From Chloroflexota bacterium (lineage in GTDB: Bacteria; Chloroflexota; UBA6077; CF-72), in contig JAFAOS010000398.1 of NCBI GenBank assembly GCA_019247515.1, forward strand, positions 1 to 64,000: DNA of 64,000 nucleotides. Reading direction: 5' to 3'. This document shows positions 1-64,000 of the stretch, in pieces; position 1 is the stretch's first letter; each line of letters begins with the position of its first letter. The notes under the pieces were generated by a model. It ran no database searches. It saw only the letters and a list, made by a program, of their open reading frames with translations, and was not told the DNA's origin. The translations under genes were made by a program, and so were the position numbers.

Positions 1-1182
1 CGCCAGCGGATTCAGGAGCTGATTCACGACCAGCGTGTCGAAGCACACCAGGACGATCAGCGCGGCGCTCCAGCGTTCGCCGCATCGGCGCGCGACAACC
101 CCAAGCCCCGCGCCGCCCAGCAACGCCAGGCCCAGGGCCGGCAGGAACCAGCCGTGCATCGGCAGCTCGACGCTGCGAAAGCCGGGCAAGCGCCCCATGA
201 CCTCGAACAGTCCGCCACGCGGACCCAACGCGTACCAGAGGAACGGCAGACCGAGCGCCGCCGCGGTGCGCAGCACTCGCCGCTGGCCAGCCCCCAGCAC
301 GACCAGCGGCGCCAGCAGGATCCCGGCATAGAAGTAGTGCTGGGTGCTGTCGCCTGGACCCGTGTATCGACCCGAGAGCAGCCCGTAATAATTGGGGTCC
401 ACCAGCGTCAGCAGCGCGCTCGCATGGAAGTAGCCGATATCGGGCAGGTCCAGAGCGCGAAGGTCCGCGCGCAGCGACTGGCTGGCCAGCTCCAGCCCCG
501 GCACGATCATGACTGCCGACAGCAGGCCGCCCCACCCCACCGCGGCGAGCAGGCCCAGCCCGAGCCGTCGTGCGCAACGCCAGGAGCGCTGGGCGATCGC
601 CTCGCACGCGGCCCAGATGCCGACGAAGCTGAAGGTGTACAGCGCAATAGGAAAGCTACCGGGCAGCGCGATGGCCGCGCCGACGAGGGCGAGCTCGACC
701 AGGCGGCGGACGTGAGGCGTCTCCGCGAATCGCAGCAAGCCCACGATGAGCCATGGCAGCCACGCCGCCGACGCCACCATGCCCACGTGCTGGGCGTGGG
801 CGGCGAACCAGCCGGATAGCGTGTAGAACAAGGCGGCGCCAACGGCGGCCGTCTCGTGCTGCACCAGTCGCCTGGCGAGGAAATAGGCGCCAGCGCTGGC
901 CACCAGACCACTGACGAGCAGCTCGCCGCCAATGCTGCGCGGGGTAATGCCCGCCAGGAAAAACGGCCAGTTGAGCGGGTACCAGGCGCCCACCTGCACG
1001 TCGGCCAGGAAGGGGAAGCCGCTGAAAATATACGGCGTCCAGAAAGGCAGCCGTTCGGCGTGCAGCTCGTCTGAGAGGTAGCGCTGCGCGCTGTAGTGGA
1101 CGTCGACCCCGTCGAACTGGACGCTGCCGGTCAGCAGCTGTGGGAGGTTGTAGATGCAGACGATCGCCGCGAGGACTAACAG
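1..1182 (-). CDS. YfhO-like multi-spanning membrane protein, 3' end cut by window edge
   Basis: This frame is missing from the ORF track because it has no stop before the left edge. Translating the reverse complement gives a hydrophobic protein with the family-typical stretch FWTPYIFSGFPFLADVQVG near its N-terminus, followed by many membrane segments. This matches YfhO/GT-C-like polytopic proteins, which are thought to move lipid-linked sugars or modify cell-surface polymers; the exact role is unknown. No ATG, GTG or TTG lies in frame near the expected N-terminus, and the nearest is a GTG about 240 bases upstream inside the MFS gene. The right boundary given (a CTG codon) is therefore approximate. 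The gene follows the MFS gene on the same strand and overlaps its last codons. A lost start codon or sequencing error is possible. Confidence 0.7.
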   Translation of the reverse strand, partial: MLVLAAIVCIYNLPQLLTGSVQFDGVDVHYSAQRYLSDELHAERLPFWTPYIFSGFPFLADVQVGAWYPLNWPFFLAGITPRSIGGELLVSGLVASAGAYFLARRLVQHETAAVGAALFYTLSGWFAAHAQHVGMVASAAWLPWLIVGLLRFAETPHVRRLVELALVGAAIALPGSFPIALYTFSFVGIWAACEAIAQRSWRCARRLGLGLLAAVGWGGLLSAVMIVPGLELASQSLRADLRALDLPDIGYFHASALLTLVDPNYYGLLSGRYTGPGDSTQHYFYAGILLAPLVVLGAGQRRVLRTAAALGLPFLWYALGPRGGLFEVMGRLPGFRSVELPMHGWFLPALGLALLGGAGLGVVARRCGERWSAALIVLVCFDTLVVNQLLNPLA

Positions 1183-2423
1183 CGAACGGTTCGCGCCTCT
1201 ACCCCTGCAGACCTGACGTCGCCGGGCTTGGGAACAAAACGCATCAGCACCGCGCCAAGCACCGGCAGCGTGGCAGTCAGCCCGATGACGACGGGCAGCC
1301 CGTAGTGCTCGGCGATGATGCCGAACGGCGTCACCGCGATGCCGCCCAGGCCTACCGACAGTCCCAGCATCAGACCACTCATCATCGCGATGCTGCCCGG
1401 GACGCTCTCCTGGCCGCGGACCGTCAGCGAGATCCACGACCCATTCAGGAAAAAGCCCGAACCCGCCGCCGCGATCCAGAACGACGGCCCGAACTGGTCC
1501 TGGAAGGCCAGGTACAGGCCGAAGGGCACGCTCAGGAGCAGTGAGCCGATCACCACCTGATCACGTCCGAGCTTGTCGGCCGCCGCGCCCCCGACGAAAC
1601 CGCCCAGTGCGCCAGAGATCAGGAACACGGTCAGCACCTGTGCGGCCTCGGTCGCCGCGGCCCCGGCCTGGGTCGCCAGCGTCGGAAGGAAGGTGACCAG
1701 CGTCGTCGAGGCCCAGCTGCGCAGCGCCACCACGCCGATCAGCATGCCGAGAATCCGCCAGTTGGCCTTCAGGATGCCGTACAGAGAGGTCGTGTGCCGG
1801 CCGTGGGGACCCGGCCGCTTTGGCGCCAACCACCACATCAGGCAGGCGGCGATCACGGCAGGAATGGCGAGCAGCCAGGTGCCGTGCAGGCTGCCGCCGA
1901 CCAGCACCAGGCCAACCAGCAGCGGGCCGACGCCGAGACCCAGGTTGCCGGCGCTGATGTACGCGCTCATCCAGAAGCCGCGCTGGTGCGTTGGGGCGGC
2001 CTGGGCGACCAGCGCCGCGCTCACCGGATGGAACAGCGCCGACCCGACGCCAGTTGCCAGCATGGCCAGCCCGAGGCCGCCGAAGCCCGGCACCAGGCCG
2101 AGCGCGGCCGCGCCGCAGCCCGACAGCAGCACGCCGGTCCACGGCATCCAGCGGCCTTCGCCCGTACGGTCCGCCCAGTGGCCGAACATCGGCTGCAAGA
2201 ACGCCGAAGCCAGCTGCTGGATGGCCACCAGCGCCGCGCCCATACCCAGGGTCAGACCCGACTGGGTCAGCAGAAGCGGCAGCAGCGGCGGCAGGATGTA
2301 CGCGTAGCTGTCGTTCACCAGGTGACCGAGCGCCAACGAGCCCGCGCCAAGCACCGAGCGGCGCGAGGCGTGCGACTGCTGGCCGACAACGGCCGTCGGC
2401 GCCGCCAGTACCTGTACCACCAC
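1176..2423 (-). CDS. MFS transporter, fosmidomycin-resistance (Fsr)-like
   Basis: A twelve-helix major facilitator protein of about 415 residues. It has the phrase GVGSALFHPVSAAL, which resembles the Fsr subfamily's helix-4 region, and a GHWADRTGEGRW loop between helices 2 and 3. It is predicted to export a small compound from the cytoplasm; the substrate cannot be read from sequence. The ORF track starts at 2879, but the first ~150 residues of that frame are Arg/Gly/Asp-rich and run through the divergent neighbour. The GTG at 2423 (or the adjacent one at 2420) gives a sensible N-terminus ahead of SLALGHLVNDSYAYILPP. The gene is divergent from another MFS gene at 2523, with about 100 bases between them. 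Confidence 0.85.
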   Translation of the reverse strand: MVVQVLAAPTAVVGQQSHASRRSVLGAGSLALGHLVNDSYAYILPPLLPLLLTQSGLTLGMGAALVAIQQLASAFLQPMFGHWADRTGEGRWMPWTGVLLSGCGAAALGLVPGFGGLGLAMLATGVGSALFHPVSAALVAQAAPTHQRGFWMSAYISAGNLGLGVGPLLVGLVLVGGSLHGTWLLAIPAVIAACLMWWLAPKRPGPHGRHTTSLYGILKANWRILGMLIGVVALRSWASTTLVTFLPTLATQAGAAATEAAQVLTVFLISGALGGFVGGAAADKLGRDQVVIGSLLLSVPFGLYLAFQDQFGPSFWIAAAGSGFFLNGSWISLTVRGQESVPGSIAMMSGLMLGLSVGLGGIAVTPFGIIAEHYGLPVVIGLTATLPVLGAVLMRFVPKPGDVRSAGVEARTVRC

Positions 2424-2474
2424 GAAAAGCCTACTCGAATAGGTACGAAAACCGCTCTCAGCAAGCAAAGTTCT

Positions 2475-2488
2475 CTGCACAAGTGCAG
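2475..2488. promoter_or_regulatory. Palindrome in divergent MFS promoter region
   Basis: CTGCACAAGTGCAG is a perfect inverted repeat (6-base arms, 2-base spacer) in the ~100-base gap between two divergent MFS genes. A weaker CCTA...TAGG pair lies about 35 bases to its left. The position suits an operator for a shared regulator, but no regulator gene adjoins it, so this is inference. Confidence 0.35.
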
Positions 2489-2522
2489 CGAATTTGTCGT
2501 CCTCGGGTAGTCTCTCCTGGAG

Positions 2523-3944
2523 GTGGCGGTCACACAGGACGAACCCACGATCAGCGGGCAAGCCGCGTCCGGGCGCGCGCCGATGTCGGCGGTCTTTGGC
2601 GCGGCTTACCGCTGGACCACGATCACCATCCTGTGCGGCACGGTGATCAGCTCCATGGACAGCTACATCGTCAACACGTCCATGCCGCGCGTACTGGAGG
2701 ACCTGGGTGAGCCGCAGTTCTACGCGTGGGTCGCATCGGCGTTCATCCTGGCCCAGGTCGTCGGCTTGTCCGTCGCCGGCGCCTGGAAGGACCGTGCCGG
2801 GCTGCGTAACCCCTTCCTGATTGCCGTCGCCGCCTTCGGCGTGGGCTCGCTGTTCTGCGCGCTGGCACCTTCGATGCACATCCTGGTGTTTTCGCGGGCG
2901 TTTCAGGGCCTGGCTGGCGGCGCGCTGAGCGCGCTGTGCTTCGCCGCCGCGGCCGTCTATCCCGAGCGCGTCCGCCTGCGCATGCTGTCGCTGATCTCGG
3001 GCGTGTGGGGCGTCATTGCCCTCGGCGCACCACTGCTGGGCGGCTTCATCACCGACTCGCTCGGCTGGCGGTGGATCTTCCTGGTCAACGTGCCGGTCTG
3101 CGCCGGGGTGATTGCCCTGGGCTGGCTCGCCCTCAAGGACACCAGACCATCCGACGTCCGCCGCGCGCTGCCCGTGACGCGCGCCATCCTGCTCGCCACG
3201 GCCGTCGCCGGGCTGACCGCGGCGCCGTCCGCTTCGCGGGACATCGCCGTCGGCTTGCTGGCGATCGGTCTGGCGGCCGCGGTCGTGTACGCGAGGCTGG
3301 AGGTTCGCGCCTCAGTCGCCGTGATCCCGACCGACACCTGGCTCGGCCGCGGGCCGGTCGGCTCGTCGCTGCGGGCGACCATGTTCTACACGGGCGCCTA
3401 CACGGGGGCTGGCGTGTTCTTGCCGCTGTACCTGGTGCAGGTTCGCGGCGAGTCGACCACCCAGGCAGGCCTGGTGCTGAGCGTGGGCGGCTTCATGTGG
3501 ACCGTCGGCAGCATCTACGCGGCAACGCGGACCGGGCGGTGGCCGATTCGCCTGGCGATCATCGGCGCGCTGCTCATCGCGCTCGCCTGCTTCTCGATCG
3601 CCGCGCAGTCAGTGCTCGGCAATATGCCCCTGCCGCTGATCTACCTGACGTGGGCCGGTGCGGGCTTCGGCGTGGGACTGGCCATGTTGCATCTGACGAA
3701 CTGGGCGCTGGTGTATTCGCCCGCGTCGCAATCGGGCGTCATCAGCGGCGCGACGCAGACCATGCGCATGCTGGGCAGTGCCGCGGTCGGCGCGCTGATG
3801 GGCGCGGTGCTCAACGCCATCGGCACGGACCCCGAGCACCTGCGGATGTCGATCACCGCGATCTTCTCGCTGACGGGGCTGATCGCGTTGTTCCCAGCCA
3901 CGCTCGGGCGGCCGAAAGTCTCGGCCCGTCTGCCGTCCGACTAG
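2523..3944 (+). CDS. MFS transporter, DHA2 (EmrB/QacA-like) type
   Basis: A 473-residue polytopic protein. It carries the DHA2-type motifs: SMDSYIVNTSMPRVLEDL in helix 1, a drug:H+ antiporter motif C (GVIALGAPLLGGFI) in helix 5, and WRWIFLVNVP. It is predicted to be a proton-coupled exporter of small lipophilic molecules. The start is uncertain. The GTG at 2523 sits inside the GGAGG-like sequence, leaving no spacer, and the next in-frame ATG at 2583 has no visible ribosome-binding site. A cytoplasmic leader of 20-40 residues is plausible either way. It is divergent from the Fsr-like gene and convergent with uppP. Confidence 0.85.
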   Translation: MAVTQDEPTISGQAASGRAPMSAVFGAAYRWTTITILCGTVISSMDSYIVNTSMPRVLEDLGEPQFYAWVASAFILAQVVGLSVAGAWKDRAGLRNPFLIAVAAFGVGSLFCALAPSMHILVFSRAFQGLAGGALSALCFAAAAVYPERVRLRMLSLISGVWGVIALGAPLLGGFITDSLGWRWIFLVNVPVCAGVIALGWLALKDTRPSDVRRALPVTRAILLATAVAGLTAAPSASRDIAVGLLAIGLAAAVVYARLEVRASVAVIPTDTWLGRGPVGSSLRATMFYTGAYTGAGVFLPLYLVQVRGESTTQAGLVLSVGGFMWTVGSIYAATRTGRWPIRLAIIGALLIALACFSIAAQSVLGNMPLPLIYLTWAGAGFGVGLAMLHLTNWALVYSPASQSGVISGATQTMRMLGSAAVGALMGAVLNAIGTDPEHLRMSITAIFSLTGLIALFPATLGRPKVSARLPSD

Positions 3945-3956
3945 CTACGCCTCAGG

Positions 3957-4784
3957 CTAGGAGCCAAAGATCAGCGTCGCCGCGCCGAGAAGAATGCAGT
4001 ACGCGGCAAACGGCAGCAGGGCGTTGACCTCCTGCCGCTTGTAGTAGCGCATCAAGAACCAGGTGCTGAGATACGCCATGACGCCCGAGATTGCGCCGGC
4101 GAGCAAGGCCGGTCCCAGAAACGCGCGCTCGTCGGGTTGCAGCAGCTTGGGTATTTCGACGAGCCCGGCCGCGAAGATGATCGGCGTCGCCAGCAAGAAT
4201 GAGAAGCGGGCCGCGGACTGGTGCTCGAGTCCGACCAGCAGGCCACCCACCAGCGTGGCGCCCGAGCGCGAGAAGCCCGGCAGCAGGGCGATGATCTGGC
4301 TGGTGCCGATGCCGACCGCCTGCAGCGGCCGCAACAGGACCAGTGTGGCCCTGCCAGCGCGTCGTCGCAGGAACTCGCCGAGCGCCAGCATCACGCCGTT
4401 CAGCATCAAGAACACCGCCACCAGCCGCCATTCCGCGAACAACGTCGTCAGGCCGCCGCGGAAGATCAGGCCGACCAGACCCGCCGGGATCGTGCCGAGG
4501 ACCAGCAGCAGCAGCAAGCGGCGGGACTCGTCACGCGCCGGACTCACCTGACGGTCGAACAGCGACGAGATCAGCAGCCACCAGTCACGCCAGAAGTACA
4601 GCAGCAGCGCCAGCGCGGTGAAGACGTGCAGCAGGACGAGGAACGGCAGGAAGGTGGTCGCATTCTGGTCGATCGTCCAGCCGAAGAGGTGGGGAATGAC
4701 GACGGCGTGGCCGAGGCTGCTCACGGGGAACAGCTCGGTCACGCCCTGGATGACGGCGAGGACGATTGCCTGGAAGAGGTTCAT
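3957..4784 (-). CDS. uppP: Undecaprenyl-diphosphatase (UppP/BacA family)
   Basis: An integral membrane phosphatase predicted to convert undecaprenyl diphosphate to the monophosphate, recycling the lipid carrier for peptidoglycan and surface polysaccharides. The family signatures are present: Q13GVTELFPVSSLGH, carrying the (E/Q)xxxE motif, and LPGFSRSGATL about two-thirds along, which is the PGxSRSxxT motif. Length of 275 residues and roughly eight membrane segments fit the family. I chose the ATG at 4784, preceded by GGAG, over the track start at 4820. It stands alone, convergent with the MFS gene. Some homologues give bacitracin tolerance. Confidence 0.93.
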   Translation of the reverse strand: MNLFQAIVLAVIQGVTELFPVSSLGHAVVIPHLFGWTIDQNATTFLPFLVLLHVFTALALLLYFWRDWWLLISSLFDRQVSPARDESRRLLLLLVLGTIPAGLVGLIFRGGLTTLFAEWRLVAVFLMLNGVMLALGEFLRRRAGRATLVLLRPLQAVGIGTSQIIALLPGFSRSGATLVGGLLVGLEHQSAARFSFLLATPIIFAAGLVEIPKLLQPDERAFLGPALLAGAISGVMAYLSTWFLMRYYKRQEVNALLPFAAYCILLGAATLIFGS

Positions 4785-4832
4785 AGCTCCTGTCAGAGCA
4801 TAACCAAGCTCGGCCGTCACCAGTCGGTGAGC

Positions 4833-4856
4833 GTCGGCGGGCGGAATTCCGCCGAC
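4833..4856. terminator. GC-rich hairpin between VOC gene and uppP
   Basis: GTCGGCGG and CCGCCGAC form an 8-base-pair stem around an 8-base loop, just past the stop of the minus-strand VOC gene and upstream of uppP. There is no T-run, so this may be a Rho-assisted or weak terminator, or just a hairpin. Confidence 0.35.
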
Positions 4857-4871
4857 ACCCCGGTTATCTGG

Positions 4872-5243
4872 CTACGGCCGCGCAGGCAACTGCTGCACCG
4901 CCCACTTGTTGCCATCCGGATCGTTGAAGTACACGAAGCGGCCCCAGGCGAGGTCCTGGACGTCGCTGACGGGCACGCCGCGACCGGCCAGGTGCTTGTG
5001 GGCGGCTTCGACGTCGGCGACCACCATCTGCAGGCCCTCAACCGAGCCCGGCTGCGCCGCCGTAAGGCCGCGGCCAAAAGCGATCGAGCAGCCCGAACCT
5101 GCGGGCGTGAGCTGGACGAAGCGGATCTGTTCGTTGACCGTGTGGTCGTGATCCAGGTGGAAGCCGACCTGGTCGGCGTAGAAGGAACGGGCGCGGTCGA
5201 CGTCGGAAACGGGCACGATGACGAGCTCTAATTTCCAGTCCAT
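4872..5243 (-). CDS. Glyoxalase/bleomycin-resistance (VOC) fold protein
   Basis: A single VOC domain of 123 residues. It begins LELVIVPVSDVDRARSFYADQVGF, typical of the family's first beta-alpha-beta unit, and ends with GRFVYFNDPDGNKWAVQQL, the usual second half. Members bind metals and act as glyoxalases, isomerases, dioxygenases or resistance proteins; nothing here decides which. I took the ATG at 5243, preceded by a G-rich site (TTGGGG), and not the upstream track start at 5312, whose extra residues do not look like protein. It is divergent from the solute-binding lipoprotein at 5332. Confidence 0.85.
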   Translation of the reverse strand: MDWKLELVIVPVSDVDRARSFYADQVGFHLDHDHTVNEQIRFVQLTPAGSGCSIAFGRGLTAAQPGSVEGLQMVVADVEAAHKHLAGRGVPVSDVQDLAWGRFVYFNDPDGNKWAVQQLPARP

Positions 5244-5331
5244 GCCCCAACTGTAAAGTGTATTCAGGCCAGTTCCTGTCCGCATTACACGTCTTGGTAC
5301 CCTGACCGCCACGCAATTCTGGGAAGTTCAC

Positions 5332-7074
5332 ATGGCTACATCTCACCAACCTGCACACGTCGACCTCTCGCGGCGCGCGGTGCTCAAGGGCGTCGCCTCC
5401 GGTCTTGTCCTCGCGCCTGGCCTGCTGGCCGCGTGCGCACCGCCGGCGCCAACCAGCAGCCCGCCCACCAGCGGCGCTGGCGCGAGCGGCACCCCCGCGG
5501 CGGCCAATGTCCTGCCCACCTACGTCCCGCTGCAGAACGGGCCGAAGCCCGATTACCCCAGCGCCGGCCAGCAGTATGAAGACGGCTGGGACAACTACCC
5601 GACCAACCCGATCAAAGCCTGGACCAAGGCTCCGCCCGGCGAGGGCGGCGCGGTCACCGCCCTGAGCAACGGCTTCAATCCGCCCTCCACCCCCTTCGAT
5701 CAGAACCCGGCCTGGCAGGAAGTCAATCGCCAGCTCAACGCCAACGTGCAGTTCAACGTCATCCAGCCGGTCGACTACGCGACCAAGCTTGCCACGGTCA
5801 TGGCCGGTCAGGACCTGCCCGACGTCATGCTGTTTCCGGGCGGTCTGAACGTCAACATCGGCGGCGGTGGCGGCGGGACTGCGAACCTGCCCACGTTCTT
5901 GCAGACCAAGTGCGCCGACCTCACCCCCTACCTCGCCGGCGACGCGATCAAGGACTATCCCTACCTGGCCGCCATTCCAACGTTCGCCTGGAAGAACTCG
6001 GGTTCCGCCTTCAACGGCCACCTGTACATGATCCCGCTCGAGCGCTACGTGGCCGGCCAGGCGCTGTTCAAAAACGTCGAGATCTACGACGCCGAGATCG
6101 GCAAGGACTACGTCCCGAAGAATGCCGACGACCTCAAGCGGGTGTTCCAGCAGCTCAATCGGCCCCAGGAGGACCGTTATGCGACGGCCTCCTTCCAGTT
6201 GCAGGCGTTCTTCATCACCTTCTACTCGGCCATGTTCGGCGCGCCGAACAACTGGCGCCTCGAATCGAGTGGCAAGCTGACCAAAAACTACGAGACACCC
6301 GAATTCAAAGAAGCCATCAACTACGTGCGCGACCTGTACGTGGCCGGGCTGTTCCATCCCAACTCGCTGAATTACGGCGACATCAACGCGGCGCGCCTGA
6401 ACTTCGTGGGCGGCAGGTTCGTGCTGTACCCCGAAGGCTTTGGCCAACCCTGGCAGGACTTCTGGCGGCGCGGCCTCAAGAACTCCCCGCCCTACAACTT
6501 CATCCCGCTGCCACCGTTTCCCGCGCACGACGGCGGTAAGCCACAGCACTTCCTGGGCCCCGGCTTCATCGCCGCCAACGCCTTCAAGCAGGCCAGTCCC
6601 GACCGCATCAAGGAGCTGCTGCGGATTATGGACTTCCTCGCCGCGCCGTTTGGCACACAGGAAGACCTGCTACTGCAGTACGGGCTGCCGGACATCCATT
6701 ACACGCTGGACAGTACTGGCAAGCTGAGCCTCAACGACAGGAGCAACGTCGACGCGAACTACGTCAACTGGAAGTACCTGGTGCAGCACCCGCAGGTGAT
6801 GTACGTACCGGATATTCCAGGCTACGCGAAGGCGGAGTACGACGCCGAGCACGTGCTGATTCCGGCCGGGGTGAACGATCCAGCGTTTGGCCTGTACGCG
6901 CCGACGAATGGCAGCAAAGGCGTCGTCATCCAGCGGACCATGATCGACGGCATCACCGACATCATCGCCGGCCGCCGCCCTGTCTCCGACTACGACCAGC
7001 TGGTCAGGGACTGGCAGGACAACGGTGGCGAGCAGATCCGCAACGAGCTCCACGCCGCGCTCGGGCAACAGTAA
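5332..7074 (+). CDS. Extracellular solute-binding lipoprotein (family 1, sugar-type), Tat signal
   Basis: A secreted ABC-transporter binding protein of 580 residues. The N-terminus has a twin-arginine motif (SRRAVLKG, residues 13-20) and a lipobox LLAAC with lipid-carrying Cys35, followed by a low-complexity Ser/Thr/Pro/Ala linker. The mature part has family-1-like phrases such as ATVMAGQDLPDVMLFPGG and resembles LipO-type large sugar-binding proteins. It should sit on the outer face of the membrane and deliver a glycan or glycoside to permeases, but none is encoded nearby, so it is an orphan here. The ATG has a GGGAAG site six bases upstream. A hairpin repeat follows its stop codon. Confidence 0.88.
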   Translation: MATSHQPAHVDLSRRAVLKGVASGLVLAPGLLAACAPPAPTSSPPTSGAGASGTPAAANVLPTYVPLQNGPKPDYPSAGQQYEDGWDNYPTNPIKAWTKAPPGEGGAVTALSNGFNPPSTPFDQNPAWQEVNRQLNANVQFNVIQPVDYATKLATVMAGQDLPDVMLFPGGLNVNIGGGGGGTANLPTFLQTKCADLTPYLAGDAIKDYPYLAAIPTFAWKNSGSAFNGHLYMIPLERYVAGQALFKNVEIYDAEIGKDYVPKNADDLKRVFQQLNRPQEDRYATASFQLQAFFITFYSAMFGAPNNWRLESSGKLTKNYETPEFKEAINYVRDLYVAGLFHPNSLNYGDINAARLNFVGGRFVLYPEGFGQPWQDFWRRGLKNSPPYNFIPLPPFPAHDGGKPQHFLGPGFIAANAFKQASPDRIKELLRIMDFLAAPFGTQEDLLLQYGLPDIHYTLDSTGKLSLNDRSNVDANYVNWKYLVQHPQVMYVPDIPGYAKAEYDAEHVLIPAGVNDPAFGLYAPTNGSKGVVIQRTMIDGITDIIAGRRPVSDYDQLVRDWQDNGGEQIRNELHAALGQQ

Positions 7075-7085
7075 CCGCGCAAGGC

Positions 7086-7118
7086 TCCCTCTCCCTCTGG
7101 GAGAGGGCCGGGGTGAGG
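7086..7118. repeat. Interspersed hairpin repeat, copy 1
   Basis: CCCTCTCCC-TCT-GGGAGAGGG followed by CCGGGGTGAGGG. It forms a nine-pair stem with a three-base loop. The core recurs at 10937, 37235, 44074, 44146 (inverted) and 50959 (inverted). Here it lies between the convergent ends of the binding-protein and phosphomutase genes. Confidence 0.85.
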
Positions 7119-7155
7119 GCCGCGAGAGAGAGGCGAACTGACGCGCTACTGCAAA

Positions 7156-9039
7156 TTAGACCAGCCGACGGACTCCCGCGGACCACTCCTCGCGCCACGC
7201 GCGAACCTGGGATTGATCCGAGGCTGGCAGGTCGCCGCCGATGACGGTGCCGCTCAGGTTGACGATCTCCTCGGCGAGCGCCAGCGCTTCGGCGCTCAGC
7301 GGCTCGCGGACCGACGGGACCGAGGCCCCTGAGGGCACGGGGGCATAGAGCTGGATGTAGTACTTCAGCTTCGGCTCCGTCCCCGACGGGCGGACCGTCA
7401 CACGGTTGCGCTGGTCTTCGGACAGCACGAACGTCACCATGTCGTCGCCGCTGCCAATCGCGTACGCGGCGCGCGTGGATTTCTCGGGCGCGAGGCGATC
7501 CAGCACGCCGACGACCGCGCGGCCGCCCAGCGAAGCGGGCGGCGAACGGCGCAGGCCGAGCATGACCTCGCGCATCACCTGCATCCCCGTCTTGCCTGGC
7601 AGCTCGACCAGGTGCTGCAGGTTGCGATAGCAGCCGTACCGCGCGTACAGCTCGTCCAGGTACTGCCAGACCGTGAGGCCGCGGTCCTTCAACGCGGAGG
7701 CCATCTCCGCCACGAGCAGCGCGGCGATGGACGCGTCCTTGTCGCGCACGAAGTTGCCAGCCAGGTAGCCGATGCTTTCCTCGGTCGCAAAGAAGTACCC
7801 GATCCGGCCGGCGTCTTCGCGCTCCTGGATGATCTGCGCCATCCACTTGAAGCCCACGTTCAGGTCGCTGATCGCCTCGACGCCGAAGCCGCGGGCGATG
7901 TCGGCCACCAGCGACGTGGTGACAAACGTCTCGAGCACCAGGTCATTGGGTGAGGTCAGGCCGAGCTCCTTGCGGCGGCTCAGCACGAAATGGGTCAGCG
8001 CCGCGCCGACGTCGTCGCCGCGCAGCAGATCGAGCCGCTGATCGCCCGCCGCGCGTCGAGTGGCGACCGCGGCTCGATCCGCATCCGGGTCGGAGCAGAT
8101 CGCCAGGTCGGCCCCAACGCGCTCGGTAAGCGCAACCGGCATCGCCACGACCTCGCGGTACTCGGGATTGATCAGCTTGCCCGCGGCGGTCGGGAAGCTG
8201 GAGTCGGGCTCGAGCTGTTCCGGCACGGGCTGGACCGAAAATCCCGCCCGCTCCAGGACGGGCAGGACATTGGTTTTGCCGGCGCCGTGAATCGCGCCGA
8301 AGACGATGGTCGCCGATCGACTGCTCTCGATCGACAGGCTGCCCACGGCTGAGAGATACGCGTCGTCCACGTCTGGGCCCAGGTGCGCGACCCACTCCTC
8401 CCCGCCGGACTCCAGCGGCAACCGGTGGATGTCGCGGACCTCAGACACCAGCTGCATGAACTCGCCGTCGAGTGGCGGGACGACCTGGCCGCCGTACGAC
8501 CAGTAGAACTTGAACCCGTTGTCGGTCTTCGGGTTGTGGGACGCCGTGATCTGCACACCCGCCGTGGCGTGCAGGTGGCGCACGGCAAAGGAGATTTCTG
8601 GCGTGCTGCGCACCCCGTCGAACCGAAACGAGCGGATGCTATTGGCGGCGAAGACCTCGCTGCACACCCGCGCAAAGGCGACCGAGCCCTCGCGCGCCTC
8701 GTGGCCGACCACGACGCCACCCTGGCGCGCCTCCTCGCCGCGCGCGTCGATGAACTGGCACAGGGCCTGGGCAGCCTCGCCAATCGTGCGCGTGTTGATG
8801 CGGTTCGGTCCAGGGCCGATCGCCCCGCGGATGCCACCGGTACCAATATTGATGTGTTTGTAGAAGGCATCTTCGAGCTCGGCCCACTCGCCGCCGTCGA
8901 CGAGCGACTGGATTTCGGGTCGGAACTCAGCCAGGCTGGGGTCTTCGAGCCACTGCTTCAGATTGGCCAGCGCCTCGGGGCTGAGCTGCGCTTGCCGCTG
9001 CAACGAGGTGAGCAGGTCGGTGGCGGCCACACTATGCAT
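7156..9039 (-). CDS. Phosphoglucomutase/phosphomannomutase (alpha-D-phosphohexomutase)
   Basis: A cytoplasmic enzyme predicted to interconvert hexose-1- and hexose-6-phosphates. The four hallmarks are visible: the phosphoserine loop TASHNPKTDNGFK (Ser167), the Mg-binding loop DPDADR (around residue 315), a sugar-binding loop FATEESIGY, and the phosphate-binding loop RPSGTEPKLKYY near residue 573. At 627 residues it is longer than bacterial PMM/PGM (~460) and nearer to the PgcA/PGM2-like group. The track start is kept, with no clear ribosome-binding site. It would link sugar uptake to nucleotide-sugar synthesis; glucose versus mannose specificity cannot be told. Confidence 0.92.
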   Translation of the reverse strand: MHSVAATDLLTSLQRQAQLSPEALANLKQWLEDPSLAEFRPEIQSLVDGGEWAELEDAFYKHINIGTGGIRGAIGPGPNRINTRTIGEAAQALCQFIDARGEEARQGGVVVGHEAREGSVAFARVCSEVFAANSIRSFRFDGVRSTPEISFAVRHLHATAGVQITASHNPKTDNGFKFYWSYGGQVVPPLDGEFMQLVSEVRDIHRLPLESGGEEWVAHLGPDVDDAYLSAVGSLSIESSRSATIVFGAIHGAGKTNVLPVLERAGFSVQPVPEQLEPDSSFPTAAGKLINPEYREVVAMPVALTERVGADLAICSDPDADRAAVATRRAAGDQRLDLLRGDDVGAALTHFVLSRRKELGLTSPNDLVLETFVTTSLVADIARGFGVEAISDLNVGFKWMAQIIQEREDAGRIGYFFATEESIGYLAGNFVRDKDASIAALLVAEMASALKDRGLTVWQYLDELYARYGCYRNLQHLVELPGKTGMQVMREVMLGLRRSPPASLGGRAVVGVLDRLAPEKSTRAAYAIGSGDDMVTFVLSEDQRNRVTVRPSGTEPKLKYYIQLYAPVPSGASVPSVREPLSAEALALAEEIVNLSGTVIGGDLPASDQSQVRAWREEWSAGVRRLV

Positions 9040-9066
9040 GCAGTCTTGAGCGTAACAAAGGACGTC

Positions 9067-9696
9067 TCAGCCCGCGCTCAGGCCGCTGACGATCACCGAG
9101 ACGCCCAGGATCACGAGCACGACCGCCAGGCCGCGGCGCACGTGGCGGCCGACATCGGCGCGCGCGCGGCGCAAGCCCAGGCCACTGGCCAGGACCAGCG
9201 TGCCGTCGCCGGCGGCCACGCCAAGCAGCAGCGCCAGCGCGGCCAGGAGCGCCGTGCGGGTGCCGCCGGCCTGCAGGGCCGAGGCCATGAGCGAAGAGGC
9301 CGCCGTCGCCAGGAACAGCCAGGCCGGCGGGTTGAGGATGACCGCGAGCGCACCGCGAGCCGCGGGCGGGAGCTCGCGTCGCCCATCGTCGGCGCGGGTC
9401 GCGGGCCGACTGGCCGCGCGGAAGCCGTCCACCCCGAGGAATACGATGAAGACGCCGCCGACGACCTTCAGCGTGCGCAGCAGCGGGTCGCTCGGCACGG
9501 CGATCGACACGCCAAGGGCGAGCGCGACGAGCAGCGCGCCCAGCGTGATGTTGGCGCCGAGCATGGCGCGAAAGCCGCGGGCGATGCCGCCGCGCAGCGC
9601 CTCGGCCAGCAAGATGGCCTGGACGGGGCCCGGCGCACCGGCGAGGGCGATGCCCAGGCCGAGGCCGGCGAGTACAGGCGCGTACGTGTCACTCAC
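9067..9696 (-). CDS. LysE/RhtB-family amino-acid exporter
   Basis: A small membrane protein of 209 residues with six predicted helices. The helix-1 phrase GLGLGIALAGAPGPVQAILLAEALRGG is diagnostic for LysE-type exporters (consensus PGP), followed by GFRAMLGANITLGALLVALALG. It would export amino acids or related metabolites using the proton gradient. The 641-residue track ORF is antisense to the next gene for its first two-thirds; the GTG at 9696 gives the right N-terminus, although its ribosome-binding site is weak. It lies just upstream of, and divergent from, a secreted glycosidase-like protein. Confidence 0.85.
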   Translation of the reverse strand: MSDTYAPVLAGLGLGIALAGAPGPVQAILLAEALRGGIARGFRAMLGANITLGALLVALALGVSIAVPSDPLLRTLKVVGGVFIVFLGVDGFRAASRPATRADDGRRELPPAARGALAVILNPPAWLFLATAASSLMASALQAGGTRTALLAALALLLGVAAGDGTLVLASGLGLRRARADVGRHVRRGLAVVLVILGVSVIVSGLSAG

Positions 9697-9789
9697 CAGG
9701 CGAAAGGTCGTCGGGACCGGTGGCACGTCTGCGTCACGCAACGGATGGTAGCCGTGACGACGCCCGCAGGCATTTTCGTTAAGTCCCCT

Positions 9790-10923
9790 ATGTGTACGCG
9801 CAGTTTCAGGCTGGGCTGGGCGGGCGCCGCGGGGCTGCTCGCGGTACTGGTCCTGTTGGCGCCCGCGGAGGCTCAGACATCGACCATTGCCGCGCAGTCC
9901 GGCTGGGGCTACGGCTTCCAGGTCCAGCTCTGGCACTATGACCCCGTCGCTCGATCGAACGTCATCGGCGACGTGAAGCAGGCTGGCTTCAACTGGATCA
10001 CCGAACAGATGCAGTGGGACGCCATCGAGCTGTCGCCCGGCAATTACGACTGGACCGAGCTCGACCCAATTGTCAATGACGCCAACGCGGCCGGCCTGAA
10101 CATCATGCTCAGCTTCGCGCATGCGCCCGTGTTCTATCGCACGCCAGCCAGCGGTCTGATGCCAGGCGATCCGACCACCTACGGCGCCTTCCTTGGCGCG
10201 GTCGCGTCCCGCTACGCGGGCAAGATCCAGGCCTACGAGTTGTGGAACGAAGAGAACCTGGACCGTGAGGCAGGCACCGGCAACGTCGACCCCACGACCT
10301 ACCTGCCGCTCCTGGAGACGGGGTACACGAACATCAAAGCGGCCGATCCGAATGCGATGGTCCTGCTTGGGGCTCCGTCGCCGACCAGCTCGGACATCCC
10401 TGGTTCGGTCATCGACGACACGACCTATCTCCAGCAGTTGTATGCCATCAATGGCGGCGAAGTGAAAGGCTATTTCGACGTCCTCTCCGCGCACCCGAGC
10501 GGCTTCTCCAACCCACCCGACTGCACGCCCGACATGCCGTTCTGCAGCTTGTCGGGCGCCTGGAACACCGACGACAGCTTCTTCGCGTTTACGCGCACCA
10601 GCGAATACCACGACATCATGGTCCAGAACGGCGACAGCGCCAAGCAGATCTGGTTCACCGAGTTCGGCTACTGCTCGAATCCCACGCCGCCACCTGGTTA
10701 CGAATACTGCCGCTATGTCACGGAGGACCAGCAAGCCGAGTTCCTGCAAACGGCATACACGATGGCGCGCAACACGCCCTACGTCGGCGCGATGTTCCAG
10801 TGGAACCTGAACTTCCAGATGTCCGTGCCGCAGAGCGACGAAAAATGGGGCTTCGGCATCGTCGGCGCCGACTACAGCGGCCGCCCGGCGTACGGCCGGC
10901 TCCTGGGTATGCCCAAGCCGTAA
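9790..10923 (+). CDS. Secreted glycoside-hydrolase-like TIM-barrel protein
   Basis: A 377-residue protein with a signal peptide (cleavage likely after APAEAQ, about residue 28) and a (beta/alpha)8 clan GH-A pattern. YELWNEEN carries the acid/base Glu and IWFTEFGY the nucleophile Glu. These are the usual positions in GH5/GH39-like enzymes, so it probably cleaves or binds an extracellular polysaccharide or glycoside. The 846-residue track ORF begins far upstream in sequence antisense to other genes; I chose the ATG at 9790 because the signal peptide starts there. Two related proteins lie at 17682 and 19640. Substrate unknown. Confidence 0.8.
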   Translation: MCTRSFRLGWAGAAGLLAVLVLLAPAEAQTSTIAAQSGWGYGFQVQLWHYDPVARSNVIGDVKQAGFNWITEQMQWDAIELSPGNYDWTELDPIVNDANAAGLNIMLSFAHAPVFYRTPASGLMPGDPTTYGAFLGAVASRYAGKIQAYELWNEENLDREAGTGNVDPTTYLPLLETGYTNIKAADPNAMVLLGAPSPTSSDIPGSVIDDTTYLQQLYAINGGEVKGYFDVLSAHPSGFSNPPDCTPDMPFCSLSGAWNTDDSFFAFTRTSEYHDIMVQNGDSAKQIWFTEFGYCSNPTPPPGYEYCRYVTEDQQAEFLQTAYTMARNTPYVGAMFQWNLNFQMSVPQSDEKWGFGIVGADYSGRPAYGRLLGMPKP

Positions 10924-10936
10924 GCCGCGGACGACT

Positions 10937-10956
10937 CCCTCTCCCTCTGGGAGAGG
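10937..10956. repeat. Interspersed hairpin repeat, copy 2
   Basis: CCCTCTCCCTCTGGGAGAGG, the same hairpin core as copy 1 but without the GGGTGAGGG tail. It lies just after the glycosidase-like gene and before the dehydrogenase gene. Confidence 0.8.
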
Positions 10957-11018
10957 TGCATAGAATGACGTCTCAGTATGGAGACTCAACACCAGAGAGT
11001 CGGATTCAAGGTGCGCGC

Positions 11019-12005
11019 ATGAGCCGCTACCGCGTGCTGTACACCGACCGGGGTGACTACTCGCACGACTTCAGCCTCGAAGAACCGATCTACGCGGCAA
11101 TTGACGCCGAGATCGTCGACGCACGCCTGGACCACAACGCCATCGACTGGGACAGGTACACGCGGCTCCTGTCTGACGCCGATGCGCTCATCTGCTTCCG
11201 CATGCCGGTCGATCGTCGGGCACTCGACGCGGCGCCCAAGCTCAAGGTCGCCGTGCGTGCCGGTGTGGGGTACGAGAACTTCGACCTGGGCGCTTTTGCA
11301 CAACGTGGAATCCCCGCCTGCAATGTGCCGGACTATGGCAGTGAGGAAGTGGCGCTCCACGCGCTGTCGATGATGCTGGCGCTACGTCGGCGCGTGGTGT
11401 ACTTCGACCGCACGCTGCGCGAGGGCTACTGGCGCGGCGCGCCCGGCAACCTGCCGATGTGGCGGCTGACCAATCAGACTGCTGGCATCGTCGGCCTCGG
11501 GCGCATCGGCAAGGAATTCGCCAAACGCGCGCGGGTGCTGTTCGGTACCGTGCTCGCCTGCGACCCGTACATTCCGGCCGAAGCGTTCACTGCGGCGGGC
11601 GTGAAATCCGTCAGCCTTGACGAGCTGCTTCGACGGGCCGACAACGTCACCCTGCACGTGCCGCTGTCCACGCGGACTCGCCACCTCATTGGCGCGCGCG
11701 AGCTCGGATTGATGAAGCCAACCGCGGTGGTGGTCAATACCTCGCGTGGCGCGGTGGTGGACCAGATGGCGCTGGCGGATGCGCTCAGGTCCGGCACGAT
11801 CGAGGGCGCCGCGTGCGACGTCTGGGAATATGAGCCAGCGAAATTGGATCACCCGCTGTTCAAGTGCGACAATTTCATCGGCTCGCCCCACGTGGCGGGC
11901 CTGTCCGTCGAAGGCCAGAACGACAATCGGACCAAGCAGGCGCAGGAAGTAGTGCGGGTGCTCTCGGGTGAGCCGCCGCGCAACCCGGTGGTGCCGGAGG
12001 ACTGA
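11019..12005 (+). CDS. D-isomer-specific 2-hydroxyacid dehydrogenase
   Basis: A cytoplasmic NAD(P)-dependent oxidoreductase of 328 residues. It shows the Rossmann motif VGLGRIG, the catalytic Arg in VVNTSRGAVVD, the Glu region CDVWEYEP and the catalytic His in GSPHVAG. Such enzymes reduce 2-oxoacids or oxidise D-2-hydroxyacids; the closest known type (phosphoglycerate, lactate, glyoxylate) cannot be decided. I chose the ATG at 11019 (AAGG seven bases upstream) over the in-frame ATG at 10965 next to the hairpin repeat. The PPOX gene follows after two bases, so the pair is probably an operon. Confidence 0.9.
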   Translation: MSRYRVLYTDRGDYSHDFSLEEPIYAAIDAEIVDARLDHNAIDWDRYTRLLSDADALICFRMPVDRRALDAAPKLKVAVRAGVGYENFDLGAFAQRGIPACNVPDYGSEEVALHALSMMLALRRRVVYFDRTLREGYWRGAPGNLPMWRLTNQTAGIVGLGRIGKEFAKRARVLFGTVLACDPYIPAEAFTAAGVKSVSLDELLRRADNVTLHVPLSTRTRHLIGARELGLMKPTAVVVNTSRGAVVDQMALADALRSGTIEGAACDVWEYEPAKLDHPLFKCDNFIGSPHVAGLSVEGQNDNRTKQAQEVVRVLSGEPPRNPVVPED

Positions 12006-12007
12006 GC

Positions 12008-12637
12008 ATGACGGTTGGTGTGGAGCAGTCGAGGATCACGACGATCGAACAACTCGAGGCGCTGTACGGTGAGCCCAGCCAGGCGTCACGGGTCAAGGAA
12101 GTGTCGTGGATCACGCCGCACTATCGAGCGATGATCGAGGCTTCGCCGTTCGCGGTGCTGGGCACGAGCGGACCGGAGGGTCTGGACTGCTCGCCGCGCG
12201 GCGATCTGCCGGGTTTCGTGCGGGTTGCCGATGACAAGACGCTGCTGCTGCCCGACCGCCGCGGCAACAACCGGGCGGATTCGCTGCGCAACATCATTCG
12301 CGATCCGCGGGTGGCGCTCTTGTTTTTCCTCCCGGGGCTCGACTATACGCTGCGCGTGAACGGCCGTGCGTATCTCAGCACGGACTCCGGGTTGCTCCAG
12401 TCATTCGTGATGGAGGGCAAGGCGCCCCGGTGCGTGGTGGTCATCGAGGCGGACGCGGTATTTTTCCAGTGTGCCCGGGCGCTGCTGCGCTCCGACCTGT
12501 GGAACTCGGCGAAGCACCTCGACCCGAGCCAGTTGCCCACCAGCGGCCAGATCCTGGCCGCGCTGAGCAACGGCACGTGCGGCGGCGAAGCCTACGACAA
12601 GGATTGGCCCACCCGCGCCCGCAAGAGTCTGTGGTAG
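12008..12637 (+). CDS. PPOX-class flavin/deazaflavin-binding protein, MSMEG_1061-like
   Basis: A 209-residue protein of the pyridoxamine-phosphate-oxidase-like split-barrel fold. SPFAVLGTSGPEGLDCSPRGD is the typical first strand pair and cofactor-binding region, and QLPTSGQILAALSNG near the C-terminus matches the MSMEG_1061-type subfamily. Members bind FMN or F420 and often reduce small organic compounds. It starts two bases after the dehydrogenase stop with GAGG as ribosome-binding site, so the two are likely co-translated. True pyridoxamine phosphate oxidase is unlikely. Confidence 0.82.
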   Translation: MTVGVEQSRITTIEQLEALYGEPSQASRVKEVSWITPHYRAMIEASPFAVLGTSGPEGLDCSPRGDLPGFVRVADDKTLLLPDRRGNNRADSLRNIIRDPRVALLFFLPGLDYTLRVNGRAYLSTDSGLLQSFVMEGKAPRCVVVIEADAVFFQCARALLRSDLWNSAKHLDPSQLPTSGQILAALSNGTCGGEAYDKDWPTRARKSLW

Positions 12638-12694
12638 GTCGCGAAGCAATCTGTAGCTGCGCGTAACAAGTTCAGAAAAAAACTGTCGACGTGT

Positions 12695-12955
12695 TTAGTG
12701 GACTTGCTTGTGTTTGGCGCCGCCGCGACGTAGCGACGCGCTCTCGCCTGAGAGCGTCGGCGGCTGGGTCGAGACGATGGTCCAGCGCGTATCGCCGATC
12801 AGCACCAGGGTGCGGGTCGCGTCCACGACCGCGGCGGCGGGCGAGACTTTCAGTTGTGCCAGGAGCGCCTCGACGGCCGCCTGTCGCGTTTCGGCTTGGA
12901 GCTGAAACTCGCGTCCGGTGCGCCGCTGGCCTTCCAGCTCGATCGCCTTGAACGT
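12695..12955 (-). CDS. Small hypothetical protein with probable ACG start
   Basis: An 86-residue frame that looks like real protein (FKAIELEGQRRTGREFQLQAE..., then LIGDTRWTIVSTQ). I do not recognise the family. No ATG, GTG or TTG lies at the expected N-terminus. A strong GGAGG site, just past the stop of the upstream gene, sits six bases before an ACG codon. ACG initiation or a mutated ATG is therefore likely. The ORF track shows it only as the tail of a longer frame. It would be the last gene of the molybdenum hydroxylase operon, and ends convergent with the PPOX gene. It is predicted cytoplasmic, with no signal peptide. Confidence 0.55.
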   Translation of the reverse strand, partial: TFKAIELEGQRRTGREFQLQAETRQAAVEALLAQLKVSPAAAVVDATRTLVLIGDTRWTIVSTQPPTLSGESASLRRGGAKHKQVH

Positions 12956-12966
12956 AGCTGACCTCC

Positions 12967-14862
12967 TCAGTTGGCGGCGGTCAGCCCACGGTCCTGCGCC
13001 GACTGGACGAACGAGTTGTCGATGATCGTGCTCGGATCGAAGCCGTTCAGCCGGTCGTTCGATTGCGCCAGCAGCTCCAGCGAGTCGCTGAACGCCGCGG
13101 GCCGCACCCACGGCACCACCGCGTAGACATTCGCCACGCCCCACTGCGCCGTCTGCGTCGCCGTATCGGAGTCGAGATTCAGCCACTTCGCCAGCGACAA
13201 CGAGCCGACATCCGGACGCGAGCGCACCTCGTTGAGCCCCTGGATCTCCGCGTCCACGAAGCGCTGGACCAGGTCGCGGTTGGCATCTCGCCAGTCACGG
13301 CGGACCACCATCGCATTGTTCAGGTTGGGTAGACCACTGGCGGCCAGGTTGTACAGGGACGGGAAGCCGGCCGCTTTCAACGGCAGCGACGTCGGCGGCG
13401 CATCGACTTCCGCCTGGATTGCCCCGCTCTGCAGAGCGGCGGATCGGTTCTGGCCGTTGCCGACCGCGATGATCGTCACGTCGGTGCTGGGGTCCAGTCC
13501 GAAGTGCTTGAGCACCACGCGCGTCGCAACGTCGGACGACGAGCCGAAATTGCTGATGCCAATCGTCTTGCCCTTCAACTGGCTGGGATCGGTGATCGAC
13601 GGGTCCACCAGCAGCTCGTACGGGTAGACGGCGATGGGGTCCGCCAGCACCACCAGGTCGGCGCCGGTGGTCACCGCGCCCAGGATGTCCGATCCGCCCA
13701 GGAAGGCGATGTTCGTCGAGCCGGACAGCAGGCCCGCAACGCCACTGGTGCTCGGAATGTACTGGGCGTCCACCTGGATGTCGTTCTGGGCGAAATAGCC
13801 ATTGTCGATGGCGGTCCACAGCGGCAACGGACTGGACGACATCTCCGAATAGCTGACGAGCACGTGCGTTGGCGAATCTGCCTGCGCCACGCCGCCGAAG
13901 ACCATCGACAGCGCCAGCAGCAGCGTCGCGAACACGATCACCAGCCTGCCGCGCACGCCACCCGCGCTCAGCTTCTGCTGGGCGGCGCCCGCCTCCGAAG
14001 GCGGAACGGTCTGCGCCACTCGGAGCGTCAGCGCGCCCGAGGCCACCTGGTCCGCCAGCCCCTGCAGCGCGGCCTGATTCTGGGCGTAGTCGCTCACCCG
14101 CACCTGGTGGACGTGGATGCCGCGCTCGGGTTCGCCCTCGAACGCGCGGACGGCCGCGACATGGCCTCCGTCTCGCACGCAGCCGAGAATCGGGCGGCCG
14201 ATCACGGCCGCGTCGAGCACGCCGTCCACGCCTTGCGGCGCGATCTTGCGCACGGCGGAGGCCAGGTCGGCGTCGCGCGCGACGAAGTCCTGCGCGCCGA
14301 GCCCGCGCACCAGCGCCTCATCGGACGCGGCCGAAACGCCGACCACCCGCAAGCCGTCGGCCACGCCGAGCTGGACGCCGTAGCCGCCAACGGCGCCTGC
14401 CGCGCCCGTGACGAGCAGTGTCTGGCCTCGGGCCAGGCCCATCAGGTCCAGCGCTCGCCGGACCGTGAGGCCATTCATCGGCAGGGTGGCGGCCAGTTCC
14501 AGGCTCACGCCCTCCGGCACGCGCACGACGGAATTGGAAGGCACCACCGCGTACTCGGCTTGCGCTCCGCGGCCGGTCCGCATCGGCACGACGATGGCCA
14601 GCACTCGCTCGCCGACCTGCCACGGGCCGCCCTGTCCCGCGGCGTCGACGGTGCCGGCCAGCTCCATCCCCGCGACATACGGCGGAGTCAGTTTTTGCAG
14701 CTCCGCGGCGCGGCCTCCGGAGCGCATGCCAATGTCCGTGGGATTGACGGTTGCCGCCGCGACGCGTATGCGAACCTCGCCCGGGCCGGGCTCTGGCACC
14801 GGCAGGTCCGCGACCTGCATCACTTCGGGTCCTCCGAAGCGCGAAAACGCGACGGCTTTCAC
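12967..14862 (-). CDS. Fused ORF: zinc-less ADH/quinone oxidoreductase + NMT1/THI5-type substrate-binding protein
   Basis: One uninterrupted 631-residue frame joins two normally separate proteins. Residues 1 to ~308 are an MDR-superfamily NADPH:quinone oxidoreductase, with MKAVAFSRFGGPEVMQV and the nucleotide-binding loop VTGAAGAVGGYGVQLG (151-166). It ends in the usual GGVRGRLVIVF. The chain then runs directly into a signal-peptide-like segment (FATLLLALSMVFGGVAQA) and an NMT1/SsuA-type periplasmic binding domain, a clear paralogue of the 40810 gene (GVSNIGSSSDIATRV versus GISNFGSSSDVATRV). A cytoplasmic enzyme fused to an exported domain makes little sense. Internal initiation at the GTG at 13941 (residue 308), or a lost stop codon, is likely. 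It overlaps the Mo-subunit gene by four bases (ATGA). Confidence 0.85.
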   Translation of the reverse strand: MKAVAFSRFGGPEVMQVADLPVPEPGPGEVRIRVAAATVNPTDIGMRSGGRAAELQKLTPPYVAGMELAGTVDAAGQGGPWQVGERVLAIVVPMRTGRGAQAEYAVVPSNSVVRVPEGVSLELAATLPMNGLTVRRALDLMGLARGQTLLVTGAAGAVGGYGVQLGVADGLRVVGVSAASDEALVRGLGAQDFVARDADLASAVRKIAPQGVDGVLDAAVIGRPILGCVRDGGHVAAVRAFEGEPERGIHVHQVRVSDYAQNQAALQGLADQVASGALTLRVAQTVPPSEAGAAQQKLSAGGVRGRLVIVFATLLLALSMVFGGVAQADSPTHVLVSYSEMSSSPLPLWTAIDNGYFAQNDIQVDAQYIPSTSGVAGLLSGSTNIAFLGGSDILGAVTTGADLVVLADPIAVYPYELLVDPSITDPSQLKGKTIGISNFGSSSDVATRVVLKHFGLDPSTDVTIIAVGNGQNRSAALQSGAIQAEVDAPPTSLPLKAAGFPSLYNLAASGLPNLNNAMVVRRDWRDANRDLVQRFVDAEIQGLNEVRSRPDVGSLSLAKWLNLDSDTATQTAQWGVANVYAVVPWVRPAAFSDSLELLAQSNDRLNGFDPSTIIDNSFVQSAQDRGLTAAN

Positions 14863-17126
14863 AACCCGCCTCCGTCCAGGACCTCGAGGACGCGTTCCGC
14901 GGTCAGCGGAATCTGGGTGACCCGCGCGCCGCTGGCCGCCGCGACCGCGTTGGCAACCGCCGGCGCGACGCTGGTGTTGGTCAGCTCACCCGCCGCTTTG
15001 CCGCCCAGCGGTCCGGGTCCGGATGCGGGGTCGTGGATGAGGACCGTTCTGAAGGGCGGCGTGTCCATCGGACACGGCAACTTGTAGTCGCCCAGGGAGG
15101 GAGTCGTGATGCGGCCGTCCTCGACGCTCAGCTCCTCCATGAGCGCGGCGCCGATGCCGAACATCAGCCCGCCATCCAGTTGGCCCTGGTGGGCGACCGG
15201 ATTGATGATCGTGCCCACATCGGCCACCAGCAGCACGTCGTCGATGGTCACGCTGCCGGTTTCGCGATCGACGCCGGCCTGCACCACGTAGCCGGCAAAC
15301 TCGAAGTCGCCCGGCTCGCCCGCTTTGTGCGTGCCGTCGTACGCGCCGCGGACCTCGACCGGCGGACCCTTGGCGATCTCGTCGGCCACTTCCTCGAACG
15401 CCGCCGAGGTGTCGCCGACCACAAAACGGTCTTCCTCCAGGCGGACCTCGCCGGCCGGCCAGCCCATGGCTTCGGCGGCCAGCTCCTCCAGGCGCGTCTT
15501 CATCTCGGTCGCGCCGGCCTGTGCGGCGCGGCCCAGGATGTGCGTGGTGCGCTGCCCGCCCACACCCGGATCCGGCGCGGGTCCAGACGTATCCGCGTGA
15601 CGAATCACGACCCGTCGCGGATCGACGGACATCACCGCGGCGGCTACACGACGCAGCACGGTATACGCGCCGCCGCCCTGGTCGGCGACACCGGTGATCA
15701 CTTCCACTTCGCCGCCTTCCAGCAGCCGCATCACCACCGCAGTCGCGCCCGCGCCGATGTGCCGCACGCCGAGCGAGACGCCGCGGCCGTGTCCCGCCGG
15801 CAACGGGCTGTGCCAGTTGGATTCGCGTTCCAGCGCATCGAGCACTTCGACCGCACGGGCGCGGTGGACGCGCTCACCGGTCACGCTAGGCTCGCCATCC
15901 CGCAGCGCATTGCGACGCCGCAATTCAATCGGGTCGATACCCAGCGCGGAGGCAATCATGTCGACGTGGCATTCGCTGGCGAACATGGATTGGGGATCGC
16001 CCGGCGCGCGCATCGAGCCGCCCGGAATGCTGTTGGTGTACACCGCTTTGGCTTCGAGTCGCGTGACCGGCACGTGGTAGGCCGTGAGCGTGTTGTGGGC
16101 CGGCACCACCAGCGCCGGACTGACTTTGCCGGCCGCGTAGGCGCCGCCGTCGATGATCGCCTCGGACTCGTGGGCCAGGAACTTGCCATCGCGACTGACC
16201 GCGGTCCGCAGGCGCATGATCGCCGAATGACGCGAGTTGCTGGCTTGCAATTCGTCGGCGTACGTCATCACGGCTTTGATCGGTCGACCAGTAGCGCGCG
16301 CTAGGAAGTAGCCGGTGAACTCGTCGATCGACAGACCCTTGCCGCCGAAGTCACCCCCGATGAACGTGGTGTCGATGACGATGCGAGATTCCGGTAGATC
16401 CAGGGCAGTCGCCAGTTGCTGACGGACCGCCGCCGGCGATTTGTTGGTGTTGACGATGCGGACGCGGTCCTCCTCGTCCATCCACACCACGCACGCGCGC
16501 GGCTCCAGGAAACCCTGGAATTCGCGAGCGGTGGAAAAAGTGTGCTCGAAGACGTGATCCGCGCGCTGGAAAACCGCCTCCAGCGTTTCGCCCGTCTCGG
16601 ATTTCTCCACGACCGAATATCCGTGCATGTTCGGATGGGACGTCTTTGGCCGTTTCCCACCACTCAGAACCTTGTACGAATCGACGTCCGGGTGCAGGAT
16701 GGGCGCGTCATCGTCGAGCGCATTGTCCAGGGTGACCAGGGGCAGATCCTCATACTCGACCTGCACCCGGCGGGCGGCCTCCTCGGCGATCTCGCGCGAC
16801 TCGGCGGCGACGGCGGCCACACGGTCGCCGACGATGCGCACGCGGTCCTTCGCCAGGGCCGGCCAGTCCAGCAGCCTGCGCCCGACACACACGTCGCCGA
16901 TGTCGGCCCCGGTCAGGACGGCGTGGACGCCAGGCAGGTCGCGAGCGGCGGAGGTATCGACTGACACGATCCGCGCGTGCGGACGATCGCTGCGCGTGTA
17001 CGCCATCCACAACATGCCCGGCATGTTGAGGTCGGCGGTGTAGCGCGCCGCGCCCGTGACCTTGAGCGGACCTTCGACGCGGTACTCCGGTTCGGCCAAC
17101 AGTGCTGGTTGCTCGAGGACCTGCAT
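14859..17126 (-). CDS. Molybdenum hydroxylase, molybdopterin-binding (large) subunit
   Basis: A 755-residue xanthine-dehydrogenase-family catalytic subunit. It has the aldehyde-oxidase a/b hammerhead domain at the N-terminus (VTGAARYTADLNMPGMLW), then the Mo-cofactor domain with GGDFGGKG and MRAPGDPQ. The C-terminal AAGELTNTSVAPAVANAV carries the catalytic Glu. It would hydroxylate an aldehyde or N-heterocycle with water as oxygen source. The start is the ATG at 17126, which shares one base with the stop of the [2Fe-2S] gene (TGATG); the 33 extra residues in the track are not real. No FAD subunit is present, as in IorAB-type enzymes. It is a close relative of the Mo half of the 42389 protein. 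Confidence 0.92.
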   Translation of the reverse strand: MQVLEQPALLAEPEYRVEGPLKVTGAARYTADLNMPGMLWMAYTRSDRPHARIVSVDTSAARDLPGVHAVLTGADIGDVCVGRRLLDWPALAKDRVRIVGDRVAAVAAESREIAEEAARRVQVEYEDLPLVTLDNALDDDAPILHPDVDSYKVLSGGKRPKTSHPNMHGYSVVEKSETGETLEAVFQRADHVFEHTFSTAREFQGFLEPRACVVWMDEEDRVRIVNTNKSPAAVRQQLATALDLPESRIVIDTTFIGGDFGGKGLSIDEFTGYFLARATGRPIKAVMTYADELQASNSRHSAIMRLRTAVSRDGKFLAHESEAIIDGGAYAAGKVSPALVVPAHNTLTAYHVPVTRLEAKAVYTNSIPGGSMRAPGDPQSMFASECHVDMIASALGIDPIELRRRNALRDGEPSVTGERVHRARAVEVLDALERESNWHSPLPAGHGRGVSLGVRHIGAGATAVVMRLLEGGEVEVITGVADQGGGAYTVLRRVAAAVMSVDPRRVVIRHADTSGPAPDPGVGGQRTTHILGRAAQAGATEMKTRLEELAAEAMGWPAGEVRLEEDRFVVGDTSAAFEEVADEIAKGPPVEVRGAYDGTHKAGEPGDFEFAGYVVQAGVDRETGSVTIDDVLLVADVGTIINPVAHQGQLDGGLMFGIGAALMEELSVEDGRITTPSLGDYKLPCPMDTPPFRTVLIHDPASGPGPLGGKAAGELTNTSVAPAVANAVAAASGARVTQIPLTAERVLEVLDGGGL

Positions 17127-17635
17127 CAACGGACTCCCACTGCCTCGCGCGGCACCGGTTGTGGACCTGCTTCGGCGGCGGCGAGGATGCTCTCGACGAT
17201 CTTGTAGTACCCGGTGCAGCGGCACAGGTTGCCCATCATCCAGTGCTTGACCTCATCGGAGGTCGGGTGCGGATTTTCCTGCAGCAGGGCCGTTGCGGCG
17301 ATGATCTGGCCCGGCGTGCAGATACCGCACTGGAAGCCGCCGAAGCGGATGAAGGCGTCCTGCAGCGCGGTCAGGTGCTCCTCGTCGGGCGCCAGGCCCT
17401 CGATGGTGGTGACGCGGGCGCCCTCGACGCATACCGCCGGCAGCAGGCACGCGCTCATGACCTGGCCATCGACCAGCACGCTGCACGCGCCGCACACGCC
17501 AACGCTGCAGCCCTCCTTCGTGCCCGTGAGTCCGAGGTCGTCGCGCAACAGGTCGATCAGGCGGCGGTTCGCGCGTATGGACACCTCGCGCGGGACTCCG
17601 TTGAGCTCAAAGCGCACGACGTGCGAGTTTGCCAT
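17126..17635 (-). CDS. Molybdenum hydroxylase [2Fe-2S] small subunit
   Basis: A 169-residue CoxS/IorA-type electron-transfer subunit. The plant-ferredoxin-like cluster is bound by C43, C48, C51 and C63 (CSVGVCGACSVL...C). The C-terminal four-helix cluster is bound by C103, C106, C138 and C140 (CGICTPG...CRC). It passes electrons from the Mo site of the 14859 subunit. I chose the ATG at 17635, five bases after a GGGGAGG site, and not the GTG two codons earlier. It is the first gene of a minus-strand operon with tight overlaps, and lies only 46 bases from the divergent gene at 17682. Confidence 0.93.
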   Translation of the reverse strand: MANSHVVRFELNGVPREVSIRANRRLIDLLRDDLGLTGTKEGCSVGVCGACSVLVDGQVMSACLLPAVCVEGARVTTIEGLAPDEEHLTALQDAFIRFGGFQCGICTPGQIIAATALLQENPHPTSDEVKHWMMGNLCRCTGYYKIVESILAAAEAGPQPVPREAVGVR

Positions 17636-17681
17636 GGTCACCTCCCCATCCTACTGCTCTGATGTACCCTGCCTACGGTCA

Positions 17682-19634
17682 ATGTCACGTCTGGTCGCCG
17701 TCCTGGTTGGCGCAGCGGTCGCGCTCGCGCTGCTCGCCCCGCTGGCATCGGCCGACCCGTTGACTGGCGCCGTCGACACCCCGCCATCGCCGGCAAGTGC
17801 GTCGCGCATCTCGGCGGCCGACCCGCTGAATGGCGGTTTTCTGGTGCTCAACATGCACGGCATGTTGTTTCACCCCGACACCACCGACATTGGCGAGGAC
17901 CTGAACTACGCGCGCTGGCTGGGCGGTGGCATCGTGCGCGTGTTTGCCACCGACAGTAGCGGTAGCCACGCCTGGGATGGGGCGCGCGTTGGAGCGCGCA
18001 TTGCCGAGATCGCGCCGATGCTGCGAGCGGCTCACCTGCGGCTGATCGTCGCGCTGGTCAACAACCACGCGGCCGTGCCCGGCGAATCGCCCGGCAGTGT
18101 TGGCTGGATGGACAATTACGTCCAACTCCTGCTGCCGTTCTACACGACCAACTGGCGTGGCGCGTATTACACCTTCGTTCACGACCTGATCTCGACGGTC
18201 GAGATCTCCAACGACCAGGACGTGATCTATGCCTGGGAGCTGGGCAACGAGCTTCACACCCCCCGGCAGCCTGACGCGTTGATTCCGTTCATCTCGCAAG
18301 ACGCGGCCTACGTGCGCCAGCTCGATCCCGTAACGCCGATCTTTCCAGGCACCATGGGCGCCAACCACGTGGAGCCGGGAAACCCCAGTTCGTCCATCGC
18401 GCGCTGGCTGTACTGCGAAGCGCCGGTGGACGCGTACACGCTGCACGCGTACGACTGGGTCAGCCGTCAACGTCCCGGCGACATGCCCATCGACTGGGAC
18501 CTCGACAACATCGTTTCCCAGCCCTGCGACAATGGCCGCCGCTTGCCGGTGATTGTCGAGGAGCTCGGTACCTCGCGTGCCCTGCCGGGGGTGTACACCG
18601 CCGACGACGAGGCCGGCCGACTGCAGCAGGAGCAGCGCCAGATCGCGTTCGTGCGGGGTAATCCACAGGTGATCGGCTGGGGCGTGTGGAATGCCGAGAG
18701 TCCGCGCCTGGTGGATCGCACGTTCGTCGACACGCGGCGCGGTTTGACCTCGTATGGCTCGAGCCAGCAGGGCGGCGGATCGTGTTACGACCCGCGCCCG
18801 GACCCCGCACCCGGCGTACGCTGCCAGCTCGAACAGGTGCTGCGGGGGTCACATTTCGCGCGCGTCGCCGCGACCAACACCTGGACGGCCAGCCCGGGCA
18901 ACACCAGCACGGACCCGCTTCAGGGACAGGTCGATCCGTTATCCGGCGGGGACCTCGGCGCCAGCACGCTCACCCTCAACGGCTGGCTCGTGGACCCGGA
19001 CGCGAGCGGTTCGACCGGCATCGACGGGCTCGACGTCTATCAGGGCAGCGATCCAACCACCGCTACCTTGCTGACCGGTGCCCAGCTTGGGCTGACCCGT
19101 TCCGATCCGGCGTCGATCGTCGCCAATCCGGATTGGGCCAGGCCCGGCTTTTCGATCAACCTGCCGCTCGACAACCTGCCAGCCGGACCCACCACCCTGA
19201 CGCTGGCGGCCCGCACCCACAATCGCGGCACCTGGCTCAGCAGCCTGGCCGTCGTGGTTCCCAACCTTGGCTCGATCCTTCCGCCGGTGATTGCCGTCGC
19301 GTCGGCGCCAACACCGTCCGTCGCGACGCTGCCAGCCGCATCCTTCCGCGCGGAGGTGGAGTCGCCGCAGCCGAACGACCAGGTCAGCCGCAGTTTCGTC
19401 GTGCAGGTGCTGGCGCAGGGCGCGGACCACGTCGACATCTACCTGGAGCCTGACCGCGACTTCGGCGGACACCTGGTGGGCTCGGCCACCGTGCCGATCG
19501 GGGTCGCCGCGAACAATCCCGTGAAGATCCTGGTGAACGCTCCGCCCGAGGGTCACACGTTGTACGTGCACGTGGGCTCGTCCGTCTCTGGTCAGCAACA
19601 GGTGCTGACCGTTCCGATCGTGGTTCACTCCTGA
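17682..19634 (+). CDS. Secreted GH-A-clan glycosidase-like protein with C-terminal beta domains
   Basis: A 650-residue protein with a signal peptide (ends ...LAPLASA, about residue 24). The N-terminal ~380 residues resemble a glycosidase TIM barrel: VIYAWELGNELH holds the probable acid/base and LPVIVEELGTS the nucleophile. The C-terminal ~270 residues are rich in Thr, Val, Gly and Pro and read like two beta-sandwich (Ig-like or carbohydrate-binding) domains, which I cannot assign to a family. The ATG at 17682 is chosen because the signal peptide begins there; the track's upstream residues are antisense to the [2Fe-2S] gene. It is followed after five bases by a related lipoprotein, so the two probably form an operon. 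Confidence 0.8.
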   Translation: MSRLVAVLVGAAVALALLAPLASADPLTGAVDTPPSPASASRISAADPLNGGFLVLNMHGMLFHPDTTDIGEDLNYARWLGGGIVRVFATDSSGSHAWDGARVGARIAEIAPMLRAAHLRLIVALVNNHAAVPGESPGSVGWMDNYVQLLLPFYTTNWRGAYYTFVHDLISTVEISNDQDVIYAWELGNELHTPRQPDALIPFISQDAAYVRQLDPVTPIFPGTMGANHVEPGNPSSSIARWLYCEAPVDAYTLHAYDWVSRQRPGDMPIDWDLDNIVSQPCDNGRRLPVIVEELGTSRALPGVYTADDEAGRLQQEQRQIAFVRGNPQVIGWGVWNAESPRLVDRTFVDTRRGLTSYGSSQQGGGSCYDPRPDPAPGVRCQLEQVLRGSHFARVAATNTWTASPGNTSTDPLQGQVDPLSGGDLGASTLTLNGWLVDPDASGSTGIDGLDVYQGSDPTTATLLTGAQLGLTRSDPASIVANPDWARPGFSINLPLDNLPAGPTTLTLAARTHNRGTWLSSLAVVVPNLGSILPPVIAVASAPTPSVATLPAASFRAEVESPQPNDQVSRSFVVQVLAQGADHVDIYLEPDRDFGGHLVGSATVPIGVAANNPVKILVNAPPEGHTLYVHVGSSVSGQQQVLTVPIVVHS

Positions 19635-19639
19635 CAGAC

Positions 19640-20893
19640 GTGGCGTCTCGGCTTCGAATCGCCACCGTGTGCTTACTGACCCTGCTGGTGGCGGCATGTT
19701 CGGCGCCCACTCCGCCGCCGGCCGCCGCCCCTCCAGCCCCGAGGCTGACTCCGACTGTCGCGGCCCCGGCCACGCTGGCGCCGACGCCGGTGCCGACGGC
19801 AACGCAACCACCGGCGCCAACCGCCACGTCGCGCCCGGCGGCGCCGGCGACTCCCAAACCCGTTTCGCAACTGGACTACGGCGTGCACATGTTTATCGAA
19901 GACCATCCCGCGACCACCCGCCGCGACCTGCAGATGGCCCTCGACGGCGGCTTCCACTGGCAGAAAAGCCTGTTCCAGTGGCGCGAGATCGAAGGCGCGG
20001 GCAAGGACCAGTTCGACTGGCGCGATTCGGATCGCGTCGTACAGGCCAGCAATGCTGCTGGCTTGAAGATTATCGCTCGCCTGGACTTCGAACCGGACTG
20101 GGCGCGGGCCGATCACGCGCACAACGGTCCGCCTGACAACTACCAGGATTACTGGGACTTCGTCTGGGCGTTCGTGACGCGCTATCGCACCGACTCGCGC
20201 ATCGGACACGTGCAGGCGATCGAGGTCTGGAACGAACCAAATCTCGATCGCGAGTGGGGCAACCAGATCATCAACGCCGAGTCGGCCGCCGACTACGTGC
20301 GCCTGCTGGACGGCGCCTATCAGGCCGCGCACGCCGCCGACCCGGACATCGTGGTCATTTCGGCGGGTCTGTCGCCCAGCGGTGTGACGAACGGTCACTC
20401 CGCCGACGACGTCCAGTACCTGAAATGGATGTACGCGGCCGGTCTGTCAGGCAAATACGACGTGCTCGGCGCGCACGCCAACACCGAAGCACCGGACCCC
20501 GCGGCGCAACTGGGCGCGCTCGACCTGTTTCCCGACGGCAGCTTTTATTTCCGACGTGTCGAGCAGTTGCGCCAGGTCATGGTCGACAACGGCGACGCTG
20601 CCAGGCAGATCTGGTTGACGGAGTGGGGCTGGACTGCCGACACGGTCCACCCGGACTACAGCTGGTTTGCCGTCAGCGAGGACAGAAAGGCCAGCAACCT
20701 GATCGAAGCCTTCCAGTATGCGCGCGAGTACTGGTCGCCGTGGATTGGCGTGATGTCCGTGTGGACGCTCCCCGATCCATCGTGGGACAGGACGCGCGAG
20801 GAGTACTGGTGGGCGATCGCCGATCCGGATGGCAAGCCGCGGGCCGCCTACAGCCTGATCCGCACGGACCGCCAGAACGGGATACTACCGTAG
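19640..20893 (+). CDS. GH39/GH5-like glycosidase lipoprotein
   Basis: A 417-residue lipoprotein. Residues 1-20 are a signal with lipobox LLVAAC (Cys20), and about 50 residues of Pro/Ala/Thr-rich linker follow. The TIM-barrel domain has IEVWNEPNLDREWG (acid/base Glu) and IWLTEWGWTAD (nucleophile Glu). It is expected to be tethered outside the cell, acting on a glycoside or polysaccharide, and its barrel resembles the 9790 protein. A GTG start follows the upstream stop by five bases. It ends overlapping the convergent P450 gene by nine bases. Confidence 0.83.
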   Translation: MASRLRIATVCLLTLLVAACSAPTPPPAAAPPAPRLTPTVAAPATLAPTPVPTATQPPAPTATSRPAAPATPKPVSQLDYGVHMFIEDHPATTRRDLQMALDGGFHWQKSLFQWREIEGAGKDQFDWRDSDRVVQASNAAGLKIIARLDFEPDWARADHAHNGPPDNYQDYWDFVWAFVTRYRTDSRIGHVQAIEVWNEPNLDREWGNQIINAESAADYVRLLDGAYQAAHAADPDIVVISAGLSPSGVTNGHSADDVQYLKWMYAAGLSGKYDVLGAHANTEAPDPAAQLGALDLFPDGSFYFRRVEQLRQVMVDNGDAARQIWLTEWGWTADTVHPDYSWFAVSEDRKASNLIEAFQYAREYWSPWIGVMSVWTLPDPSWDRTREEYWWAIADPDGKPRAAYSLIRTDRQNGILP

Positions 20894-22144
20894 ACGGACC
20901 GGCATCCTTTTGATGCCGTTGATGAAGTTCGAGCGCAGCCGCTCGGGTTTACCGTTCAGCTCGATGCGCGGGTAGCGGGCGAAAAGCTCCTCGAACATCA
21001 CGCGGATCTCTTTCCTGGCAAACTCGGCGCCCAGGCAGTAGTGCTCGTGATGGCCGAATGCCAGGTGGTCGTTCGGCGAGCGGGTGATGTCAAAGCGGTA
21101 CGGATCCGTAAAGACGTCTTCGTCGCGATTCGCCGATGGATACCACATCAGCACCGACTCGTCGGCCTGCATTTTCTGCCCACGCACCTCGACCTCGGCG
21201 GTGGTCCGCCGCGCCATGTGGTGCAGGGGCGACGTCCAGCGCAGGATCTCGTCGACGGCGCTGTCGAGCAGCGACATGTCCGCCTGCAGCCGCGCCCGCT
21301 CCTCAGGATGCTCGCACAGCACCCACAGCCCACCCGAGATCGCGTTCCGCGTCGTTTCGTTGCCAGCCACGACGAGCAGGAAGCAAAACGCGAGGATGTC
21401 GGATTCGCTCAGCTTCTCGCCGTCAACTTCCGATTCCATCAGCACGTTGACCAGGTCATCGCCCGGCGTCTTGCGGCGTTCTTCGAGCAAGTCGCGAAAG
21501 AACTCGGTCATCTTGAGGCGTCCGGCCAGAGCGGTCCGGCTCCGCGCTGCCAGTGTCCCGCGCTCTTCTTCGGCCAGCACCTGCGCCTGGTACTCCGGGT
21601 CCGCGGCGCCCAACGTCAGGTTGGTGAGTTGAAACATGAGCGGCCAGTCCGGCTCGGGCACGCCCATCAGCCCGCAGATGACCGCCAGCGGCAGTTGACT
21701 GGCGACGTCGAGCACGAAGTCGCACTCGGCGCGGTCCGCCAGTCGGTCCAGAATGTGGATCGCGATCTCCCGAATTTTCGGCTCCATCGCGTTCACGGCG
21801 CGCGGCGTGAAGCCGCGATTGACCAGTCGACGCACCTTGACGTGGCGCGGCGGGTCCATGGTGATGATGCTGACGCCGCCCGGCTGCGTGAGGGCGTTGG
21901 GGTTGTTCTCGGGGTCGCGCAATCCAGGCCCGGTGATGCCCCTGGTCGAGCTGAAGAGCTCGGGATGCGACGACACGAACTTGACGTCCTCGTACTTGAG
22001 CACGTTCCAGAAGCCCCTGAGCTCGGCGTCGCCTTCATTCCAGTAGACCGGCGCTTCATGGCGCAGCGTGCGCAGCACCTCGTGGGCCTGTCCGCGCTCG
22101 AAGATGTCGAGATCCAGGAGGTTGATGTTGTCGACGACGGTCAC
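20885..22144 (-). CDS. Cytochrome P450
   Basis: A 419-residue soluble bacterial-type P450, predicted to hydroxylate an organic substrate using electrons from a ferredoxin system not encoded nearby. The I-helix motif AGNETT (260-265) is intact, as is the ExxR pair (E299, R302, in DEILRW). The heme loop is FGHHEHYCLG, with Cys370 as thiolate ligand; the usual second Gly of FGxGxHxC is His366. I chose the GTG at 22144, preceded by GGGGGA, and dropped 72 upstream residues of the track ORF. It lies 32 bases downstream of the CoxL-like gene and may be co-transcribed with it. Confidence 0.92.
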   Translation of the reverse strand: MTVVDNINLLDLDIFERGQAHEVLRTLRHEAPVYWNEGDAELRGFWNVLKYEDVKFVSSHPELFSSTRGITGPGLRDPENNPNALTQPGGVSIITMDPPRHVKVRRLVNRGFTPRAVNAMEPKIREIAIHILDRLADRAECDFVLDVASQLPLAVICGLMGVPEPDWPLMFQLTNLTLGAADPEYQAQVLAEEERGTLAARSRTALAGRLKMTEFFRDLLEERRKTPGDDLVNVLMESEVDGEKLSESDILAFCFLLVVAGNETTRNAISGGLWVLCEHPEERARLQADMSLLDSAVDEILRWTSPLHHMARRTTAEVEVRGQKMQADESVLMWYPSANRDEDVFTDPYRFDITRSPNDHLAFGHHEHYCLGAEFARKEIRVMFEELFARYPRIELNGKPERLRSNFINGIKRMPVRLR

Positions 22145-22176
22145 GCGTTCCCCCAAAAATCTGTGAAGCCCTGATC

Positions 22177-24471
22177 CTACATCGAGTTCAGGACCCGCCA
22201 GACCTTTTCCGAGGTCAGCGGAAAGTCGAGTTGTTCGACGTCCGCGCCCGCTCCCACCAGGGCATCGACCACCGCGTTCGCCAGCGCCGGTGGAGCGCCG
22301 ACGGTCCCGCTCTCGCCCAGACCTTTGGTGCCGAGCGTGTTGAACGGCGCCGGCGTGCACGTTTCGCCGACCAGGAACGGCGGCAGATCGCTCGCGCGCG
22401 GAACGGCGTAGTCGCCGAAGGCGCCAGTCAGCAGCGTGCCGTTTTCGTCGTAGACCATCTCTTCGAACAGCGCCTGCCCGAAGCCCTGGGCGATGCCACC
22501 CACGATCTGGGCAGTGGCGAGGAGGGGGTTGACGATGACGCCGGCGTCGTCGACGGCGACGAACTTCTCGACCGTCACGCTGCCCGTGTCACGGTCGATC
22601 GACACCGCCGCCAGGTGGGTGCCGTACGGATACGTGGTGTCTGGCGCATAGCGCTCGTTTGCGCTGAGCCCGGGCTCCATGCCTTCCGGCAGGCGCGCCG
22701 GATCGTACGCCGCCGCGACGACCTCGGTGAACTCGACTCCACGACCCGGCACGCCGGTCGGGAAGAAGCTGGACCCGTCGAAGTCCACCTCGTCGGCTTC
22801 GACCTCGAGCAGGTGCCCGGCCACTGTCTTCATCCGATCCACGACTTTGCCGGCCGCAATCTTGGCCGCGCCGCCGCCGTGGGTCATGCTGCGGCTGCCG
22901 AACGTGCCGACTCCGGGTGGCACCCGCCGACTGTCACCCTGAACCACCTTTACCCGATCGGGCGTCACCTGGAACGCGTCGGCCACCACCTGGGCAAAGG
23001 ACGTGTGATGCCCCTGACCGTGCGACAGCGACCCTGATTCCAGCACGATCGAGCCGTCGGGCTCGACGCGGACGCGGCCGCTCTCGAAGCCGGCGCCGCC
23101 GGCCGGCTCGACGAACGTGCACACGCCAATCCCGTACACGCCTCCCTCGGCGCGCCGCTGGTCGCGTTCGCGCAGTAGCCGCGGGTAGCCTGCCAGCTCG
23201 AGCGCGTGATCGAGCGTCAGCGCGTAGTCGCCCGAGTCGTACTGGTTGCCGATGGGTGTCGTGTACGGAAAAGCGTCGGGCGGAATGAAGTTCATGCGGC
23301 GGATCTCGAGCGGATCGAGACCCAGCTCTCGCGCGGCCGCGTCGACGACGCGTTCGGCGATGAGCGCCGCCTCTGGCCGGCCCGCGCCACGATACGGACC
23401 CGTCGGCGCTCGATGCGTGAACAGGCCGACCGCCGTGCCGCGCGCGACCTTCACGTCGTAGGCGCCCGTCATCATCCGCGGACCGCCGGTTGGAATCATC
23501 GGCGTGACGCCGTACAGGTAGGCGCCCAGGTTGCCCAGATTGCGCGAGCGCATGGCCAGCAGCTTGCCTGCGCGTGAGAAGGCGGCCTCCACGAACGCCA
23601 CCTGGTCGCGGCCGGCCATCATCGTGAGGAAGTCGTCCGATCGCGTCGCCGACCAGCGGACCGAGCGTTTGTGCTCGTGGGCGAAGTACATGGCCAGGAG
23701 CTCTTCGCGATACGGAGTGCCCTTGGCGCCGAAACCACCGCCCACGTCCAGCGCCAGCACGTCGAAGTCCTCGGCCGGCAGGCCAAGCGCGGTGCGGGCA
23801 TTGCTGGGCGAGGCGAACGTCTGCTGGTGCGAGGGGTGCACCAGGAAGCGGTCCTGCTCGGGCAGGTACTCGACGGCAATGACGCGGGGCTCCATCGTCA
23901 CGGGGTTGATGCGCGGGCTCTCGACACGCAGTTTCACCACGTGGTCCGCGCCCTTGAACGCCGCGGCGACTTCGTCCTCGGAGGAGCCGTAGGTCACCTC
24001 GAAGGCCACGTTGGTGCCGAGCTCGGGATGGACGAGCGGCGCCCCGTCCGCTTCTGCCTCTTCCACGCCCGAGACAACCGGCAGTGGCTCCCATTCGGCC
24101 TCGATCAGGTCCGCCGCGTCGCGCGCGCGCATCGGGTCGTCGGCCAGGACGGCCGCCACCGCCTCGCCCGTGTAGCGCGCCTCGTCGACCACCAGCAGCG
24201 GATGATGCACGTCCTTCACGTTGGGCACGAACGGCGCGACCGCCACTGCGCCGAGGGTCGCCACGTCCTTGCCGATCAGCACGTCGACCACGCCCGGCGC
24301 TCGCCTGGCCTGTTCGACGTCGATCGCCACCAGCCGCGCGTGCGGGTACGGACTCCGATACACGCCAACGTGCAGCAGGTCCGCCAGGTGGACGTCTTCT
24401 ACGTACTGCCCCGCGCCCGTGACCAGCCGTCGGTCCTCAAAGCGGCGGAGCGGCTTGCCGATCCAACTCAC
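22177..24471 (-). CDS. CoxL-like molybdenum hydroxylase large subunit (form II type)
   Basis: A 764-residue molybdopterin-binding subunit of the xanthine-dehydrogenase/CO-dehydrogenase superfamily. Visible are the N-terminal hammerhead domain, GGGFGAKG, PYRGAGRPEA and the catalytic Glu in GTKGLGESG. The form II signature YRGAGR in place of form I AYRCSFR argues against true CO dehydrogenase. No CoxS or CoxM partner lies beside it; the nearest [2Fe-2S] subunit is at 17126, in another operon. The start codon is GTG at 24471. It follows the ABC exporter genes on the same strand after 27 bases. An aldehyde or heterocycle substrate is likely, but unknown. Confidence 0.9.
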   Translation of the reverse strand: MSWIGKPLRRFEDRRLVTGAGQYVEDVHLADLLHVGVYRSPYPHARLVAIDVEQARRAPGVVDVLIGKDVATLGAVAVAPFVPNVKDVHHPLLVVDEARYTGEAVAAVLADDPMRARDAADLIEAEWEPLPVVSGVEEAEADGAPLVHPELGTNVAFEVTYGSSEDEVAAAFKGADHVVKLRVESPRINPVTMEPRVIAVEYLPEQDRFLVHPSHQQTFASPSNARTALGLPAEDFDVLALDVGGGFGAKGTPYREELLAMYFAHEHKRSVRWSATRSDDFLTMMAGRDQVAFVEAAFSRAGKLLAMRSRNLGNLGAYLYGVTPMIPTGGPRMMTGAYDVKVARGTAVGLFTHRAPTGPYRGAGRPEAALIAERVVDAAARELGLDPLEIRRMNFIPPDAFPYTTPIGNQYDSGDYALTLDHALELAGYPRLLRERDQRRAEGGVYGIGVCTFVEPAGGAGFESGRVRVEPDGSIVLESGSLSHGQGHHTSFAQVVADAFQVTPDRVKVVQGDSRRVPPGVGTFGSRSMTHGGGAAKIAAGKVVDRMKTVAGHLLEVEADEVDFDGSSFFPTGVPGRGVEFTEVVAAAYDPARLPEGMEPGLSANERYAPDTTYPYGTHLAAVSIDRDTGSVTVEKFVAVDDAGVIVNPLLATAQIVGGIAQGFGQALFEEMVYDENGTLLTGAFGDYAVPRASDLPPFLVGETCTPAPFNTLGTKGLGESGTVGAPPALANAVVDALVGAGADVEQLDFPLTSEKVWRVLNSM

Positions 24472-24498
24472 CGTGACAGGGTACCCGTCGAGAGGCCG

Positions 24499-26349
24499 CT
24501 AGGCTGGAACCATCTCCGCGAACTGCTGCTGGTACAGGCTGAAGTAGTGCCCGCGCTCGGCCAGGAGCGTCCGATGCGTGCCGCGCTCGATGACGCGGCC
24601 GCCGTCGAGCACCAGCACCTGGTCCGCCGCGCGGATCGTCGACAGGCGGTGGGCGATGACCAGCGAGGTGCGCCCGGCCAGCAGCTTGCCGAGCGCTTGC
24701 TGGACCAGCAGCTCGGTTTGCGAGTCGATGTTGGAGGTCGCCTCGTCCAGGATCAGCACGCGCGGATCGGCCAGCACCGCGCGGGCGATGGCGATCAGCT
24801 GACGCTGACCCAGCGACAGATTCGCGGCGCGCTCCAGCACCGGCGTTTCGTAGCCGTCGGCCATGCGCATGATGAACTCGTGGGCATTGGCCACCTTGGC
24901 GGCGGCGATGATCTGGTCCTGGCTCGCCTCGGGCCTGCCGTAGCGGATGTTGTCGCCAATGCTGCCCGAGAACAGGAAGTTGTCCTGCAGCACGAGCCCG
25001 ATCGACGAGCGCAGCGTCTTGAACGACACCTCGCGCAGGTCGTAACCGTCGAGCAGGACCGCGCCCGCCACCGGGTCGTAAAAACGGCACAGGAGCGAAG
25101 CGATCGTCGTCTTGCCCGCGCCAGTGTGACCCACCAGGGCGATCATCTCGCCTGGATCGGCATGGAAGCTGACGTCGTCGAGCACCGGCTCGCGCCCATA
25201 GGAGAAGGTCACGTCGCGGAACTCCACTTCGCCGCGGACGTGCGGGATAACCACGGGCTCCTGAGCCTCGTGGATGGTGATCGGCTCGTCGAGGAGCTCG
25301 AAGACCTTCTCGGCAGCCGCCGTGGCCGCCTGGAGCTGGTTGTAGAACTGCGTCAGGGTGCGGATCGGCTGGAAGAAGCGGGTGATGTACGCCAGGAAGG
25401 CGACCAGCACGCCGAGTGTTACTTCGCCGCCGTTGACCATCAGCCAACCGCCGTAAGCGATGACGGCGACGGTCGCCGCGGCGTTGCACAGCTCCACGAT
25501 CGGCAGCAGCATCGACGACAGCGTGTTGGCTTTGATATTGGCGACGCGGTTGTCTTCATTGAGGGCGTCGAACTGTTCGAAGCTCGCGTCCTCGCGCGCG
25601 AAGGCCTGCACGACGCGCACCCCGGCGAAGGACTCGGCGAACTCACCGGTCAGCGTGGCGATAGTGATGCGTGAACGACGGTAGGCGACCTTCGCCTTTT
25701 CGGTGAAGATCCAGACCGCGATCACCATCAGCGGCATGACGGCGAACGTCACCAGCGCGAGTTTGGGCGCCAGGATAACCATGGCCATGACGGTGAACGT
25801 GAGTGTCAGCACGTCGCTCAGCGCCTGCACGATGCCATTGCTGAGCAGCTCATTGACCGTCTGGACGTCGTTGATGACGCGCGACACGACGACGCCGGCT
25901 GGCGTCTTGTCGAAGTACTGCAGCGGCAGACGCTGGATGTGGCGCACCATGTCGCTGCGCATGGACTGCAGCATGCGCTGGCCCACGACGGTCATGACCT
26001 GGAACTGGGCCCAGTTGGCCAGGAACGAGCCGAAATAGGCCAGCAGTGTGAGCCCCAGGAACACGGTCATGCCGATGTAGTCGCCGGTCGAGACGTAATT
26101 GTCGATGGCGACCTTGGTCCAGATTGGGCCGATGGTGAGCAGCGCGGCCTGCGCGAAGGTCATTAGCAGCGAGAAGGCAACGCCGCCGCGGTACGGCCGG
26201 ACGTAGGTCAGGGCGCGCCTGGTGATATGTGGGTCGTAGACGGCGCCGTCGACGTCCGCGACGTTGGCGAGCATGCCGGGGCCGGGGCCACCGCCGCCCC
26301 GATTCATGCCGCCGCCCCAGCCGCCTCCTCCGCCGCCGCCGCCCATCAT
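24499..26349 (-). CDS. ABC exporter half-transporter B (membrane + ATPase), Gly-rich N-terminus
   Basis: A 616-residue fused exporter. Residues ~45-330 form six transmembrane helices, and the C-terminal ATPase has Walker A GHTGAGKTT, Walker B VLILDEATSN, H-loop IAHRLST and signature LSLGQRQ in place of LSGGQ. It begins with 26 residues made mostly of glycine (MMGGGGGGGGWGGGMNR...). It overlaps the upstream exporter gene by four bases (ATGA), so the two almost certainly form a heterodimer exporting a drug, lipid or peptide. The MarR gene at the head of the set suggests drug-type induction. Confidence 0.92.
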   Translation of the reverse strand: MMGGGGGGGGWGGGMNRGGGGPGPGMLANVADVDGAVYDPHITRRALTYVRPYRGGVAFSLLMTFAQAALLTIGPIWTKVAIDNYVSTGDYIGMTVFLGLTLLAYFGSFLANWAQFQVMTVVGQRMLQSMRSDMVRHIQRLPLQYFDKTPAGVVVSRVINDVQTVNELLSNGIVQALSDVLTLTFTVMAMVILAPKLALVTFAVMPLMVIAVWIFTEKAKVAYRRSRITIATLTGEFAESFAGVRVVQAFAREDASFEQFDALNEDNRVANIKANTLSSMLLPIVELCNAAATVAVIAYGGWLMVNGGEVTLGVLVAFLAYITRFFQPIRTLTQFYNQLQAATAAAEKVFELLDEPITIHEAQEPVVIPHVRGEVEFRDVTFSYGREPVLDDVSFHADPGEMIALVGHTGAGKTTIASLLCRFYDPVAGAVLLDGYDLREVSFKTLRSSIGLVLQDNFLFSGSIGDNIRYGRPEASQDQIIAAAKVANAHEFIMRMADGYETPVLERAANLSLGQRQLIAIARAVLADPRVLILDEATSNIDSQTELLVQQALGKLLAGRTSLVIAHRLSTIRAADQVLVLDGGRVIERGTHRTLLAERGHYFSLYQQQFAEMVPA

Positions 26350-28157
26350 GAGACGAGCTCCTTCTCGGACAGCAGCTCTTCGGCCTCGTCGATCAGCTCC
26401 TCGTCGGCCGCCTGGCTGATCGCCGGCACCTCGTTAGGCTCGGCCAGCTGACTGGCGTGGATGTCGCGGTAGACACTGCTGGTCTCCAGCAGCTCCTCGT
26501 GCGTGCCCTGGTCCACCAGCTTGCCCCGCCTGAGCACCAGGATCGTGTCGGCGGCGCGCACGGTCGACAGGCGGTGGGCAATCACGAACGTGGTTCGCCC
26601 CCGCATCAGGTCGACGAGCGCGGCGCGGATGAGTCGCTCGGTGGCGGCGTCCACGGCCGACGTGAACTCGTCGAGGATCAGGATCCTGGGATCCATCAAC
26701 AGCGCCCGCGCGATGGCGACGCGCTGCTTCTGACCACCAGACAGCGACACGCCGCGTTCGCCCACGAGCGTCTCATACCCCTTCGGCAGGCGAGCGATGA
26801 ATTCGTCGGCGCGCGCCATGCGAGCGGCCCAGTTGATGTCGTCGTCGGTGGCGTCGACCTTGCCGAAGGCGATGTTGTCGCGGATCGAGCCCGAGAACAG
26901 GGTGGTTTCCTGCATCACGATGCCGATCTGGCGGCGCAGCTCGTTGAGATTCACCTCGCGAATGTCGATACCGTCGATGAGCACCCGCCCCGCGCTCACG
27001 TCGTAGAAGCGCGGGATCAGATTGGCCACGGTCGTCTTGCCCGAGCCCGTCGCGCCGACGAGCGCGATGGTGTGGCCGGGTTCGACCTTGAAGCTGACGT
27101 TCTCGAGGACCGAACGGCCGGGGTGGTATTCGCAGGTGACGTTGTCAAACTCGACGTCACCGCGCAGCGCGGGCAGCGGGACCGGGTCTGGCGGGCTCGA
27201 GACGGCAATGGGCGTGTCCAGGACCTCGACGATGCGCTCGGAGGACGCCGCCGCGCGCGAGGCCATCGACATCAGGAAGCCGCCCTGGCGAACCGGGCCG
27301 ATGATCTGCAGCAAGTACGCGTAGAACGCGACCAGCTCGCCAATCGACAGCTGGTTATTGATGACCAGCAGACCGCCCACCCACAGCAGGACGATCGTCG
27401 CGCCGTTGGCGATGAAGTTCAGCAGCGGGGTGTTGAACGACTGGATGCGCGTCGAGACGTAGTAGCGCTGGTACAGGTTTTCGTTCTCGCGATCGAACTG
27501 GTCGATCTCGCGCTGCTCCTGGCCAAAGGCCTTGACCACGCGGGCGCCGGACGCGTTGTCCTGGACGAGCGTGGCGACCACCGCCACCTGATCCTGGATG
27601 GAGCGGAACAGCGGGCGCATGGCCTTGCTGAACCACGCCGCGCGCCAGTACAGCAGCGGCAGGATGAAGAACGACAGGATGGCCAGCTTCCAGTTCATTG
27701 CGATCAGCGCGATCGAGACGCCGACCACCAGCAGCAGCAGATTGAAGATCATCAGCATGCCGCGGCCCGTGAAGTTCTTCAGCTGCTCGACGTCGGACAT
27801 CGAGCGCGTCAGCAGGTCGCCCGTCTGCGCCTGATCGTGGAAGCTGAACGACAGCTGCTGGACGTGCAGGTACAGCGCTTTCCGCAACTGGTAGCTGCCA
27901 CCCTGCGCGGAGGTCTCACCCAGGTAGTTCTGAGCGAAGGCGCACAGGCCGCGCAGCGCGCTGGCGACGACGATCAGGACGCTGTACAGGACCAGCTTCT
28001 GGACGTTCTGGTCCACCACGCCCTGGTCGACCGCCAGGCCGATCAGGCTCGGCACCGTGAGGTTGAAGAACGCGTTGCCGATGACCGCCACGTAGCCGAG
28101 CAGCAGCAGCAGTCGATATTTGGAGTAGTAGGGCGCGATGCGCAGCAGCGTCTTCAT
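26346..28157 (-). CDS. ABC exporter half-transporter A (membrane + ATPase)
   Basis: A 603-residue partner of the previous gene. An N-terminal six-helix exporter domain (RIAPYYSKYRLLLLLGYVAVIG...) precedes an ATPase with Walker A GATGSGKTT, signature LSGGQKQ and H-loop IAHRLST. Walker B reads ILILDEFTSAVD, with Phe where Ala is usual after the catalytic Glu. The C-terminus ends in an acidic tail (DEELIDEAEELLSEKE). The start is the ATG at 28157, overlapping the MarR stop (ATGA); the 49 extra residues in the track are antisense-like. It is expected in the cytoplasmic membrane with the 24499 protein. Confidence 0.92.
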   Translation of the reverse strand: MKTLLRIAPYYSKYRLLLLLGYVAVIGNAFFNLTVPSLIGLAVDQGVVDQNVQKLVLYSVLIVVASALRGLCAFAQNYLGETSAQGGSYQLRKALYLHVQQLSFSFHDQAQTGDLLTRSMSDVEQLKNFTGRGMLMIFNLLLLVVGVSIALIAMNWKLAILSFFILPLLYWRAAWFSKAMRPLFRSIQDQVAVVATLVQDNASGARVVKAFGQEQREIDQFDRENENLYQRYYVSTRIQSFNTPLLNFIANGATIVLLWVGGLLVINNQLSIGELVAFYAYLLQIIGPVRQGGFLMSMASRAAASSERIVEVLDTPIAVSSPPDPVPLPALRGDVEFDNVTCEYHPGRSVLENVSFKVEPGHTIALVGATGSGKTTVANLIPRFYDVSAGRVLIDGIDIREVNLNELRRQIGIVMQETTLFSGSIRDNIAFGKVDATDDDINWAARMARADEFIARLPKGYETLVGERGVSLSGGQKQRVAIARALLMDPRILILDEFTSAVDAATERLIRAALVDLMRGRTTFVIAHRLSTVRAADTILVLRRGKLVDQGTHEELLETSSVYRDIHASQLAEPNEVPAISQAADEELIDEAEELLSEKELVS

Positions 28158-28642
28158 GCCGACCCACCATATTTGGAGATAGCTTTGGCCAGACGCTTCA
28201 TGGCCGGGATCGCCGCCTCGAGCTGCTCGCGATCGTTCTGATCGAGCGTGGCCAGGGCGTGATCGATGGTTTGCTCGCGGGCGTTGCCAAGCTGGGTGAC
28301 CCACTCGCTGGCGGAGGGGGTCAGGCGCAGACAGGCGGCGCGACCGTCCTGCGGATCGACGGTGCGCTCGAGCAGATCGGCGCGAGCGAGCTGCTTGACG
28401 AGGGTGCTGACGGAGTTGGAGGCGATGCCAAGCTCGGAGGCCGCGTCGTGGACGCGGATGCCTGGTCGACGGTCGAGCAGGCGCAGCAGCTCGCCTTCGG
28501 ACTGGGTGATGTCGAGGGCTTCGCGGGCGGCGCGGGTGTGATAGCGGAGGCCGCGACCGATGCGAGACAGGACTCTGGCGAGCTCAGAGGTAAGGCTGCC
28601 AGCGTTCGGCGGCGGGTTGGGATCGACGAGAACAGTGGACAT
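28154..28642 (-). CDS. MarR-family transcriptional regulator
   Basis: A 162-residue winged-helix regulator. The DNA-binding core runs ITQSEGELLRLLDRRPGIRVHDAASELGIASNSVSTLVKQLARADLLERTVDPQDGR, the typical MarR helix-turn-helix and wing. It probably represses the two ABC exporter genes that follow with a four-base overlap, and responds to a small ligand. I chose the ATG at 28642 (nine codons into the track ORF) because MSTVLVDPNPP begins there; the ribosome-binding site is weak. An imperfect palindrome four bases upstream of this ATG is a candidate operator for autoregulation. Confidence 0.9.
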   Translation of the reverse strand: MSTVLVDPNPPPNAGSLTSELARVLSRIGRGLRYHTRAAREALDITQSEGELLRLLDRRPGIRVHDAASELGIASNSVSTLVKQLARADLLERTVDPQDGRAACLRLTPSASEWVTQLGNAREQTIDHALATLDQNDREQLEAAIPAMKRLAKAISKYGGSA

Positions 28643-28645
28643 GTC

Positions 28646-28662
28646 TATCTGTGACAGAGATA
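28646..28662. promoter_or_regulatory. Candidate MarR operator upstream of marR-ABC exporter operon
   Basis: TATCTGTGACAGAGATA has arms TATCT and AGATA around a 7-base centre, immediately upstream of the marR start codon. MarR repressors commonly bind such 16-20 base AT-rich palindromes next to their own genes. Binding here is inferred. Confidence 0.45.
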
Positions 28663-28696
28663 TTAGCAAGCCAGTCCCGGAGCGGGCGTCAAGGGG

Positions 28697-29854
28697 TCAG
28701 ATATTGCCAAGCGACGGTTCGAGGCCCAGCAGGTACGCGCCCACGTGCTCGTAATGCGCGCGGCGCGCCTGCACCTGTTGCGTGACCGCGTGAACGTCAC
28801 GGAACCGCCGCTCGAACGGCCGGTTCTCGAAGATCGCGTTCGAGCCAGCCAGCGTGTACGCCGCGTCGACCACCGCGGCCGACTCGTGCGTGGCGTGCGT
28901 CGCAGCCAGCCGCACCGCCACACGTTGCGCCACCGTCAATTCCCCGCTGGACACGACTGCCTCCCACACCGAGCCAAGCGTCTGGTGCAGGTAGCCGCGG
29001 GCAGCGCCGAGCCGCGCGTGCGCCTGGGCAACGGCGAGCTGGACCGTCGGACTTTCGCGAATCGAGCGGTCCATGCCCCGCGGCACCTTGCCGGCGGCGA
29101 AATCGACAATACACGCCAGGCTGGCGTGGGCGATGCCGAGGGCGACCGAGCCGAACGCCGGCCCAAACAAGCCGTTGCTGCTGAACAGGTACAGCGGCCC
29201 GGTCTCGCGACGCGTCTCGGGCGCGACACGAATGGCACGCTCGAAAGGCACCAGCTCGTCTTCGAGCGCAAACGACTGACTGCCCGTCCCGCGCAAGCCA
29301 CTGACGTGCCACACGTCGTGCACCGTGACGCGGCTCTTCGGCACCAGCATCAAGCGCTGCGCGCCTTCGCCGTTCTCGGAGCTGATATTGCAGACCGCCA
29401 GCAGCCACGTCGCGTGCGGAAAGCCGCTGGCAAACATCCACTTGCCGGTCACCCGGTAACCGCCGTGCGCGGCGTCCGCCACCGCCCGTCCCGGCCGGTT
29501 GCCCTCACCCGGTCCGTTGGCCAGGATGGTGCGCCCGCCGGCGAACAGCGACCGCGCCGTGGTCAGCTCCGCGTAGGACGCGTAATTGAACAGCCCATTG
29601 GCCTGCCCCACGCACCAGGCAACACTCGCATCCGCGCGCGCCACCTCCTCGACGACCTTCACATACGTTGGCAGGTCGAGCTCGAGACCGCCGAGTGAGC
29701 GGGGCAGCAGCAGGCGAAACAGGCCGGCGTCGAGCATGGCGTCGAGCAGGTCGGCGGGGATGGCGCGGTCGTGCTCGATCTGGTCCGCGGCGGCTTCGAT
29801 TCTGGGCGCGAGCGCGCTGGCGGCCGCGACGACGTCGACGGAGGTGGCAGCCAC
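28697..29854 (-). CDS. Acyl-CoA-dehydrogenase-fold flavoprotein (HsaA/HpaB-like monooxygenase group)
   Basis: A 385-residue protein with the acyl-CoA dehydrogenase layout: N-terminal helices (LLPRSLGGLELDLPTYVKVVEEVARADASVAWC), a middle beta domain (YRVTGKWMFASGFPHATWLLAVC) and a C-terminal four-helix bundle. The phrases GLRGTGSQSF and HATHESAAVVDAAYTLAGS are typical of flavin-dependent monooxygenases such as HsaA, not of true fatty-acyl dehydrogenases. It would use FMNH2 or FADH2 from a separate reductase. A GTG start follows the LLM gene by a few bases. The 51988 gene encodes a related protein. Confidence 0.85.
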   Translation of the reverse strand: MAATSVDVVAAASALAPRIEAAADQIEHDRAIPADLLDAMLDAGLFRLLLPRSLGGLELDLPTYVKVVEEVARADASVAWCVGQANGLFNYASYAELTTARSLFAGGRTILANGPGEGNRPGRAVADAAHGGYRVTGKWMFASGFPHATWLLAVCNISSENGEGAQRLMLVPKSRVTVHDVWHVSGLRGTGSQSFALEDELVPFERAIRVAPETRRETGPLYLFSSNGLFGPAFGSVALGIAHASLACIVDFAAGKVPRGMDRSIRESPTVQLAVAQAHARLGAARGYLHQTLGSVWEAVVSSGELTVAQRVAVRLAATHATHESAAVVDAAYTLAGSNAIFENRPFERRFRDVHAVTQQVQARRAHYEHVGAYLLGLEPSLGNI

Positions 29855-29860
29855 CAGTCG

Positions 29861-30739
29861 TCAGCGAGCGAGCGTGTTCAGTGCCGGCGCGAGTTGCCGC
29901 CAGCCGGCCATGGCCGCGTCCAGGTCGCCTGGCGTCTCGGTCAGCACCTGGATACACACGTGGTCCGCGCCGGCCGCGTGGTGCTCCGCAATTCGCTGAG
30001 CGATCACCGCGGGCTCGCCCCAGGCGATCAGCGCGTCGATCAAGCGCTCGCTGCCGCCGTTGGCGATGTCCGCGTCCGTGAAGCCCAGCCGCAGCAGGTT
30101 GTTGACGTAGTTCGGCGCGTGCAGGTAGCGATCGGCGGCGGCGCGTGCGATCGTTCGTGCTCGCTCCGCGTTCGTTTCGAGCACCACCATCTGCTCCGGC
30201 GCCACGATCTTGCCCGGACCGACCGCTGCGCGCGAGATGCGCGTGTGCTCGACCGGCATGAAATACGGATGCGTGCCAAGCGAGCGGTCGCGCGCCAGTT
30301 TCAGGCTCAGCGGACCCAGCGACGCCAGGATGCGCTCGTCGACGGGCACCGGCTGCGGCGCGGCGTCGAGCTCCTCCAGGTACTCGCGAAGTTTGCTCAA
30401 GGGCTTCGCGTACGTGATGCCGGCGCCTTCGACTGCCCGTTGATGGCTGATGCCGATGCCCAGCAGGAAGCGGTCCGGGAACGCGTGCTCGAGCGCGTGA
30501 TGCGTGGCGGCCGTCGCGCTCGCCGGGTGGGTCCAGATGCTGACGATGCCGGTCGCGACCACCGCGCGTCTGGTCGCCTTCAACAGGTTCTGGAGGTGAT
30601 CGGCAAGCCCGGCGTGTTGGCCGCCGGGCATCCAGATCGCGCCGTAGCCGAGGTCTTCAATCTCGGCCGCGGCCTTCAGAACCTCGGGTTTTTCTTGACG
30701 AAAGACTCCACTCCAGACACCAGTCGATCCCAGCTGCAT
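29861..30739 (-). CDS. LLM-class F420-dependent oxidoreductase (MSMEG_4141-like)
   Basis: A 292-residue luciferase-like TIM-barrel protein. LGYGAIWMPGGQ, VATGIVSIWTHPA, FPDRFLLGIGISHQRAVE and YAKPLSKLREYLEELD are all typical of the subfamily named probable F420-dependent oxidoreductase, MSMEG_4141 type. It likely transfers hydride between F420 and an unknown organic substrate in the cytoplasm. The ATG at 30739 has AGG four bases upstream. It lies between an EmrB-like exporter and a flavin monooxygenase-like gene on the same strand, so detoxification or catabolism of a xenobiotic is plausible. Confidence 0.88.
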   Translation of the reverse strand: MQLGSTGVWSGVFRQEKPEVLKAAAEIEDLGYGAIWMPGGQHAGLADHLQNLLKATRRAVVATGIVSIWTHPASATAATHHALEHAFPDRFLLGIGISHQRAVEGAGITYAKPLSKLREYLEELDAAPQPVPVDERILASLGPLSLKLARDRSLGTHPYFMPVEHTRISRAAVGPGKIVAPEQMVVLETNAERARTIARAAADRYLHAPNYVNNLLRLGFTDADIANGGSERLIDALIAWGEPAVIAQRIAEHHAAGADHVCIQVLTETPGDLDAAMAGWRQLAPALNTLAR

Positions 30740-30750
30740 ATGCCTGCCGG

Positions 30751-32505
30751 TCAGGCTACTAGATCGCCCTCCAGTGAGGGACGCGCGGGCCGCTGGTCCT
30801 CCGGCTTGAGCGGCTGCAGCGCCGGGAACGCGTCCTGCCCGACCTGCGCGGCAGTTTCGCTCGGGGCCGGGGCGAAGCTCTTGCGCAACGGAAGCTCCTT
30901 CAAGAAGAGCACCGTTATGACGCCCAGCACACCCATTAGCGCGCCGAGGAGGAACACGTCGTGCAGCGCGGCCACCAGTCCAACCTTGATGGCCGAATAC
31001 AGGGCGTCGAACAGCGCCCCGCCCTGGGGCCCGAGGGCGAGGATCTGATCGCGCAGCGCGTCAGCGACCTCCGGACTCAGCAGCACCTGCGGGTTGTCGA
31101 ATTGCGAGAGGACCTGCGGCGGCACCGCGCTGGTGACCTGCTCGCTCAGCGCCGCGTGAAAAGCGGGCGTGAACTGGTTGGTCAGGATGCTGCCGAACAG
31201 CGCCACGCCGATGGTGCTGCCCATCGAGCGCGCGAACTGCGTGAGCGACGTCACCACGCCGAGTTCGCTGACTTTGACCGAGTTCTGCGAGGCCAGCGTG
31301 AACACCGGCATGGTCGGTCCCATGCCCAGCCCGACGATGATCATGTTGCGCACGACGGTCGCATAGTCGGCGTCGGCGCCCATCTGGCTCAGCAGGTACA
31401 GCCCGATGGCCATGACGGCCATGCCGAACAACCCCGCGAGCTTGTAGCGGCCGGTGCGGCCGATGATCTGACCGCTGAGGACGCTGGAGCCGATCATGGT
31501 GATCATCATCGGCATGAGCACCGTGCCGCTCTGGGTCGCGTTGGTGCCGATCACGCCCTGGATGTAGAGCGGGATGAACAGAATCGTGCCGAACATGCCC
31601 GCGGCCATCAGCATCATGGCGATGATCGACACGCTGACGATGCGATTCTTGAACAGGTTCAACGGAATGATCGGCTCGATCACGCGGCTTTCGACCAGGC
31701 CGAAGACCACGAGCATGACCGCCGAGAAGAGGAACAGTCCGATGATCATCGGCGAGTCCCACGCGTAGCTGTTGCCACCCCATGACAGGGCCAGCAGCAT
31801 CGGCACCACGCCAAGGATCAGCAGGCCCGAGCCAAGGAAGTCGATGTGCCGCTCGCGCGCGACGGGCTTGATGTTGGGGAACGACCTCAGCAGCACGGTC
31901 AGCGCGAGCATGCCGACAGGCAGGTTGACGTAGAAGACCCAGCGCCAGCTCAGGTTGTCGGTCAGGTAGCCGCCGATCAGCGGGCCGACGATGCTCGCCA
32001 GGCCGAAGATGCCGCTGAACAGGCCCTGGAAGCGGGCGCGCTCGGCGGGCGGGAAGATCTGGGAGATGACCGTGAAGATGGTCGAGGTCAGCACGCCGCC
32101 AGCCACGCCTTGCAGGCCGCGAAAGACGATGAGCTGGGTCATGTCCTGGCTCAGGCCGCACAGCGCCGAGGCCAGCACGAAGCCGGCCGCGCTGCCGCAC
32201 AGGAACAGCTTGCGCCCGTACATGTCCGACAACTTGCCGGAGATGGGCACGACCGCCGTGCTGGTGAGCAGGTAGGCGGTGGTGACCCAGGCGTACTGCT
32301 CGAAGCCGTGCAGGTCGGCAATGATGCGCGGCATCGCCGTGCCGACGATCGTCTGATCGAGGGCAGCCAGCAGCAGCGCCAGCATCAGACCGATGACCGT
32401 GAGCACCAGGTCACGGCGCGCCAGGGTCTGGTAGCTGGCTACCCGCGCGGGTCGCGCGCCGGTGGTGGTCGTGGGTTCGTCGACCACGACTGGGGCTTCG
32501 TGCAT
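30751..32505 (-). CDS. DHA2-family MFS drug exporter (EmrB/QacA-like, 14 helices)
   Basis: A 584-residue polytopic exporter. The family phrases LDQTIVGTAMPRIIADLHGFEQYAWVTTAYLL, GKLSDMYGRKLF, the motif-C segment (GIFGLASIVGPLIGGYL) and WRWVFYVNLPVG are all present. It has 14 predicted helices and a long periplasmic loop between helices 13 and 14. It should expel lipophilic compounds using the proton gradient. It shares one base with the MarR gene stop (TGATG), so the pair is an operon and the exporter is likely induced by the compounds it exports. Confidence 0.93.
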   Translation of the reverse strand: MHEAPVVVDEPTTTTGARPARVASYQTLARRDLVLTVIGLMLALLLAALDQTIVGTAMPRIIADLHGFEQYAWVTTAYLLTSTAVVPISGKLSDMYGRKLFLCGSAAGFVLASALCGLSQDMTQLIVFRGLQGVAGGVLTSTIFTVISQIFPPAERARFQGLFSGIFGLASIVGPLIGGYLTDNLSWRWVFYVNLPVGMLALTVLLRSFPNIKPVARERHIDFLGSGLLILGVVPMLLALSWGGNSYAWDSPMIIGLFLFSAVMLVVFGLVESRVIEPIIPLNLFKNRIVSVSIIAMMLMAAGMFGTILFIPLYIQGVIGTNATQSGTVLMPMMITMIGSSVLSGQIIGRTGRYKLAGLFGMAVMAIGLYLLSQMGADADYATVVRNMIIVGLGMGPTMPVFTLASQNSVKVSELGVVTSLTQFARSMGSTIGVALFGSILTNQFTPAFHAALSEQVTSAVPPQVLSQFDNPQVLLSPEVADALRDQILALGPQGGALFDALYSAIKVGLVAALHDVFLLGALMGVLGVITVLFLKELPLRKSFAPAPSETAAQVGQDAFPALQPLKPEDQRPARPSLEGDLVA

Positions 32506-32987
32506 CAGGCGTCCTTTGCCGTGCTCAGGCTCGCAGACAGCACGTCCAGTGCCGCGGTGACCTGCTGCAGTTGTTCCGGCGAAAGATGCCCGAGCGCCTC
32601 GCGCAGGACGTCGCCCTTGCCGGCGATCATGCGCTCGAGCATGGCGCTGCCGGACTCGGTCGCCGTCAGACGCGCGATGCGCCGATCGTGCGGGTCTTCG
32701 TGGCGCAGGACGAAGCCGTGTTCGACCAGACGATCGACCATCGGCGTGACGGCCGAGGCGCCGACGCCCAGGGAGGCGGCCAGCTCACGGCTGCTGAGGC
32801 CGCGCGGCGCGGCCACGATCAGGCTGAGCGCCCGCAACTGGGGCATGGTCATCGGACAGTCGGACCAGGGGTCAGCGCCGCGCTGGGTGCGAGCCACCTG
32901 GAGGCTGGCCATCAAACGGCGAAAAGCGGCGAGGGCGAGCTCGACGCCAAGGTCTTGCGCAATCATCGGTTCCGTAGGGATTCCCAT
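32505..32987 (-). CDS. MarR-family regulator of the EmrB-like exporter
   Basis: A 160-residue winged-helix repressor. MTMPQLRALSLIVAAPRGLSSRELAASLGVGASAVTPMVDRLVEHGFVLRHEDPHDRRIARL covers the recognition helix and the wing with its DxRR motif. It is translationally coupled to the exporter. The start is either the ATG at 32987, with no ribosome-binding site and possibly leaderless, or the ATG seven codons later with GGA five bases ahead. Two copies of a near-identical sequence just upstream are candidate operators. Confidence 0.9.
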   Translation of the reverse strand: MGIPTEPMIAQDLGVELALAAFRRLMASLQVARTQRGADPWSDCPMTMPQLRALSLIVAAPRGLSSRELAASLGVGASAVTPMVDRLVEHGFVLRHEDPHDRRIARLTATESGSAMLERMIAGKGDVLREALGHLSPEQLQQVTAALDVLSASLSTAKDA

Positions 32988-32995
32988 CTAATTTA

Positions 32996-33039
32996 TTCAC
33001 TGTACGTGAAACATCCAAGAGTAATCAACTGTTCGTGAC
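32996..33039. promoter_or_regulatory. Paired candidate MarR operators
   Basis: TTCACTGTACGTGAA (32996-33010) is an inverted repeat with 5-base arms. Its core ACTGTaCGTGAa recurs as ACTGTtCGTGAc at 33028-33039, a 29-base offset on the same strand. Both lie just upstream of the marR start codon, in unusually AT-rich sequence. Regulation by the adjacent MarR is inferred. Confidence 0.5.
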
Positions 33040-33170
33040 GGTAAAAAATTCCACTCCACAACGTCTGTCGATCCCTTTCGACACTGCCGAAGCTGTCGGC
33101 CAGGATGGCCAGCGCACCCCAGACATTCGTGTTCCCCGCCGCGCCGAGGGAGATAATGTAGGCCCCGCCC

Positions 33171-36056
33171 ATGCGCACGACCCTGGCACTGTTCGGCCTC
33201 GTCGTGCTGGTCCTCGTCGTCGGGCCGCTGGCCCTGAGCGTGTGGCTCGACGCCCGCTGGTTCGCCGCCCAGGGGCTGTTCGACGTCTTCAGCCTGCGCC
33301 TGACCACGCAGATCGGCCTGGGGCTGGTGGCAACGCTGCTCGCCGCGGCCTTCATCGCCGCCAACATGCTGTACGCCGCCTGGCGCCTGCGGCGTGTCGC
33401 CTCGAAAGAGGATCGCGATTCCCGCGGCATGGCCACGCTGTTCACCGCCATCCCGGCGGCCGCCCTGGTCGTCGGCATCGGCTTTGGGCTCGCCGGCTTC
33501 GGCGACTGGCAGACGTGGCTCGGCTTCCGCTCGCAAGCGCCCTTCGGCCAGACGGACCCGTCGTTCGGCCAGGACGTGGCCTTTTACATCTGGACGCTCC
33601 CGGCCCTGAGCGCACTGAAAGACTGGCTGACCGCGCTGGTAATCGTCGCCGCGATCGGCACGCTGATCGTGTACGGCATCGGCCTGATGTCGATCGAGCC
33701 GCCGATCGCCTACAGTCGGCCATCGCCGTTCATCTCGCGTGAGCGCGACCTCCGCTTCCACCCACTGCTGGCGCCGACGGTGCGCCACATCGCCGTGCTG
33801 GGCGCCGCCTTTCTCGGGCTGGTGGCCGCGTCCTACTGGCTGAACAACTGGGAGCTTGTCTACTCGAGCCGCGGCGTGGTCTTTGGCGCCAGTGCCACCG
33901 ACATGCACGCGGTCTACCCGGCCAACCTGGTCATGGCCGGAGTGGCGCTGATTCTGGCCCTGGTGCTGTTGTTCGTCGCCGTCCGGCCATCAGCCGGCGC
34001 GACGACGGGGTTTCTGGTGACCGCCGCGGCGGTGCCCGTCTTGTGGCTGGGGATCGGCTTCCTGCTGGGCGAGGTCTGGCCCGGGCTGTATGAACAGGTC
34101 GCCGTGCACCCCAACCAGCTCGGCGCCGAGAGCAGCTACATCAACAACAACATCATCTCGACGCGCGCCGCGATGGACCTGGCCAGGATCGACGTGCGCG
34201 ACCTGACGGGGGATGGCACGCTGGATGCCGGCGTCCTCGACCGCAACCAGCAGGCCCTCTCCGACATCCGCATTACCGACTGGCGGCCGCAGCTCGCGTC
34301 CTTCAATCAACTGCAGCGCATCCGCCAGTACTACGAGTTCACCGACGTGGACGTCGACCGCTACGACCTTACCTCCGGCCGCCAGCAGGTGATGCTGTCG
34401 ACGCGCGAGATGGACCCGAGCAGCCTGGCCCAGGTGGCGCGCACCTGGCAGAACACCCACCTGGTATACACCCATGGTCAGGCGGTGGTGGTCAGTCCGG
34501 TCAACACCGTCGATTCCCAGGGACTGCCGGTCCTGCTCGCGCACGACATCCCGTCCGTAACGGACGAGCCGTCACTCAAACTGGACGTCCCGCAGGTGTA
34601 TTTCGGCGTCCGACCGGTGGACTACGCGGTGGTCGGCACCCGGCTCGACGAGTTTGACATGCCCAGCGACAACGCGGTCGCCGAAGTGCGCAGTCGGTAT
34701 TCGGGTGGCGGAGGCGTGGCCGTCGGCGGGGGTGTGGAGCGTCTGCTCACCGCCGCTGCACTGGCCGACGGCAACTTGCTCCTCAGTGGCGACGTCGGAG
34801 CGGATTCGCAGTTGCTGCTCCACCGACAGATCCAGGAACGTGTCAGCCACGTCGCTCCGTTCCTACGACTGGACGGCGATCCCTACCAGGTGGTGCTCAA
34901 CGGGCGTCTGTTGTGGATGCAGGACGCCTACACGTGGACCAACCGCTATCCGGACGCGACGCTGCAGGGCGGAGCGAATTATCTGCGGAACAGCGTGAAG
35001 GTGACCGTCGACGACTACGACGGATCGATGCACTTCTACGTGGTCCAGCCGGACGATCCGATCCTGCAGGTCTGGATGAAGCTGTATCCAACGCTGTTCA
35101 CGCCGCTGGACCAGGCGCCGCCGGGGCTGACGGCGCACTTCCGCTATCCGGAGGACCTGCTCAACGCGCAGGCAGCGCTGCTGGCGACCTATCACATGAC
35201 CGATCCACAGACCTTCTACAACCGGGAGGATCTGTGGAGCATTGCGCAGGAAACGTACGGCGATCGCGTGCAGCAGATGCAGGCGTATTACACGACGCTG
35301 CGGCTGCCGGGCGAATCCGGGACGGAGTTCGCGTCGATTCTGCCGTTCACTCCGTCGGGACAGAACCGCAACAACATGCTCGCCTGGATGGTGGCCCGCT
35401 CCGACGCGCCGCACTACGGCGAGGTGATCGTGTACCGCTTCCCGCAGGGCAAGCTGGTGTTTGGACCCCAGCAAATCGAGGCGCGCATCAACCAGGAGCC
35501 GACGATCTCCTCGCAGATCACGTTGTGGAGTCAGCAAGGCTCGCAAGTGCTGCGCGGCAACCTGCTGGTCATTCCCCTCGAGGATTCGGTCCTGTACGTC
35601 CAGCCGCTCTACATTCAGGCGGCGAGCAGTCCGCTGCCGGAGCTCAAGCGCATTATCGTGGCGTCGACCGGCGCGGTGGTCATGAGCGACCGATTGGACA
35701 CGGCGCTCGCCGCGCTTGGCCAGGGTCGCTCGGGCGAGGTGCTCTCGTCGCCGGCGGCGGCGTCGGTGACGGCCACCGGGCCACCACCCGGCCAGGGCCA
35801 GGCCGCCGGCGCGGCCGCGAATCAGGGTCAGGGCCAGGCCACCGGCGCGGCCGCGAATCAAGGCCAGGCCCAGGCTGGCGCACCGGCCAGCACCCCTGCG
35901 CCTGGCCAGACCGCCGCGCAGTTGGCCGCCGCCGCGCGCGACCACCTGCGCAACGCGGAACAGGCGGCGGGTCGCGGCGACTGGGCCACCTATGGCAACG
36001 AGATGGCCCAGGTGCACCAGCTCCTGGATCAGGCCGCCAACGCCAGCGGCGGCTGA
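33171..36056 (+). CDS. UPF0182 family membrane protein
   Basis: A 961-residue protein of the UPF0182 (COG1615) family, found mainly in Actinomycetota, Cyanobacteria and Chloroflexota and of unknown function. It has about seven N-terminal membrane helices (residues 1-320), with FGQTDPSFGQDVAFYIWTLP and SRPSPFISRERDLRFH between them. A large outside domain follows, with YINNNIISTRAAMDL, DVPQVYFGVRP and FPQGKLVFGPQQIEARINQEPTISSQITLW, all family-typical. The last ~100 residues are Gln/Gly/Ala-rich with a 12-residue tandem repeat, then a helical tail. NagA starts one base after its stop codon, so they are probably co-transcribed. Confidence 0.92.
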   Translation: MRTTLALFGLVVLVLVVGPLALSVWLDARWFAAQGLFDVFSLRLTTQIGLGLVATLLAAAFIAANMLYAAWRLRRVASKEDRDSRGMATLFTAIPAAALVVGIGFGLAGFGDWQTWLGFRSQAPFGQTDPSFGQDVAFYIWTLPALSALKDWLTALVIVAAIGTLIVYGIGLMSIEPPIAYSRPSPFISRERDLRFHPLLAPTVRHIAVLGAAFLGLVAASYWLNNWELVYSSRGVVFGASATDMHAVYPANLVMAGVALILALVLLFVAVRPSAGATTGFLVTAAAVPVLWLGIGFLLGEVWPGLYEQVAVHPNQLGAESSYINNNIISTRAAMDLARIDVRDLTGDGTLDAGVLDRNQQALSDIRITDWRPQLASFNQLQRIRQYYEFTDVDVDRYDLTSGRQQVMLSTREMDPSSLAQVARTWQNTHLVYTHGQAVVVSPVNTVDSQGLPVLLAHDIPSVTDEPSLKLDVPQVYFGVRPVDYAVVGTRLDEFDMPSDNAVAEVRSRYSGGGGVAVGGGVERLLTAAALADGNLLLSGDVGADSQLLLHRQIQERVSHVAPFLRLDGDPYQVVLNGRLLWMQDAYTWTNRYPDATLQGGANYLRNSVKVTVDDYDGSMHFYVVQPDDPILQVWMKLYPTLFTPLDQAPPGLTAHFRYPEDLLNAQAALLATYHMTDPQTFYNREDLWSIAQETYGDRVQQMQAYYTTLRLPGESGTEFASILPFTPSGQNRNNMLAWMVARSDAPHYGEVIVYRFPQGKLVFGPQQIEARINQEPTISSQITLWSQQGSQVLRGNLLVIPLEDSVLYVQPLYIQAASSPLPELKRIIVASTGAVVMSDRLDTALAALGQGRSGEVLSSPAAASVTATGPPPGQGQAAGAAANQGQGQATGAAANQGQAQAGAPASTPAPGQTAAQLAAAARDHLRNAEQAAGRGDWATYGNEMAQVHQLLDQAANASGG
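35795..35866 (+). repeat. 36-base tandem repeat, two copies, inside UPF0182 gene
   Basis: Two head-to-tail 36-base units (GGGCCAGGCCGCCGGCGCGG... and GGGCCAGGCCACCGGCGCGG...) encode GQAAGAAANQGQ and GQATGAAANQGQ in the low-complexity linker. A partial third unit follows. Copy number is likely to vary between strains. Confidence 0.8.
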
Positions 36057-36057
36057 G

Positions 36058-37227
36058 ATGTCGCCGAGTCGCGAGCTGGTGCTCGGCGGCGGGCGAGTGA
36101 TCCTGGCCGACCGGGTCCTGACGCCGGGCTGGGTCGCGGTCAGCGGCGAGCAGATTGAGGCACTCGGGAGCGGGCCTCCTCCACCCTCGGCATCGGTCGT
36201 CGACTGCGACGGGCTGTGGCTGGTCCCCGGGTTCGTCGACATGCACGTGCACGGCGGCGGAGGAGCGTCGTTCGCCAGCGACGACATGCACGAAATCGCG
36301 CGTGCGGCCGAATTTCAACGCGCCCACGGCGCCACCTCCGTCATCGCCAGCCTCGTGAGCGCGCCGCTGGACGCGCTCGAACACCAGCTCGCGGCGCTCG
36401 CGTCATGCGCCGACGCCGGCCTGATTGCCGGCGTCCACCTGGAGGGCCCGTGGCTGAGTCCAGTGCGGTGTGGCGCCCACGATCCGCGCTTTCTGCGAGC
36501 TCCCGACGCTGGCGAAGTCCGCAAGTTGCTGGAGGCCGGCCGTGGCTGCATACGCATGGTTACCCTGGCTCCGGAGCTGCCTGGCGCCCTGGAGGCGATT
36601 CGCGCGATAACCGCGCATGGCGCCGTCGCGGCTATCGGCCACACCGACGCCGACTACGCCCAGACGCGCGTGGCGATCGAGGCCGGGGCGCGGGTGGCGA
36701 CCCACCTGTTCAATGCGATGCGACCACTCCACCACCGCGAGCCCGGAGCGGTGCTCGGCGTACTGGAGGATCGCCGCGTGACGCTGGAGATCATCGCGGA
36801 TGGGCTGCACGTCCACGACGGGCTGTTGCGCTGGCTGGTCGCCAGCGCTGGCGCCGAGCGAATCGCGCTGATCACCGACGCGATCTCCGCCACGGGCGCG
36901 GGCGACGGTGACTACGCCCTGGGTGGACAGCGGGTCGTCGTCCGCCACGGCGAGGCCCGACTGGCCGTGGACCAATCGACGCTGGCCGGCAGTACGCTGA
37001 CCATGGCCGCCGCGGTGCGTCACGGGGTCGCCAAGCTGGGGCTCGAAGTCGAGTCCGCGGCGCGCATGGCCAGCCAGGTGCCCGCCCGCGCGCTCGGTCT
37101 GGGCGGCGCGGGTACGCTCCGCGTCGGCGGCCGAGCTGACCTCGTGCTGCTCGACGACGCGGCTACCCTGCACGGCACGCTGTGGCGTGGCGAATGGGTC
37201 GGCGAGCCGCCCCGAGCCACCCGCTGA
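36058..37227 (+). CDS. nagA: N-acetylglucosamine-6-phosphate deacetylase
   Basis: A 389-residue cytoplasmic amidohydrolase predicted to remove acetate from GlcNAc-6-phosphate in amino-sugar recycling. It shows the metal site H63-x-H65 (DMHVHGGGG), HLEGPWLSP (metal-binding Glu), AAIGHTDADY and HLFNAMRPLHHREPG (His ligands), and the catalytic Asp in ALITDAI. The ATG at 36058 follows the UPF0182 stop by one base. No nagB or GlcNAc transporter is present. The link to cell-wall or chitin breakdown products is therefore inferred; the secreted glycosidases elsewhere in the window could feed such a route. Confidence 0.93.
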   Translation: MSPSRELVLGGGRVILADRVLTPGWVAVSGEQIEALGSGPPPPSASVVDCDGLWLVPGFVDMHVHGGGGASFASDDMHEIARAAEFQRAHGATSVIASLVSAPLDALEHQLAALASCADAGLIAGVHLEGPWLSPVRCGAHDPRFLRAPDAGEVRKLLEAGRGCIRMVTLAPELPGALEAIRAITAHGAVAAIGHTDADYAQTRVAIEAGARVATHLFNAMRPLHHREPGAVLGVLEDRRVTLEIIADGLHVHDGLLRWLVASAGAERIALITDAISATGAGDGDYALGGQRVVVRHGEARLAVDQSTLAGSTLTMAAAVRHGVAKLGLEVESAARMASQVPARALGLGGAGTLRVGGRADLVLLDDAATLHGTLWRGEWVGEPPRATR

Positions 37228-37234
37228 TCGACCA

Positions 37235-37253
37235 CCTCTCCCTCTGGGAGAGG
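37235..37253. repeat. Interspersed hairpin repeat, copy 3
   Basis: CCTCTCCCTCTGGGAGAGG between nagA and the SRAP gene, with an eight-pair stem and three-base loop. It has the same core as the other copies. Confidence 0.8.
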
Positions 37254-37283
37254 GAACGCGGTGTGGTGTACGCTCCAGTGCGC

Positions 37284-37943
37284 GTGTGCGGCCGCTTCAA
37301 TCTCAGCAGCCCGAAGGAGATCGTCGAGCGCTTCGGGTTCATGGATTGGTCCGAGAAGCGCATCGAGCCGCGTTTCAACATCGCACCGTCCCAGGAGATC
37401 GTCACGATCGTCCAGTTGCCGCTCGAGCCGCCCTCGCTGCAGACCGCCGTCTGGGGGCTGCATCCGTTCTGGCTGGCGGCGGGCCGCCCGCCGCCGATCA
37501 ACGCCCGCGCCGAATCTCTCAACTCGAGCGCGATGTTCCGCGAAGCGCAACGGTGCTTGATCCCGGCCACCGGTTTCTACGAATGGCGCAATGGCCAGCC
37601 CATGCACATCCGCCTGCGCAGCGGCGAAGCGTTTGCGTTTGCCGGCCTGTGGCTGCCGCCCGTTCACCATGCGCAGCTGCCGACGGCGGCCATCGTCACG
37701 ACCAGGTCCAATGAGCTGGTCGCGACAATCCACACGCGCATGCCGGCCATCCTGCGTCCCGAGGACGAGCGCCGCTGGCTGGACCCGCAAGCCGACGCCC
37801 GAGAGATCGCCGCGCACCCCGTCGACGCCAGCCAGCTGGAGGCCTACCCGGTCGGCCGCCAGGTCAACTCGTGGGCCAACGAGGGCCCCGAGCTGATCGC
37901 CCAGGCGGCGCCGCCAGAAGCCCAGCTCGGTCTGCCACTGTGA
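37284..37943 (+). CDS. SRAP/YedK (HMCES-type) abasic-site protein
   Basis: A 219-residue SOS-response-associated peptidase-fold protein, predicted to crosslink covalently to abasic sites in single-stranded DNA and shield them. The start is decided by biology: the catalytic Cys must be residue 2, and the GTG at 37284 gives (M)CGRF directly. The other active-site positions are present: Asn73 in PINARAES, Glu100 in ATGFYEW and His150 in IHTRMPAIL. The track start lies upstream inside nagA and the hairpin repeat. It ends convergent with the eutA-like gene. Confidence 0.93.
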   Translation: MCGRFNLSSPKEIVERFGFMDWSEKRIEPRFNIAPSQEIVTIVQLPLEPPSLQTAVWGLHPFWLAAGRPPPINARAESLNSSAMFREAQRCLIPATGFYEWRNGQPMHIRLRSGEAFAFAGLWLPPVHHAQLPTAAIVTTRSNELVATIHTRMPAILRPEDERRWLDPQADAREIAAHPVDASQLEAYPVGRQVNSWANEGPELIAQAAPPEAQLGLPL

Positions 37944-37949
37944 GCGGAT

Positions 37950-39392
37950 TCAGACTGGAAATACCAGTGATTTGATGACCACCGGTACGGCGCCCGAGGT
38001 GGGAATCATCGCCCCGATGTCGACGTAGTCGAACTCGCGCAGCTCGACTCCGTCGATCGAAATAATTGGCAGCTCCGCCGTCAATTCCTCGCGGAAGTGG
38101 AGCCCCAGCAATCCGCCAATGTCGCTGTCGAAGACCAGGATCAGCGGATGCCCGGCCGCCACGTGCGGCTGCATCGCGTCCGCGGCGCCCCGGCAGAAGG
38201 CCTGGATGCGGCGGTAGGTAGCCGAGCCGTCCCAGCGCGCGGCGATGGCCACCGGTCCCCTGGCCTCGAGCAGGTCGAAGCGCCGCAGGGCGTCGCGGAT
38301 CGCGAGCGTGACCTGGGCGGAGGAGAAATCGTCGGCCGCCCACGGAAAGCGCGGCATCACCACCGGAATATTGCGGACCGGCACCACGTCCAGCGGCGAC
38401 AGGAAGATGGTGCTGCCGGAGACCTGGATGGTGTACTGGGAGGCGCCGATGACCGTGGCGCGGATGCCGCCCGCTGTTTCCAGAACGGGAGCGCCCAGCT
38501 GGCCTGCGCGCAGCTCGTCGGCGATCAGCGGGCCGAGGTCGCCGAAGGTCTGCTCCGCCCGGTGGTAGACGAATTCCGAGACTCCGCCCGAAAAGGTGAT
38601 CGCCTCGATGCCGCTCCGGTCGTGGAGTGGCTCGGTGCGCAGCAGGTGCGAGTGGCGCGTCTGGCCCCCGACGCCAATCTCCGCCACCAGGTGATCGACC
38701 ATGTACGCCGCCAGACGGCGCAAGTCCTCTGGGCTGGTGCGCGTTCCAACCGTCAGGGGAATGTCCAGCCGCCGGGCGATCTCGCGCGCGGCGGGCTCCA
38801 GGCGGCTGACGCTGCCTTCCGGGTCGACCGCCACCAGGCGTGCGCCGACGTCGATGGCCATAAGCTCGGCGGTGGATCCGTCGCGACAGATCACCACCTT
38901 GGTGGTGCCGCCGCCGATGTCGACGTTCATCACGCCCGAGCGCGACCTGGACAGCTCGACCGCGCCAGAGCCGTGCGCGGCCATGCTGGCTTCGAGGTTG
39001 TCGCCGGCGCTCACGGCGACGAAGCGGCCCGCCTCCGCGGCGAAGAGGTCGGCGATCGCGCGGGCGTTGTCGCGCAGGAGGGCGACGCCGGTCAGGATCA
39101 GCGCGCCGGTATCCACCTGCTCGCGGCTGAGTCCCGCGGCCGCGTACTGGCGTTCGATGAACTCGCCCAGCGCGCGCTGATCGATGGTCGTGGCCCCGAG
39201 GTAGGGTGTCAGCAGGATGTCCGACTGGTACAGCACCTCGCGGCTGACGGTCACGTAGCGGTTGTCCTGCCGCTCGAGCTCGAGGCGCGAAAAGAGCAGG
39301 TGCGAGGTGGACGAGCCGATATCGACGCCGACGCTGACGAGAACGATGCGGTCCTCCTCCGCCATATCGCGCGTCGGCGCGGTAAACGTCAT
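37950..39392 (-). CDS. EutA-like ethanolamine ammonia-lyase reactivating factor (ASKHA fold)
   Basis: A 480-residue protein resembling EutA, an ATP-dependent chaperone that swaps damaged cobalamin out of ethanolamine ammonia-lyase. The ASKHA-type nucleotide site is visible as VGVDIGSSTSHLLFSRLELERQ and MNVDIGGGTTKVVICRDG, and EAITFSGGVSEF forms the adenosine loop. In known bacteria it sits with eutB and eutC; here neither those nor other B12 enzymes are nearby. It may serve an unlinked lyase or another radical-B12 enzyme. The start is either the track ATG or an ATG nine codons later. It is divergent from the Rieske gene. Confidence 0.85.
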   Translation of the reverse strand: MTFTAPTRDMAEEDRIVLVSVGVDIGSSTSHLLFSRLELERQDNRYVTVSREVLYQSDILLTPYLGATTIDQRALGEFIERQYAAAGLSREQVDTGALILTGVALLRDNARAIADLFAAEAGRFVAVSAGDNLEASMAAHGSGAVELSRSRSGVMNVDIGGGTTKVVICRDGSTAELMAIDVGARLVAVDPEGSVSRLEPAAREIARRLDIPLTVGTRTSPEDLRRLAAYMVDHLVAEIGVGGQTRHSHLLRTEPLHDRSGIEAITFSGGVSEFVYHRAEQTFGDLGPLIADELRAGQLGAPVLETAGGIRATVIGASQYTIQVSGSTIFLSPLDVVPVRNIPVVMPRFPWAADDFSSAQVTLAIRDALRRFDLLEARGPVAIAARWDGSATYRRIQAFCRGAADAMQPHVAAGHPLILVFDSDIGGLLGLHFREELTAELPIISIDGVELREFDYVDIGAMIPTSGAVPVVIKSLVFPV

Positions 39393-39417
39393 CCGGGAAA
39401 CAAGGGTAGTAGGTATT

Positions 39418-39442
39418 TCGGGGGGAGCTGTAACAACCCCGA
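39418..39442. promoter_or_regulatory. Inverted repeat in the eutA-Rieske divergent promoter region
   Basis: TCGGGG and CCCCGA flank 13 bases in the ~108-base gap between the divergent eutA-like and Rieske genes. This is a possible operator, with no other support. Confidence 0.25.
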
Positions 39443-39500
39443 CCTCGCACTTCTACCTCGCGGCGTGCTTTCCTTTAACTTTGAAGCCAGGAGGCCACCA

Positions 39501-40808
39501 ATGCTCAAGAAGGAAGACAACGAGCTGATCACCCGCGTCGGGCCAGGCACGCCCATGGGCGCGCTGATGCGGGAGTACTGGGTCCCGGCCCTGCTCTCCT
39601 CAGAGCTGCCTGGTCCAGACTGTGACCCTGTCCGCGTGCTGCTGCTCGGCGAGCAGTTGATCGCCTTTCGTGACAGCAACGGCAGGCCAGGGCTCATCCA
39701 GAACAACTGCCCGCACCGCGGCGCGAGCCTGTTCTTCGGCAGAAACGAGGAGGCCGGCCTGCGCTGCGTGTATCACGGCTGGAAATTCGACGTCGAAGGC
39801 CGCTGCATCGACATGCCCAACGAGCCGGCCGAGTCAGACTTCAAACACAAGGTCAAGGCCACGGCCTATCCATGTCAGGAGCGCGGCGGCATCGTGTGGA
39901 CCTATATGGGGCCGCGCCAGACGCCGCCGCGGCTGCCCGACCTCGAAGCCAACATGCTCGAGGGCGCCACCGCCAACGCGTTCCAGCTCGACGCGAACTG
40001 GCTGCAGATCCTCGAAGGCGACATCGACACCACCCACGTTGGCTTCCTGCACTACGGCGGCCTCAAAGCCGAAGAGCAGATTCCCGGCAGCTTCTCGGAG
40101 TTTCAGCTACGCCAGAAGCCAGCGCACTTCCAGGTGATCGACACCCCCGGCGGCGTGGCCTACGGCGCCCGGCGGCCCGGGCCGCCAGGCGAGGACTACT
40201 GGCGCATCGCCCAGTTCTGCTTGCCCTTCTATACCTTCACCCCACCAGGCGTGCTGGGCGTCAAGAAGAACAACGGCGCGCGCGTGCCGATGGACGATCA
40301 CCACACGATGACCTACTTCATGAACGTGGGTGGCCGGCGTCCGGGCAGCGGACCGCTCGGCGCCGTGTTCCCGGATCGCGTCCCGGATTCCACCGATTGG
40401 TACGGTCGCAACCGCTTCGCGCCGAATCTCGGCAACGACTTTTTCATCGATCGCGAGATGCAGCGCAAGAACACCGGCAACGGCGGCTTCACCGGCATCA
40501 TGAGCATCCTGATGCAGGACGCGGCCATGACCTCGAGCATGGGGCCGATCTTCGACCGCAGCACCGAACACCTGGGTTCCACCGACGCCATGGTCATCCA
40601 GGTCCGCCGGCGGCTCATCAACGCCGCACGGGCGCTGAGCGAGCGCGGGATCACGCCCAGCGGCGTGGACAATCCGGAGGTCTACCAGGTGCGCTCCGGC
40701 GGCGTGTTCTTGCCGAGCGGCAGCGACTGGGTCGAAGCGACGCACGAGCTGCGCAAAGCCTTTGTCGAGCATCCCGAGCTCGACCCGACGCTGAACGGGC
40801 CGCTCTGA
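39501..40808 (+). CDS. Rieske non-heme iron oxygenase, phthalate-dioxygenase-like
   Basis: A 435-residue oxygenase alpha subunit. The Rieske [2Fe-2S] cluster is held by C70, H72, C89 and H92 (NNCPHRGASLFFGR...RCVYHGW). The catalytic iron site reads EGDIDTTHVGFLH, around residues 172-184. It is expected to hydroxylate or demethylate an aromatic compound with electrons from an unlinked reductase. The ATG has a strong AGGAGG site; the 467 upstream residues of the track ORF are antisense to eutA and not real. An NMT1-type binding lipoprotein follows after one base, suggesting that uptake and attack of the same compound are coupled. Confidence 0.92.
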   Translation: MLKKEDNELITRVGPGTPMGALMREYWVPALLSSELPGPDCDPVRVLLLGEQLIAFRDSNGRPGLIQNNCPHRGASLFFGRNEEAGLRCVYHGWKFDVEGRCIDMPNEPAESDFKHKVKATAYPCQERGGIVWTYMGPRQTPPRLPDLEANMLEGATANAFQLDANWLQILEGDIDTTHVGFLHYGGLKAEEQIPGSFSEFQLRQKPAHFQVIDTPGGVAYGARRPGPPGEDYWRIAQFCLPFYTFTPPGVLGVKKNNGARVPMDDHHTMTYFMNVGGRRPGSGPLGAVFPDRVPDSTDWYGRNRFAPNLGNDFFIDREMQRKNTGNGGFTGIMSILMQDAAMTSSMGPIFDRSTEHLGSTDAMVIQVRRRLINAARALSERGITPSGVDNPEVYQVRSGGVFLPSGSDWVEATHELRKAFVEHPELDPTLNGPL

Positions 40809-40809
40809 G

Positions 40810-41892
40810 ATGCACGCACGCGTCATCTGGCTGCTGGCCGCGATCGGTCTGGTGGTCGCGGCGTGCGGTCCGTCGAGCGCATCCGCACCGGCCGGCGGGG
40901 CGACATCGTCGGCGCCCGGCGGATCGGCACCCGCCGCCACGGCCGCGCCGGCTGCCGCGAAGCCGACCGCCGCGCCGAGCGGTCCAGAAGTTGCCCTCCA
41001 GGTCTCCTACAGCAACCTGATCGCCGACAACCTGCCCGAGTGGCAGGCCTACGAATCTGGCATCTTCAAGCAGAACGGCCTCGACGTCTCGCTCCAGAAC
41101 ATCGCCAGCTCCACCGGCATCCCCGCGCTTCTCGCCGGGCAGGTCCAGATTGCGCACCTCGGTGGCTCGGAGACGCTGAGCGCCGCCGCCTCGGGCGCCG
41201 ACCTGGTCGTCATCGCCATCACCGGGCCGGTCTATCCCTTCGTGTTCATGGCGCCCTCTTCGATCACCAGCGTCGACGAGCTGAAGGGCAAGCGGATCGG
41301 CGTCTCGAACATCGGCTCGTCCTCGGACATCGCCACCCGCGTGATGCTGAACAAGGTCGGGCTCGACCCCGAAAAGGACGTCACGATCGTGCCCGTCGGC
41401 TCGCTGCAGAACCGTACGGCGGCGCTGCTGAACGGCGCCATCGACGGTGGCGTGGCGCAGCCGCCGGATCAGCTTGTGCTGGAGGACAAGGGCTTCCACG
41501 TCATCTACGACCTGGCCGCCCAGAAGCTGCCGTCAGTGGGCGACTGCATCGTCGTCCAGCGCTCGTATCTGAGCGGCAACAAGGAAGTGCTGCAGCGCTA
41601 CATCGACTCAATTGTCGAGGCCATTGCCTACAGCAAGAAGAACAAGACCGAGTCGCTGCCCGTGCTCGGCAAGTACCTGAACACCGACGACCAGCGCGGG
41701 CTGAGCGCGACCTACGACTTCTTCGTGGGCAACGTCACGCCCGACTACCCGATGGTAAGCGCCAACCTGTGGAGCGACGCCGTCGACCAGCTCGGCGCTC
41801 AGAACGACAAGATCAAGAGCTTCGATCTGAACTCGATCCTGGACAACGAGTTCGTCCAGAGCGCCATGGATCGCAAAGTCGGCCAGCAGTAA
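40810..41892 (+). CDS. NMT1/SsuA-type substrate-binding lipoprotein
   Basis: A 360-residue periplasmic-type binding protein. The N-terminal lipobox LVVAAC gives lipid-bound Cys19, followed by an Ala/Pro/Gly linker. The binding domain shows LPEWQAYESGIFKQNGLDVSL, LAGQVQIAHLGGSE and GKRIGVSNIGSSSDIATRVMLN, typical of the NMT1/THI5 and sulfonate/taurine group. It is expected to capture a small organic anion or heterocycle. No SsuB or SsuC partner lies nearby. It is a close paralogue of the C-terminal half of the 12967 fused ORF. It is co-transcribed with the Rieske oxygenase (one-base gap). Confidence 0.92.
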   Translation: MHARVIWLLAAIGLVVAACGPSSASAPAGGATSSAPGGSAPAATAAPAAAKPTAAPSGPEVALQVSYSNLIADNLPEWQAYESGIFKQNGLDVSLQNIASSTGIPALLAGQVQIAHLGGSETLSAAASGADLVVIAITGPVYPFVFMAPSSITSVDELKGKRIGVSNIGSSSDIATRVMLNKVGLDPEKDVTIVPVGSLQNRTAALLNGAIDGGVAQPPDQLVLEDKGFHVIYDLAAQKLPSVGDCIVVQRSYLSGNKEVLQRYIDSIVEAIAYSKKNKTESLPVLGKYLNTDDQRGLSATYDFFVGNVTPDYPMVSANLWSDAVDQLGAQNDKIKSFDLNSILDNEFVQSAMDRKVGQQ

Positions 41893-41893
41893 C

Positions 41894-42346
41894 TTAGCCG
41901 GCGACGGGCGTGAGCCGCACGATCGGAATCTCGCGGTCCGTCTTGCGCTGGTACTCGGCGTAGACGGGCGCCTGGGCCACGATGTGGTTCCACATCTGGG
42001 TCCGTTCGGCGCCCGACAGCGAGTCGGCGCGCACCTGCGCGGTGCGTCCGTCCAGGGTGACCCGAACTCGCTCTGGATTGCGGGCCAGGTTGACGTACCA
42101 CGCCGGGTGCCTGGCCGTGCCGCCGAACGAAGCGACCACCAGCCACGCGCCGGGATGCGTCGGGTCCAGGCTATAGCGCAGCGGCACGCTGTGCTCTCGA
42201 CCCGACCGCGAGCCATACGTGGTCAGCGTCAGCAACGGCGCGCCACGCAACCGCGTGTACAGGTTGAGGACCACCAGTCCGACCTTGACGAGCGGCCGCG
42301 GCAGGTTCGCGCCTCGCGTTCCGTTTGGCGTCAGCTCAACCGGCAT
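41894..42346 (-). CDS. Deazaflavin (F420)-dependent nitroreductase-family protein
   Basis: A 150-residue DDN-like protein with the split-barrel fold. PLLTLTTYGSRSGREHSVPLRYSLD and GGTARHPAWYVNLARNPERVRVTLDGRTAQVRA are the hallmark strands, and WNHIVAQAPVYAEYQRKTDREIPIVRL is the standard C-terminus. Members use F420H2 to reduce quinones, nitro compounds or similar. The track's 840-residue ORF is antisense to the next gene except for this tail; the ATG at 42346 gives the right size. It ends one base past the stop of the binding-protein gene (convergent) and is divergent from the Mo hydroxylase at 42389. Confidence 0.9.
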   Translation of the reverse strand: MPVELTPNGTRGANLPRPLVKVGLVVLNLYTRLRGAPLLTLTTYGSRSGREHSVPLRYSLDPTHPGAWLVVASFGGTARHPAWYVNLARNPERVRVTLDGRTAQVRADSLSGAERTQMWNHIVAQAPVYAEYQRKTDREIPIVRLTPVAG

Positions 42347-42388
42347 CTCGGCACGCGCAGTGTACGTCTCGCGCACAATTGAAGGCGG

Positions 42389-45160
42389 GTGAAGCTCAGG
42401 ATCAATGGCACGTGGCGAGACCTGCCCGACGGTGCCAGAACGCGGACGCTGCTGAGCGTTCTGCGCGACGACCTGCAACTGACCGGCACCAAGGCGGGCT
42501 GCACGATCGGCGTGTGCGGCCTGTGCAGCGTGCTGGTCGACCAGCAGCTCGTTTCGGCGTGCCTGATCCTGCCGGCCGCGATCGACGGCGCAAGTGTCAC
42601 GACCATCGAGGGACTCGATCGGCCCGAGCTCCAGCAGGCGTTTGCCGACCATGCCGGGCTGCAGTGCGGCATCTGCACGCCGGGTCAGATCGTCGCCGCG
42701 TCGGCACTGCTGGACGAGTGCCCGACGCCGTCGCGTCCGGAGATTCGCGCGTGGATGACCGGCAACCTGTGCCGCTGCACCGGCTACCACGGCATCGTCG
42801 AGTCGATCGACTCCGCGGCCGGCCACCAGCACTGCGAACCCTCCGACCGCCTGGACGCGCTCGACAAGGCTCGCGGCGCCACGCGCTACACGAATGACCT
42901 GGCGCACCCGGGCAGGCTCTTCGGGGCCGTGCTGCGCAGCCCCTACCCGCACGCGCGGATCGTGGCGATCGACACTGCCCGCGCCAGAGCGCTGCCCGGC
43001 GTTCACGCGGTCCTGGTCGGCGCCGACATACCCGCCGACGTGCGCGTCGGTCGCAACATGCGCGACATGCCGGTCCTGGCCCGCGACAAGGTCCGCTTCG
43101 TAGGCGAAAAGGTCGCCGCCGTGGCGGCTGAATCGCTCGAGGTGGCCGCGCAGGCGCTGGCGCTGATCGACGTCGAGTACGAAGAATTGCCGGCGGTCTT
43201 CGACCCGCTCCAGGCGATGCAGCCAGACGCGCCGCTCATCCACTCGCCCGAGGACGTCAAAGCCTGGGCCGTCCGCGATCAGGTCGTCCCGGACTATCCC
43301 AATGGCGCTTCCGCTCCGACCTTCGGGGCGACGCGGGCCGAGGTCGAGGGCGCGCTCGCCGATGCGCCGCTCGTCTTCGAGCACACCTTCCACACGTCGA
43401 TGCAGCACCAGGCCTACCTCGAGCCGCACGGCTGCATCGTCGAGGTCGACGACGGTGGCGTGGCGCACATCTGGGCCGCCCAGAAGGCGCCGCTGCTCCT
43501 GGCGCGCTACGTCCGCGAAGGACTCGGCCTGCGTCGCGAACAGCTCGACATCCACCTGATGCCGCTCGGCGGCGATTTCGGCGGCAAGGGGTCGTTCATG
43601 GACATTCCGCTGGCGTACCTGCTGGCGCGCGCCAGCCGACGCGCGGTCAAGATGGCCATGAGCTACACCGACGAGCTCACCGCCGCCAACCCGCGCCACG
43701 CGGCCACCATCGTCGTGCGCTCGGGCGTCGATCGCGACGGGCGGCTGCTGGCGCGCTGGGTGCGCGGCTACTTCGCCAGCGGTGGGTACGCCGCGTTCAA
43801 GCCCAGCACCGACACCACCTTGCCGGGCTTCCGTCGCGGCGCGCTCGGGCCGTACGCGGTGCCGCACTTCCGCGCCGAGTGCCACATGATCTACACCAAC
43901 ACGGTTCCGTGTGGCCACATGCGCAGTCCGGGCGAGGCCCAGGTGGCGTACGCCATCGAGGCGCACACGGAGCTGATCGCCCGCGCCATGGGCATCGACT
44001 CGGTCGACTTTCGGGTGCTGAACGCCACTACCCATCCCCGCGCCGCGGATGACGACGAGCGCCCTCTCCGTTTCCCTCTCCCTCTGGGAGAGGGCACGGG
44101 TGAGGGCTACGTACGACGCGAGTCTACTTTCGGACAGATTCGCAACCCTCACCCGCGCTTCGCGCGACCTCTCCCAGGGGGAGAGGTGCCGCCGCGGGCC
44201 GTCGAGGTGCTCAAGGCCGCCGCCGAGGCGATCGGCTGGAACACGCCCCGGCCGCCTGGGGTTGGCCGCGGCCTTGCCCTGCTCGAGTTTTCGACCTCGC
44301 CCGGCATCTATGCTGGCATCCTGCGCGTCGCCCGCGACGGCCGGGTCACCATCCAGACGCCGATCGTCGAACAGGGCGCCGGCATGCTGACGGTCTTCCG
44401 CCGCATCGTCGCTCAAGAGCTCGGCGTCTCGTTACAGCAGGTCAGCGTCCAGCAGTCGATCGAGGACATCGAGGACGATCGGGGCGTCGGCGGCAGCCGC
44501 ACCACGCGGCTGGTTGGCAAGCTGCTGATCCAGCTCAGTCGCCGCATCCAGGCGCGCCTGGCCGACCTGCTTGCCGCCGAGTTCGGCGTCGATCGCGACG
44601 CCGTAGCCGCGACTCCCGATGGCTTCAGCCTGGGAGCGTCAGCTCGCCGGGTGAGCTTCGATCAGGCCGCGGCGCTGCTCGAAGACACGCTGAGCGAATC
44701 GCTCGTCTTCCGCGCCACCGAGCGTGACGCAGCGACCGTCTTTCTGGCCCAGGCCGCCGAGGTGTCGGTCGATCGCGAGACGGGCGCCGTCCGACCCTTG
44801 CGCATCGTCAACGTGCAGGAAGTCGGCCGCATCGTCGACCCGCTGCTGGCCCGGCGGCAGATCGAGGGCGCGACGCTCCAGGGCCTGGGCTACGCCACGA
44901 TGGAGCAGCTGGTGCTGCAGGATGGCCGCGTGCAGAACCAGAACCTGCACGAGTACAAGATTCCAACCCAGGCTGACACGCCAATCGTCGAGACCATCAT
45001 GCTGGCCCACGATCCACGCCTGGGCCTCACCCCGATCGGCGAAGCCGCCGTCGCGGGCGCGGCGCCCGCGATCGTCAACGCGGTGGTGGACGTGGTCGGC
45101 CCGGCGGCGTTCGATCTGCCGCTGTCCCCAGAGAAGGTGTTGGTACCCTCCGGCGGATGA
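42389..45160 (+). CDS. One-chain molybdenum hydroxylase: [2Fe-2S] domain fused to Mo-binding domain
   Basis: A 923-residue fusion of two usually separate subunits. Residues 1-148 are the [2Fe-2S] part, with clusters at C38/C43/C46/C58 and C93/C96/C128/C130. From about residue 152 the Mo subunit begins (LDALDKARGATRYTNDLAHPGRL), with GGDFGGKG, CGHMRSPGEAQ and the catalytic Glu in TPIGEAAVAG. There is no FAD domain. Its closest relative here is the two-gene enzyme at 14859-17635. About 40 residues around 560-600 are encoded by an inserted pair of hairpin repeats, with the frame kept. A GTG start follows GAAGGCGG. It overlaps the next gene by four bases (ATGA). Activity with the insertion is uncertain. 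Confidence 0.92.
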   Translation: MKLRINGTWRDLPDGARTRTLLSVLRDDLQLTGTKAGCTIGVCGLCSVLVDQQLVSACLILPAAIDGASVTTIEGLDRPELQQAFADHAGLQCGICTPGQIVAASALLDECPTPSRPEIRAWMTGNLCRCTGYHGIVESIDSAAGHQHCEPSDRLDALDKARGATRYTNDLAHPGRLFGAVLRSPYPHARIVAIDTARARALPGVHAVLVGADIPADVRVGRNMRDMPVLARDKVRFVGEKVAAVAAESLEVAAQALALIDVEYEELPAVFDPLQAMQPDAPLIHSPEDVKAWAVRDQVVPDYPNGASAPTFGATRAEVEGALADAPLVFEHTFHTSMQHQAYLEPHGCIVEVDDGGVAHIWAAQKAPLLLARYVREGLGLRREQLDIHLMPLGGDFGGKGSFMDIPLAYLLARASRRAVKMAMSYTDELTAANPRHAATIVVRSGVDRDGRLLARWVRGYFASGGYAAFKPSTDTTLPGFRRGALGPYAVPHFRAECHMIYTNTVPCGHMRSPGEAQVAYAIEAHTELIARAMGIDSVDFRVLNATTHPRAADDDERPLRFPLPLGEGTGEGYVRRESTFGQIRNPHPRFARPLPGGEVPPRAVEVLKAAAEAIGWNTPRPPGVGRGLALLEFSTSPGIYAGILRVARDGRVTIQTPIVEQGAGMLTVFRRIVAQELGVSLQQVSVQQSIEDIEDDRGVGGSRTTRLVGKLLIQLSRRIQARLADLLAAEFGVDRDAVAATPDGFSLGASARRVSFDQAAALLEDTLSESLVFRATERDAATVFLAQAAEVSVDRETGAVRPLRIVNVQEVGRIVDPLLARRQIEGATLQGLGYATMEQLVLQDGRVQNQNLHEYKIPTQADTPIVETIMLAHDPRLGLTPIGEAAVAGAAPAIVNAVVDVVGPAAFDLPLSPEKVLVPSGG
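44074..44186. repeat. Two inverted hairpin repeats (copies 4 and 5) inserted inside a coding sequence
   Basis: The left copy CCCTCTCCCTCTGGGAGAGGGCACGGGTGAGGG (44074-44106) and the right copy, in opposite orientation (CCCTCACCCGCG... CCTCTCCCAGGGGGAGAGG, 44146-44186), frame a 39-base spacer. Together they form an insertion whose translation (PLPLGEGTGEG...NPHPRFARPLPGGE) is absent from the paralogue at 14859. The reading frame stays open through it. Confidence 0.85.
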
Positions 45161-45474
45161 CCTCGCCCGACTGGACCGCCGTCGACGCGCACCACGACGA
45201 ATACGCGCGCCTGCACTCGGCCAGCGACCACGTCGCGCGGGCGGTCGCCGAGCTGATCCATGCCGCCCAGCAGGTCGGCGATCACGCCACCGCCGTGGCC
45301 CTCGGCGAAGCCATCGAAAGCCTGCAACTGACCCAGGCGCAGCTCGCGGCCGCGGCCGAGCGCGCGTACTCGCTGTCGGAAATAGCGCGGCGCAGCGCGC
45401 GGCAGGCGGCCTTCCAGCGCCAGTTCGATCAGGCAACCGAGCGCGCCACGCCCGCGGACGATGCTCCTCGCTGA
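45157..45474 (+). CDS. Small helical hypothetical protein
   Basis: A 105-residue protein, all-alpha by appearance, rich in Ala, Gln, Glu and Arg, with heptad-like stretches (AVAELIHAAQQVGDHATAVALGEAIESLQLTQAQLAAAAERAYSL). It has no signal peptide or membrane segment, and I do not recognise the family. The start overlaps the Mo hydroxylase stop by four bases, and its 3' end overlaps the DNA ligase start by 14 bases, so it is translated as part of the same unit. The coupling gives no clear functional link. Confidence 0.65.
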   Translation: MTSPDWTAVDAHHDEYARLHSASDHVARAVAELIHAAQQVGDHATAVALGEAIESLQLTQAQLAAAAERAYSLSEIARRSARQAAFQRQFDQATERATPADDAPR

Positions 45475-46981
45475 GATCGTCGAGACGTCCGCTGCCGTCG
45501 GCGGCACCGCGGCCCGCTCCGAGAAGATCGACCGCCTTGCCGCCACCCTCAAACGCGTCCAGCCGGGTGAGGCGTCGATCGCCGCGGCCTACCTGTCCAG
45601 TCAGCTGCGACAGCGCCAGATCGGCGTCGGCTACGCCTCCATGCGTGACCTGCCCGAGCCCGCCGCGGCTCCGTCGCTGACCCTCCAGCAGGTCGACGCC
45701 GCGCTGGAGTCCATCGGCACGCTAGGGGGCAAGGACTCGCAGGCCGAACGCCGACGCCTGCTCCAGCAGCTTCTGGCGCGGGCGACTCGGGAGGAGCAGC
45801 ACTTCCTGGTGCGTTTGATCATTGGCGAGCTGCGCCAGGGTGCGCTGGAGGGCGTCATGCACGAGGCCCTCGCCCGCGCGCTGAACGTTCCGGTGGCCGA
45901 CGTGCGCCGCGCGGTGATGCTCCGCGGCGACCTGCACGCCGTCGCCGAAGCGGGCCTGCGCGACGGGTCGGCCGGACTCGACGAGTTCCGCCTGCGCGTG
46001 GGCCAGCCCGTCCAGCCGATGCTGGCCCAGTCCGCCACGTCGGTGGCCGCTGCCCTGGAGCGCGCCTCACCCGCGGCCATCGACTGGAAGCTCGATGGCG
46101 CGCGCGTTCAGATCCACCGCCAGGGCACGGACATCCGCGTCTTCACCCGCAGCCTGGACGACATCACCAGCCGCGTTCCCGAGCTCGTCGAGATGACCCG
46201 CTCGCTCGAAGTGGACTCGATCGTCCTCGACGGCGAAACCCTGGCCCTGAAGCCCGACGGTCGTCCGCACCCGTTCCAGGTCAGTGCCAGTCGGTTCGGC
46301 AGTCGGCTGGACGTCGAGCGCCTGCGCGCCAGGTTGCCGCTGACGCCTTTCGTCTTCGACATCCTGCACCTGGACGGTGAGGACCTGATCGACCACTCTC
46401 TTGACGAGCGTCTGGCCATGCTGAGTGGCGCCGTCGCCGAACACTGGCGCGTCCCGCGCATTGTGACTGCCGACGTCGAAGCGGCCGACGCCTTCGTCGC
46501 CGACACCCTGGCGCGCGGGCACGAAGGCGTCGTCGTCAAGGCGCTGAACTCGCTGTACGAGGCCGGCCGTCGAGGGACCGGGTGGATCAAGGTCAAGCCC
46601 GTGCACTCGTTCGACCTGGTCATTCTGGCCGCCGAGTGGGGCCATGGTCGACGCAGCGGCTGGCTTTCGAACCTGCACCTGGGCGCGCGGGAGCCGGCCA
46701 CCGGCGAGTTCGTGATGCTGGGGAAGACGTTCAAAGGTCTGACCGACGAGATGCTGCGCTGGCAAACCGATCGCCTGCAGGCGATCGAATCGCACCGCGA
46801 CCGCTGGAGCGTGTATGTCCGCCCCGAGCTGGTGGTCGAGGTCAGGTTCGACGGCGTGCAGCGCAGCTCGCGCTACCCCGGTGGCGTAGCGCTGCGCTTT
46901 GCGCGTGTGGTGCGGTATCGCGAGGACAAGCGGCCCGAGGAAGCCGACACGCTCGAAGCGGTTCAAGCGCTGTGCGGCTAG
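45461..46981 (+). CDS. ATP-dependent DNA ligase (LigB-type)
   Basis: A 506-residue ligase with the three-domain layout of mycobacterial LigB and archaeal/eukaryal ligase I. The N-terminal DNA-binding domain has FLVRLIIGELRQGALEGVMHEALARAL. The nucleotidyltransferase domain has active Lys210 in DWKLDGARVQIH, then LDGETLAL, FDILHLDGEDL, EGVVVKALNSLY and WIKVKP. An OB-fold follows, ending in FARVVRYREDK. It seals nicks using ATP, probably in repair beside an NAD-dependent LigA elsewhere. Ku and polymerase-domain partners of end joining are absent here. The start overlaps the previous gene by 14 bases. Confidence 0.94.
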   Translation: MLLAEIVETSAAVGGTAARSEKIDRLAATLKRVQPGEASIAAAYLSSQLRQRQIGVGYASMRDLPEPAAAPSLTLQQVDAALESIGTLGGKDSQAERRRLLQQLLARATREEQHFLVRLIIGELRQGALEGVMHEALARALNVPVADVRRAVMLRGDLHAVAEAGLRDGSAGLDEFRLRVGQPVQPMLAQSATSVAAALERASPAAIDWKLDGARVQIHRQGTDIRVFTRSLDDITSRVPELVEMTRSLEVDSIVLDGETLALKPDGRPHPFQVSASRFGSRLDVERLRARLPLTPFVFDILHLDGEDLIDHSLDERLAMLSGAVAEHWRVPRIVTADVEAADAFVADTLARGHEGVVVKALNSLYEAGRRGTGWIKVKPVHSFDLVILAAEWGHGRRSGWLSNLHLGAREPATGEFVMLGKTFKGLTDEMLRWQTDRLQAIESHRDRWSVYVRPELVVEVRFDGVQRSSRYPGGVALRFARVVRYREDKRPEEADTLEAVQALCG

Positions 46982-47288
46982 CAGTCGTTGCAAAGTCTGC
47001 TTCTCTCGAGAGAAGAATTGCCGGCACCTCGAAGGGTGGCCGGCACAACGTGAGCTAGCGGCCTCGTTACGAACGCATGTTCAGTATTCCACCTACGGTG
47101 GAGCCCTTTCAGGGTTTCGTTACCGGTCAGAAGCCGTGATAGGTTGTTGGCCACCGTGCACGGGCCTTCACGATGCGCGGCTCCAGGGCTAGCTCGCGCG
47201 CGCATTGGGGATGGCTATGCCTGCATAAGCACTGGTAATGCGCGGGCGCTGACCCGTCTGGCATAGCCTGAAGGGTGGGGAGTGCACC
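46982..47288. other. Intergenic stretch with inverted repeats upstream of the 47289 binding protein
   Basis: About 307 bases without a credible gene. It holds a perfect palindrome TTCTCTCGAGAGAA (47001-47014), a small CCACC-TAC-GGTGG hairpin near 47090, and a long-range inverted repeat GGCTATGC (47213-47220)/GCATAGCC (47261-47268). The latter contains TATGC-CT-GCATA (47216-47227), a LysR-box-like palindrome. The last element, TGGCATAGCC, resembles motifs upstream of the 51988 and 57032 genes. No tRNA or terminator with a T-run was seen. Confidence 0.5.
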
Positions 47289-48989
47289 GTGAGCCAGGGC
47301 CAAAAACGCGGACAACTCATCACTCGGCGGCGGGTGCTCGGGAGCATGGGGCTCAGTGTGGCCGTGGCGCTGCTGGCGGCTTGCCAGCCGGCGCCGGGCG
47401 CGCTGTCGACGAGCGCACCCGCCGCGGATCAGTCGACGGCGACGCAGCCGCCGTCCGCGGCGCAGGCCTCTGCGAACCAGCAGCCGTCCGCAACACAGTC
47501 GACCGCGACCCAGCAGCCCTCGGCGACCCAGGCCTCCGCCACCGAGCAGCCGCGCAGCGGCGGCACCTTGCGCCAGGGCAACCTGGGCGACCTGCCCACC
47601 CTCGACGGCAATTTCCTCAATGGCCAGAGCACCATTTACCCCGTCTGGGACCGCCTCGTCGAGCTCGACCCCCAGCTGAATCCCCAGGGCATCCTGGCGG
47701 AGAGCTGGGACGTCGACGACAAGTACACGCGGATTGCCCTCCACCTGCGCAAGGGCGTGCAGTGGCATACCGGCCGCGAGCTCACCGCCGACGACGTGGC
47801 GTGGAACATCCGCCGCGTGAGCAGCGATCCGAAAGTCGCCGGCGGCGGCTTCTACAACTGGATGTCGCAGACGCTCACGGGCGTGGACACCACCGACAAA
47901 TACACCGTCGTGCTGAACGCGGAGCGGTCCTGGCCGGCCGTTTTCGACACCCTCTCCCTGCTGAGCATCATCGACCCGGTCACCTTCCAGTCGACAGGTC
48001 CAACACAGCCCACCGGCACCGGGCCATTCACGTTCGCCGACTATGCGCAGGGCGATCACTTCACGCTGAAGAAGAATCCCAACTACTGGCAGTCCGGCAA
48101 ACCCTACCTGGACGGCATCGAGATCAAGCTCTTCAACGATCCACAGTCCATGATCACCCAGTTGGAGGCTGGTGCGATCGACCTGGTCCTGGCGCCCGCC
48201 ATTCGCGACGTCGCCCGCCTGTCGAAGGACCCGAACTTTGTGGTCACCTTCCACCAGTACAGCGGGGGCGCCAACCTGGTGTTCGTCCAGGCGAAGGACG
48301 GTGCGGGGCCGACGACCAACAAGCTGTTTCGTCAAGCGCTGAACGCCGCGATCGATCGCCAGCGCTGGACCGACACCGTGCTCCTCGGCTATGGCGCGCC
48401 CAAGACGTTGCCGCTGGCGCCGCCCAATCCCGGCTACGACGCCGCTCGCGACCAGGCGCTGTCTTTCGACCTCGACAAAGCCCGCTCACTCCTCCAGCAG
48501 TCGGGAGTCGGCACTCCGCCACTCGAGGTCATCTGGAACGCCACGGTGACCGATTACGCGACGGTGATGCAGATTTATCAGCAGGACCTGGCCAGGATCG
48601 GGCTCACGCTGACGTTGAAACCCACCGAACCGGTCGCCTTCGTCGATCAGACGTACAACTCGAAGTTTCCAAATCTGGCCACCAGCGCCACCCTGTACGG
48701 CAATCTGCGACCCGGCTTTTTCGCGGGCAACGTCTACTACAGCCCCTTCAACAACTGGAGCAGTTTTCGAAGTGACCGGTTGCTCCAGTTGACGGACGGT
48801 CTCCTGCACGAGACCGACGCCAGCAAGCAGAAGCAGATTTACGCGGACTGGCTCGACTACATTCAGGACGAGAGCTGGGCGATGCCCTGGTCCAACACTG
48901 CCCCGCGCTTCATCCAGTCGACGAAAGTGCACGGTGTACGCTGGAATCTGGCCGACTATATGCTGACCAACGACACGTGGCTGGGGTGA
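47289..48989 (+). CDS. Dipeptide/oligopeptide-type (family 5) binding lipoprotein, Tat signal
   Basis: A 566-residue ABC binding protein. The N-terminus has twin arginines (ITRRRVLG, residues 11-18) and lipobox LLAAC (Cys32), then ~50 residues of Ala/Thr/Gln/Pro/Ser repeats (QPSATQSTATQQPSATQASATEQP). The family-5 core begins GGTLRQGNLGDLPTLDGNF and includes LAESWDVDDKYTRIALHLRKGVQWHTGRELTADDVAWNI and TGPFTFADYAQGDHFTLKKNPNYW. The GTG start has a GGGGAG site. It is a close paralogue of the 57032 protein, which is linked to permeases; this one is followed by two amidohydrolases. The substrate is likely a small organic compound and need not be a peptide. Confidence 0.93.
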   Translation: MSQGQKRGQLITRRRVLGSMGLSVAVALLAACQPAPGALSTSAPAADQSTATQPPSAAQASANQQPSATQSTATQQPSATQASATEQPRSGGTLRQGNLGDLPTLDGNFLNGQSTIYPVWDRLVELDPQLNPQGILAESWDVDDKYTRIALHLRKGVQWHTGRELTADDVAWNIRRVSSDPKVAGGGFYNWMSQTLTGVDTTDKYTVVLNAERSWPAVFDTLSLLSIIDPVTFQSTGPTQPTGTGPFTFADYAQGDHFTLKKNPNYWQSGKPYLDGIEIKLFNDPQSMITQLEAGAIDLVLAPAIRDVARLSKDPNFVVTFHQYSGGANLVFVQAKDGAGPTTNKLFRQALNAAIDRQRWTDTVLLGYGAPKTLPLAPPNPGYDAARDQALSFDLDKARSLLQQSGVGTPPLEVIWNATVTDYATVMQIYQQDLARIGLTLTLKPTEPVAFVDQTYNSKFPNLATSATLYGNLRPGFFAGNVYYSPFNNWSSFRSDRLLQLTDGLLHETDASKQKQIYADWLDYIQDESWAMPWSNTAPRFIQSTKVHGVRWNLADYMLTNDTWLG

Positions 48990-49996
48990 GAATCGTCGAC
49001 GCGTTCCCGCACATCATTCCGGCGGACTGCCTGGAGCGCTTCTGCACGGTCGCCAGCGGCCCGGCGCTCGACTTCCTGCGCGGACTTCGCGGCCGCGGCC
49101 ACCTGGCGCCGATGTGGGACCTCGACGCTCGGTTCCGGTCGATGGACGCCGTGGATGGCTACGTGCAGGTGCTGACGCTGTGCTTGCCGCCAATCGAGCA
49201 GATGGCGCGCGGCGCGCCGGGGGTCGACCTCGCGCGCATGGCCAACGACCGCATGGCCGAGCTCGTGGAGCGTCACCCGGATCGCTTCGTGGGTTTCGCC
49301 GCGTCCCTGCCGCTCGACGACGCCGACGCGGCTCTCCGCGAGCTCGACCGCGCCGTGCAGGAGCTGGGAGCGCTCGGTGCGCAGGTCTTTACCAACTCCA
49401 ACGGCGCGGCCATGGACCACCCGAGGTATGAGCCGCTCTGGGCCCGCCTGGATGAGCTCGACCGCACGGTCTGGGTGCACGGCGCGCGACAGTCGACCAC
49501 GCCGGATTATGTCGACGAGGACCGATCGCGCTACGGCCTGTGGGCGGCGCTCGGTTGGCCATACGAGATGGGCATGTTCGCGGCGAGGATGGTTGCCTCC
49601 GGAGTTCTGGAGCGTCACCCGCGACTGCCGTTCCTGCTTCACCACAGTGGCGGCATGCTCGCGACATTCAGCCGACGCGTGAATGGCTCATGGCTGGAGC
49701 TCCAGGCAAAGTCCACCGAAGACGAGAGCGCGTACGCGCAACTCCAGCGGCCCCCCGCCGAGTATTTCTTCCGCTTCTGTGCGGACACGTCGGGCCAGAG
49801 TCCGGTCGCGGTCCGCGCGGCGCTGGAGTTCCTCGGACCCGAACACGTATTGCTGGGCAGTGACGCTCCGTTCAGCACACCGGTGGATCATGTGGCGATG
49901 CTCGCACGCTTGCAGTTGCCAGCGGAGCAGCACGCGCTGCTGGTGGGCGGCAACGCGGAACGTGTGCTGCATTTGAAGAAAGGAGCCGCCGCTTGA
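48986..49996 (+). CDS. Amidohydrolase-2 family (ACMSD-like), first metal His replaced
   Basis: A 336-residue TIM-barrel hydrolase/decarboxylase-type protein. Later family positions are intact, such as TVWVHGAR, FLLHHSGG and LLGSDAPF. The usual N-terminal HxH reads VDAFPHIIP, so the first metal ligand is Phe. It may bind one metal differently, be inactive, or form a complex with the following intact homologue. I chose the GTG at 48986, which overlaps the binding-protein stop (GTGA), over the track start three codons earlier. Members often act on ring-cleavage products of aromatics, which fits the neighbourhood. Confidence 0.85.
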   Translation: MRIVDAFPHIIPADCLERFCTVASGPALDFLRGLRGRGHLAPMWDLDARFRSMDAVDGYVQVLTLCLPPIEQMARGAPGVDLARMANDRMAELVERHPDRFVGFAASLPLDDADAALRELDRAVQELGALGAQVFTNSNGAAMDHPRYEPLWARLDELDRTVWVHGARQSTTPDYVDEDRSRYGLWAALGWPYEMGMFAARMVASGVLERHPRLPFLLHHSGGMLATFSRRVNGSWLELQAKSTEDESAYAQLQRPPAEYFFRFCADTSGQSPVAVRAALEFLGPEHVLLGSDAPFSTPVDHVAMLARLQLPAEQHALLVGGNAERVLHLKKGAAA

Positions 49997-50949
49997 CACG
50001 CGTCGACGTCCACGCCCACTACTACCCGCCCGCGCTGTATGAGCTGCTGGAACGCCTCACCGGCCAGTCTCAGCGGCGCATGCCCACGACGATGCCGGGC
50101 TTCGCTCGCCACGTGCCGATCGAGGGGCAACTGGAGTTGATGGACGGCGCCGGCATCGACGCGATGGTGATGTCGCTCGGTAACACTCCACCCTACTATC
50201 CGGCTGGCGATGTTGCCGCGGATGCCGCGTGCGGTGGCAATGACCTGTACGTCGACCTGCACACCCGCTTTCCCCAACGCTTCTACGCGTTCATTGGCCT
50301 GCCGCTGCCGCACGTGGACGCCGCGCTGGAGGAGCTCGAACGTGGCTTGCAGCTACCGGGTGTCGTGGGCGTCGGCCTGGGCTGCTCGGTGCTGGGCCAG
50401 CCGCTGGACGACCCGACGTTCGATCCGCTGTTCGCGGAGCTCAATCGTCGGCGGACGGTGGTGTTCATCCATCCGGTTGGTGCTGGTGGTGGACCAAACA
50501 GCCAGGACTTCAGCCTGACGTGGATGCTCGCCTCGCGATTCGAGGACACCATCGCCATGGCGCGACTGATCCTCTCGGGATTGACACTCCGCTATCCGGA
50601 CATTCGCTTCGTCATCCCGCACCTGGGCGGGACGATGTCGCTGTTCCTGCAACGCATCGACAACGTGGCCGAGCGCAACGGCTGGCGCGAGCAGCACAGC
50701 TCCGATTTGATGCCCAGCGACCTGGCGCGCCGCTTCTGGTTCGACACCGTCAACGAGCAGCACACCGCGCTGCGCTGCGCGTGCGAGACCTTCGGCGTCG
50801 ACCGCGTCATGCTGGGCACGGACTGGCCGATGCTCGCGCCGGAGATGCTGAAGCACTTTGTGGATTACGTTCCCGAAGCACTGCCCGCCGAGGACGCGCG
50901 GCGGGTGCTGGACGTCAACGCCGCGCGGCTGCTCGGTCTCTCCAACTGA
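49993..50949 (+). CDS. Amidohydrolase-2 family decarboxylase/hydrolase (ACMSD-like)
   Basis: A 318-residue TIM-barrel enzyme with the metal motif VDVHAHYYP intact, VVFIHPVG, FVIPHLGG (His) and MLGTDWPM (Asp). The family includes 2-amino-3-carboxymuconate-semialdehyde decarboxylase and gamma-resorcylate decarboxylase. It would decarboxylate or hydrolyse a ring-cleavage product or a hydroxybenzoate in the cytoplasm. The start is the TTG at 49993, overlapping the previous stop (TTGA) and preceded by AAGGAG. It is the second of a tandem pair, and the pair likely works together. Confidence 0.88.
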   Translation: MTRVDVHAHYYPPALYELLERLTGQSQRRMPTTMPGFARHVPIEGQLELMDGAGIDAMVMSLGNTPPYYPAGDVAADAACGGNDLYVDLHTRFPQRFYAFIGLPLPHVDAALEELERGLQLPGVVGVGLGCSVLGQPLDDPTFDPLFAELNRRRTVVFIHPVGAGGGPNSQDFSLTWMLASRFEDTIAMARLILSGLTLRYPDIRFVIPHLGGTMSLFLQRIDNVAERNGWREQHSSDLMPSDLARRFWFDTVNEQHTALRCACETFGVDRVMLGTDWPMLAPEMLKHFVDYVPEALPAEDARRVLDVNAARLLGLSN

Positions 50950-50958
50950 CGACAGTAG

Positions 50959-50991
50959 CCCTCACCCCTGCCCTCTCCCAGAGGGAGAGGG
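50959..50991. repeat. Interspersed hairpin repeat, copy 6 (inverted)
   Basis: CCCTCACCCCTGCCCTCTCCCAGAGGGAGAGGG, the reverse orientation of copy 1, between the convergent amidohydrolase and VOC genes. Confidence 0.85.
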
Positions 50992-51004
50992 AGAATGCAG
51001 GGTC

Positions 51005-51844
51005 TCAGCGTGATCCGGCCGAGCGCCACACGTCGGCGTACGGCTCCATGACCCGCGGCTGACGGGCGGGATCGGTGATCTGCTCGACCTCCGCCGTATA
51101 TTCGACCGTGTTGCCCTCCGGGTCCTTGTAGTACGAAAACAGATTGTTGCCAAACAGGTGGCGGCCTGGCCCCCACGCGCGCGGGATGCCGCGTTCCCCC
51201 GCGTAGAAGACGGCCTTGATCCAGTCCTCCCAATCGCGTAGCTCGAACGCCGCGTGATGAAAGGACGGCACACCTTCGCGTGATTGGCCGAAGGCGATCG
51301 AATGATGATTGGCGTTGCACGCCCAGAAGCTCAGCCCGCCGATGAAGCGGTCGGTAAGGTTGAACCCGAGCGCGTCCTGGTAAAACGCTTCGCTGGCATT
51401 CTGGTCGCGCACGTTGAGCACCACGTGATTCAGCGCTTGCGGTTTGATCTCTTCGCGCTTGAACGGATCGGTGATGGACTCGACTCCGGCGACCAGCTCG
51501 ATCACAAAACCGTCGGGGTCCTTCAATCGCAGGGCGCGCTTGACGCCAGGCTCGAGATCGGCGGTCGGGGGCGTCACGATTTCGACGCCGCGCGCGAGCA
51601 GGTCCTCGTACGCGCGATCCACGTCGTCCTCCGACGGGACCTGCAACGCGACGTGGTGGAGGCCGGCGGCATCACCTTCGTTGAGCGTCAGGACGTGATG
51701 GTCGGGCCCCTCGGCCCGGAAATACATCTCGCGGTTGAACTCGTCGACACGCTCGAGACCCCAGCGGTCGTTGTAAAACTCGGCCTGCGCACTCAGGCTC
51801 TTCGCCTGCAGGCCAACGTGTGCGAGCCTGGTCACCTGCACCAT
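51005..51844 (-). CDS. Two-domain VOC protein, extradiol (catechol-2,3-dioxygenase-like) type
   Basis: A 279-residue protein with two VOC domains. The first begins MVQVTRLAHVGLQAKSLSAQAEFYNDRWGL, and the second QALNHVVLNVRDQNASEAFYQDALGF. The second holds the likely iron triad: His of LNHVVLNV, His of FHHAAFEL and Glu of NTVEYTAEV. That order matches extradiol ring-cleavage dioxygenases. I chose the ATG at 51844, with GAGGAG about 12 bases ahead; the upstream 55 residues in the track are not real. It is divergent from the 51988 monooxygenase across a region with nested inverted repeats, suggesting hydroxylation followed by ring cleavage. Confidence 0.88.
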   Translation of the reverse strand: MVQVTRLAHVGLQAKSLSAQAEFYNDRWGLERVDEFNREMYFRAEGPDHHVLTLNEGDAAGLHHVALQVPSEDDVDRAYEDLLARGVEIVTPPTADLEPGVKRALRLKDPDGFVIELVAGVESITDPFKREEIKPQALNHVVLNVRDQNASEAFYQDALGFNLTDRFIGGLSFWACNANHHSIAFGQSREGVPSFHHAAFELRDWEDWIKAVFYAGERGIPRAWGPGRHLFGNNLFSYYKDPEGNTVEYTAEVEQITDPARQPRVMEPYADVWRSAGSR

Positions 51845-51874
51845 GTGGATCGATACTCCTCTGGGCTCATAATG

Positions 51875-51920
51875 TATGCCACGCTCAGGCCTATTTGCCT
51901 GATAGATGGTGGCATAAGGA
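51875..51920. promoter_or_regulatory. Nested inverted repeats, candidate operator between divergent catabolic genes
   Basis: TATGCCAC (51875-51882) pairs with GTGGCATA (51909-51916). Inside it, TCAGGC (51885-51890) pairs with GCCTGA (51897-51902). The right half is part of a 15-base sequence, ATGGTGGCATAAGGA (51906-51920), that recurs exactly upstream of the 57032 binding-protein gene. Confidence 0.6.
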
Positions 51921-51987
51921 GTTGGAATGCTCCGCCGCCGCGTTGGGCGCGTTAGGCTGCATACAGCATCCGCACAGGAGACGGTCC

Positions 51988-53154
51988 GTGCCAGCCACAA
52001 GTACGCCAACCATTCAGGACATGGTGCAGCGGGCGCAGGCGTTGCTGCCCAGGCTGCGCGAGCGCGCCGCGGCCACCGAGGCCCTGGGACACCTGCCGCC
52101 CGAGACCGTCGCCGACTTCCGCGACGGCGGCTTTTTCCGCGTGCTGCAACCGCGGCGGTTCGGTGGCATGGAGCTGGACTACGGCCGCCTGCAGCTGGAG
52201 CTGTGCAGCACGCTTGGCCAGGCGTGCGGCTCGGCCGCGTGGGTGCAGATGGTGGTGGCCTGTCACGCCTGGTGTCTGGCCATGTTTCCAGATGCCGCTC
52301 AGCAAGCAGTCTGGGGCGAAGACCCCGAGACGCTCGTCGGCACCGCGTTCGGGTTCAGCACGGGCAGAGGCCGCCCGGTCGAAGGCGGCTACTGGCTGGA
52401 AGGCGACTGGGTTTTTTCCAGCGGCAGCGACCTGTGCCAGTGGATCATCCTGGGCACGCTCGTCGAGCAGCCGGGTCCACCCAATATGGTCTGGTCGTTG
52501 CTGCCGCGGACCGACTGGGAGATCCTGGACACCTGGCACTCGGCCGGATTGAAGGGCACCGCGAGCAACGACATCCGCGTCAAGGGCGCGTTCGTGCCGT
52601 ACGAGTTCACGCTCGATCGTCCGTTTGGTCCGCGCACCGAGCCGACGCCGGGCAGTCGCGTGAACACCAACCCCATGTACGCGCTGCCGTTGAACGGCTT
52701 CTTTCCTTTCAACGTGACGACGGAGGCGCTGGGCATCGCGCGCGGCGCCGTCGATGCCTTTGCCGGCCAGCTTGCCGGGCGCGGCGATCGGCCCAACCTG
52801 GTGGGTCGTCAGTTGCGTATGGCGGAATCAGCCGCCGAGGTGGACGCGGCCGAAGCACTGATCCGCGCGGACGTCGAGGTGATCGACCGCATCCTGCACG
52901 ACGGCGTCCCCGTCGAGCCCGTCTTCCAGGCCAAACTGGCGCGCGACCTGAGCTTCATGGTCAACCTGTGCGCCCGAGCGGTCGACCGCTTGACGACCGC
53001 GGTTGGCGCGCACGGCATGGCCGACGCCAACGTGGTGCACCGCGCCTCGCGCGACCTGCACGCGATCGGCAACCACGGCGTCAACAACTGGGAGCACCAG
53101 GCGCTGAACTACACGCGCGCGCGAACAGGCCTGCCGCCGATCGAGATGTTCTGA
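51988..53154 (+). CDS. Flavin-dependent monooxygenase, HsaA/acyl-CoA-dehydrogenase fold
   Basis: A 388-residue protein. FFRVLQPRRFGGMELDYGRLQLELCSTLGQACGSAAWVQMVV begins the helical domain; EGGYWLEGDWVFSSGSDLCQWIILGTLV and TWHSAGLKGTASNDIRVKGAFVP form the flavin-binding middle domain. C-terminal HRASRDLHAIGNHGVNNWEHQALNYTRARTGL is typical of HsaA and p-hydroxyphenylacetate 3-hydroxylase oxygenase components. It would ortho-hydroxylate a phenol using FMNH2 from an unlinked reductase. The GTG at 51988 has AGGAG eight bases ahead; upstream track residues are not real. It is related to the 28697 protein. Together with the adjacent VOC gene it suggests a hydroxylase/ring-cleavage pair. Confidence 0.9.
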   Translation: MPATSTPTIQDMVQRAQALLPRLRERAAATEALGHLPPETVADFRDGGFFRVLQPRRFGGMELDYGRLQLELCSTLGQACGSAAWVQMVVACHAWCLAMFPDAAQQAVWGEDPETLVGTAFGFSTGRGRPVEGGYWLEGDWVFSSGSDLCQWIILGTLVEQPGPPNMVWSLLPRTDWEILDTWHSAGLKGTASNDIRVKGAFVPYEFTLDRPFGPRTEPTPGSRVNTNPMYALPLNGFFPFNVTTEALGIARGAVDAFAGQLAGRGDRPNLVGRQLRMAESAAEVDAAEALIRADVEVIDRILHDGVPVEPVFQAKLARDLSFMVNLCARAVDRLTTAVGAHGMADANVVHRASRDLHAIGNHGVNNWEHQALNYTRARTGLPPIEMF

Positions 53155-53165
53155 GCTGCTGCTGC

Positions 53166-54104
53166 TTACGCGAGGCAGCGCAGCGGCTGGCCGCCGTTGT
53201 ATGCCACCATGTCCAGCAACGCCGCGGGGGTGTTGATGGCCGCGCCTGGCTCGGCGCCGTCGAGCTCCGCGTAGGCGCGGTGCAGGTTGCCGACGATGCG
53301 CTCGGGGTCGGTCAGGTTGGCGAATGGACCGAGGTCCGTCTGGCGCGCCAGCTCGAGCGGGCTCAGGCCGGCGGCTTTGCCGCGAGCGGCCGTGTCCTGG
53401 ACGAAGTGGAGGTAGCTTTCCACTGGATCGATGGCGGCCGGCGTGCTGACCGGACCATGCCCAGGCACCAGCGTCTGCGCGCCGAACGAACGCAGCCACT
53501 CGAGCGCGCGCAGTGAGCCCTGCACCGAGCCCATCGGCACAAACGGCGTGCCGCCGACGAACAGCAGGTCGCCGGTGAACAGCACGGAGCGGTCCGGAAT
53601 CCAGGCCACCACGTCATTGGTGGTGTGCGCTGGCGTCGGCGCGGCGTGCAGCTCCACCCGCAAGTCGTCCACCCACACGCTGAGGCGGTCTTCGAACGTG
53701 ACGAACGGCGGCTCGGGATGCAGCTCGCCCCAGTCGACGTGCGTCCAGAGGCCAGCTGGCGGCGGCAGCGGTGTCGCGAGGATCTCTTCCCGACAGCGCG
53801 GGTGGCCGATGATCGTCGCCGCCGGCAACAGGCAGTTGCCATGCGTGCGGTCGCCGTGGTGATGCGTGTTGACCAGCGTGCGCACCGGCTGAGACGTTAC
53901 GCGCGCGATCGCCTCCAGATACGCGCGGGTCCGCCGCTCGGTGGAGGTGGTGTCGATGGAGACCACGCCGCGACGTCCGACCAGAAATCCGGTGTTGTTG
54001 AGAAACCAGCTCCCATCGGGCTGAATGTAGGCGAAAATCCCTGCCGACACTTCCTCCACGCGTGGCGGTCTCAGCTCGAGGTGTTCGGCGTGCGAGGTGC
54101 TCAT
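53166..54104 (-). CDS. Metallo-beta-lactamase-fold hydrolase
   Basis: A 312-residue MBL-fold protein. The metal motif reads THHHGDRTHGN, that is HxHxDR, with Arg where most hydrolases have His (HxHxDH). Other positions are present: AHTTNDVVAWIPDRSVLFTGDLLF (His then Asp) and LVPGHGPVS (His). It resembles the SoxH/quinoprotein-relay-type MBL group; the reaction is probably hydrolysis of an ester, thioester or lactone. The start overlaps the FAH gene stop by four bases, so it is the last gene of a SBP-permease-permease-FAH-MBL operon. Confidence 0.88.
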   Translation of the reverse strand: MSTSHAEHLELRPPRVEEVSAGIFAYIQPDGSWFLNNTGFLVGRRGVVSIDTTSTERRTRAYLEAIARVTSQPVRTLVNTHHHGDRTHGNCLLPAATIIGHPRCREEILATPLPPPAGLWTHVDWGELHPEPPFVTFEDRLSVWVDDLRVELHAAPTPAHTTNDVVAWIPDRSVLFTGDLLFVGGTPFVPMGSVQGSLRALEWLRSFGAQTLVPGHGPVSTPAAIDPVESYLHFVQDTAARGKAAGLSPLELARQTDLGPFANLTDPERIVGNLHRAYAELDGAEPGAAINTPAALLDMVAYNGGQPLRCLA

Positions 54105-55129
54105 GGCTTCAGCAGCCCGTCCATGCCGTTCCGCACGTAGTCGACCGCGTGCTCGCCCGCGACGATCTGGTGTTCGAGTGTGCCAATGCCGGCGACCTCG
54201 AACGTGACCCGCTGTCCGACTTGCGGCCAGCGGTGGAGGTCGACCGAGCAGCTATAGCTCACCGTGCCGGTCCCGAGCACGTCGCCGGGCTGCAACGTCT
54301 CGTTGTCGGAGACGTACGCGACCAGGTGGTGCGCAAGAAAGCTGCGCGGCGCCGACGTATTGCCTTCGAACCACACCTCGCCGTCAACGCAGATACGCAC
54401 GTCAAGGTTCGCCTCGTCGATCTCGTCGGCGGTGACCATGCACGGGCCGAGCACCGTGGCCCAGTCCTTCATCTTGCCCGGGCCAAGGAATTCCGACTCG
54501 AACAGATACGGATCGCGCGCGCTGCAGTCGATCAGGATCGTGTAACCGGCGATCGCCTGTCTGGCCGCGTCGAGTGACAGGTTGCGTCCGCCGCGGCCGA
54601 CGACGATCCCGATTTCCAGCTCGAGGTCCAGCTTGTCGGAGTAGTACGGAAACGGAATGGCGTCCTCGGGACCGATGATCGAATCCGGATTGCCTTTGTA
54701 GTACGGCGGTCGGCGGTACCAGCTGTCGCGCTTTGGCGGTGCGCCGCCTTCGCGCCGTGTCATGTGCTCCGCGAAAATCGAAAAGTCGCGCAGTGAAGTG
54801 GGGCGCGGGAGCGGCGCCAGCAGCCGGACCTCGTGGCGGCCAAAACTCAGCCGCGCATCATCCAGACCTCGCGCGTCGTCCGCGCGGCTTCGCGTGAACT
54901 GGAGCGCCGCTTCTGCGGCCTCGCGTGACCGGTGCTGGCCGCGCAGCCAGCCGATCAGGTCCGGCGGAGTGCGGAGTTGGGCAAGCTCCCGCGGCGTTGG
55001 CTCGTCGGTCTGCTCCGCGAGATGCGTCGCGTACGCGGTAGTCAGATCGACGATGCGCTCGCCGACGAGCGCGCCGAGACGGCGCTGGCTGCCGGTTGGT
55101 CCACTGACGGCGAATGTGACGAGTTTCAT
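54101..55129 (-). CDS. Fumarylacetoacetate hydrolase (FAH) family protein
   Basis: A 342-residue C-C-bond hydrolase or decarboxylase of the FAH superfamily, common in the final steps of aromatic meta-cleavage pathways. YYKGNPDSIIGPEDAIPFPYYSDKLDLELEIGIVVG holds the metal-binding Glu residues; ILIDCSARD supplies the Asp. LGTGTVSYSC and the terminal VAGEHAVDYVRNGMDGLLKP also fit the family. It starts nine bases after the permease stop and ends overlapping the MBL gene by four bases. Placing it behind uptake genes suggests the transported compound is degraded by these two hydrolases. Confidence 0.9.
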   Translation of the reverse strand: MKLVTFAVSGPTGSQRRLGALVGERIVDLTTAYATHLAEQTDEPTPRELAQLRTPPDLIGWLRGQHRSREAAEAALQFTRSRADDARGLDDARLSFGRHEVRLLAPLPRPTSLRDFSIFAEHMTRREGGAPPKRDSWYRRPPYYKGNPDSIIGPEDAIPFPYYSDKLDLELEIGIVVGRGGRNLSLDAARQAIAGYTILIDCSARDPYLFESEFLGPGKMKDWATVLGPCMVTADEIDEANLDVRICVDGEVWFEGNTSAPRSFLAHHLVAYVSDNETLQPGDVLGTGTVSYSCSVDLHRWPQVGQRVTFEVAGIGTLEHQIVAGEHAVDYVRNGMDGLLKP

Positions 55130-55138
55130 GTGGTTCTT

Positions 55139-56065
55139 TCACCTCATGCGGCGGGGATCAAGGGCATCGCGCAACGCGTCAGAGACGAAATTCAACGCGA
55201 CCAGCAGGACGGTGAGCGCCAGTCCTGGCCACAAGCCGTACCACGGCGCCTCGCGCAGGTACGTGCGGCTGTCGTTGAGCATCGACCCCCAGCTCGGGTC
55301 GGGTGGCTGGGTGCCAAGTCCCAGGAACGACAGCGAGGCTTCGGCCAGGATGGCGAAGCCCATCGCCAGCGACAGTTGCACCAGCAGCGGCGGCAGCGTG
55401 TTGGGCAGCACGTGACGGACCATAATGCGCCGGTCGCCAGCGCCGATGCACAGCGCCGCGAATACGTACTCGCGCTCGCGCTCCGAGAGGACACTCGAGC
55501 GCATCAGCCGCGCGAAGAATGGCATGCTGCCCAGCGCTAGCGCATAGGCAACATTGATCGAGCTCGGCCCGAGGATCGAGATCACGGCGATGCCAATGAT
55601 GATGCCCGGGAACGCCAGCAGCGCGTCATAACAGCGCATGATGACGCTGTCGACCCAGCCGCCCTGGTAGCCGCTGAGCAGTCCAGTCGCCACGCCAACG
55701 CCCGCTCCGATAGCCGTGGCAATGACGCCGACGACGAACGACACCCGCGCGCCGTACACCACGCGGCTGAACAGGTCGCGACCAAGCTCGTCGGTTCCAA
55801 ACCAGAAGTCACCGCTGGGCGGCTGCAGCACGTTCAGCGGGTGCTGCTCGTAGGGCGAGTACGGCGCCACGAGCGGCGCGCAGATCGCCAGGCCGAGCAG
55901 CACCACCACCACGACGCTGCCGACGAGCCCGGTCGGACTGCGCAGCACGAGGACCGTCGCCTGCACGGTGAGCGGCTGGCGGCGCAGCCACTGGTTGGCG
56001 GAGCGGCCGCGCGCTGCCTTCGGCAGCGTGACGCGCGCAGGCAGCGACTGAGCCGGCGTGCTCAT
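55139..56065 (-). CDS. ABC transporter permease, DppC type
   Basis: A 308-residue inner-membrane permease. WFGTDELGRDLFSRVVYGARVSF is the family's signature after the first helix and extracellular loop, and EYVFAALCIGAGDRRIMVRHVLPNTLPPLLV is the EAA loop that contacts the ATPase. It overlaps the DppB-type gene by four bases (ATGA). With the 57032 binding protein it makes a Dpp/Opp-like importer, but DppD and DppF ATPases are absent from the window, so it must borrow them. Confidence 0.93.
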   Translation of the reverse strand: MSTPAQSLPARVTLPKAARGRSANQWLRRQPLTVQATVLVLRSPTGLVGSVVVVVLLGLAICAPLVAPYSPYEQHPLNVLQPPSGDFWFGTDELGRDLFSRVVYGARVSFVVGVIATAIGAGVGVATGLLSGYQGGWVDSVIMRCYDALLAFPGIIIGIAVISILGPSSINVAYALALGSMPFFARLMRSSVLSEREREYVFAALCIGAGDRRIMVRHVLPNTLPPLLVQLSLAMGFAILAEASLSFLGLGTQPPDPSWGSMLNDSRTYLREAPWYGLWPGLALTVLLVALNFVSDALRDALDPRRMR

Positions 56066-57021
56066 CGCGCGCGCCGCCCCGTGAGACGAATGCGGGGATC
56101 GATCACCCCGTACAGCACGTCGGTCAGCAGGTTGATGACGATGAACGTCACCACCAGCAGCAGCAGCGTGGCCTGCACGACGGCGTAATCACGCCTGCTG
56201 ATCGCGTCGCGAATGAGCTGGCCGAGTCCCGGCCAGGCAAACACCGACTCGATCACCACCGCGCCGCCCAACAGCCGACCAAAGTTGAGCCCGAGCAGGG
56301 TCACGACCGGCACCAGCGCATTGCGCAGCGCGTGACCCAGCACCACCCCGTGCTGCGCCACGCCTTTGGCTCGTGCGGTCCGAACGTAGTCGTCGCCCAG
56401 CACCTCCAGCATGGACGCCCTGACGAGCCGCGAAACGGCCGCCACACCCGGCAGCGCCAGCGTGACCGCCGGCAGCACCAGGAACTTCAACTCCTGAAGC
56501 GGGTCGCTCACCGGATCACCGCGGCCGCCTGGCGGCAGCCAGCCCAGGGCCAGCGAGAACAGCATGATGGCCAGGATGCCGAGCCAGAAGCTCGGCACCG
56601 CGACGGCAATCCCGTTGAAGCTCGAGATCAGCCAGTCGATCGGCTGGTCGCGTCGCACGGCCGCGATGACCCCGGTGGGTATCGACGCGAGAACCGTCAA
56701 CACCATCGCCGCAATGGCCAGCTCGAGGGTGGCGGGCGCTCGCTGGGCGATCAGTTGCGCGACGGGCGTGTGCGTGAAGAACGAGACGCCGAAGTCGGCG
56801 TGGACCGCGTTGTTGAGCCAGATCGCGTACTGCAGGGGCAGGGGCCTGTCCAGCCCGTTGGCCTGCCGGATCGCCGCCAGTGTCTCGGGCGAGGCGTCCT
56901 GGCCCGCCAGCAGCAGCGCCGGATCGCCAGGAATCAGGCGGATCCCGAGAAAGATCGCGAGTGTGGCAAGCAGGATGACGGGCAGCGCTTCGACGCAGCG
57001 ACGGATCAGAAACGCCGCCAT
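56062..57021 (-). CDS. ABC transporter permease, DppB type
   Basis: A 319-residue permease. It starts MAAFLIRRCVEALPVILLATLAIF, shows LDRPLPLQYAIWLNNAVHADFGVSFFTHTPVAQLI, and carries the EAA loop (DDYVRTARAKGVAQHGVVLGHALRNALVPVV). It ends VLYGVIDPRIRL, all standard for DppB. It lies ten bases after the binding-protein stop and overlaps dppC by four bases, so the three are one transcription unit. Confidence 0.93.
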   Translation of the reverse strand: MAAFLIRRCVEALPVILLATLAIFLGIRLIPGDPALLLAGQDASPETLAAIRQANGLDRPLPLQYAIWLNNAVHADFGVSFFTHTPVAQLIAQRAPATLELAIAAMVLTVLASIPTGVIAAVRRDQPIDWLISSFNGIAVAVPSFWLGILAIMLFSLALGWLPPGGRGDPVSDPLQELKFLVLPAVTLALPGVAAVSRLVRASMLEVLGDDYVRTARAKGVAQHGVVLGHALRNALVPVVTLLGLNFGRLLGGAVVIESVFAWPGLGQLIRDAISRRDYAVVQATLLLLVVTFIVINLLTDVLYGVIDPRIRLTGRRAR

Positions 57022-57031
57022 CGTGCCTGTT

Positions 57032-58762
57032 TTACCCGGTCAGCCAGCTATCGTTGGGCATCAGAAACTCGGTCATGTTGTAGGTGAGGCCCTGCACTTT
57101 CGCGCTCGAGGCGGCGCGTGGCACCGTGTTGGACCACGGAAATACCCACGCCTGGTCGTTGATGAACGCGATCCACTGCGCGTAAACCTGCTTCTGCTTC
57201 GCCGGATCCGTTTCCTTCAGCAAGCCGTCGGCGATGGTCGAGTACTCGTCCGACTGAAAATTCGCCCAGTTCTTGCCAGGGCTGTAGTAGGCATTGCCCC
57301 AGAAGAACGCCGGGTGCAACTGGCCGAAGAGACTGTTGCCGCCGATCAGCGCTCCGAACCTGGAGTTGAACAGCTGATCGACATAGGCCACCGGCTCGGT
57401 CGATTTGAGCGTGAGCGTGACGCCGATCTTCGCCAGGTCCTGCTGCCAGATCTGGAGCACGTTCTGGTAGTCCGGTGACGCCGACGAGTAGATCACGTCC
57501 AGCTGTGGACTCGAGACCCCGGACTGGCTAAGCAGCGTTCTGGCCTTATCGAGATCGAACGTGTTGGCCTGATCGAGCGCGGCATCGTAGGCGGGGTTGC
57601 TCTGGACGACCGGCAGGTTCTTTGGCGAACCCACACCCGGTAGCACCGTGTCGGTCCACCGCTGACGGTCAATCGAGGCGTTCAGCGCCTGGCGGAACGT
57701 TTTGTTGGTGGTTGGTCCCGCACCGTCGCGCGTCTGCGCCAGGATCACGTTCACCGACCCACTGTTCTGGTTGTACACAACCTGGTACTTGTTGTCCTTG
57801 GCCAGGCGAATCGCGTCGCGAATGAGGGGTTGAATGGCGAGGTCGAGAGCGCCGCCTTCCAGTTGCGACACCATCGACTGTGGATCGGAGAAAATCTTGA
57901 TTTCGATGCCGTCGAGGTACGGCTTGCCGGACTGCCAGTAGTTCGGGTTTTTCTTGAGGGTAAAGTGGTCGCCCTGCACCCACTCCACGAAGGTGAAAGG
58001 TCCGGTCCCCGCGGGTTTGTTCTGCTCCGGCGGCACCTGAGGGTCGAGGATGTTGGTCCACGCGAGCACGTTGAACACCGCCGGCCAGGGCTGGGTTGCT
58101 TTGAGCACGAGCGTGTATTTGTCGGGAGTTTCCAGAGACCCGACGGGTACGAAGAAGTTGGCTTTGATTCCGCCGTCGATTTTGGGATCGCCTTTGATGC
58201 GGTTGTAATTCCAGGCGACGTCCTCGGCGGTCAGTTCTCGGCCGGAGTGCCAGTTGACGCCCTGGCGCAGGTGAAACGTGATCTGGGTGAAATCGGAATT
58301 GACGTCCCAGCTCTCCGCCAGCGCCGGGTGGGGTTGCAGGGACGCGTCGAGGTCGACCAGCCGATCGAACACCGGGTAGATCACGTTCTGACCGTTGATC
58401 CAGTGTCCATCCGCGTTGGGCAGGTCGCCAAGGTTGCCGACGCGCAACGTCCCGCCCGAACGCGGTTGACCCTGGGGCGCCGCGGCTGACGCGGTCGAAG
58501 ACGTGGCGACACCGGCGGGCACAAAGCCGGCTTGCGCCGCGCGGTCCGCGGCCGCAGGGCTGGACGGCGCGGCGGTAGCGCCCGCGGTTGACTGAGCCGC
58601 CGACGGCGGGGTGGTCGGCCCGCTCGCGGGAACCGAGGTGGGCGCACTGGTCGGCGCCGGGCTCCGGCACGCCGCTAGCAGCGCAAGACCAGCCGCCGCC
58701 GCCGCAAAGAATCGCAATGCTGCACGACGGCTCACTGGTGCGTCGCGTGGCTCTGATGGCAT
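57032..58762 (-). CDS. Family-5 binding lipoprotein with Tat signal, Dpp-type system 1
   Basis: A 576-residue binding protein. It has twin arginines SRRAALRFF (residues 11-19), lipobox LLAAC (Cys32) and ~55 residues of Ala/Pro/Ser/Thr linker. The family-5 core runs from GGTLRVGNLGDLPNADGHWINGQNVIYPVFDRLVDLD to the C-terminal PWSNTVPRAASSAKVQGL. It is strikingly similar to the 47289 protein (GNLGDLP, KKNPNYWQSGKPYLDGIEIK in both). The ATG start has a G-rich site ahead. It heads the SBP-DppB-DppC-FAH-MBL operon, 122 bases downstream of the LysR gene on the same strand. The shared 15-base motif lies in that gap. Confidence 0.93.
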   Translation of the reverse strand: MPSEPRDAPVSRRAALRFFAAAAAGLALLAACRSPAPTSAPTSVPASGPTTPPSAAQSTAGATAAPSSPAAADRAAQAGFVPAGVATSSTASAAAPQGQPRSGGTLRVGNLGDLPNADGHWINGQNVIYPVFDRLVDLDASLQPHPALAESWDVNSDFTQITFHLRQGVNWHSGRELTAEDVAWNYNRIKGDPKIDGGIKANFFVPVGSLETPDKYTLVLKATQPWPAVFNVLAWTNILDPQVPPEQNKPAGTGPFTFVEWVQGDHFTLKKNPNYWQSGKPYLDGIEIKIFSDPQSMVSQLEGGALDLAIQPLIRDAIRLAKDNKYQVVYNQNSGSVNVILAQTRDGAGPTTNKTFRQALNASIDRQRWTDTVLPGVGSPKNLPVVQSNPAYDAALDQANTFDLDKARTLLSQSGVSSPQLDVIYSSASPDYQNVLQIWQQDLAKIGVTLTLKSTEPVAYVDQLFNSRFGALIGGNSLFGQLHPAFFWGNAYYSPGKNWANFQSDEYSTIADGLLKETDPAKQKQVYAQWIAFINDQAWVFPWSNTVPRAASSAKVQGLTYNMTEFLMPNDSWLTG

Positions 58763-58843
58763 GGACCACCCCCTGTTGCTGCGCTCCGAGGCGCTCTCGG
58801 CCGTTCAGGCTACGCCAAGCACGCGGTCGGGTCGAATTGCCCG

Positions 58844-58875
58844 TCCTTATGCCACCATATCGGTCGGCTATGCAT
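58844..58875. promoter_or_regulatory. Shared 15-base motif plus ATGCAT upstream of the 57032 operon
   Basis: TCCTTATGCCACCAT (58844-58858) is the exact reverse complement of the sequence at 51906-51920, so both copies have the same orientation relative to their downstream genes. A second TATGCA element (58869-58874, within ATGCAT) follows. It lies between the LysR gene and the binding-protein gene. It may be an activator site or a promoter element. Confidence 0.55.
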
Positions 58876-58884
58876 CCGAGCCGA

Positions 58885-59871
58885 TCAGAGGTCGCGCGCG
58901 ATGCCGCGCATCAGCTCGCGCAGCCAGATGTGACCGGCATCGCGATCGACGCGTGTGCTCCAGTACATCGACTCCTCGACGTCTGGGATCGGGACGGGCG
59001 GCTCCAGCAGCTTCAGCCCCGAAACCTGACGCGCCGGACGTTCGTGGACGAGGGCCACCAGGCGGCTGCCGCGCAGCAGCGCAGGTAGCAGCGCAAAGCT
59101 CTCGGTCGTGAGCGGGACGCGCCGCTGAATTCCCCGAGATCCGTACAGGACCTCGGCATGGCTTTGAATGACGGGGGTCCGCAGGCGCCACTCGAGATGC
59201 GGCAATCGACAGAACAGTTCGAGCGACATGTGCTCGCCGACCTCGGGATGGTCCGCGCTCACCGCGCACAGCCAGCGGTCCGTGTACAGCACTTCGCTGC
59301 ACGCGTCGGCGAACGCCTGGAACGCGCCCACGCTCAGGTCGACCTCGCCGCGTTCGGTCGCGGCCACCGGGTCTGTGCTCAATCCCGACAGGCCGCGGGT
59401 ATGGATCGTGACATTCGGTGCCTCCAGGGGCAGCCGAGCCGCCAGCGGCGGCAGCAGCAGCGCCATGACGTGATCGCTCATGGCAATCGAAAAGCTGCGC
59501 GCGTCGGTGGTCGGGGCGAATCCCGGTCGCCAGGTCAGGGTGCGCTCGATGTCGGCCACCGCGTTGGTGAGTGGTTCGACCAGCGAGCTGGCCAGGGCGG
59601 TCAGCTGGTATTCGCGCCCACAACGAACCAGGAGCTCGTCCCTGAACATGTGCCGCAGCCGGCGCAGGTCGCTGCTCATCGCCGGCTGTGTCACGCCGAG
59701 CCAGGCACCAGCTTGCGTCACGTTGCGCGTGTGCAGCAGCGCGTGCAATGACAGGAGCAGGTTCAGGTCGTAGCGTCGCAGCCTGGCGATGCGCCAGGCC
59801 AGTGAATCCCGGTCGGCAACACCGCTGCCGACGGGCGGCGCCGCCGTTTCGCTCTGGCCTGGCTCGAGCAC
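58885..59871 (-). CDS. LysR-type transcriptional regulator
   Basis: A 328-residue regulator. The N-terminal winged helix reads LRRYDLNLLLSLHALLHTRNVTQAGAWLGVTQPAMSSDLRRLRHMFRDELLVRCGREYQLTALA, close to the NodD-like subgroup. A periplasmic-binding-protein-like effector domain follows from about residue 120. An N-terminal extension of ~30 residues precedes the DNA-binding helices. Its gene lies upstream of the SBP-permease-FAH-MBL operon and points the same way, so it is the likely inducer-dependent activator. The TATGCC/GGCATA elements near 58850 and 51880 are candidate targets. Confidence 0.92.
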   Translation of the reverse strand: MLEPGQSETAAPPVGSGVADRDSLAWRIARLRRYDLNLLLSLHALLHTRNVTQAGAWLGVTQPAMSSDLRRLRHMFRDELLVRCGREYQLTALASSLVEPLTNAVADIERTLTWRPGFAPTTDARSFSIAMSDHVMALLLPPLAARLPLEAPNVTIHTRGLSGLSTDPVAATERGEVDLSVGAFQAFADACSEVLYTDRWLCAVSADHPEVGEHMSLELFCRLPHLEWRLRTPVIQSHAEVLYGSRGIQRRVPLTTESFALLPALLRGSRLVALVHERPARQVSGLKLLEPPVPIPDVEESMYWSTRVDRDAGHIWLRELMRGIARDL

Positions 59872-59892
59872 GATCAGGATGTCAGCAGGGAT

Positions 59893-60399
59893 TTACTGCA
59901 GACTGACCTCGAGGACGTCCGTGGCTCCGAGCCTTTCAACCTGGCGGACCGCATCGAGGACGTTCCTTGCTTCGACGACACGAATCACTTTGAAACTGAC
60001 GCGAAACTGCTGTGCAGCTCCATCGTCGGAAGGGCGGGAGGCAGCTCGCCTTCGAGTGGGCGCCGCCCTGCGCGATCGCGTACGAGACCGAGTCTGCCCG
60101 CGTGCTCTCGCACGCGGTCCCCTGCCCCGCAATTGTGTGCCATGCTTTGACAGCAATCGATAGAGAGACGACTCTCCAATGCCGAATCGGTCGCGAATAT
60201 CGGCGGTCGAGATGGTGGCGTCGCTATACATGCGCACAATCTCCGCCTGTTCAGTGGCCGTCAGTCTCGGTCGACGTCCGCTGCGCCTGCCGGTCCCGTG
60301 TGCGTCCGTAAGTACCGCGGAATCTGGCTGAGTGGCCGAAACCGCGTCTTCCACAGAGTGCATCTTCCTACCATACACGACGGAATAATGCGCGCTCAT
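59893..60399 (-). CDS. Helix-turn-helix protein (resolvase-like HTH) with a small conserved-looking C-terminal domain
   Basis: About 168 residues. The middle holds a Hin/resolvase-type HTH: RPRLTATEQAEIVRMYSDATISTADIRDRFGIGESSLYRLLSKHG. A highly basic linker follows (RGPRARARGQTRSRTRSRRAA). The last ~40 residues (FRVSFKVIRVVEARNVLDAVRQVERLGATDVLEVSLQ) look like a separate small alpha/beta domain. No catalytic recombinase domain is present, so it is a DNA-binding protein rather than a recombinase. The track starts at a TTG inside a hairpin; I prefer the ATG at 60399, with the ATG at 60363 (after AGGAAG) as an alternative. Function unknown. Confidence 0.65.
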   Translation of the reverse strand: MSAHYSVVYGRKMHSVEDAVSATQPDSAVLTDAHGTGRRSGRRPRLTATEQAEIVRMYSDATISTADIRDRFGIGESSLYRLLSKHGTQLRGRGPRARARGQTRSRTRSRRAAPTRRRAASRPSDDGAAQQFRVSFKVIRVVEARNVLDAVRQVERLGATDVLEVSLQ

Positions 60400-60434
60400 A
60401 ACGCGTGCTTTCTCGGCAAGTGTTTTTAGTTGTC

Positions 60435-60452
60435 GCAAGCCTGCGGGCTTGC
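60435..60452. terminator. Hairpin upstream of the HTH gene
   Basis: GCAAGCC-TGCG-GGCTTGC, a seven-pair stem with a four-base loop. It covers the TTG that the ORF track uses as start of the HTH gene. It may terminate transcription coming from the transporter operon upstream; the T-run is poor (CAACTAAAAAC follows on the minus strand). Confidence 0.35.
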
Positions 60453-60601
60453 TCCCCAGGGTTGATAGAAACTCGCCCTGGACCCGCGCATCCTGAAGGC
60501 CCGTTGCTCGGTGGCCGACAACCTCTCTAAATGCGTCTACAAGTGCGTTAGGAGAAAGCTCGTGATGGCATGCGTGAATGTCTGGATACGTACTGACGAG
60601 G
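60453..60601. other. Non-coding stretch between HTH protein and small ORF
   Basis: No credible gene is visible on either strand, and plus-strand frames crossing it are shadows of the transporter operon. With the upstream hairpin it forms the boundary between the Dpp-type operon 2 and the HTH gene. Confidence 0.4.
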
Positions 60602-60850
60602 TCAGTGGAGAATCTGGACCGACAGAAGCTCAGTGGCGTTCCAGATGTTGTCAGTCGCGGATAGCACGTCCGCAGGCTCCCCCGACCCGGAGTCGCCGAG
60701 AAAGCGATCTGTTCTGCGCACCCCAGCGGTCCACTCCACCAGTTGTCGATAGACGTGTGTCTCCTCCGGAATGCGCGTGGCGCGGAACTCGCGCTGGAGT
60801 AAATTCGGCGGACACTTCGCGGATTGCGCTTCTGGACGCGAACCGTGCAT
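60602..60850 (-). CDS. Small hypothetical protein downstream of dppC-like gene
   Basis: An 82-residue frame starting at an ATG 14 bases past the permease stop. Its C-terminal half (FRATRIPEETHVYRQLVEWTAGVRRTDRFLGDSGSGEPADVLSATDNIWNATELLSVQILH) has the composition of a real protein. The frame is hidden in the track inside a longer antisense-like ORF. I do not recognise a family and see no signal or membrane segment. It could be the last gene of the transporter operon or the remnant of a larger gene; the N-terminal 20 residues are less convincing. Confidence 0.45.
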   Translation of the reverse strand: MHGSRPEAQSAKCPPNLLQREFRATRIPEETHVYRQLVEWTAGVRRTDRFLGDSGSGEPADVLSATDNIWNATELLSVQILH

Positions 60851-60864
60851 GCGAGTCCGTTCCG

Positions 60865-61776
60865 TTACAGACTGCGTCGCAGCCGCGGATCCAGCGCGTC
60901 GCGCACGCCGTCGCCAATGAAATTGAACGCCATCACCAGCGTCAGGATGGCCGCCCCGGGAAACGCGGAGACCCACCACTGGTCGAAGTTCTCGGTGCCC
61001 TGGGCGACCATCGCGCCCCACTCGGGCGCCGGGGGCGGCGAACCCAGCCCGAGAAAGCTCAGGCCGGCAAAGGTCAGGATGGCCACGCCCAGATCGAGTG
61101 TCGCCATCACGACGGCCGGCGCCAGGCAGTTTGGCAGCACCACGCGCGACAGCAAGTGGACTTCGGACCCGCCCATCGCCCGCGAAGCGAAAACATACTC
61201 GTTTTCTTTGACGGACAGCACCAGTCCACGGGTGACGCGGGCGTAGCGCGGCCAGGAAACCGCCACCAGGGCGATCATCGTGTGCTCCAGCCCCGCCCCG
61301 AGCGCCGCCGCGATCGTCATCGCCAGAATGATGATCGGAAAGCCCATGACCATTTCGGTGAAGCGCATCAGCGCGCCATCGAGCCAACCCGGACCAAAAC
61401 CGGCGACCGCGCCCAGGACACCGCCAACGCCGAGCGCCACGAGCACGACGACGAAGCCCACCGGCAGCGAGATGCGGCCGCCGTACGCAACGCGGCTGAA
61501 AATGTCACGGCCCAGGGCGTCAGTGCCGAACAGGTGTTGCGGGCTGGGCGGTCGCAGACGCTCGGCGACGCGCTGCGTCAGCGGCCCATATGGGGTGATG
61601 AGCGGCGCGCACACGCTGACGACAATCCACGCCAGGACGACCGCCGCGCCCACCATCACCAGTGGGTTGCGGCGGCAGAACTTCAGGATCGAGCCCAGGC
61701 GAGTCGGAACCGGTCTTTCGACGGCCCGATCCAGGACTGGCAGCGAAGGCGCGGCCGCGGTACCCGAGATGGCCAC
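60865..61776 (-). CDS. ABC transporter permease, DppC type, system 2
   Basis: A 303-residue permease. LFGTDALGRDIFSRVAYGGRISL and ENEYVFASRAMGGSEVHLLSRVVLPNCLAPAVV (EAA loop) are the family landmarks, and it ends GVRDALDPRLRRSL. It starts three bases after the DppB-type stop. Together with the 62817 binding protein this is a second Dpp-like importer, distinct from system 1 and also without local ATPase genes. Confidence 0.93.
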   Translation of the reverse strand: MAISGTAAAPSLPVLDRAVERPVPTRLGSILKFCRRNPLVMVGAAVVLAWIVVSVCAPLITPYGPLTQRVAERLRPPSPQHLFGTDALGRDIFSRVAYGGRISLPVGFVVVLVALGVGGVLGAVAGFGPGWLDGALMRFTEMVMGFPIIILAMTIAAALGAGLEHTMIALVAVSWPRYARVTRGLVLSVKENEYVFASRAMGGSEVHLLSRVVLPNCLAPAVVMATLDLGVAILTFAGLSFLGLGSPPPAPEWGAMVAQGTENFDQWWVSAFPGAAILTLVMAFNFIGDGVRDALDPRLRRSL

Positions 61777-61779
61777 TGC

Positions 61780-62799
61780 TCAGGCGGTCCGCCGGCGCAG
61801 TCGGGGGTCGAGGAACACGTACGCGAGGTCGGTGGCCAGGTTCACGACGATGAAGATCGCGGCGATCACCAGGCTGACGCCCATGATCGCCGGGAAGTCG
61901 AGGGTGACGGCGGACTGATACGCGTAGCGGCCGATGCCGGGCCAGGAGAAGATGGTCTCGGTCAGCACCGTGCCCGCCAGGATGTCGCCGAACGCCAGAC
62001 CCAGCACCGTGATGGTCGGAATCAAGGCGTTGTTCAACGCGTGGCGATAGATCACCGATCGCTGGCGCAGGCCTTTGCCGCGGGCGGTGCGTACGTAGTC
62101 GGCCGACAGCACTTCGAGCATGCTCGAGCGCGTGATGCGGGTGACCAGGCCGAGGTAGACGCTGGCCAGTACCAGGCCAGGCAGCACCAGGTGGCGCAGG
62201 CTGGAATTCAGCGCTGGCCAGTTGCCGGTCAGCGCGCTGTCGATGGTGTACATGCCCGTGACGTGACTCGGCTCGGGTATGCCGACATCGAGGCGGCCAG
62301 GGCCCGGCAGCCAGCCCAGCCGGAAGTAGAACACGTACAGCGCGATCAGGCCGAGCCAGAAGACCGGACTGGACACACCCAGGAGCGAGACGCCGCGAAC
62401 AACGTGGTCGATCCACGAATTGCGGCGCACCGCCGAGATCACCCCGAAGGGGATGCCCACCAGGGTGCCGACCAGCGTTGCGATGATGGCCAGTTCGGCG
62501 CTGGCCGGCAGGTAGCGGGCCAGGTCGTCCGAAACCGGCATGTGTGTGCGGATGGAGGTGCCGAAGTTGCCCTGTACCAGGTTTTTCAAATAGGTGAGGT
62601 ATTGCTCGGGGAGGGGCCGGTCCAGACCCCACTGCGCCCGGAAGGCGGCGACGATCGTCGGATCCTCCATGGAGTGCTGGCCGAGGTTGGCTGCCACGGG
62701 ATCCGCCGGGAGCGTGTGCGAGACGACGAAGGCGATCAGCGTCATGCCCAGCATCAGCGGGAGCATGAGCAGGAGGCGCTGCGCGATGAGCCGCTGCAC
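61780..62799 (-). CDS. ABC transporter permease, DppB type, system 2
   Basis: A 339-residue permease that begins MQRLIAQRLLLMLPLMLGMTLIAFVVSH. It shows the typical WGLDRPLPEQYLTYLKNLVQGNFGTSIRTHMPV and the EAA loop (DYVRTARGKGLRQRSVIYRHALNNALIPTI), ending YVFLDPRLRRRTA. It starts 17 bases after the binding-protein stop. It would form the membrane channel with the DppC-type partner. Confidence 0.93.
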   Translation of the reverse strand: MQRLIAQRLLLMLPLMLGMTLIAFVVSHTLPADPVAANLGQHSMEDPTIVAAFRAQWGLDRPLPEQYLTYLKNLVQGNFGTSIRTHMPVSDDLARYLPASAELAIIATLVGTLVGIPFGVISAVRRNSWIDHVVRGVSLLGVSSPVFWLGLIALYVFYFRLGWLPGPGRLDVGIPEPSHVTGMYTIDSALTGNWPALNSSLRHLVLPGLVLASVYLGLVTRITRSSMLEVLSADYVRTARGKGLRQRSVIYRHALNNALIPTITVLGLAFGDILAGTVLTETIFSWPGIGRYAYQSAVTLDFPAIMGVSLVIAAIFIVVNLATDLAYVFLDPRLRRRTA

Positions 62800-62816
62800 C
62801 GGCTAGATGTTCGTAC

Positions 62817-64000
62817 TCAGGACTTCGTGAGAATGTAGGGATTCACGCGCCATGCGGGGTTCCACACGTAATTCCCGATCGTGGCCTTGGTGGCGATGTA
62901 CACGCCGGGCTGAATGACCGAGGCCCACGGACCGTTCGCCATCAAATAGTCCTGCGCCTGCTGCCACTCCTGAGCCCGCTTGCCGGTATCCGTCTCGACA
63001 TTGATCTGGTCCCGCAGCTGCTGAATGGTGGCATCCGAGTTCGCGTTCGTCCAGTTCGCTCGCTTGCCCACGATGCCTTCGGGCAGAAACGCGAGATAGT
63101 CATTGGAGTCGAAATAGTCGGGGCCCCAGAACCAGAAGCCCAGGCCTTCGGCGCCGGCGCGGTAGTTGGCGAGCTCGGTATTGATTTCGCCCGGTTTGAG
63201 CGTGACGTTGATGTTCGCGTCGGCCAGGTCCGACTGGATTTTCTGGGCCACCAGGTCCAGACTCACCCCGTCGCGCGAGAAGTTCGTCGGATACTGCAGG
63301 TCAATGGCGAACCCGTTGGGATAGCCTGCCTGCGTCAGCAGGTTCTGCGCCATGCCCAGGTCGCGCTTGAACGCGTGATCGGGCCCGTAGGCGCCCAGGA
63401 AGCCGACTGGCAGGATCGACGGCGGCGTGATTGCCGGGCCACCCACCAGCTCGTTGATGCCCTGGTAGTCGAGCGCATAACGAACCGCGTTCTGCACCAT
63501 CGGATTGCTCATGATTCCGCCGGTGACAGACGGGTTGTTGTTCATGAGCAGGAAGAAGATGTCGGGACCCATCCCCTGGATGACCTTGATGCGCGGATCG
63601 TTCTGCAGGTCGCTCACCGAATCCGGAGCCACTTCGGTCGCGATGTCGATGTCGCCGGCCTGCAGCGTCAGTTTCTCCGTCGCAGCCTGCGGGATATTGC
63701 GATAAATCACGTGGTCGAATGGGGCATCACCCTTCCAGTAGCCCACGAATTTCTGGACGTCGACCTCGCTGTCGGGGGCGTAGCTGGTCATGATGAACGG
63801 ACCGGTGCCGGCCGAGTTCTGATTGAGCCACTGTTCGGCGGTGTCGCTGGTTGCGGCATCCGCGGCGTTCGTGCCACCGTGGGCTTGCACGGTCTTGCTA
63901 TCCAGGACGCCGAAGACCGGAAAGCTGCCCTTGGCAATGAACGCCGGGTCGGGATCGGACTTGGTAATGACCACCGTCAATGGATCGGGCGCGTCGACGC
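62817..64000 (-). CDS. Family-5 binding protein, system 2, N-terminus beyond window
   Basis: The C-terminal ~394 residues of a dipeptide/oligopeptide-type binding protein. The track starts at a TTG, but the frame runs on upstream to the window edge (VDAPDPLTVVITKSDPDPAFI), which is the usual mid-protein phrase of the family, so the true start lies outside. Typical parts are GTGPFIMTSYAPDSEVDVQKFVGYWKGDAPFDHVIYR, NPMVQNAVRYALDYQGINELV and PYILTKS at the end. It is less similar to the 47289 and 57032 proteins than those two are to each other. It heads Dpp-type system 2 with the two permeases. Confidence 0.92.
   Translation of the reverse strand, partial: VDAPDPLTVVITKSDPDPAFIAKGSFPVFGVLDSKTVQAHGGTNAADAATSDTAEQWLNQNSAGTGPFIMTSYAPDSEVDVQKFVGYWKGDAPFDHVIYRNIPQAATEKLTLQAGDIDIATEVAPDSVSDLQNDPRIKVIQGMGPDIFFLLMNNNPSVTGGIMSNPMVQNAVRYALDYQGINELVGGPAITPPSILPVGFLGAYGPDHAFKRDLGMAQNLLTQAGYPNGFAIDLQYPTNFSRDGVSLDLVAQKIQSDLADANINVTLKPGEINTELANYRAGAEGLGFWFWGPDYFDSNDYLAFLPEGIVGKRANWTNANSDATIQQLRDQINVETDTGKRAQEWQQAQDYLMANGPWASVIQPGVYIATKATIGNYVWNPAWRVNPYILTKS

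Follow-up and report, generated by a model that had tools for sequence, protein, structure and literature searches.

A quinone-oxidoreductase-like gene joined in frame to an exported-type binding protein in a single Chloroflexota genome

How does an enzyme expected in the cytoplasm come to share one reading frame with a binding protein of exported type, and what would such a frame produce? The question is raised by a 64,000-nucleotide stretch of a Chloroflexota contig (the window), in which one open frame of 631 codons runs along the minus strand from 14862 to 12967, with a GTG start, a TGA stop and no internal stop codon. An earlier reading made from the sequence alone (the sequence-only reading) had singled out this frame at 12967-14862 without giving its strand; the frame itself is confirmed. 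The features of the locus are as follows.

17126-17641, minus strand: 2Fe-2S small subunit of the hydroxylase, first gene of the operon
14859-17126, minus strand: molybdenum hydroxylase large subunit (xanthine dehydrogenase / 4-hydroxybenzoyl-CoA reductase type), ATG at 17126
12967-14862, minus strand: fused 631-aa frame, MDR oxidoreductase and NMT1-type binding protein (open reading frame and Pfam)
13930-14862, minus strand: MDR/quinone-oxidoreductase-like half, residues 1-311 (Pfam, C-termini of relatives, structural model)
12970-13929, minus strand: binding-protein half, residues 312-631, between the last MDR codon and the small ORF
13879-13956, minus strand: dual-use segment V303-A328, comprising the last MDR strand (306-310) and a predicted signal-peptide n/h region with a cleavage-like site between AQA and DS
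13954-13956, minus strand: candidate internal GTG start (V303) for a free binding protein; Shine-Dalgarno energy -5.9 kcal/mol, not above background
12695-12955, minus strand: small ORF of 86 aa with no Pfam family, placed by gene order in two related genomes (G001 and G002)

The genes form a minus-strand operon in the order 2Fe-2S subunit, molybdenum subunit, fused gene, small ORF. At the MDR start, the GTG codon shares bases with the molybdenum hydroxylase stop (TTGTGA) and lies downstream of a strong Shine-Dalgarno sequence, GGAGG (-9.5 kcal/mol). Scanning for promoters and terminators and folding the RNA at the junction gave nothing above chance, and neither an ABC permease nor an ATPase gene was noticed right next to the fused gene.

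Two full-length domains in one frame

The sequence-only reading had proposed that each half of the frame is complete, and both proposals were borne out. In the N-terminal half, the Pfam families ADH_N (residues 26-117, 7.5e-16) and ADH_zinc_N_2 (188-309) score above cut-off and together extend over the full half. Its GroES-like and Rossmann domains, its AAGAVG nucleotide-binding motif and its fold liken it to the PIG3/QOR group of the MDR superfamily (3tqh, 1qor), and the structural model (pLDDT 88 overall, about 95 up to residue 310) matches 3tqh with a TM score of 0.88 (target-normalised), the fold of known quinone oxidoreductases. The last strand of the model spans residues 306-310 with high confidence, and the residues beyond are disordered. 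Unlike quinone oxidoreductases and enoyl-reductase-like MDRs, the fused MDR has no C-terminal stop, and it falls below every NCBIfam curated cut-off (TIGR02824: 118 bits against 296.8), so that no substrate class can be assigned to it. Neither half reaches a curated NCBIfam subfamily cut-off, so the names 'quinone oxidoreductase' and 'SsuA-like' denote a class and nothing narrower.

The closest MDR orthologues are those of G002, from the same genus (75% identical), and G011 (62%); they end in GGVRGRLVIVF and GGVRGRLVVAF, respectively, each followed by a stop codon. A C-terminus could be read for 34 MDR relatives, the window's own included; 33 of them stop no more than 7 residues from F311, and that of the window is the only one to continue past this point. 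Comparison with the G002 orthologue (dN 0.17, dS 1.22) points to purifying selection on the MDR, though most of the divergence may predate the fusion.

The C-terminal half carries an NMT1 domain (Pfam, residues 347-551; 3.6e-15, 56.9 bits against a cut-off of 20.5), and its model reaches a pLDDT of 90.8 overall. The halves were modelled separately; a joint alignment of MDR and binding-protein relatives had mixed them. Fold searches with the binding half returned TauA and SsuA as top matches; the regulatory domain of CmpABCD and the cytoplasmic enzymes Thi5 and DszB were also among the matches. The half thus resembles the NMT1/THI5-like, SsuA/TauA-type binding proteins (PF09084), sharing the fold of TauA, SsuA and thiamin-precursor binding proteins. 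These relatives are predicted to be lipoproteins encoded on their own, most of them with a linker rich in Ala and Pro, whereas the fused half has no lipobox, begins inside its own signal-peptide core and has no start outside the MDR codons. A lipobox is present in about 32-33 of the 37 relatives of the binding half (32 by a script pattern). Of the five that the pattern missed, L162 has a lipobox visible in the full reading, L013, L190 and L202 have a cysteine within an imperfect motif, and the sequence of L003 is truncated. Residues 312-631 of the fused protein contain no cysteine at all and hence no lipobox, so the fused half lacks the lipid anchor of its clade. The relatives are at most 45% identical to it, and no direct donor of the gene was found among them.

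The window also contains a free-standing NMT1 lipoprotein paralogue (40810-41892, plus strand), 43% identical to the fused half. Its start lies one base past the stop codon of a LigXa-like Rieske oxygenase gene, and it is followed by a molybdenum hydroxylase (42389-45160, plus strand) that combines 2Fe-2S and molybdopterin subunits in a single 923-aa chain, the counterparts of which are separate genes at 14859-17641. An ATP-dependent DNA ligase (45461-46981, plus strand) adjoins this hydroxylase cluster.

A second fusion of an MDR to a binding protein was found in none of the 3 genomes of the genus, 16 of the order, 29 of the class and 400 of the phylum, nor among the matches from a collection of genome contigs; the phylum search scored the best three candidates per genome, among which a fusion would be expected. 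For the class and phylum genomes this comes from searching with the full-length protein, the check suggested by the sequence-only reading; the best matches cover either one half or the other. An ancestral or widespread fusion is therefore rejected. Long frames at four binding-protein matches (L012 and L159-L161, 520-785 aa) were dismissed as MDR fusions, the upstream parts being a Rieske oxygenase or Arg-rich frames. In L012 (G001:C658) a Rieske-oxygenase-like frame leads into the binding-protein frame through seemingly frame-shifted sequence, probably an effect of assembly or frameshift. A literature search found nothing relevant on a fusion of this kind.

Gene order in the genus and the origin of the fusion

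Three arrangements of the operon are found in the genus. The small ORF directly follows the molybdenum hydroxylase in G001. An MDR lies between them in G002, where the C-terminus given above is followed by TGA-TAA and the small ORF is located about 20 nt past the last MDR codon. The MDR of the window reaches the same last residue without a stop and is followed by the binding protein and then the small ORF. The genes flanking the fusion are thus syntenic in two genomes of the same genus that have no binding protein at the site, which is more than chance.

The small ORF encodes a genus-restricted protein of about 86-88 aa (12695-12955, minus strand; L009:2454-2717; L180:1498-1760, minus strand) with the C-terminus SLRR[AG]GAKHK. 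It is present downstream of the molybdenum hydroxylase operon in 3/3 genus members; in the 13 remaining genomes of the order no copy turned up. In the window it begins with ACG (12953-12955, minus strand) behind a perfect AGGAGGT; the matching codon is ATG in G002, and the ATG of G001 lies one codon earlier. The ACG would be either a rare ACG start or the remnant of a start lost at the insertion.

Neither of the other two genus members has the binding protein at the site, so an insertion in the window's lineage is most likely. The most economical history suggested by these gene orders is that the MDR was gained first and the binding protein arrived afterwards at the MDR stop, most likely filling the gap between MDR and small ORF and replacing the stop codon. 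The same absence argues against a stop lost between two old neighbours, an option raised by the sequence-only reading. Even if the binding protein had been lost in G002, the MDR stop would be ancestral, since more distant MDRs have it too. Relatives with a stop codon between the halves had been named beforehand as evidence against a fusion; they exist for the MDR, but nothing of the binding protein lies behind their stop. This refutes an ancestral fusion and leaves the fused frame of the window untouched. The best reading is a recent, single-lineage gene fusion by insertion, seen in one MAG.

The junction and its predicted products

The two halves meet between F311 and A312 with a spacer of zero; the MDR orthologues end exactly at F311. 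As the sequence-only reading had noted, the MDR C-terminus runs straight into a signal-peptide core: directly after F311 comes ATLLLALSMVFGGVAQA, which comprises the core and an AxA site, and then the mature binding domain, beginning DSPTHVLVSYSE. MDR codons encode the n-region of this signal, with its two arginines and initial hydrophobic residues, and residues 307-325 are the hydropathy maximum of the whole 631-aa protein. The predicted export signal of the binding half has a hydrophobic core and an AQA site, and would have a start of its own only via an internal GTG. Two such codons were considered. The GTG at 13941 proposed by the sequence-only reading is present (V308), but that at 13956 (V303) is the better candidate. 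Their Shine-Dalgarno energies, -5.7 to -5.9 kcal/mol, are no stronger than the background level seen at internal codons.

We favour, with a probability of roughly one half, a model in which the insertion-born fusion is translated as one chain, with the MDR inside the cell and the binding domain exported and perhaps cleaved after AQA328. The insertion would have occurred between the last MDR sense codon and the start of the small ORF, within the molybdenum hydroxylase/MDR operon, bringing in the signal core and mature domain without their own start and n-region and removing the MDR stop, so that the operon would be translated as a single 631-aa chain from the MDR GTG. It is the lack of a Shine-Dalgarno signal above background at the internal GTGs that leads us to infer the whole chain. 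The MDR domain would fold in the cytoplasm. An internal signal sequence would begin in its last codons (VRGRLVIVF), which would contribute the positive charges and the initial hydrophobic residues, and would be completed by ATLLLALSMVFGGVAQA. The binding domain would be exported through Sec, and signal peptidase may then cut after AQA328. Such a cut would free the binding protein, and a quinone-oxidoreductase-like enzyme carrying a short hydrophobic tail would stay behind at the cytoplasmic side of the membrane.

The fold of the MDR bears on this last step. If residues 306-310 are kept as a strand, about 14 hydrophobic residues are left, which suffices for a signal core and is short for an anchor; cleavage after AQA328 is thus rated likelier than a stable anchor, and on the model it probably takes place. 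The sequence-only idea that the central segment anchors the enzyme in the membrane is possible in itself but in tension with this fold. Internal initiation at GTG 13956 might tentatively be assigned a supplementary role, adding some free binding protein. Besides the brevity of this hydrophobic stretch, the origin in one MAG and the ABC genes not noticed alongside, two points speak against the single chain: a folded domain of 311 residues ahead of the signal sequence may hinder export, and GTG 13956 would by itself give a textbook signal peptide.

The second of these points is the core of the strongest rival, which is possible though clearly the less probable account: two proteins are made from one frame, the binding protein starting at the internal GTG 13956 (or 13941) and being exported as an ordinary pre-protein, with the MDR merely extended and the frame continuous only through loss of the MDR stop at the insertion. 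Translation from GTG 13956 would yield MRGRLVIVFATLLLALSMVFGGVAQA followed by DS, that is, a charged n-region, a hydrophobic core and an AxA site, and the relatives of the binding half are themselves free-standing. Against this, the energies at the internal GTGs do not exceed background, the start would lie inside a translated frame, and the MDR would still have no stop, so that the fused chain would also be made unless translation ended otherwise. Genuine fusion and internal initiation, both offered by the sequence-only reading, stay live.

It is unlikely that the junction is an artefact, with the stop lost through a base error or the contig joining two molecules. The source genome, a MAG of 579 contigs with 6% contamination, and the lack of a second copy of the junction in about 400 genomes would allow such an origin. 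However, both flanks are syntenic with relatives, and to build a chimeric contig two false joins would be required, each at a gene border. A check of all three frames for a stop and a usable start also disfavours the simple base error or indel near 13941 that the sequence-only reading had listed: only the MDR frame yields the hydrophobic core, a single substitution would not make a stop of any of the 7 codons that follow F311, and the other two frames offer the binding protein no start codon after their last stop. GC3 is alike in the halves (0.86 for the MDR, 0.88 for the binding half); overall GC is 0.73 and 0.66, the latter being that of the free-standing paralogue.

We also consider it improbable that the insertion damaged both MDR and small ORF and that the fused gene is decaying into a pseudogene. 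The missing MDR stop and the ACG of the small ORF, where relatives have ATG, fit such decay, but both halves are full length, free of stops and frameshifts, and retain conserved motifs and good models, and the ACG is preceded by a perfect Shine-Dalgarno sequence.

Comparison with known systems and a possible role

Proteins of the ToxR/CadC type are bitopic, with a cytoplasmic N-domain, one membrane segment and an external C-domain, and the fusion would be predicted to share this topology if left uncleaved. The cytoplasmic part of ToxR/CadC is a DNA-binding domain, whereas that of the fusion is a redox enzyme and its segment bears the cleavage-like AQA site. A speculative extension, to which we give little weight, is a membrane-spanning, ligand-sensing oxidoreductase in which an external binding domain, an uncleaved segment and a cytoplasmic MDR reductase would couple capture outside to reduction inside, one insertion having made nine MDR codons serve both as last enzyme strand and as signal-sequence start.

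Binding-protein folds joined to other functions in one chain are known from CmpC, the ATPase of a bicarbonate transporter, and OpuA and GlnPQ are transport proteins with fused binding domains. The partners in these cases are ABC transporter subunits, while the partner in the window is an oxidoreductase. By analogy with the SBP-like C-terminal domain of CmpC, the binding domain could stay inside the cell, sensing a ligand and regulating the oxidoreductase. The matches to the CmpABCD regulatory domain and to cytoplasmic Thi5 and DszB, together with its position C-terminal to a cytoplasmic enzyme, are in keeping with this proposal, which is nonetheless very improbable: a strongly hydrophobic segment of 14-19 residues with an AxA site separates the domains, the nearest relatives are predicted exported lipoproteins, and the binding half has no cysteine. 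The chemistries of Thi5 and DszB are cysteine-dependent, and a cytoplasmic NMT1-fold enzyme of their kind was rejected on that last ground.

The position of the paralogue between a Rieske oxygenase and a molybdenum hydroxylase suggests that this clade of binding proteins accompanies ring-modifying oxidoreductases. From this gene context, it is plausible that an aromatic or heterocyclic compound is taken up to supply the co-encoded hydroxylase and reductase. Under the single-chain model, both parts of the fusion would work with the hydroxylase to take up and turn over a single small substrate, perhaps an aromatic one.

Taken together, the locus shows a gene fusion with unusual clarity: its likely before-states occur in the same genus, and it crosses compartments by joining a cytoplasmic enzyme to an exported protein. 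If both halves work, the C-terminal strand of an enzyme would have been co-opted as an n-region and a signal sequence rebuilt at the point of fusion. If internal initiation holds instead, the locus would comprise overlapping in-frame genes in which common codons carry different structural meaning.

Follow-up and report, generated by a model that had tools for sequence, protein, structure and literature searches.

Do the nested inverted repeats in the gap between two divergent genes of a Chloroflexota contig act as an operator, or does something else in this gap control the genes? In the 143 bp that separate the start codon of a VOC-family gene (51844, minus strand) from the GTG start of a putative hydroxylase gene (51988, plus strand), a sequence-only reading had described an outer and an inner pair of perfect arms. 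Both pairs are present: the outer arms TATGCCAC (51875-51882) and GTGGCATA (51909-51916) pair at 8/8 positions, and the inner arms TCAGGC (51885-51890) and GCCTGA (51897-51902) at 6/6. One pair is nested in the other, but their centres, 51895.5 and 51893.5, lie 2 bp apart, so that they do not form a single double-symmetric site. Random 143-bp stretches from a first-order Markov model of matching composition contain a perfect 8-bp inverted repeat within 60 bp in 8% of cases and a nested 8+6 pair in 0.3%. By the same criterion, four nested 8+6 pairs occur in the 64-kb window, by which we mean the whole 64,000-nt stretch analyzed here. Single-strand folding of the arm stretch beats shuffled sequences, with z scores of -3.1 and -4.4. 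Given these shuffle rates, the four pairs in the window and the folding scores, the nested repeats are locally only mildly unusual, and they were picked after the fact.

Double LysR boxes at the predicted cluster promoters

Searching the genome from which the window comes (G000, 8.3 Mb) with the gap sequence returned an exact 15-base match. The sequence ATGGTGGCATAAGGA, at 51906-51920 on the plus strand, recurs 7 kb away at 58844-58858 on the minus strand. This second copy precedes an ABC-transporter operon by about 80 nt and comes right after a LysR gene ends. At one mismatch these are the only two copies in the 8.3 Mb, and a same-genus relative, G002, likewise carries two: the first lies in the orthologous gap, the second ahead of the ortholog of the metallo-beta-lactamase-fold (MBL) gene. 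Aligning the four sites gives a 40-bp element, NNAT-N11-ATGG-NN-GYAT-N11-ATKC, made of two T-N11-A boxes exactly 21 bp apart, and in all four founding sites the hexamer TAGSCT follows, 31 or 32 nt downstream of the box 2 centre. At the hydroxylase promoter the tandem boxes, with this 21-bp spacing, are shifted about 15 bp to the right relative to the nested arms, which they partly overlap (Table 1).

A matrix built from the four founding sites only was then scanned for further sites. In the window it found a site 48 nt before the SBP2 operon (47202-47241, plus strand), where the next unrelated place scores 8.6 bits; the maximum over 30 shuffled 64-kb sequences was 19.0 bits. Matches also occur in the G002 promoters of the SBP gene (31.9 bits), an LLM-type oxidoreductase gene named from its translation only (33.0 bits) and the FAH gene (22.2 bits), while the G002 VOC site is weak alone at 12.5 bits but has the correct -10 sequence. 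Whole-genome counts of the element rest on pattern searches: with up to 3 mismatches, a 21-position pattern occurs at 3 sites in the 8.3 Mb, all within the cluster, and at 4 in G002, with none in the genomes G001 or G008 and 0 for reversed-pattern controls. Extending the pattern with the -10 sequence added two more sites, on G002 contig C493; downstream of the one that does not precede an SBP paralog there is no obvious plus-strand gene of at least 200 aa. When a looser pattern was searched in 101 genomes with 2 mismatches allowed, it matched in nearly all of them and so lacked specificity, and the 3-mismatch matches on G001:C395 and G000:C346, at about 13 bits and without a -10 sequence, were treated as chance. 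At the G002:C374 site, box 1 lies inside a perfect palindrome, CCATTGC-N5-GCAATGG, between the LLM-like gene and a divergent hydroxylase paralog (58%).

Altogether, 11 sites (3 in the own genome, 8 in G002) align gap-free, with T4/A16 and T25/A37 invariant and with TANNNT following the box 2 centre at 31 nt in nine sites and 32 nt in two. This conservation spans only two genomes of one genus, though most of the sites belong to different promoters and are not orthologous copies. In G002 the FAH, MBL, VOC and SBP genes each own a copy, the element tracking genes through rearrangement. It appears that operons were reshuffled while the box stayed at each operon start.

Table 1. Features of the divergent gap, the surrounding cluster and related G002 sites (positions are those of the window unless a G002 contig is named)
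Feature	Position	Strand	Remarks
Nested inverted repeats	51875..51916		Present; pairs not conserved; judged incidental
LysR box 1, CTAT-N11-ATGG	51891..51909	+	Centre 51900, ~-65; T-N11-A invariant in 11 aligned sites
LysR box 2, GCAT-N11-ATGC	51912..51930	+	Centre 51921, ~-44; T-N11-A and ATAA invariant, 11 sites
Predicted -10 TAGGCT, hydroxylase promoter	51953..51958	+	TANNNT 31/32 nt past box 2 centre, 11/11 sites
Candidate -10 TACATT, VOC promoter	51871..51876	-	Predicted; TAGATT at comparable place in G002
Double LysR box before SBP/ABC-transporter/FAH/MBL operon	58834..58873	-	52.3 bits; genome-wide pattern
Predicted -10 TAGCCT, SBP operon	58807..58812	-	
Double LysR box before SBP2-amidohydrolase operon	47202..47241	+	38.4 bits; matrix built without this site
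Predicted -10 TAGCCT, SBP2 operon	47264..47269	+	
G002:C493 double boxes	4282..4321; 6433..6472	+; -	One ~100 nt before SBP paralog (46% identical)
G002:C374 double box	4848..4887	-	Before LLM-class flavin oxidoreductase-like gene
LysR-type regulator, presumed box binder	58885..59871	-	PF00126 + PF03466; DntR best solved relative
VOC-family extradiol-dioxygenase-like gene	51005..51844	-	PF00903; aligns to catechol 2,3-dioxygenases
HsaA/HPAH-C2-like flavin monooxygenase gene (acyl-CoA dehydrogenase fold)	51988..53154	+	PF08028; HsaA 275 bits; 3afe, 2rfq
Operon SBP - OppB - OppC - FAH hydrolase - metallo-beta-lactamase-fold protein	53166..58762	-	
Operon SBP2 - amidohydrolase 1 - amidohydrolase 2	47289..50949	+	

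LysR regulators have a primary site near -65 and an activation site between the primary site and the promoter (PMC4834489, PMC8407307, PMC4730206, PMC6628147). Taking TANNNT, by its position, as the -10 box would set the hydroxylase transcription start near 51965 (plus strand), and the positions of about -65 (box 1) and -44 (box 2) are counted from this predicted start. The centre of box 1 lies 52-53 nt ahead of the predicted -10 box, or at about -64/-65. The T-N11-A near -65 expected of an LTTR box is found at box 1 in 11/11 sites, and the second activation site expected between box 1 and the -10 box is found as the T-N11-A of box 2, again in 11/11. The position of box 1 supports a LysR operator because it matches the canonical site near -65 (PMC4834489, PMC8407307, PMC4730206). 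We recognized no -35 hexamer at the hydroxylase promoter, and a sigma-70 consensus scan of the gap region found no promoter. A sigma-54 promoter (-24 GG/-12 GC) was rejected, its spacing being off by one at the hydroxylase gene and TTG being absent at the SBP and MBL sites.

Counted on the opposite strand from the predicted VOC start (~51864, minus strand), the two shared boxes fall at about -36 and -57. No VOC-directed box was found in the own-genome gap, where the best score on the VOC strand is -1.8; the G002 VOC gene has its own box, unlike its own-genome counterpart. Control of the VOC gene through the shared boxes is likely, judging from these positions. We dropped the idea that a whole helical turn explains such shared control, since the offset is about 8 bp versus 10.5.

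The cluster regulator and its predicted regulon

The LysR gene of the cluster encodes both domains of a LysR-type regulator, each above its gathering score (PF00126, E 1.3e-10; PF03466, E 2.1e-14). Among solved structures the protein comes closest to DntR (1utb, E 1.6e-41), and among NCBIfam profiles to BsrA (NF050187, 134.6 bits versus a cut-off of 480); no named LysR equivalog passes for this protein, LeuO reaching 110 versus 262 bits. Among 101 genomes an ortholog at E<=1e-30 occurs only in G000 and G002, and a separate search of 16 genomes returned the same two. Between the two orthologs, 52/58 HTH residues and 164/235 of the remainder are identical, a stronger HTH conservation that would be expected if DNA specificity was kept. 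A double box follows the LysR stop in both genomes (58834-58885; G002 13197-13286), and the next gene differs, being SBP here and FAH in G002. Genome G008 encodes homologues of the FAH, VOC, MBL, hydroxylase and amidohydrolase proteins. Because neither the LysR ortholog nor the boxes are present there, its homologous cluster is presumably regulated some other way.

Comparison of the genomes shows the element, its geometry, its restriction to the cluster and its co-occurrence with the regulator. On this basis we consider it very probable that the element is a LysR operator-promoter, with a tetramer of the cluster LysR on the two boxes activating the TANNNT promoter and uniting the cluster in one regulon. 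Each dimer of the tetramer would occupy one T-N11-A box, both of them on the same helical face, the 21-bp spacing amounting to two helical turns; box 1 would serve as recognition site and box 2 as activation site. An inducer, probably a pathway substrate or intermediate, would then lead to activation, and not repression, of the promoter 31-32 nt past box 2. A LysR tetramer that bends DNA was among the options raised by the sequence-only reading, next to two overlapping operators and a transcript hairpin; the intergenic region argues strongly for this option in kind, bending presumably included, but at different bases, those of the tandem T-N11-A boxes at 51891-51930. A double box that is real but bound by another regulator, for example a LysR paralog, is improbable. 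LysR paralogs do occur in both genomes, but the cluster LysR, the presumed binder, is the only one whose close ortholog is found precisely in the genome that carries the element; its HTH is better conserved than the rest of the protein, and at the loci of the two paralogs no double box was found.

Because the same element stands before each cluster operon, the genes for uptake, hydroxylation, putative ring cleavage and hydrolysis would form one regulon of the cluster LysR, and the divergent VOC gene probably uses the same boxes. The other predicted members are two amidohydrolases, an FAA hydrolase, the metallo-beta-lactamase-fold protein and parts of an oligopeptide-type ABC transporter. More tentatively, and with somewhat less than even confidence, we suggest that the two boxes may be a rigid module in which box 2 is as sequence-specific as box 1, in contrast to the loosely defined activation site that is usual, in which the spacing of the double box and the -10 box varies by no more than one base across the 11 promoters, and in which one double box serves two divergent genes here.

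Homology makes the earlier labels ‘hydroxylase’ and ‘ring cleavage’ plausible; these functions are not established because both proteins fall below the NCBIfam equivalog cut-offs. The putative hydroxylase resembles HsaA (275 versus 450 bits) and the C2 oxygenases of p-hydroxyphenylacetate hydroxylase (HPAH, 170 versus 650 bits), with 3afe, 2rfq and 2jbr as solved relatives. HpaD (homoprotocatechuate; 129 versus 321 bits) and catechol 2,3-dioxygenases (catechol_2_3, 119 versus 320 bits) can be aligned with the VOC protein along its whole length. Its alignment to 1mpy is near full-length with matching His/Glu columns, which may hold the metal-binding His, His and Glu of the type I extradiol dioxygenase fold. 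A second VOC gene, 60% identical to that of the window, stands in tandem behind the VOC gene of G002 (G002 7084-8766). Taken together, the gene content and the shared element suggest an aromatic-type degradation cluster that is probably turned on as one regulon.

Alternative readings of the gap

The sequence GGYATAAG could represent an extended -10 promoter with no operator involved, and TGGTATAAG does resemble one. Conservation, however, reaches 30 bp upstream and 15 bp downstream and includes two T-N11-A pairs, and we dropped this reading as very unlikely because an invariant TANNNT stands 31-32 nt further downstream in 11/11 sites.

It is just as hard to sustain that the nested repeats are themselves an operator, with a regulator reading either the outer pair or the inner pair. 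The arms are perfect and nesting of this kind is rare in shuffled gaps, but failure of the pairs to recur in relatives with the same gene order had been set beforehand as evidence against such operators, and in the G002 gap, where the gene order is shared, neither the outer nor the inner pair is present. The best single-arm matches there are 6/8 for the outer left arm, 7/8 for the outer right arm, and 5/6 and 5/6 for the inner arms. At the ten other element sites an upstream partner for the right outer arm matches at best 5/8 bases, and the outer pair with its spacing has one occurrence in the whole genome. The right outer arm runs from the end of box 1 across the 2-bp linker into the first bases of box 2, the right arm of the inner pair sits within the variable spacer of box 1, and both left arms fall outside the boxes. 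We judge the nested palindromes incidental, mostly a coincidence overlying what appears to be a real LysR-box switch. A hairpin in the transcript, also proposed earlier, might act as an attenuator, terminator or riboswitch-like leader. This reading draws on the folding scores but has next to no probability, since the hairpin lies upstream of both predicted starts and would be transcribed from neither, is not conserved in G002, and has no T-run or intrinsic terminator (GC-rich stem plus T-run) in 51800-52050.

Comparison with characterized LysR systems

The double-box element appears to be a well-defined new case of a known type of LysR operator. Its strictly conserved second box is unusual: published accounts of LysR regulators deduce no common motif for the activation site (PMC4730206) or place the secondary contacts in non-conserved sequence (PMC4834489). 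Our literature searches found no direct report on LysR regulons of aromatic catabolism in Chloroflexi and nothing direct as precedent for a 21-bp tandem of LysR T-N11-A boxes. What began as a doubtful palindrome has become a testable regulon, for which a specific regulator and the genes expected to be co-regulated can be named, together with a 40-bp operator and predicted starts. With the module one could examine how strictly LysR tetramers require a given spacing between their two dimers, and by linking the genes of the cluster the shared element helps in guessing the pathway.

Among known systems, ThnR of tetralin degradation is similarly a LysR activator with several catabolic operons (thn) in one regulon, a primary T-N11-A centred at -64 and the close divergent catabolic promoters PB and PC (PMC4834489). 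As differences, ThnR needs a co-activator, ThnY, and its secondary sites bear only a loose resemblance to the primary one (PMC4834489). The divergent ThnR promoters have a primary site each (PMC4834489), whereas the window seemingly has one shared pair of boxes and G002 has two. At benA and catB, BenM and CatM likewise use a T-N11-A at Site 1 followed by a Site 2 that overlaps the -35 region, and in response to the effector the tetramer shifts to Sites 1 and 2 (PMC6628147). Their consensus is ATAC-N7-GTAT (PMC6628147), as against NCAT-N11-ATGG and GYAT-N11-ATKY in our sites, where, unlike at benA and catB, neither a Site 3 near -10 nor a -35 hexamer is evident. DntR/NahR (1utb; PMC4730206) provides the best full-length solved match to the cluster LysR, with the same domains and an RBS/ABS scheme, but the relation is distant, and we identified none of the known genes for nitrotoluene or naphthalene here. 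Finally, BsrA of Pseudomonas aeruginosa, whose NCBIfam profile is the closest to the cluster LysR, shares the T-N11-A motif (PMC8407307). BsrA has hundreds of loosely defined sites (PMC8407307), whereas the element described here has a long and strict sequence and occurs in a single cluster of its own genome.
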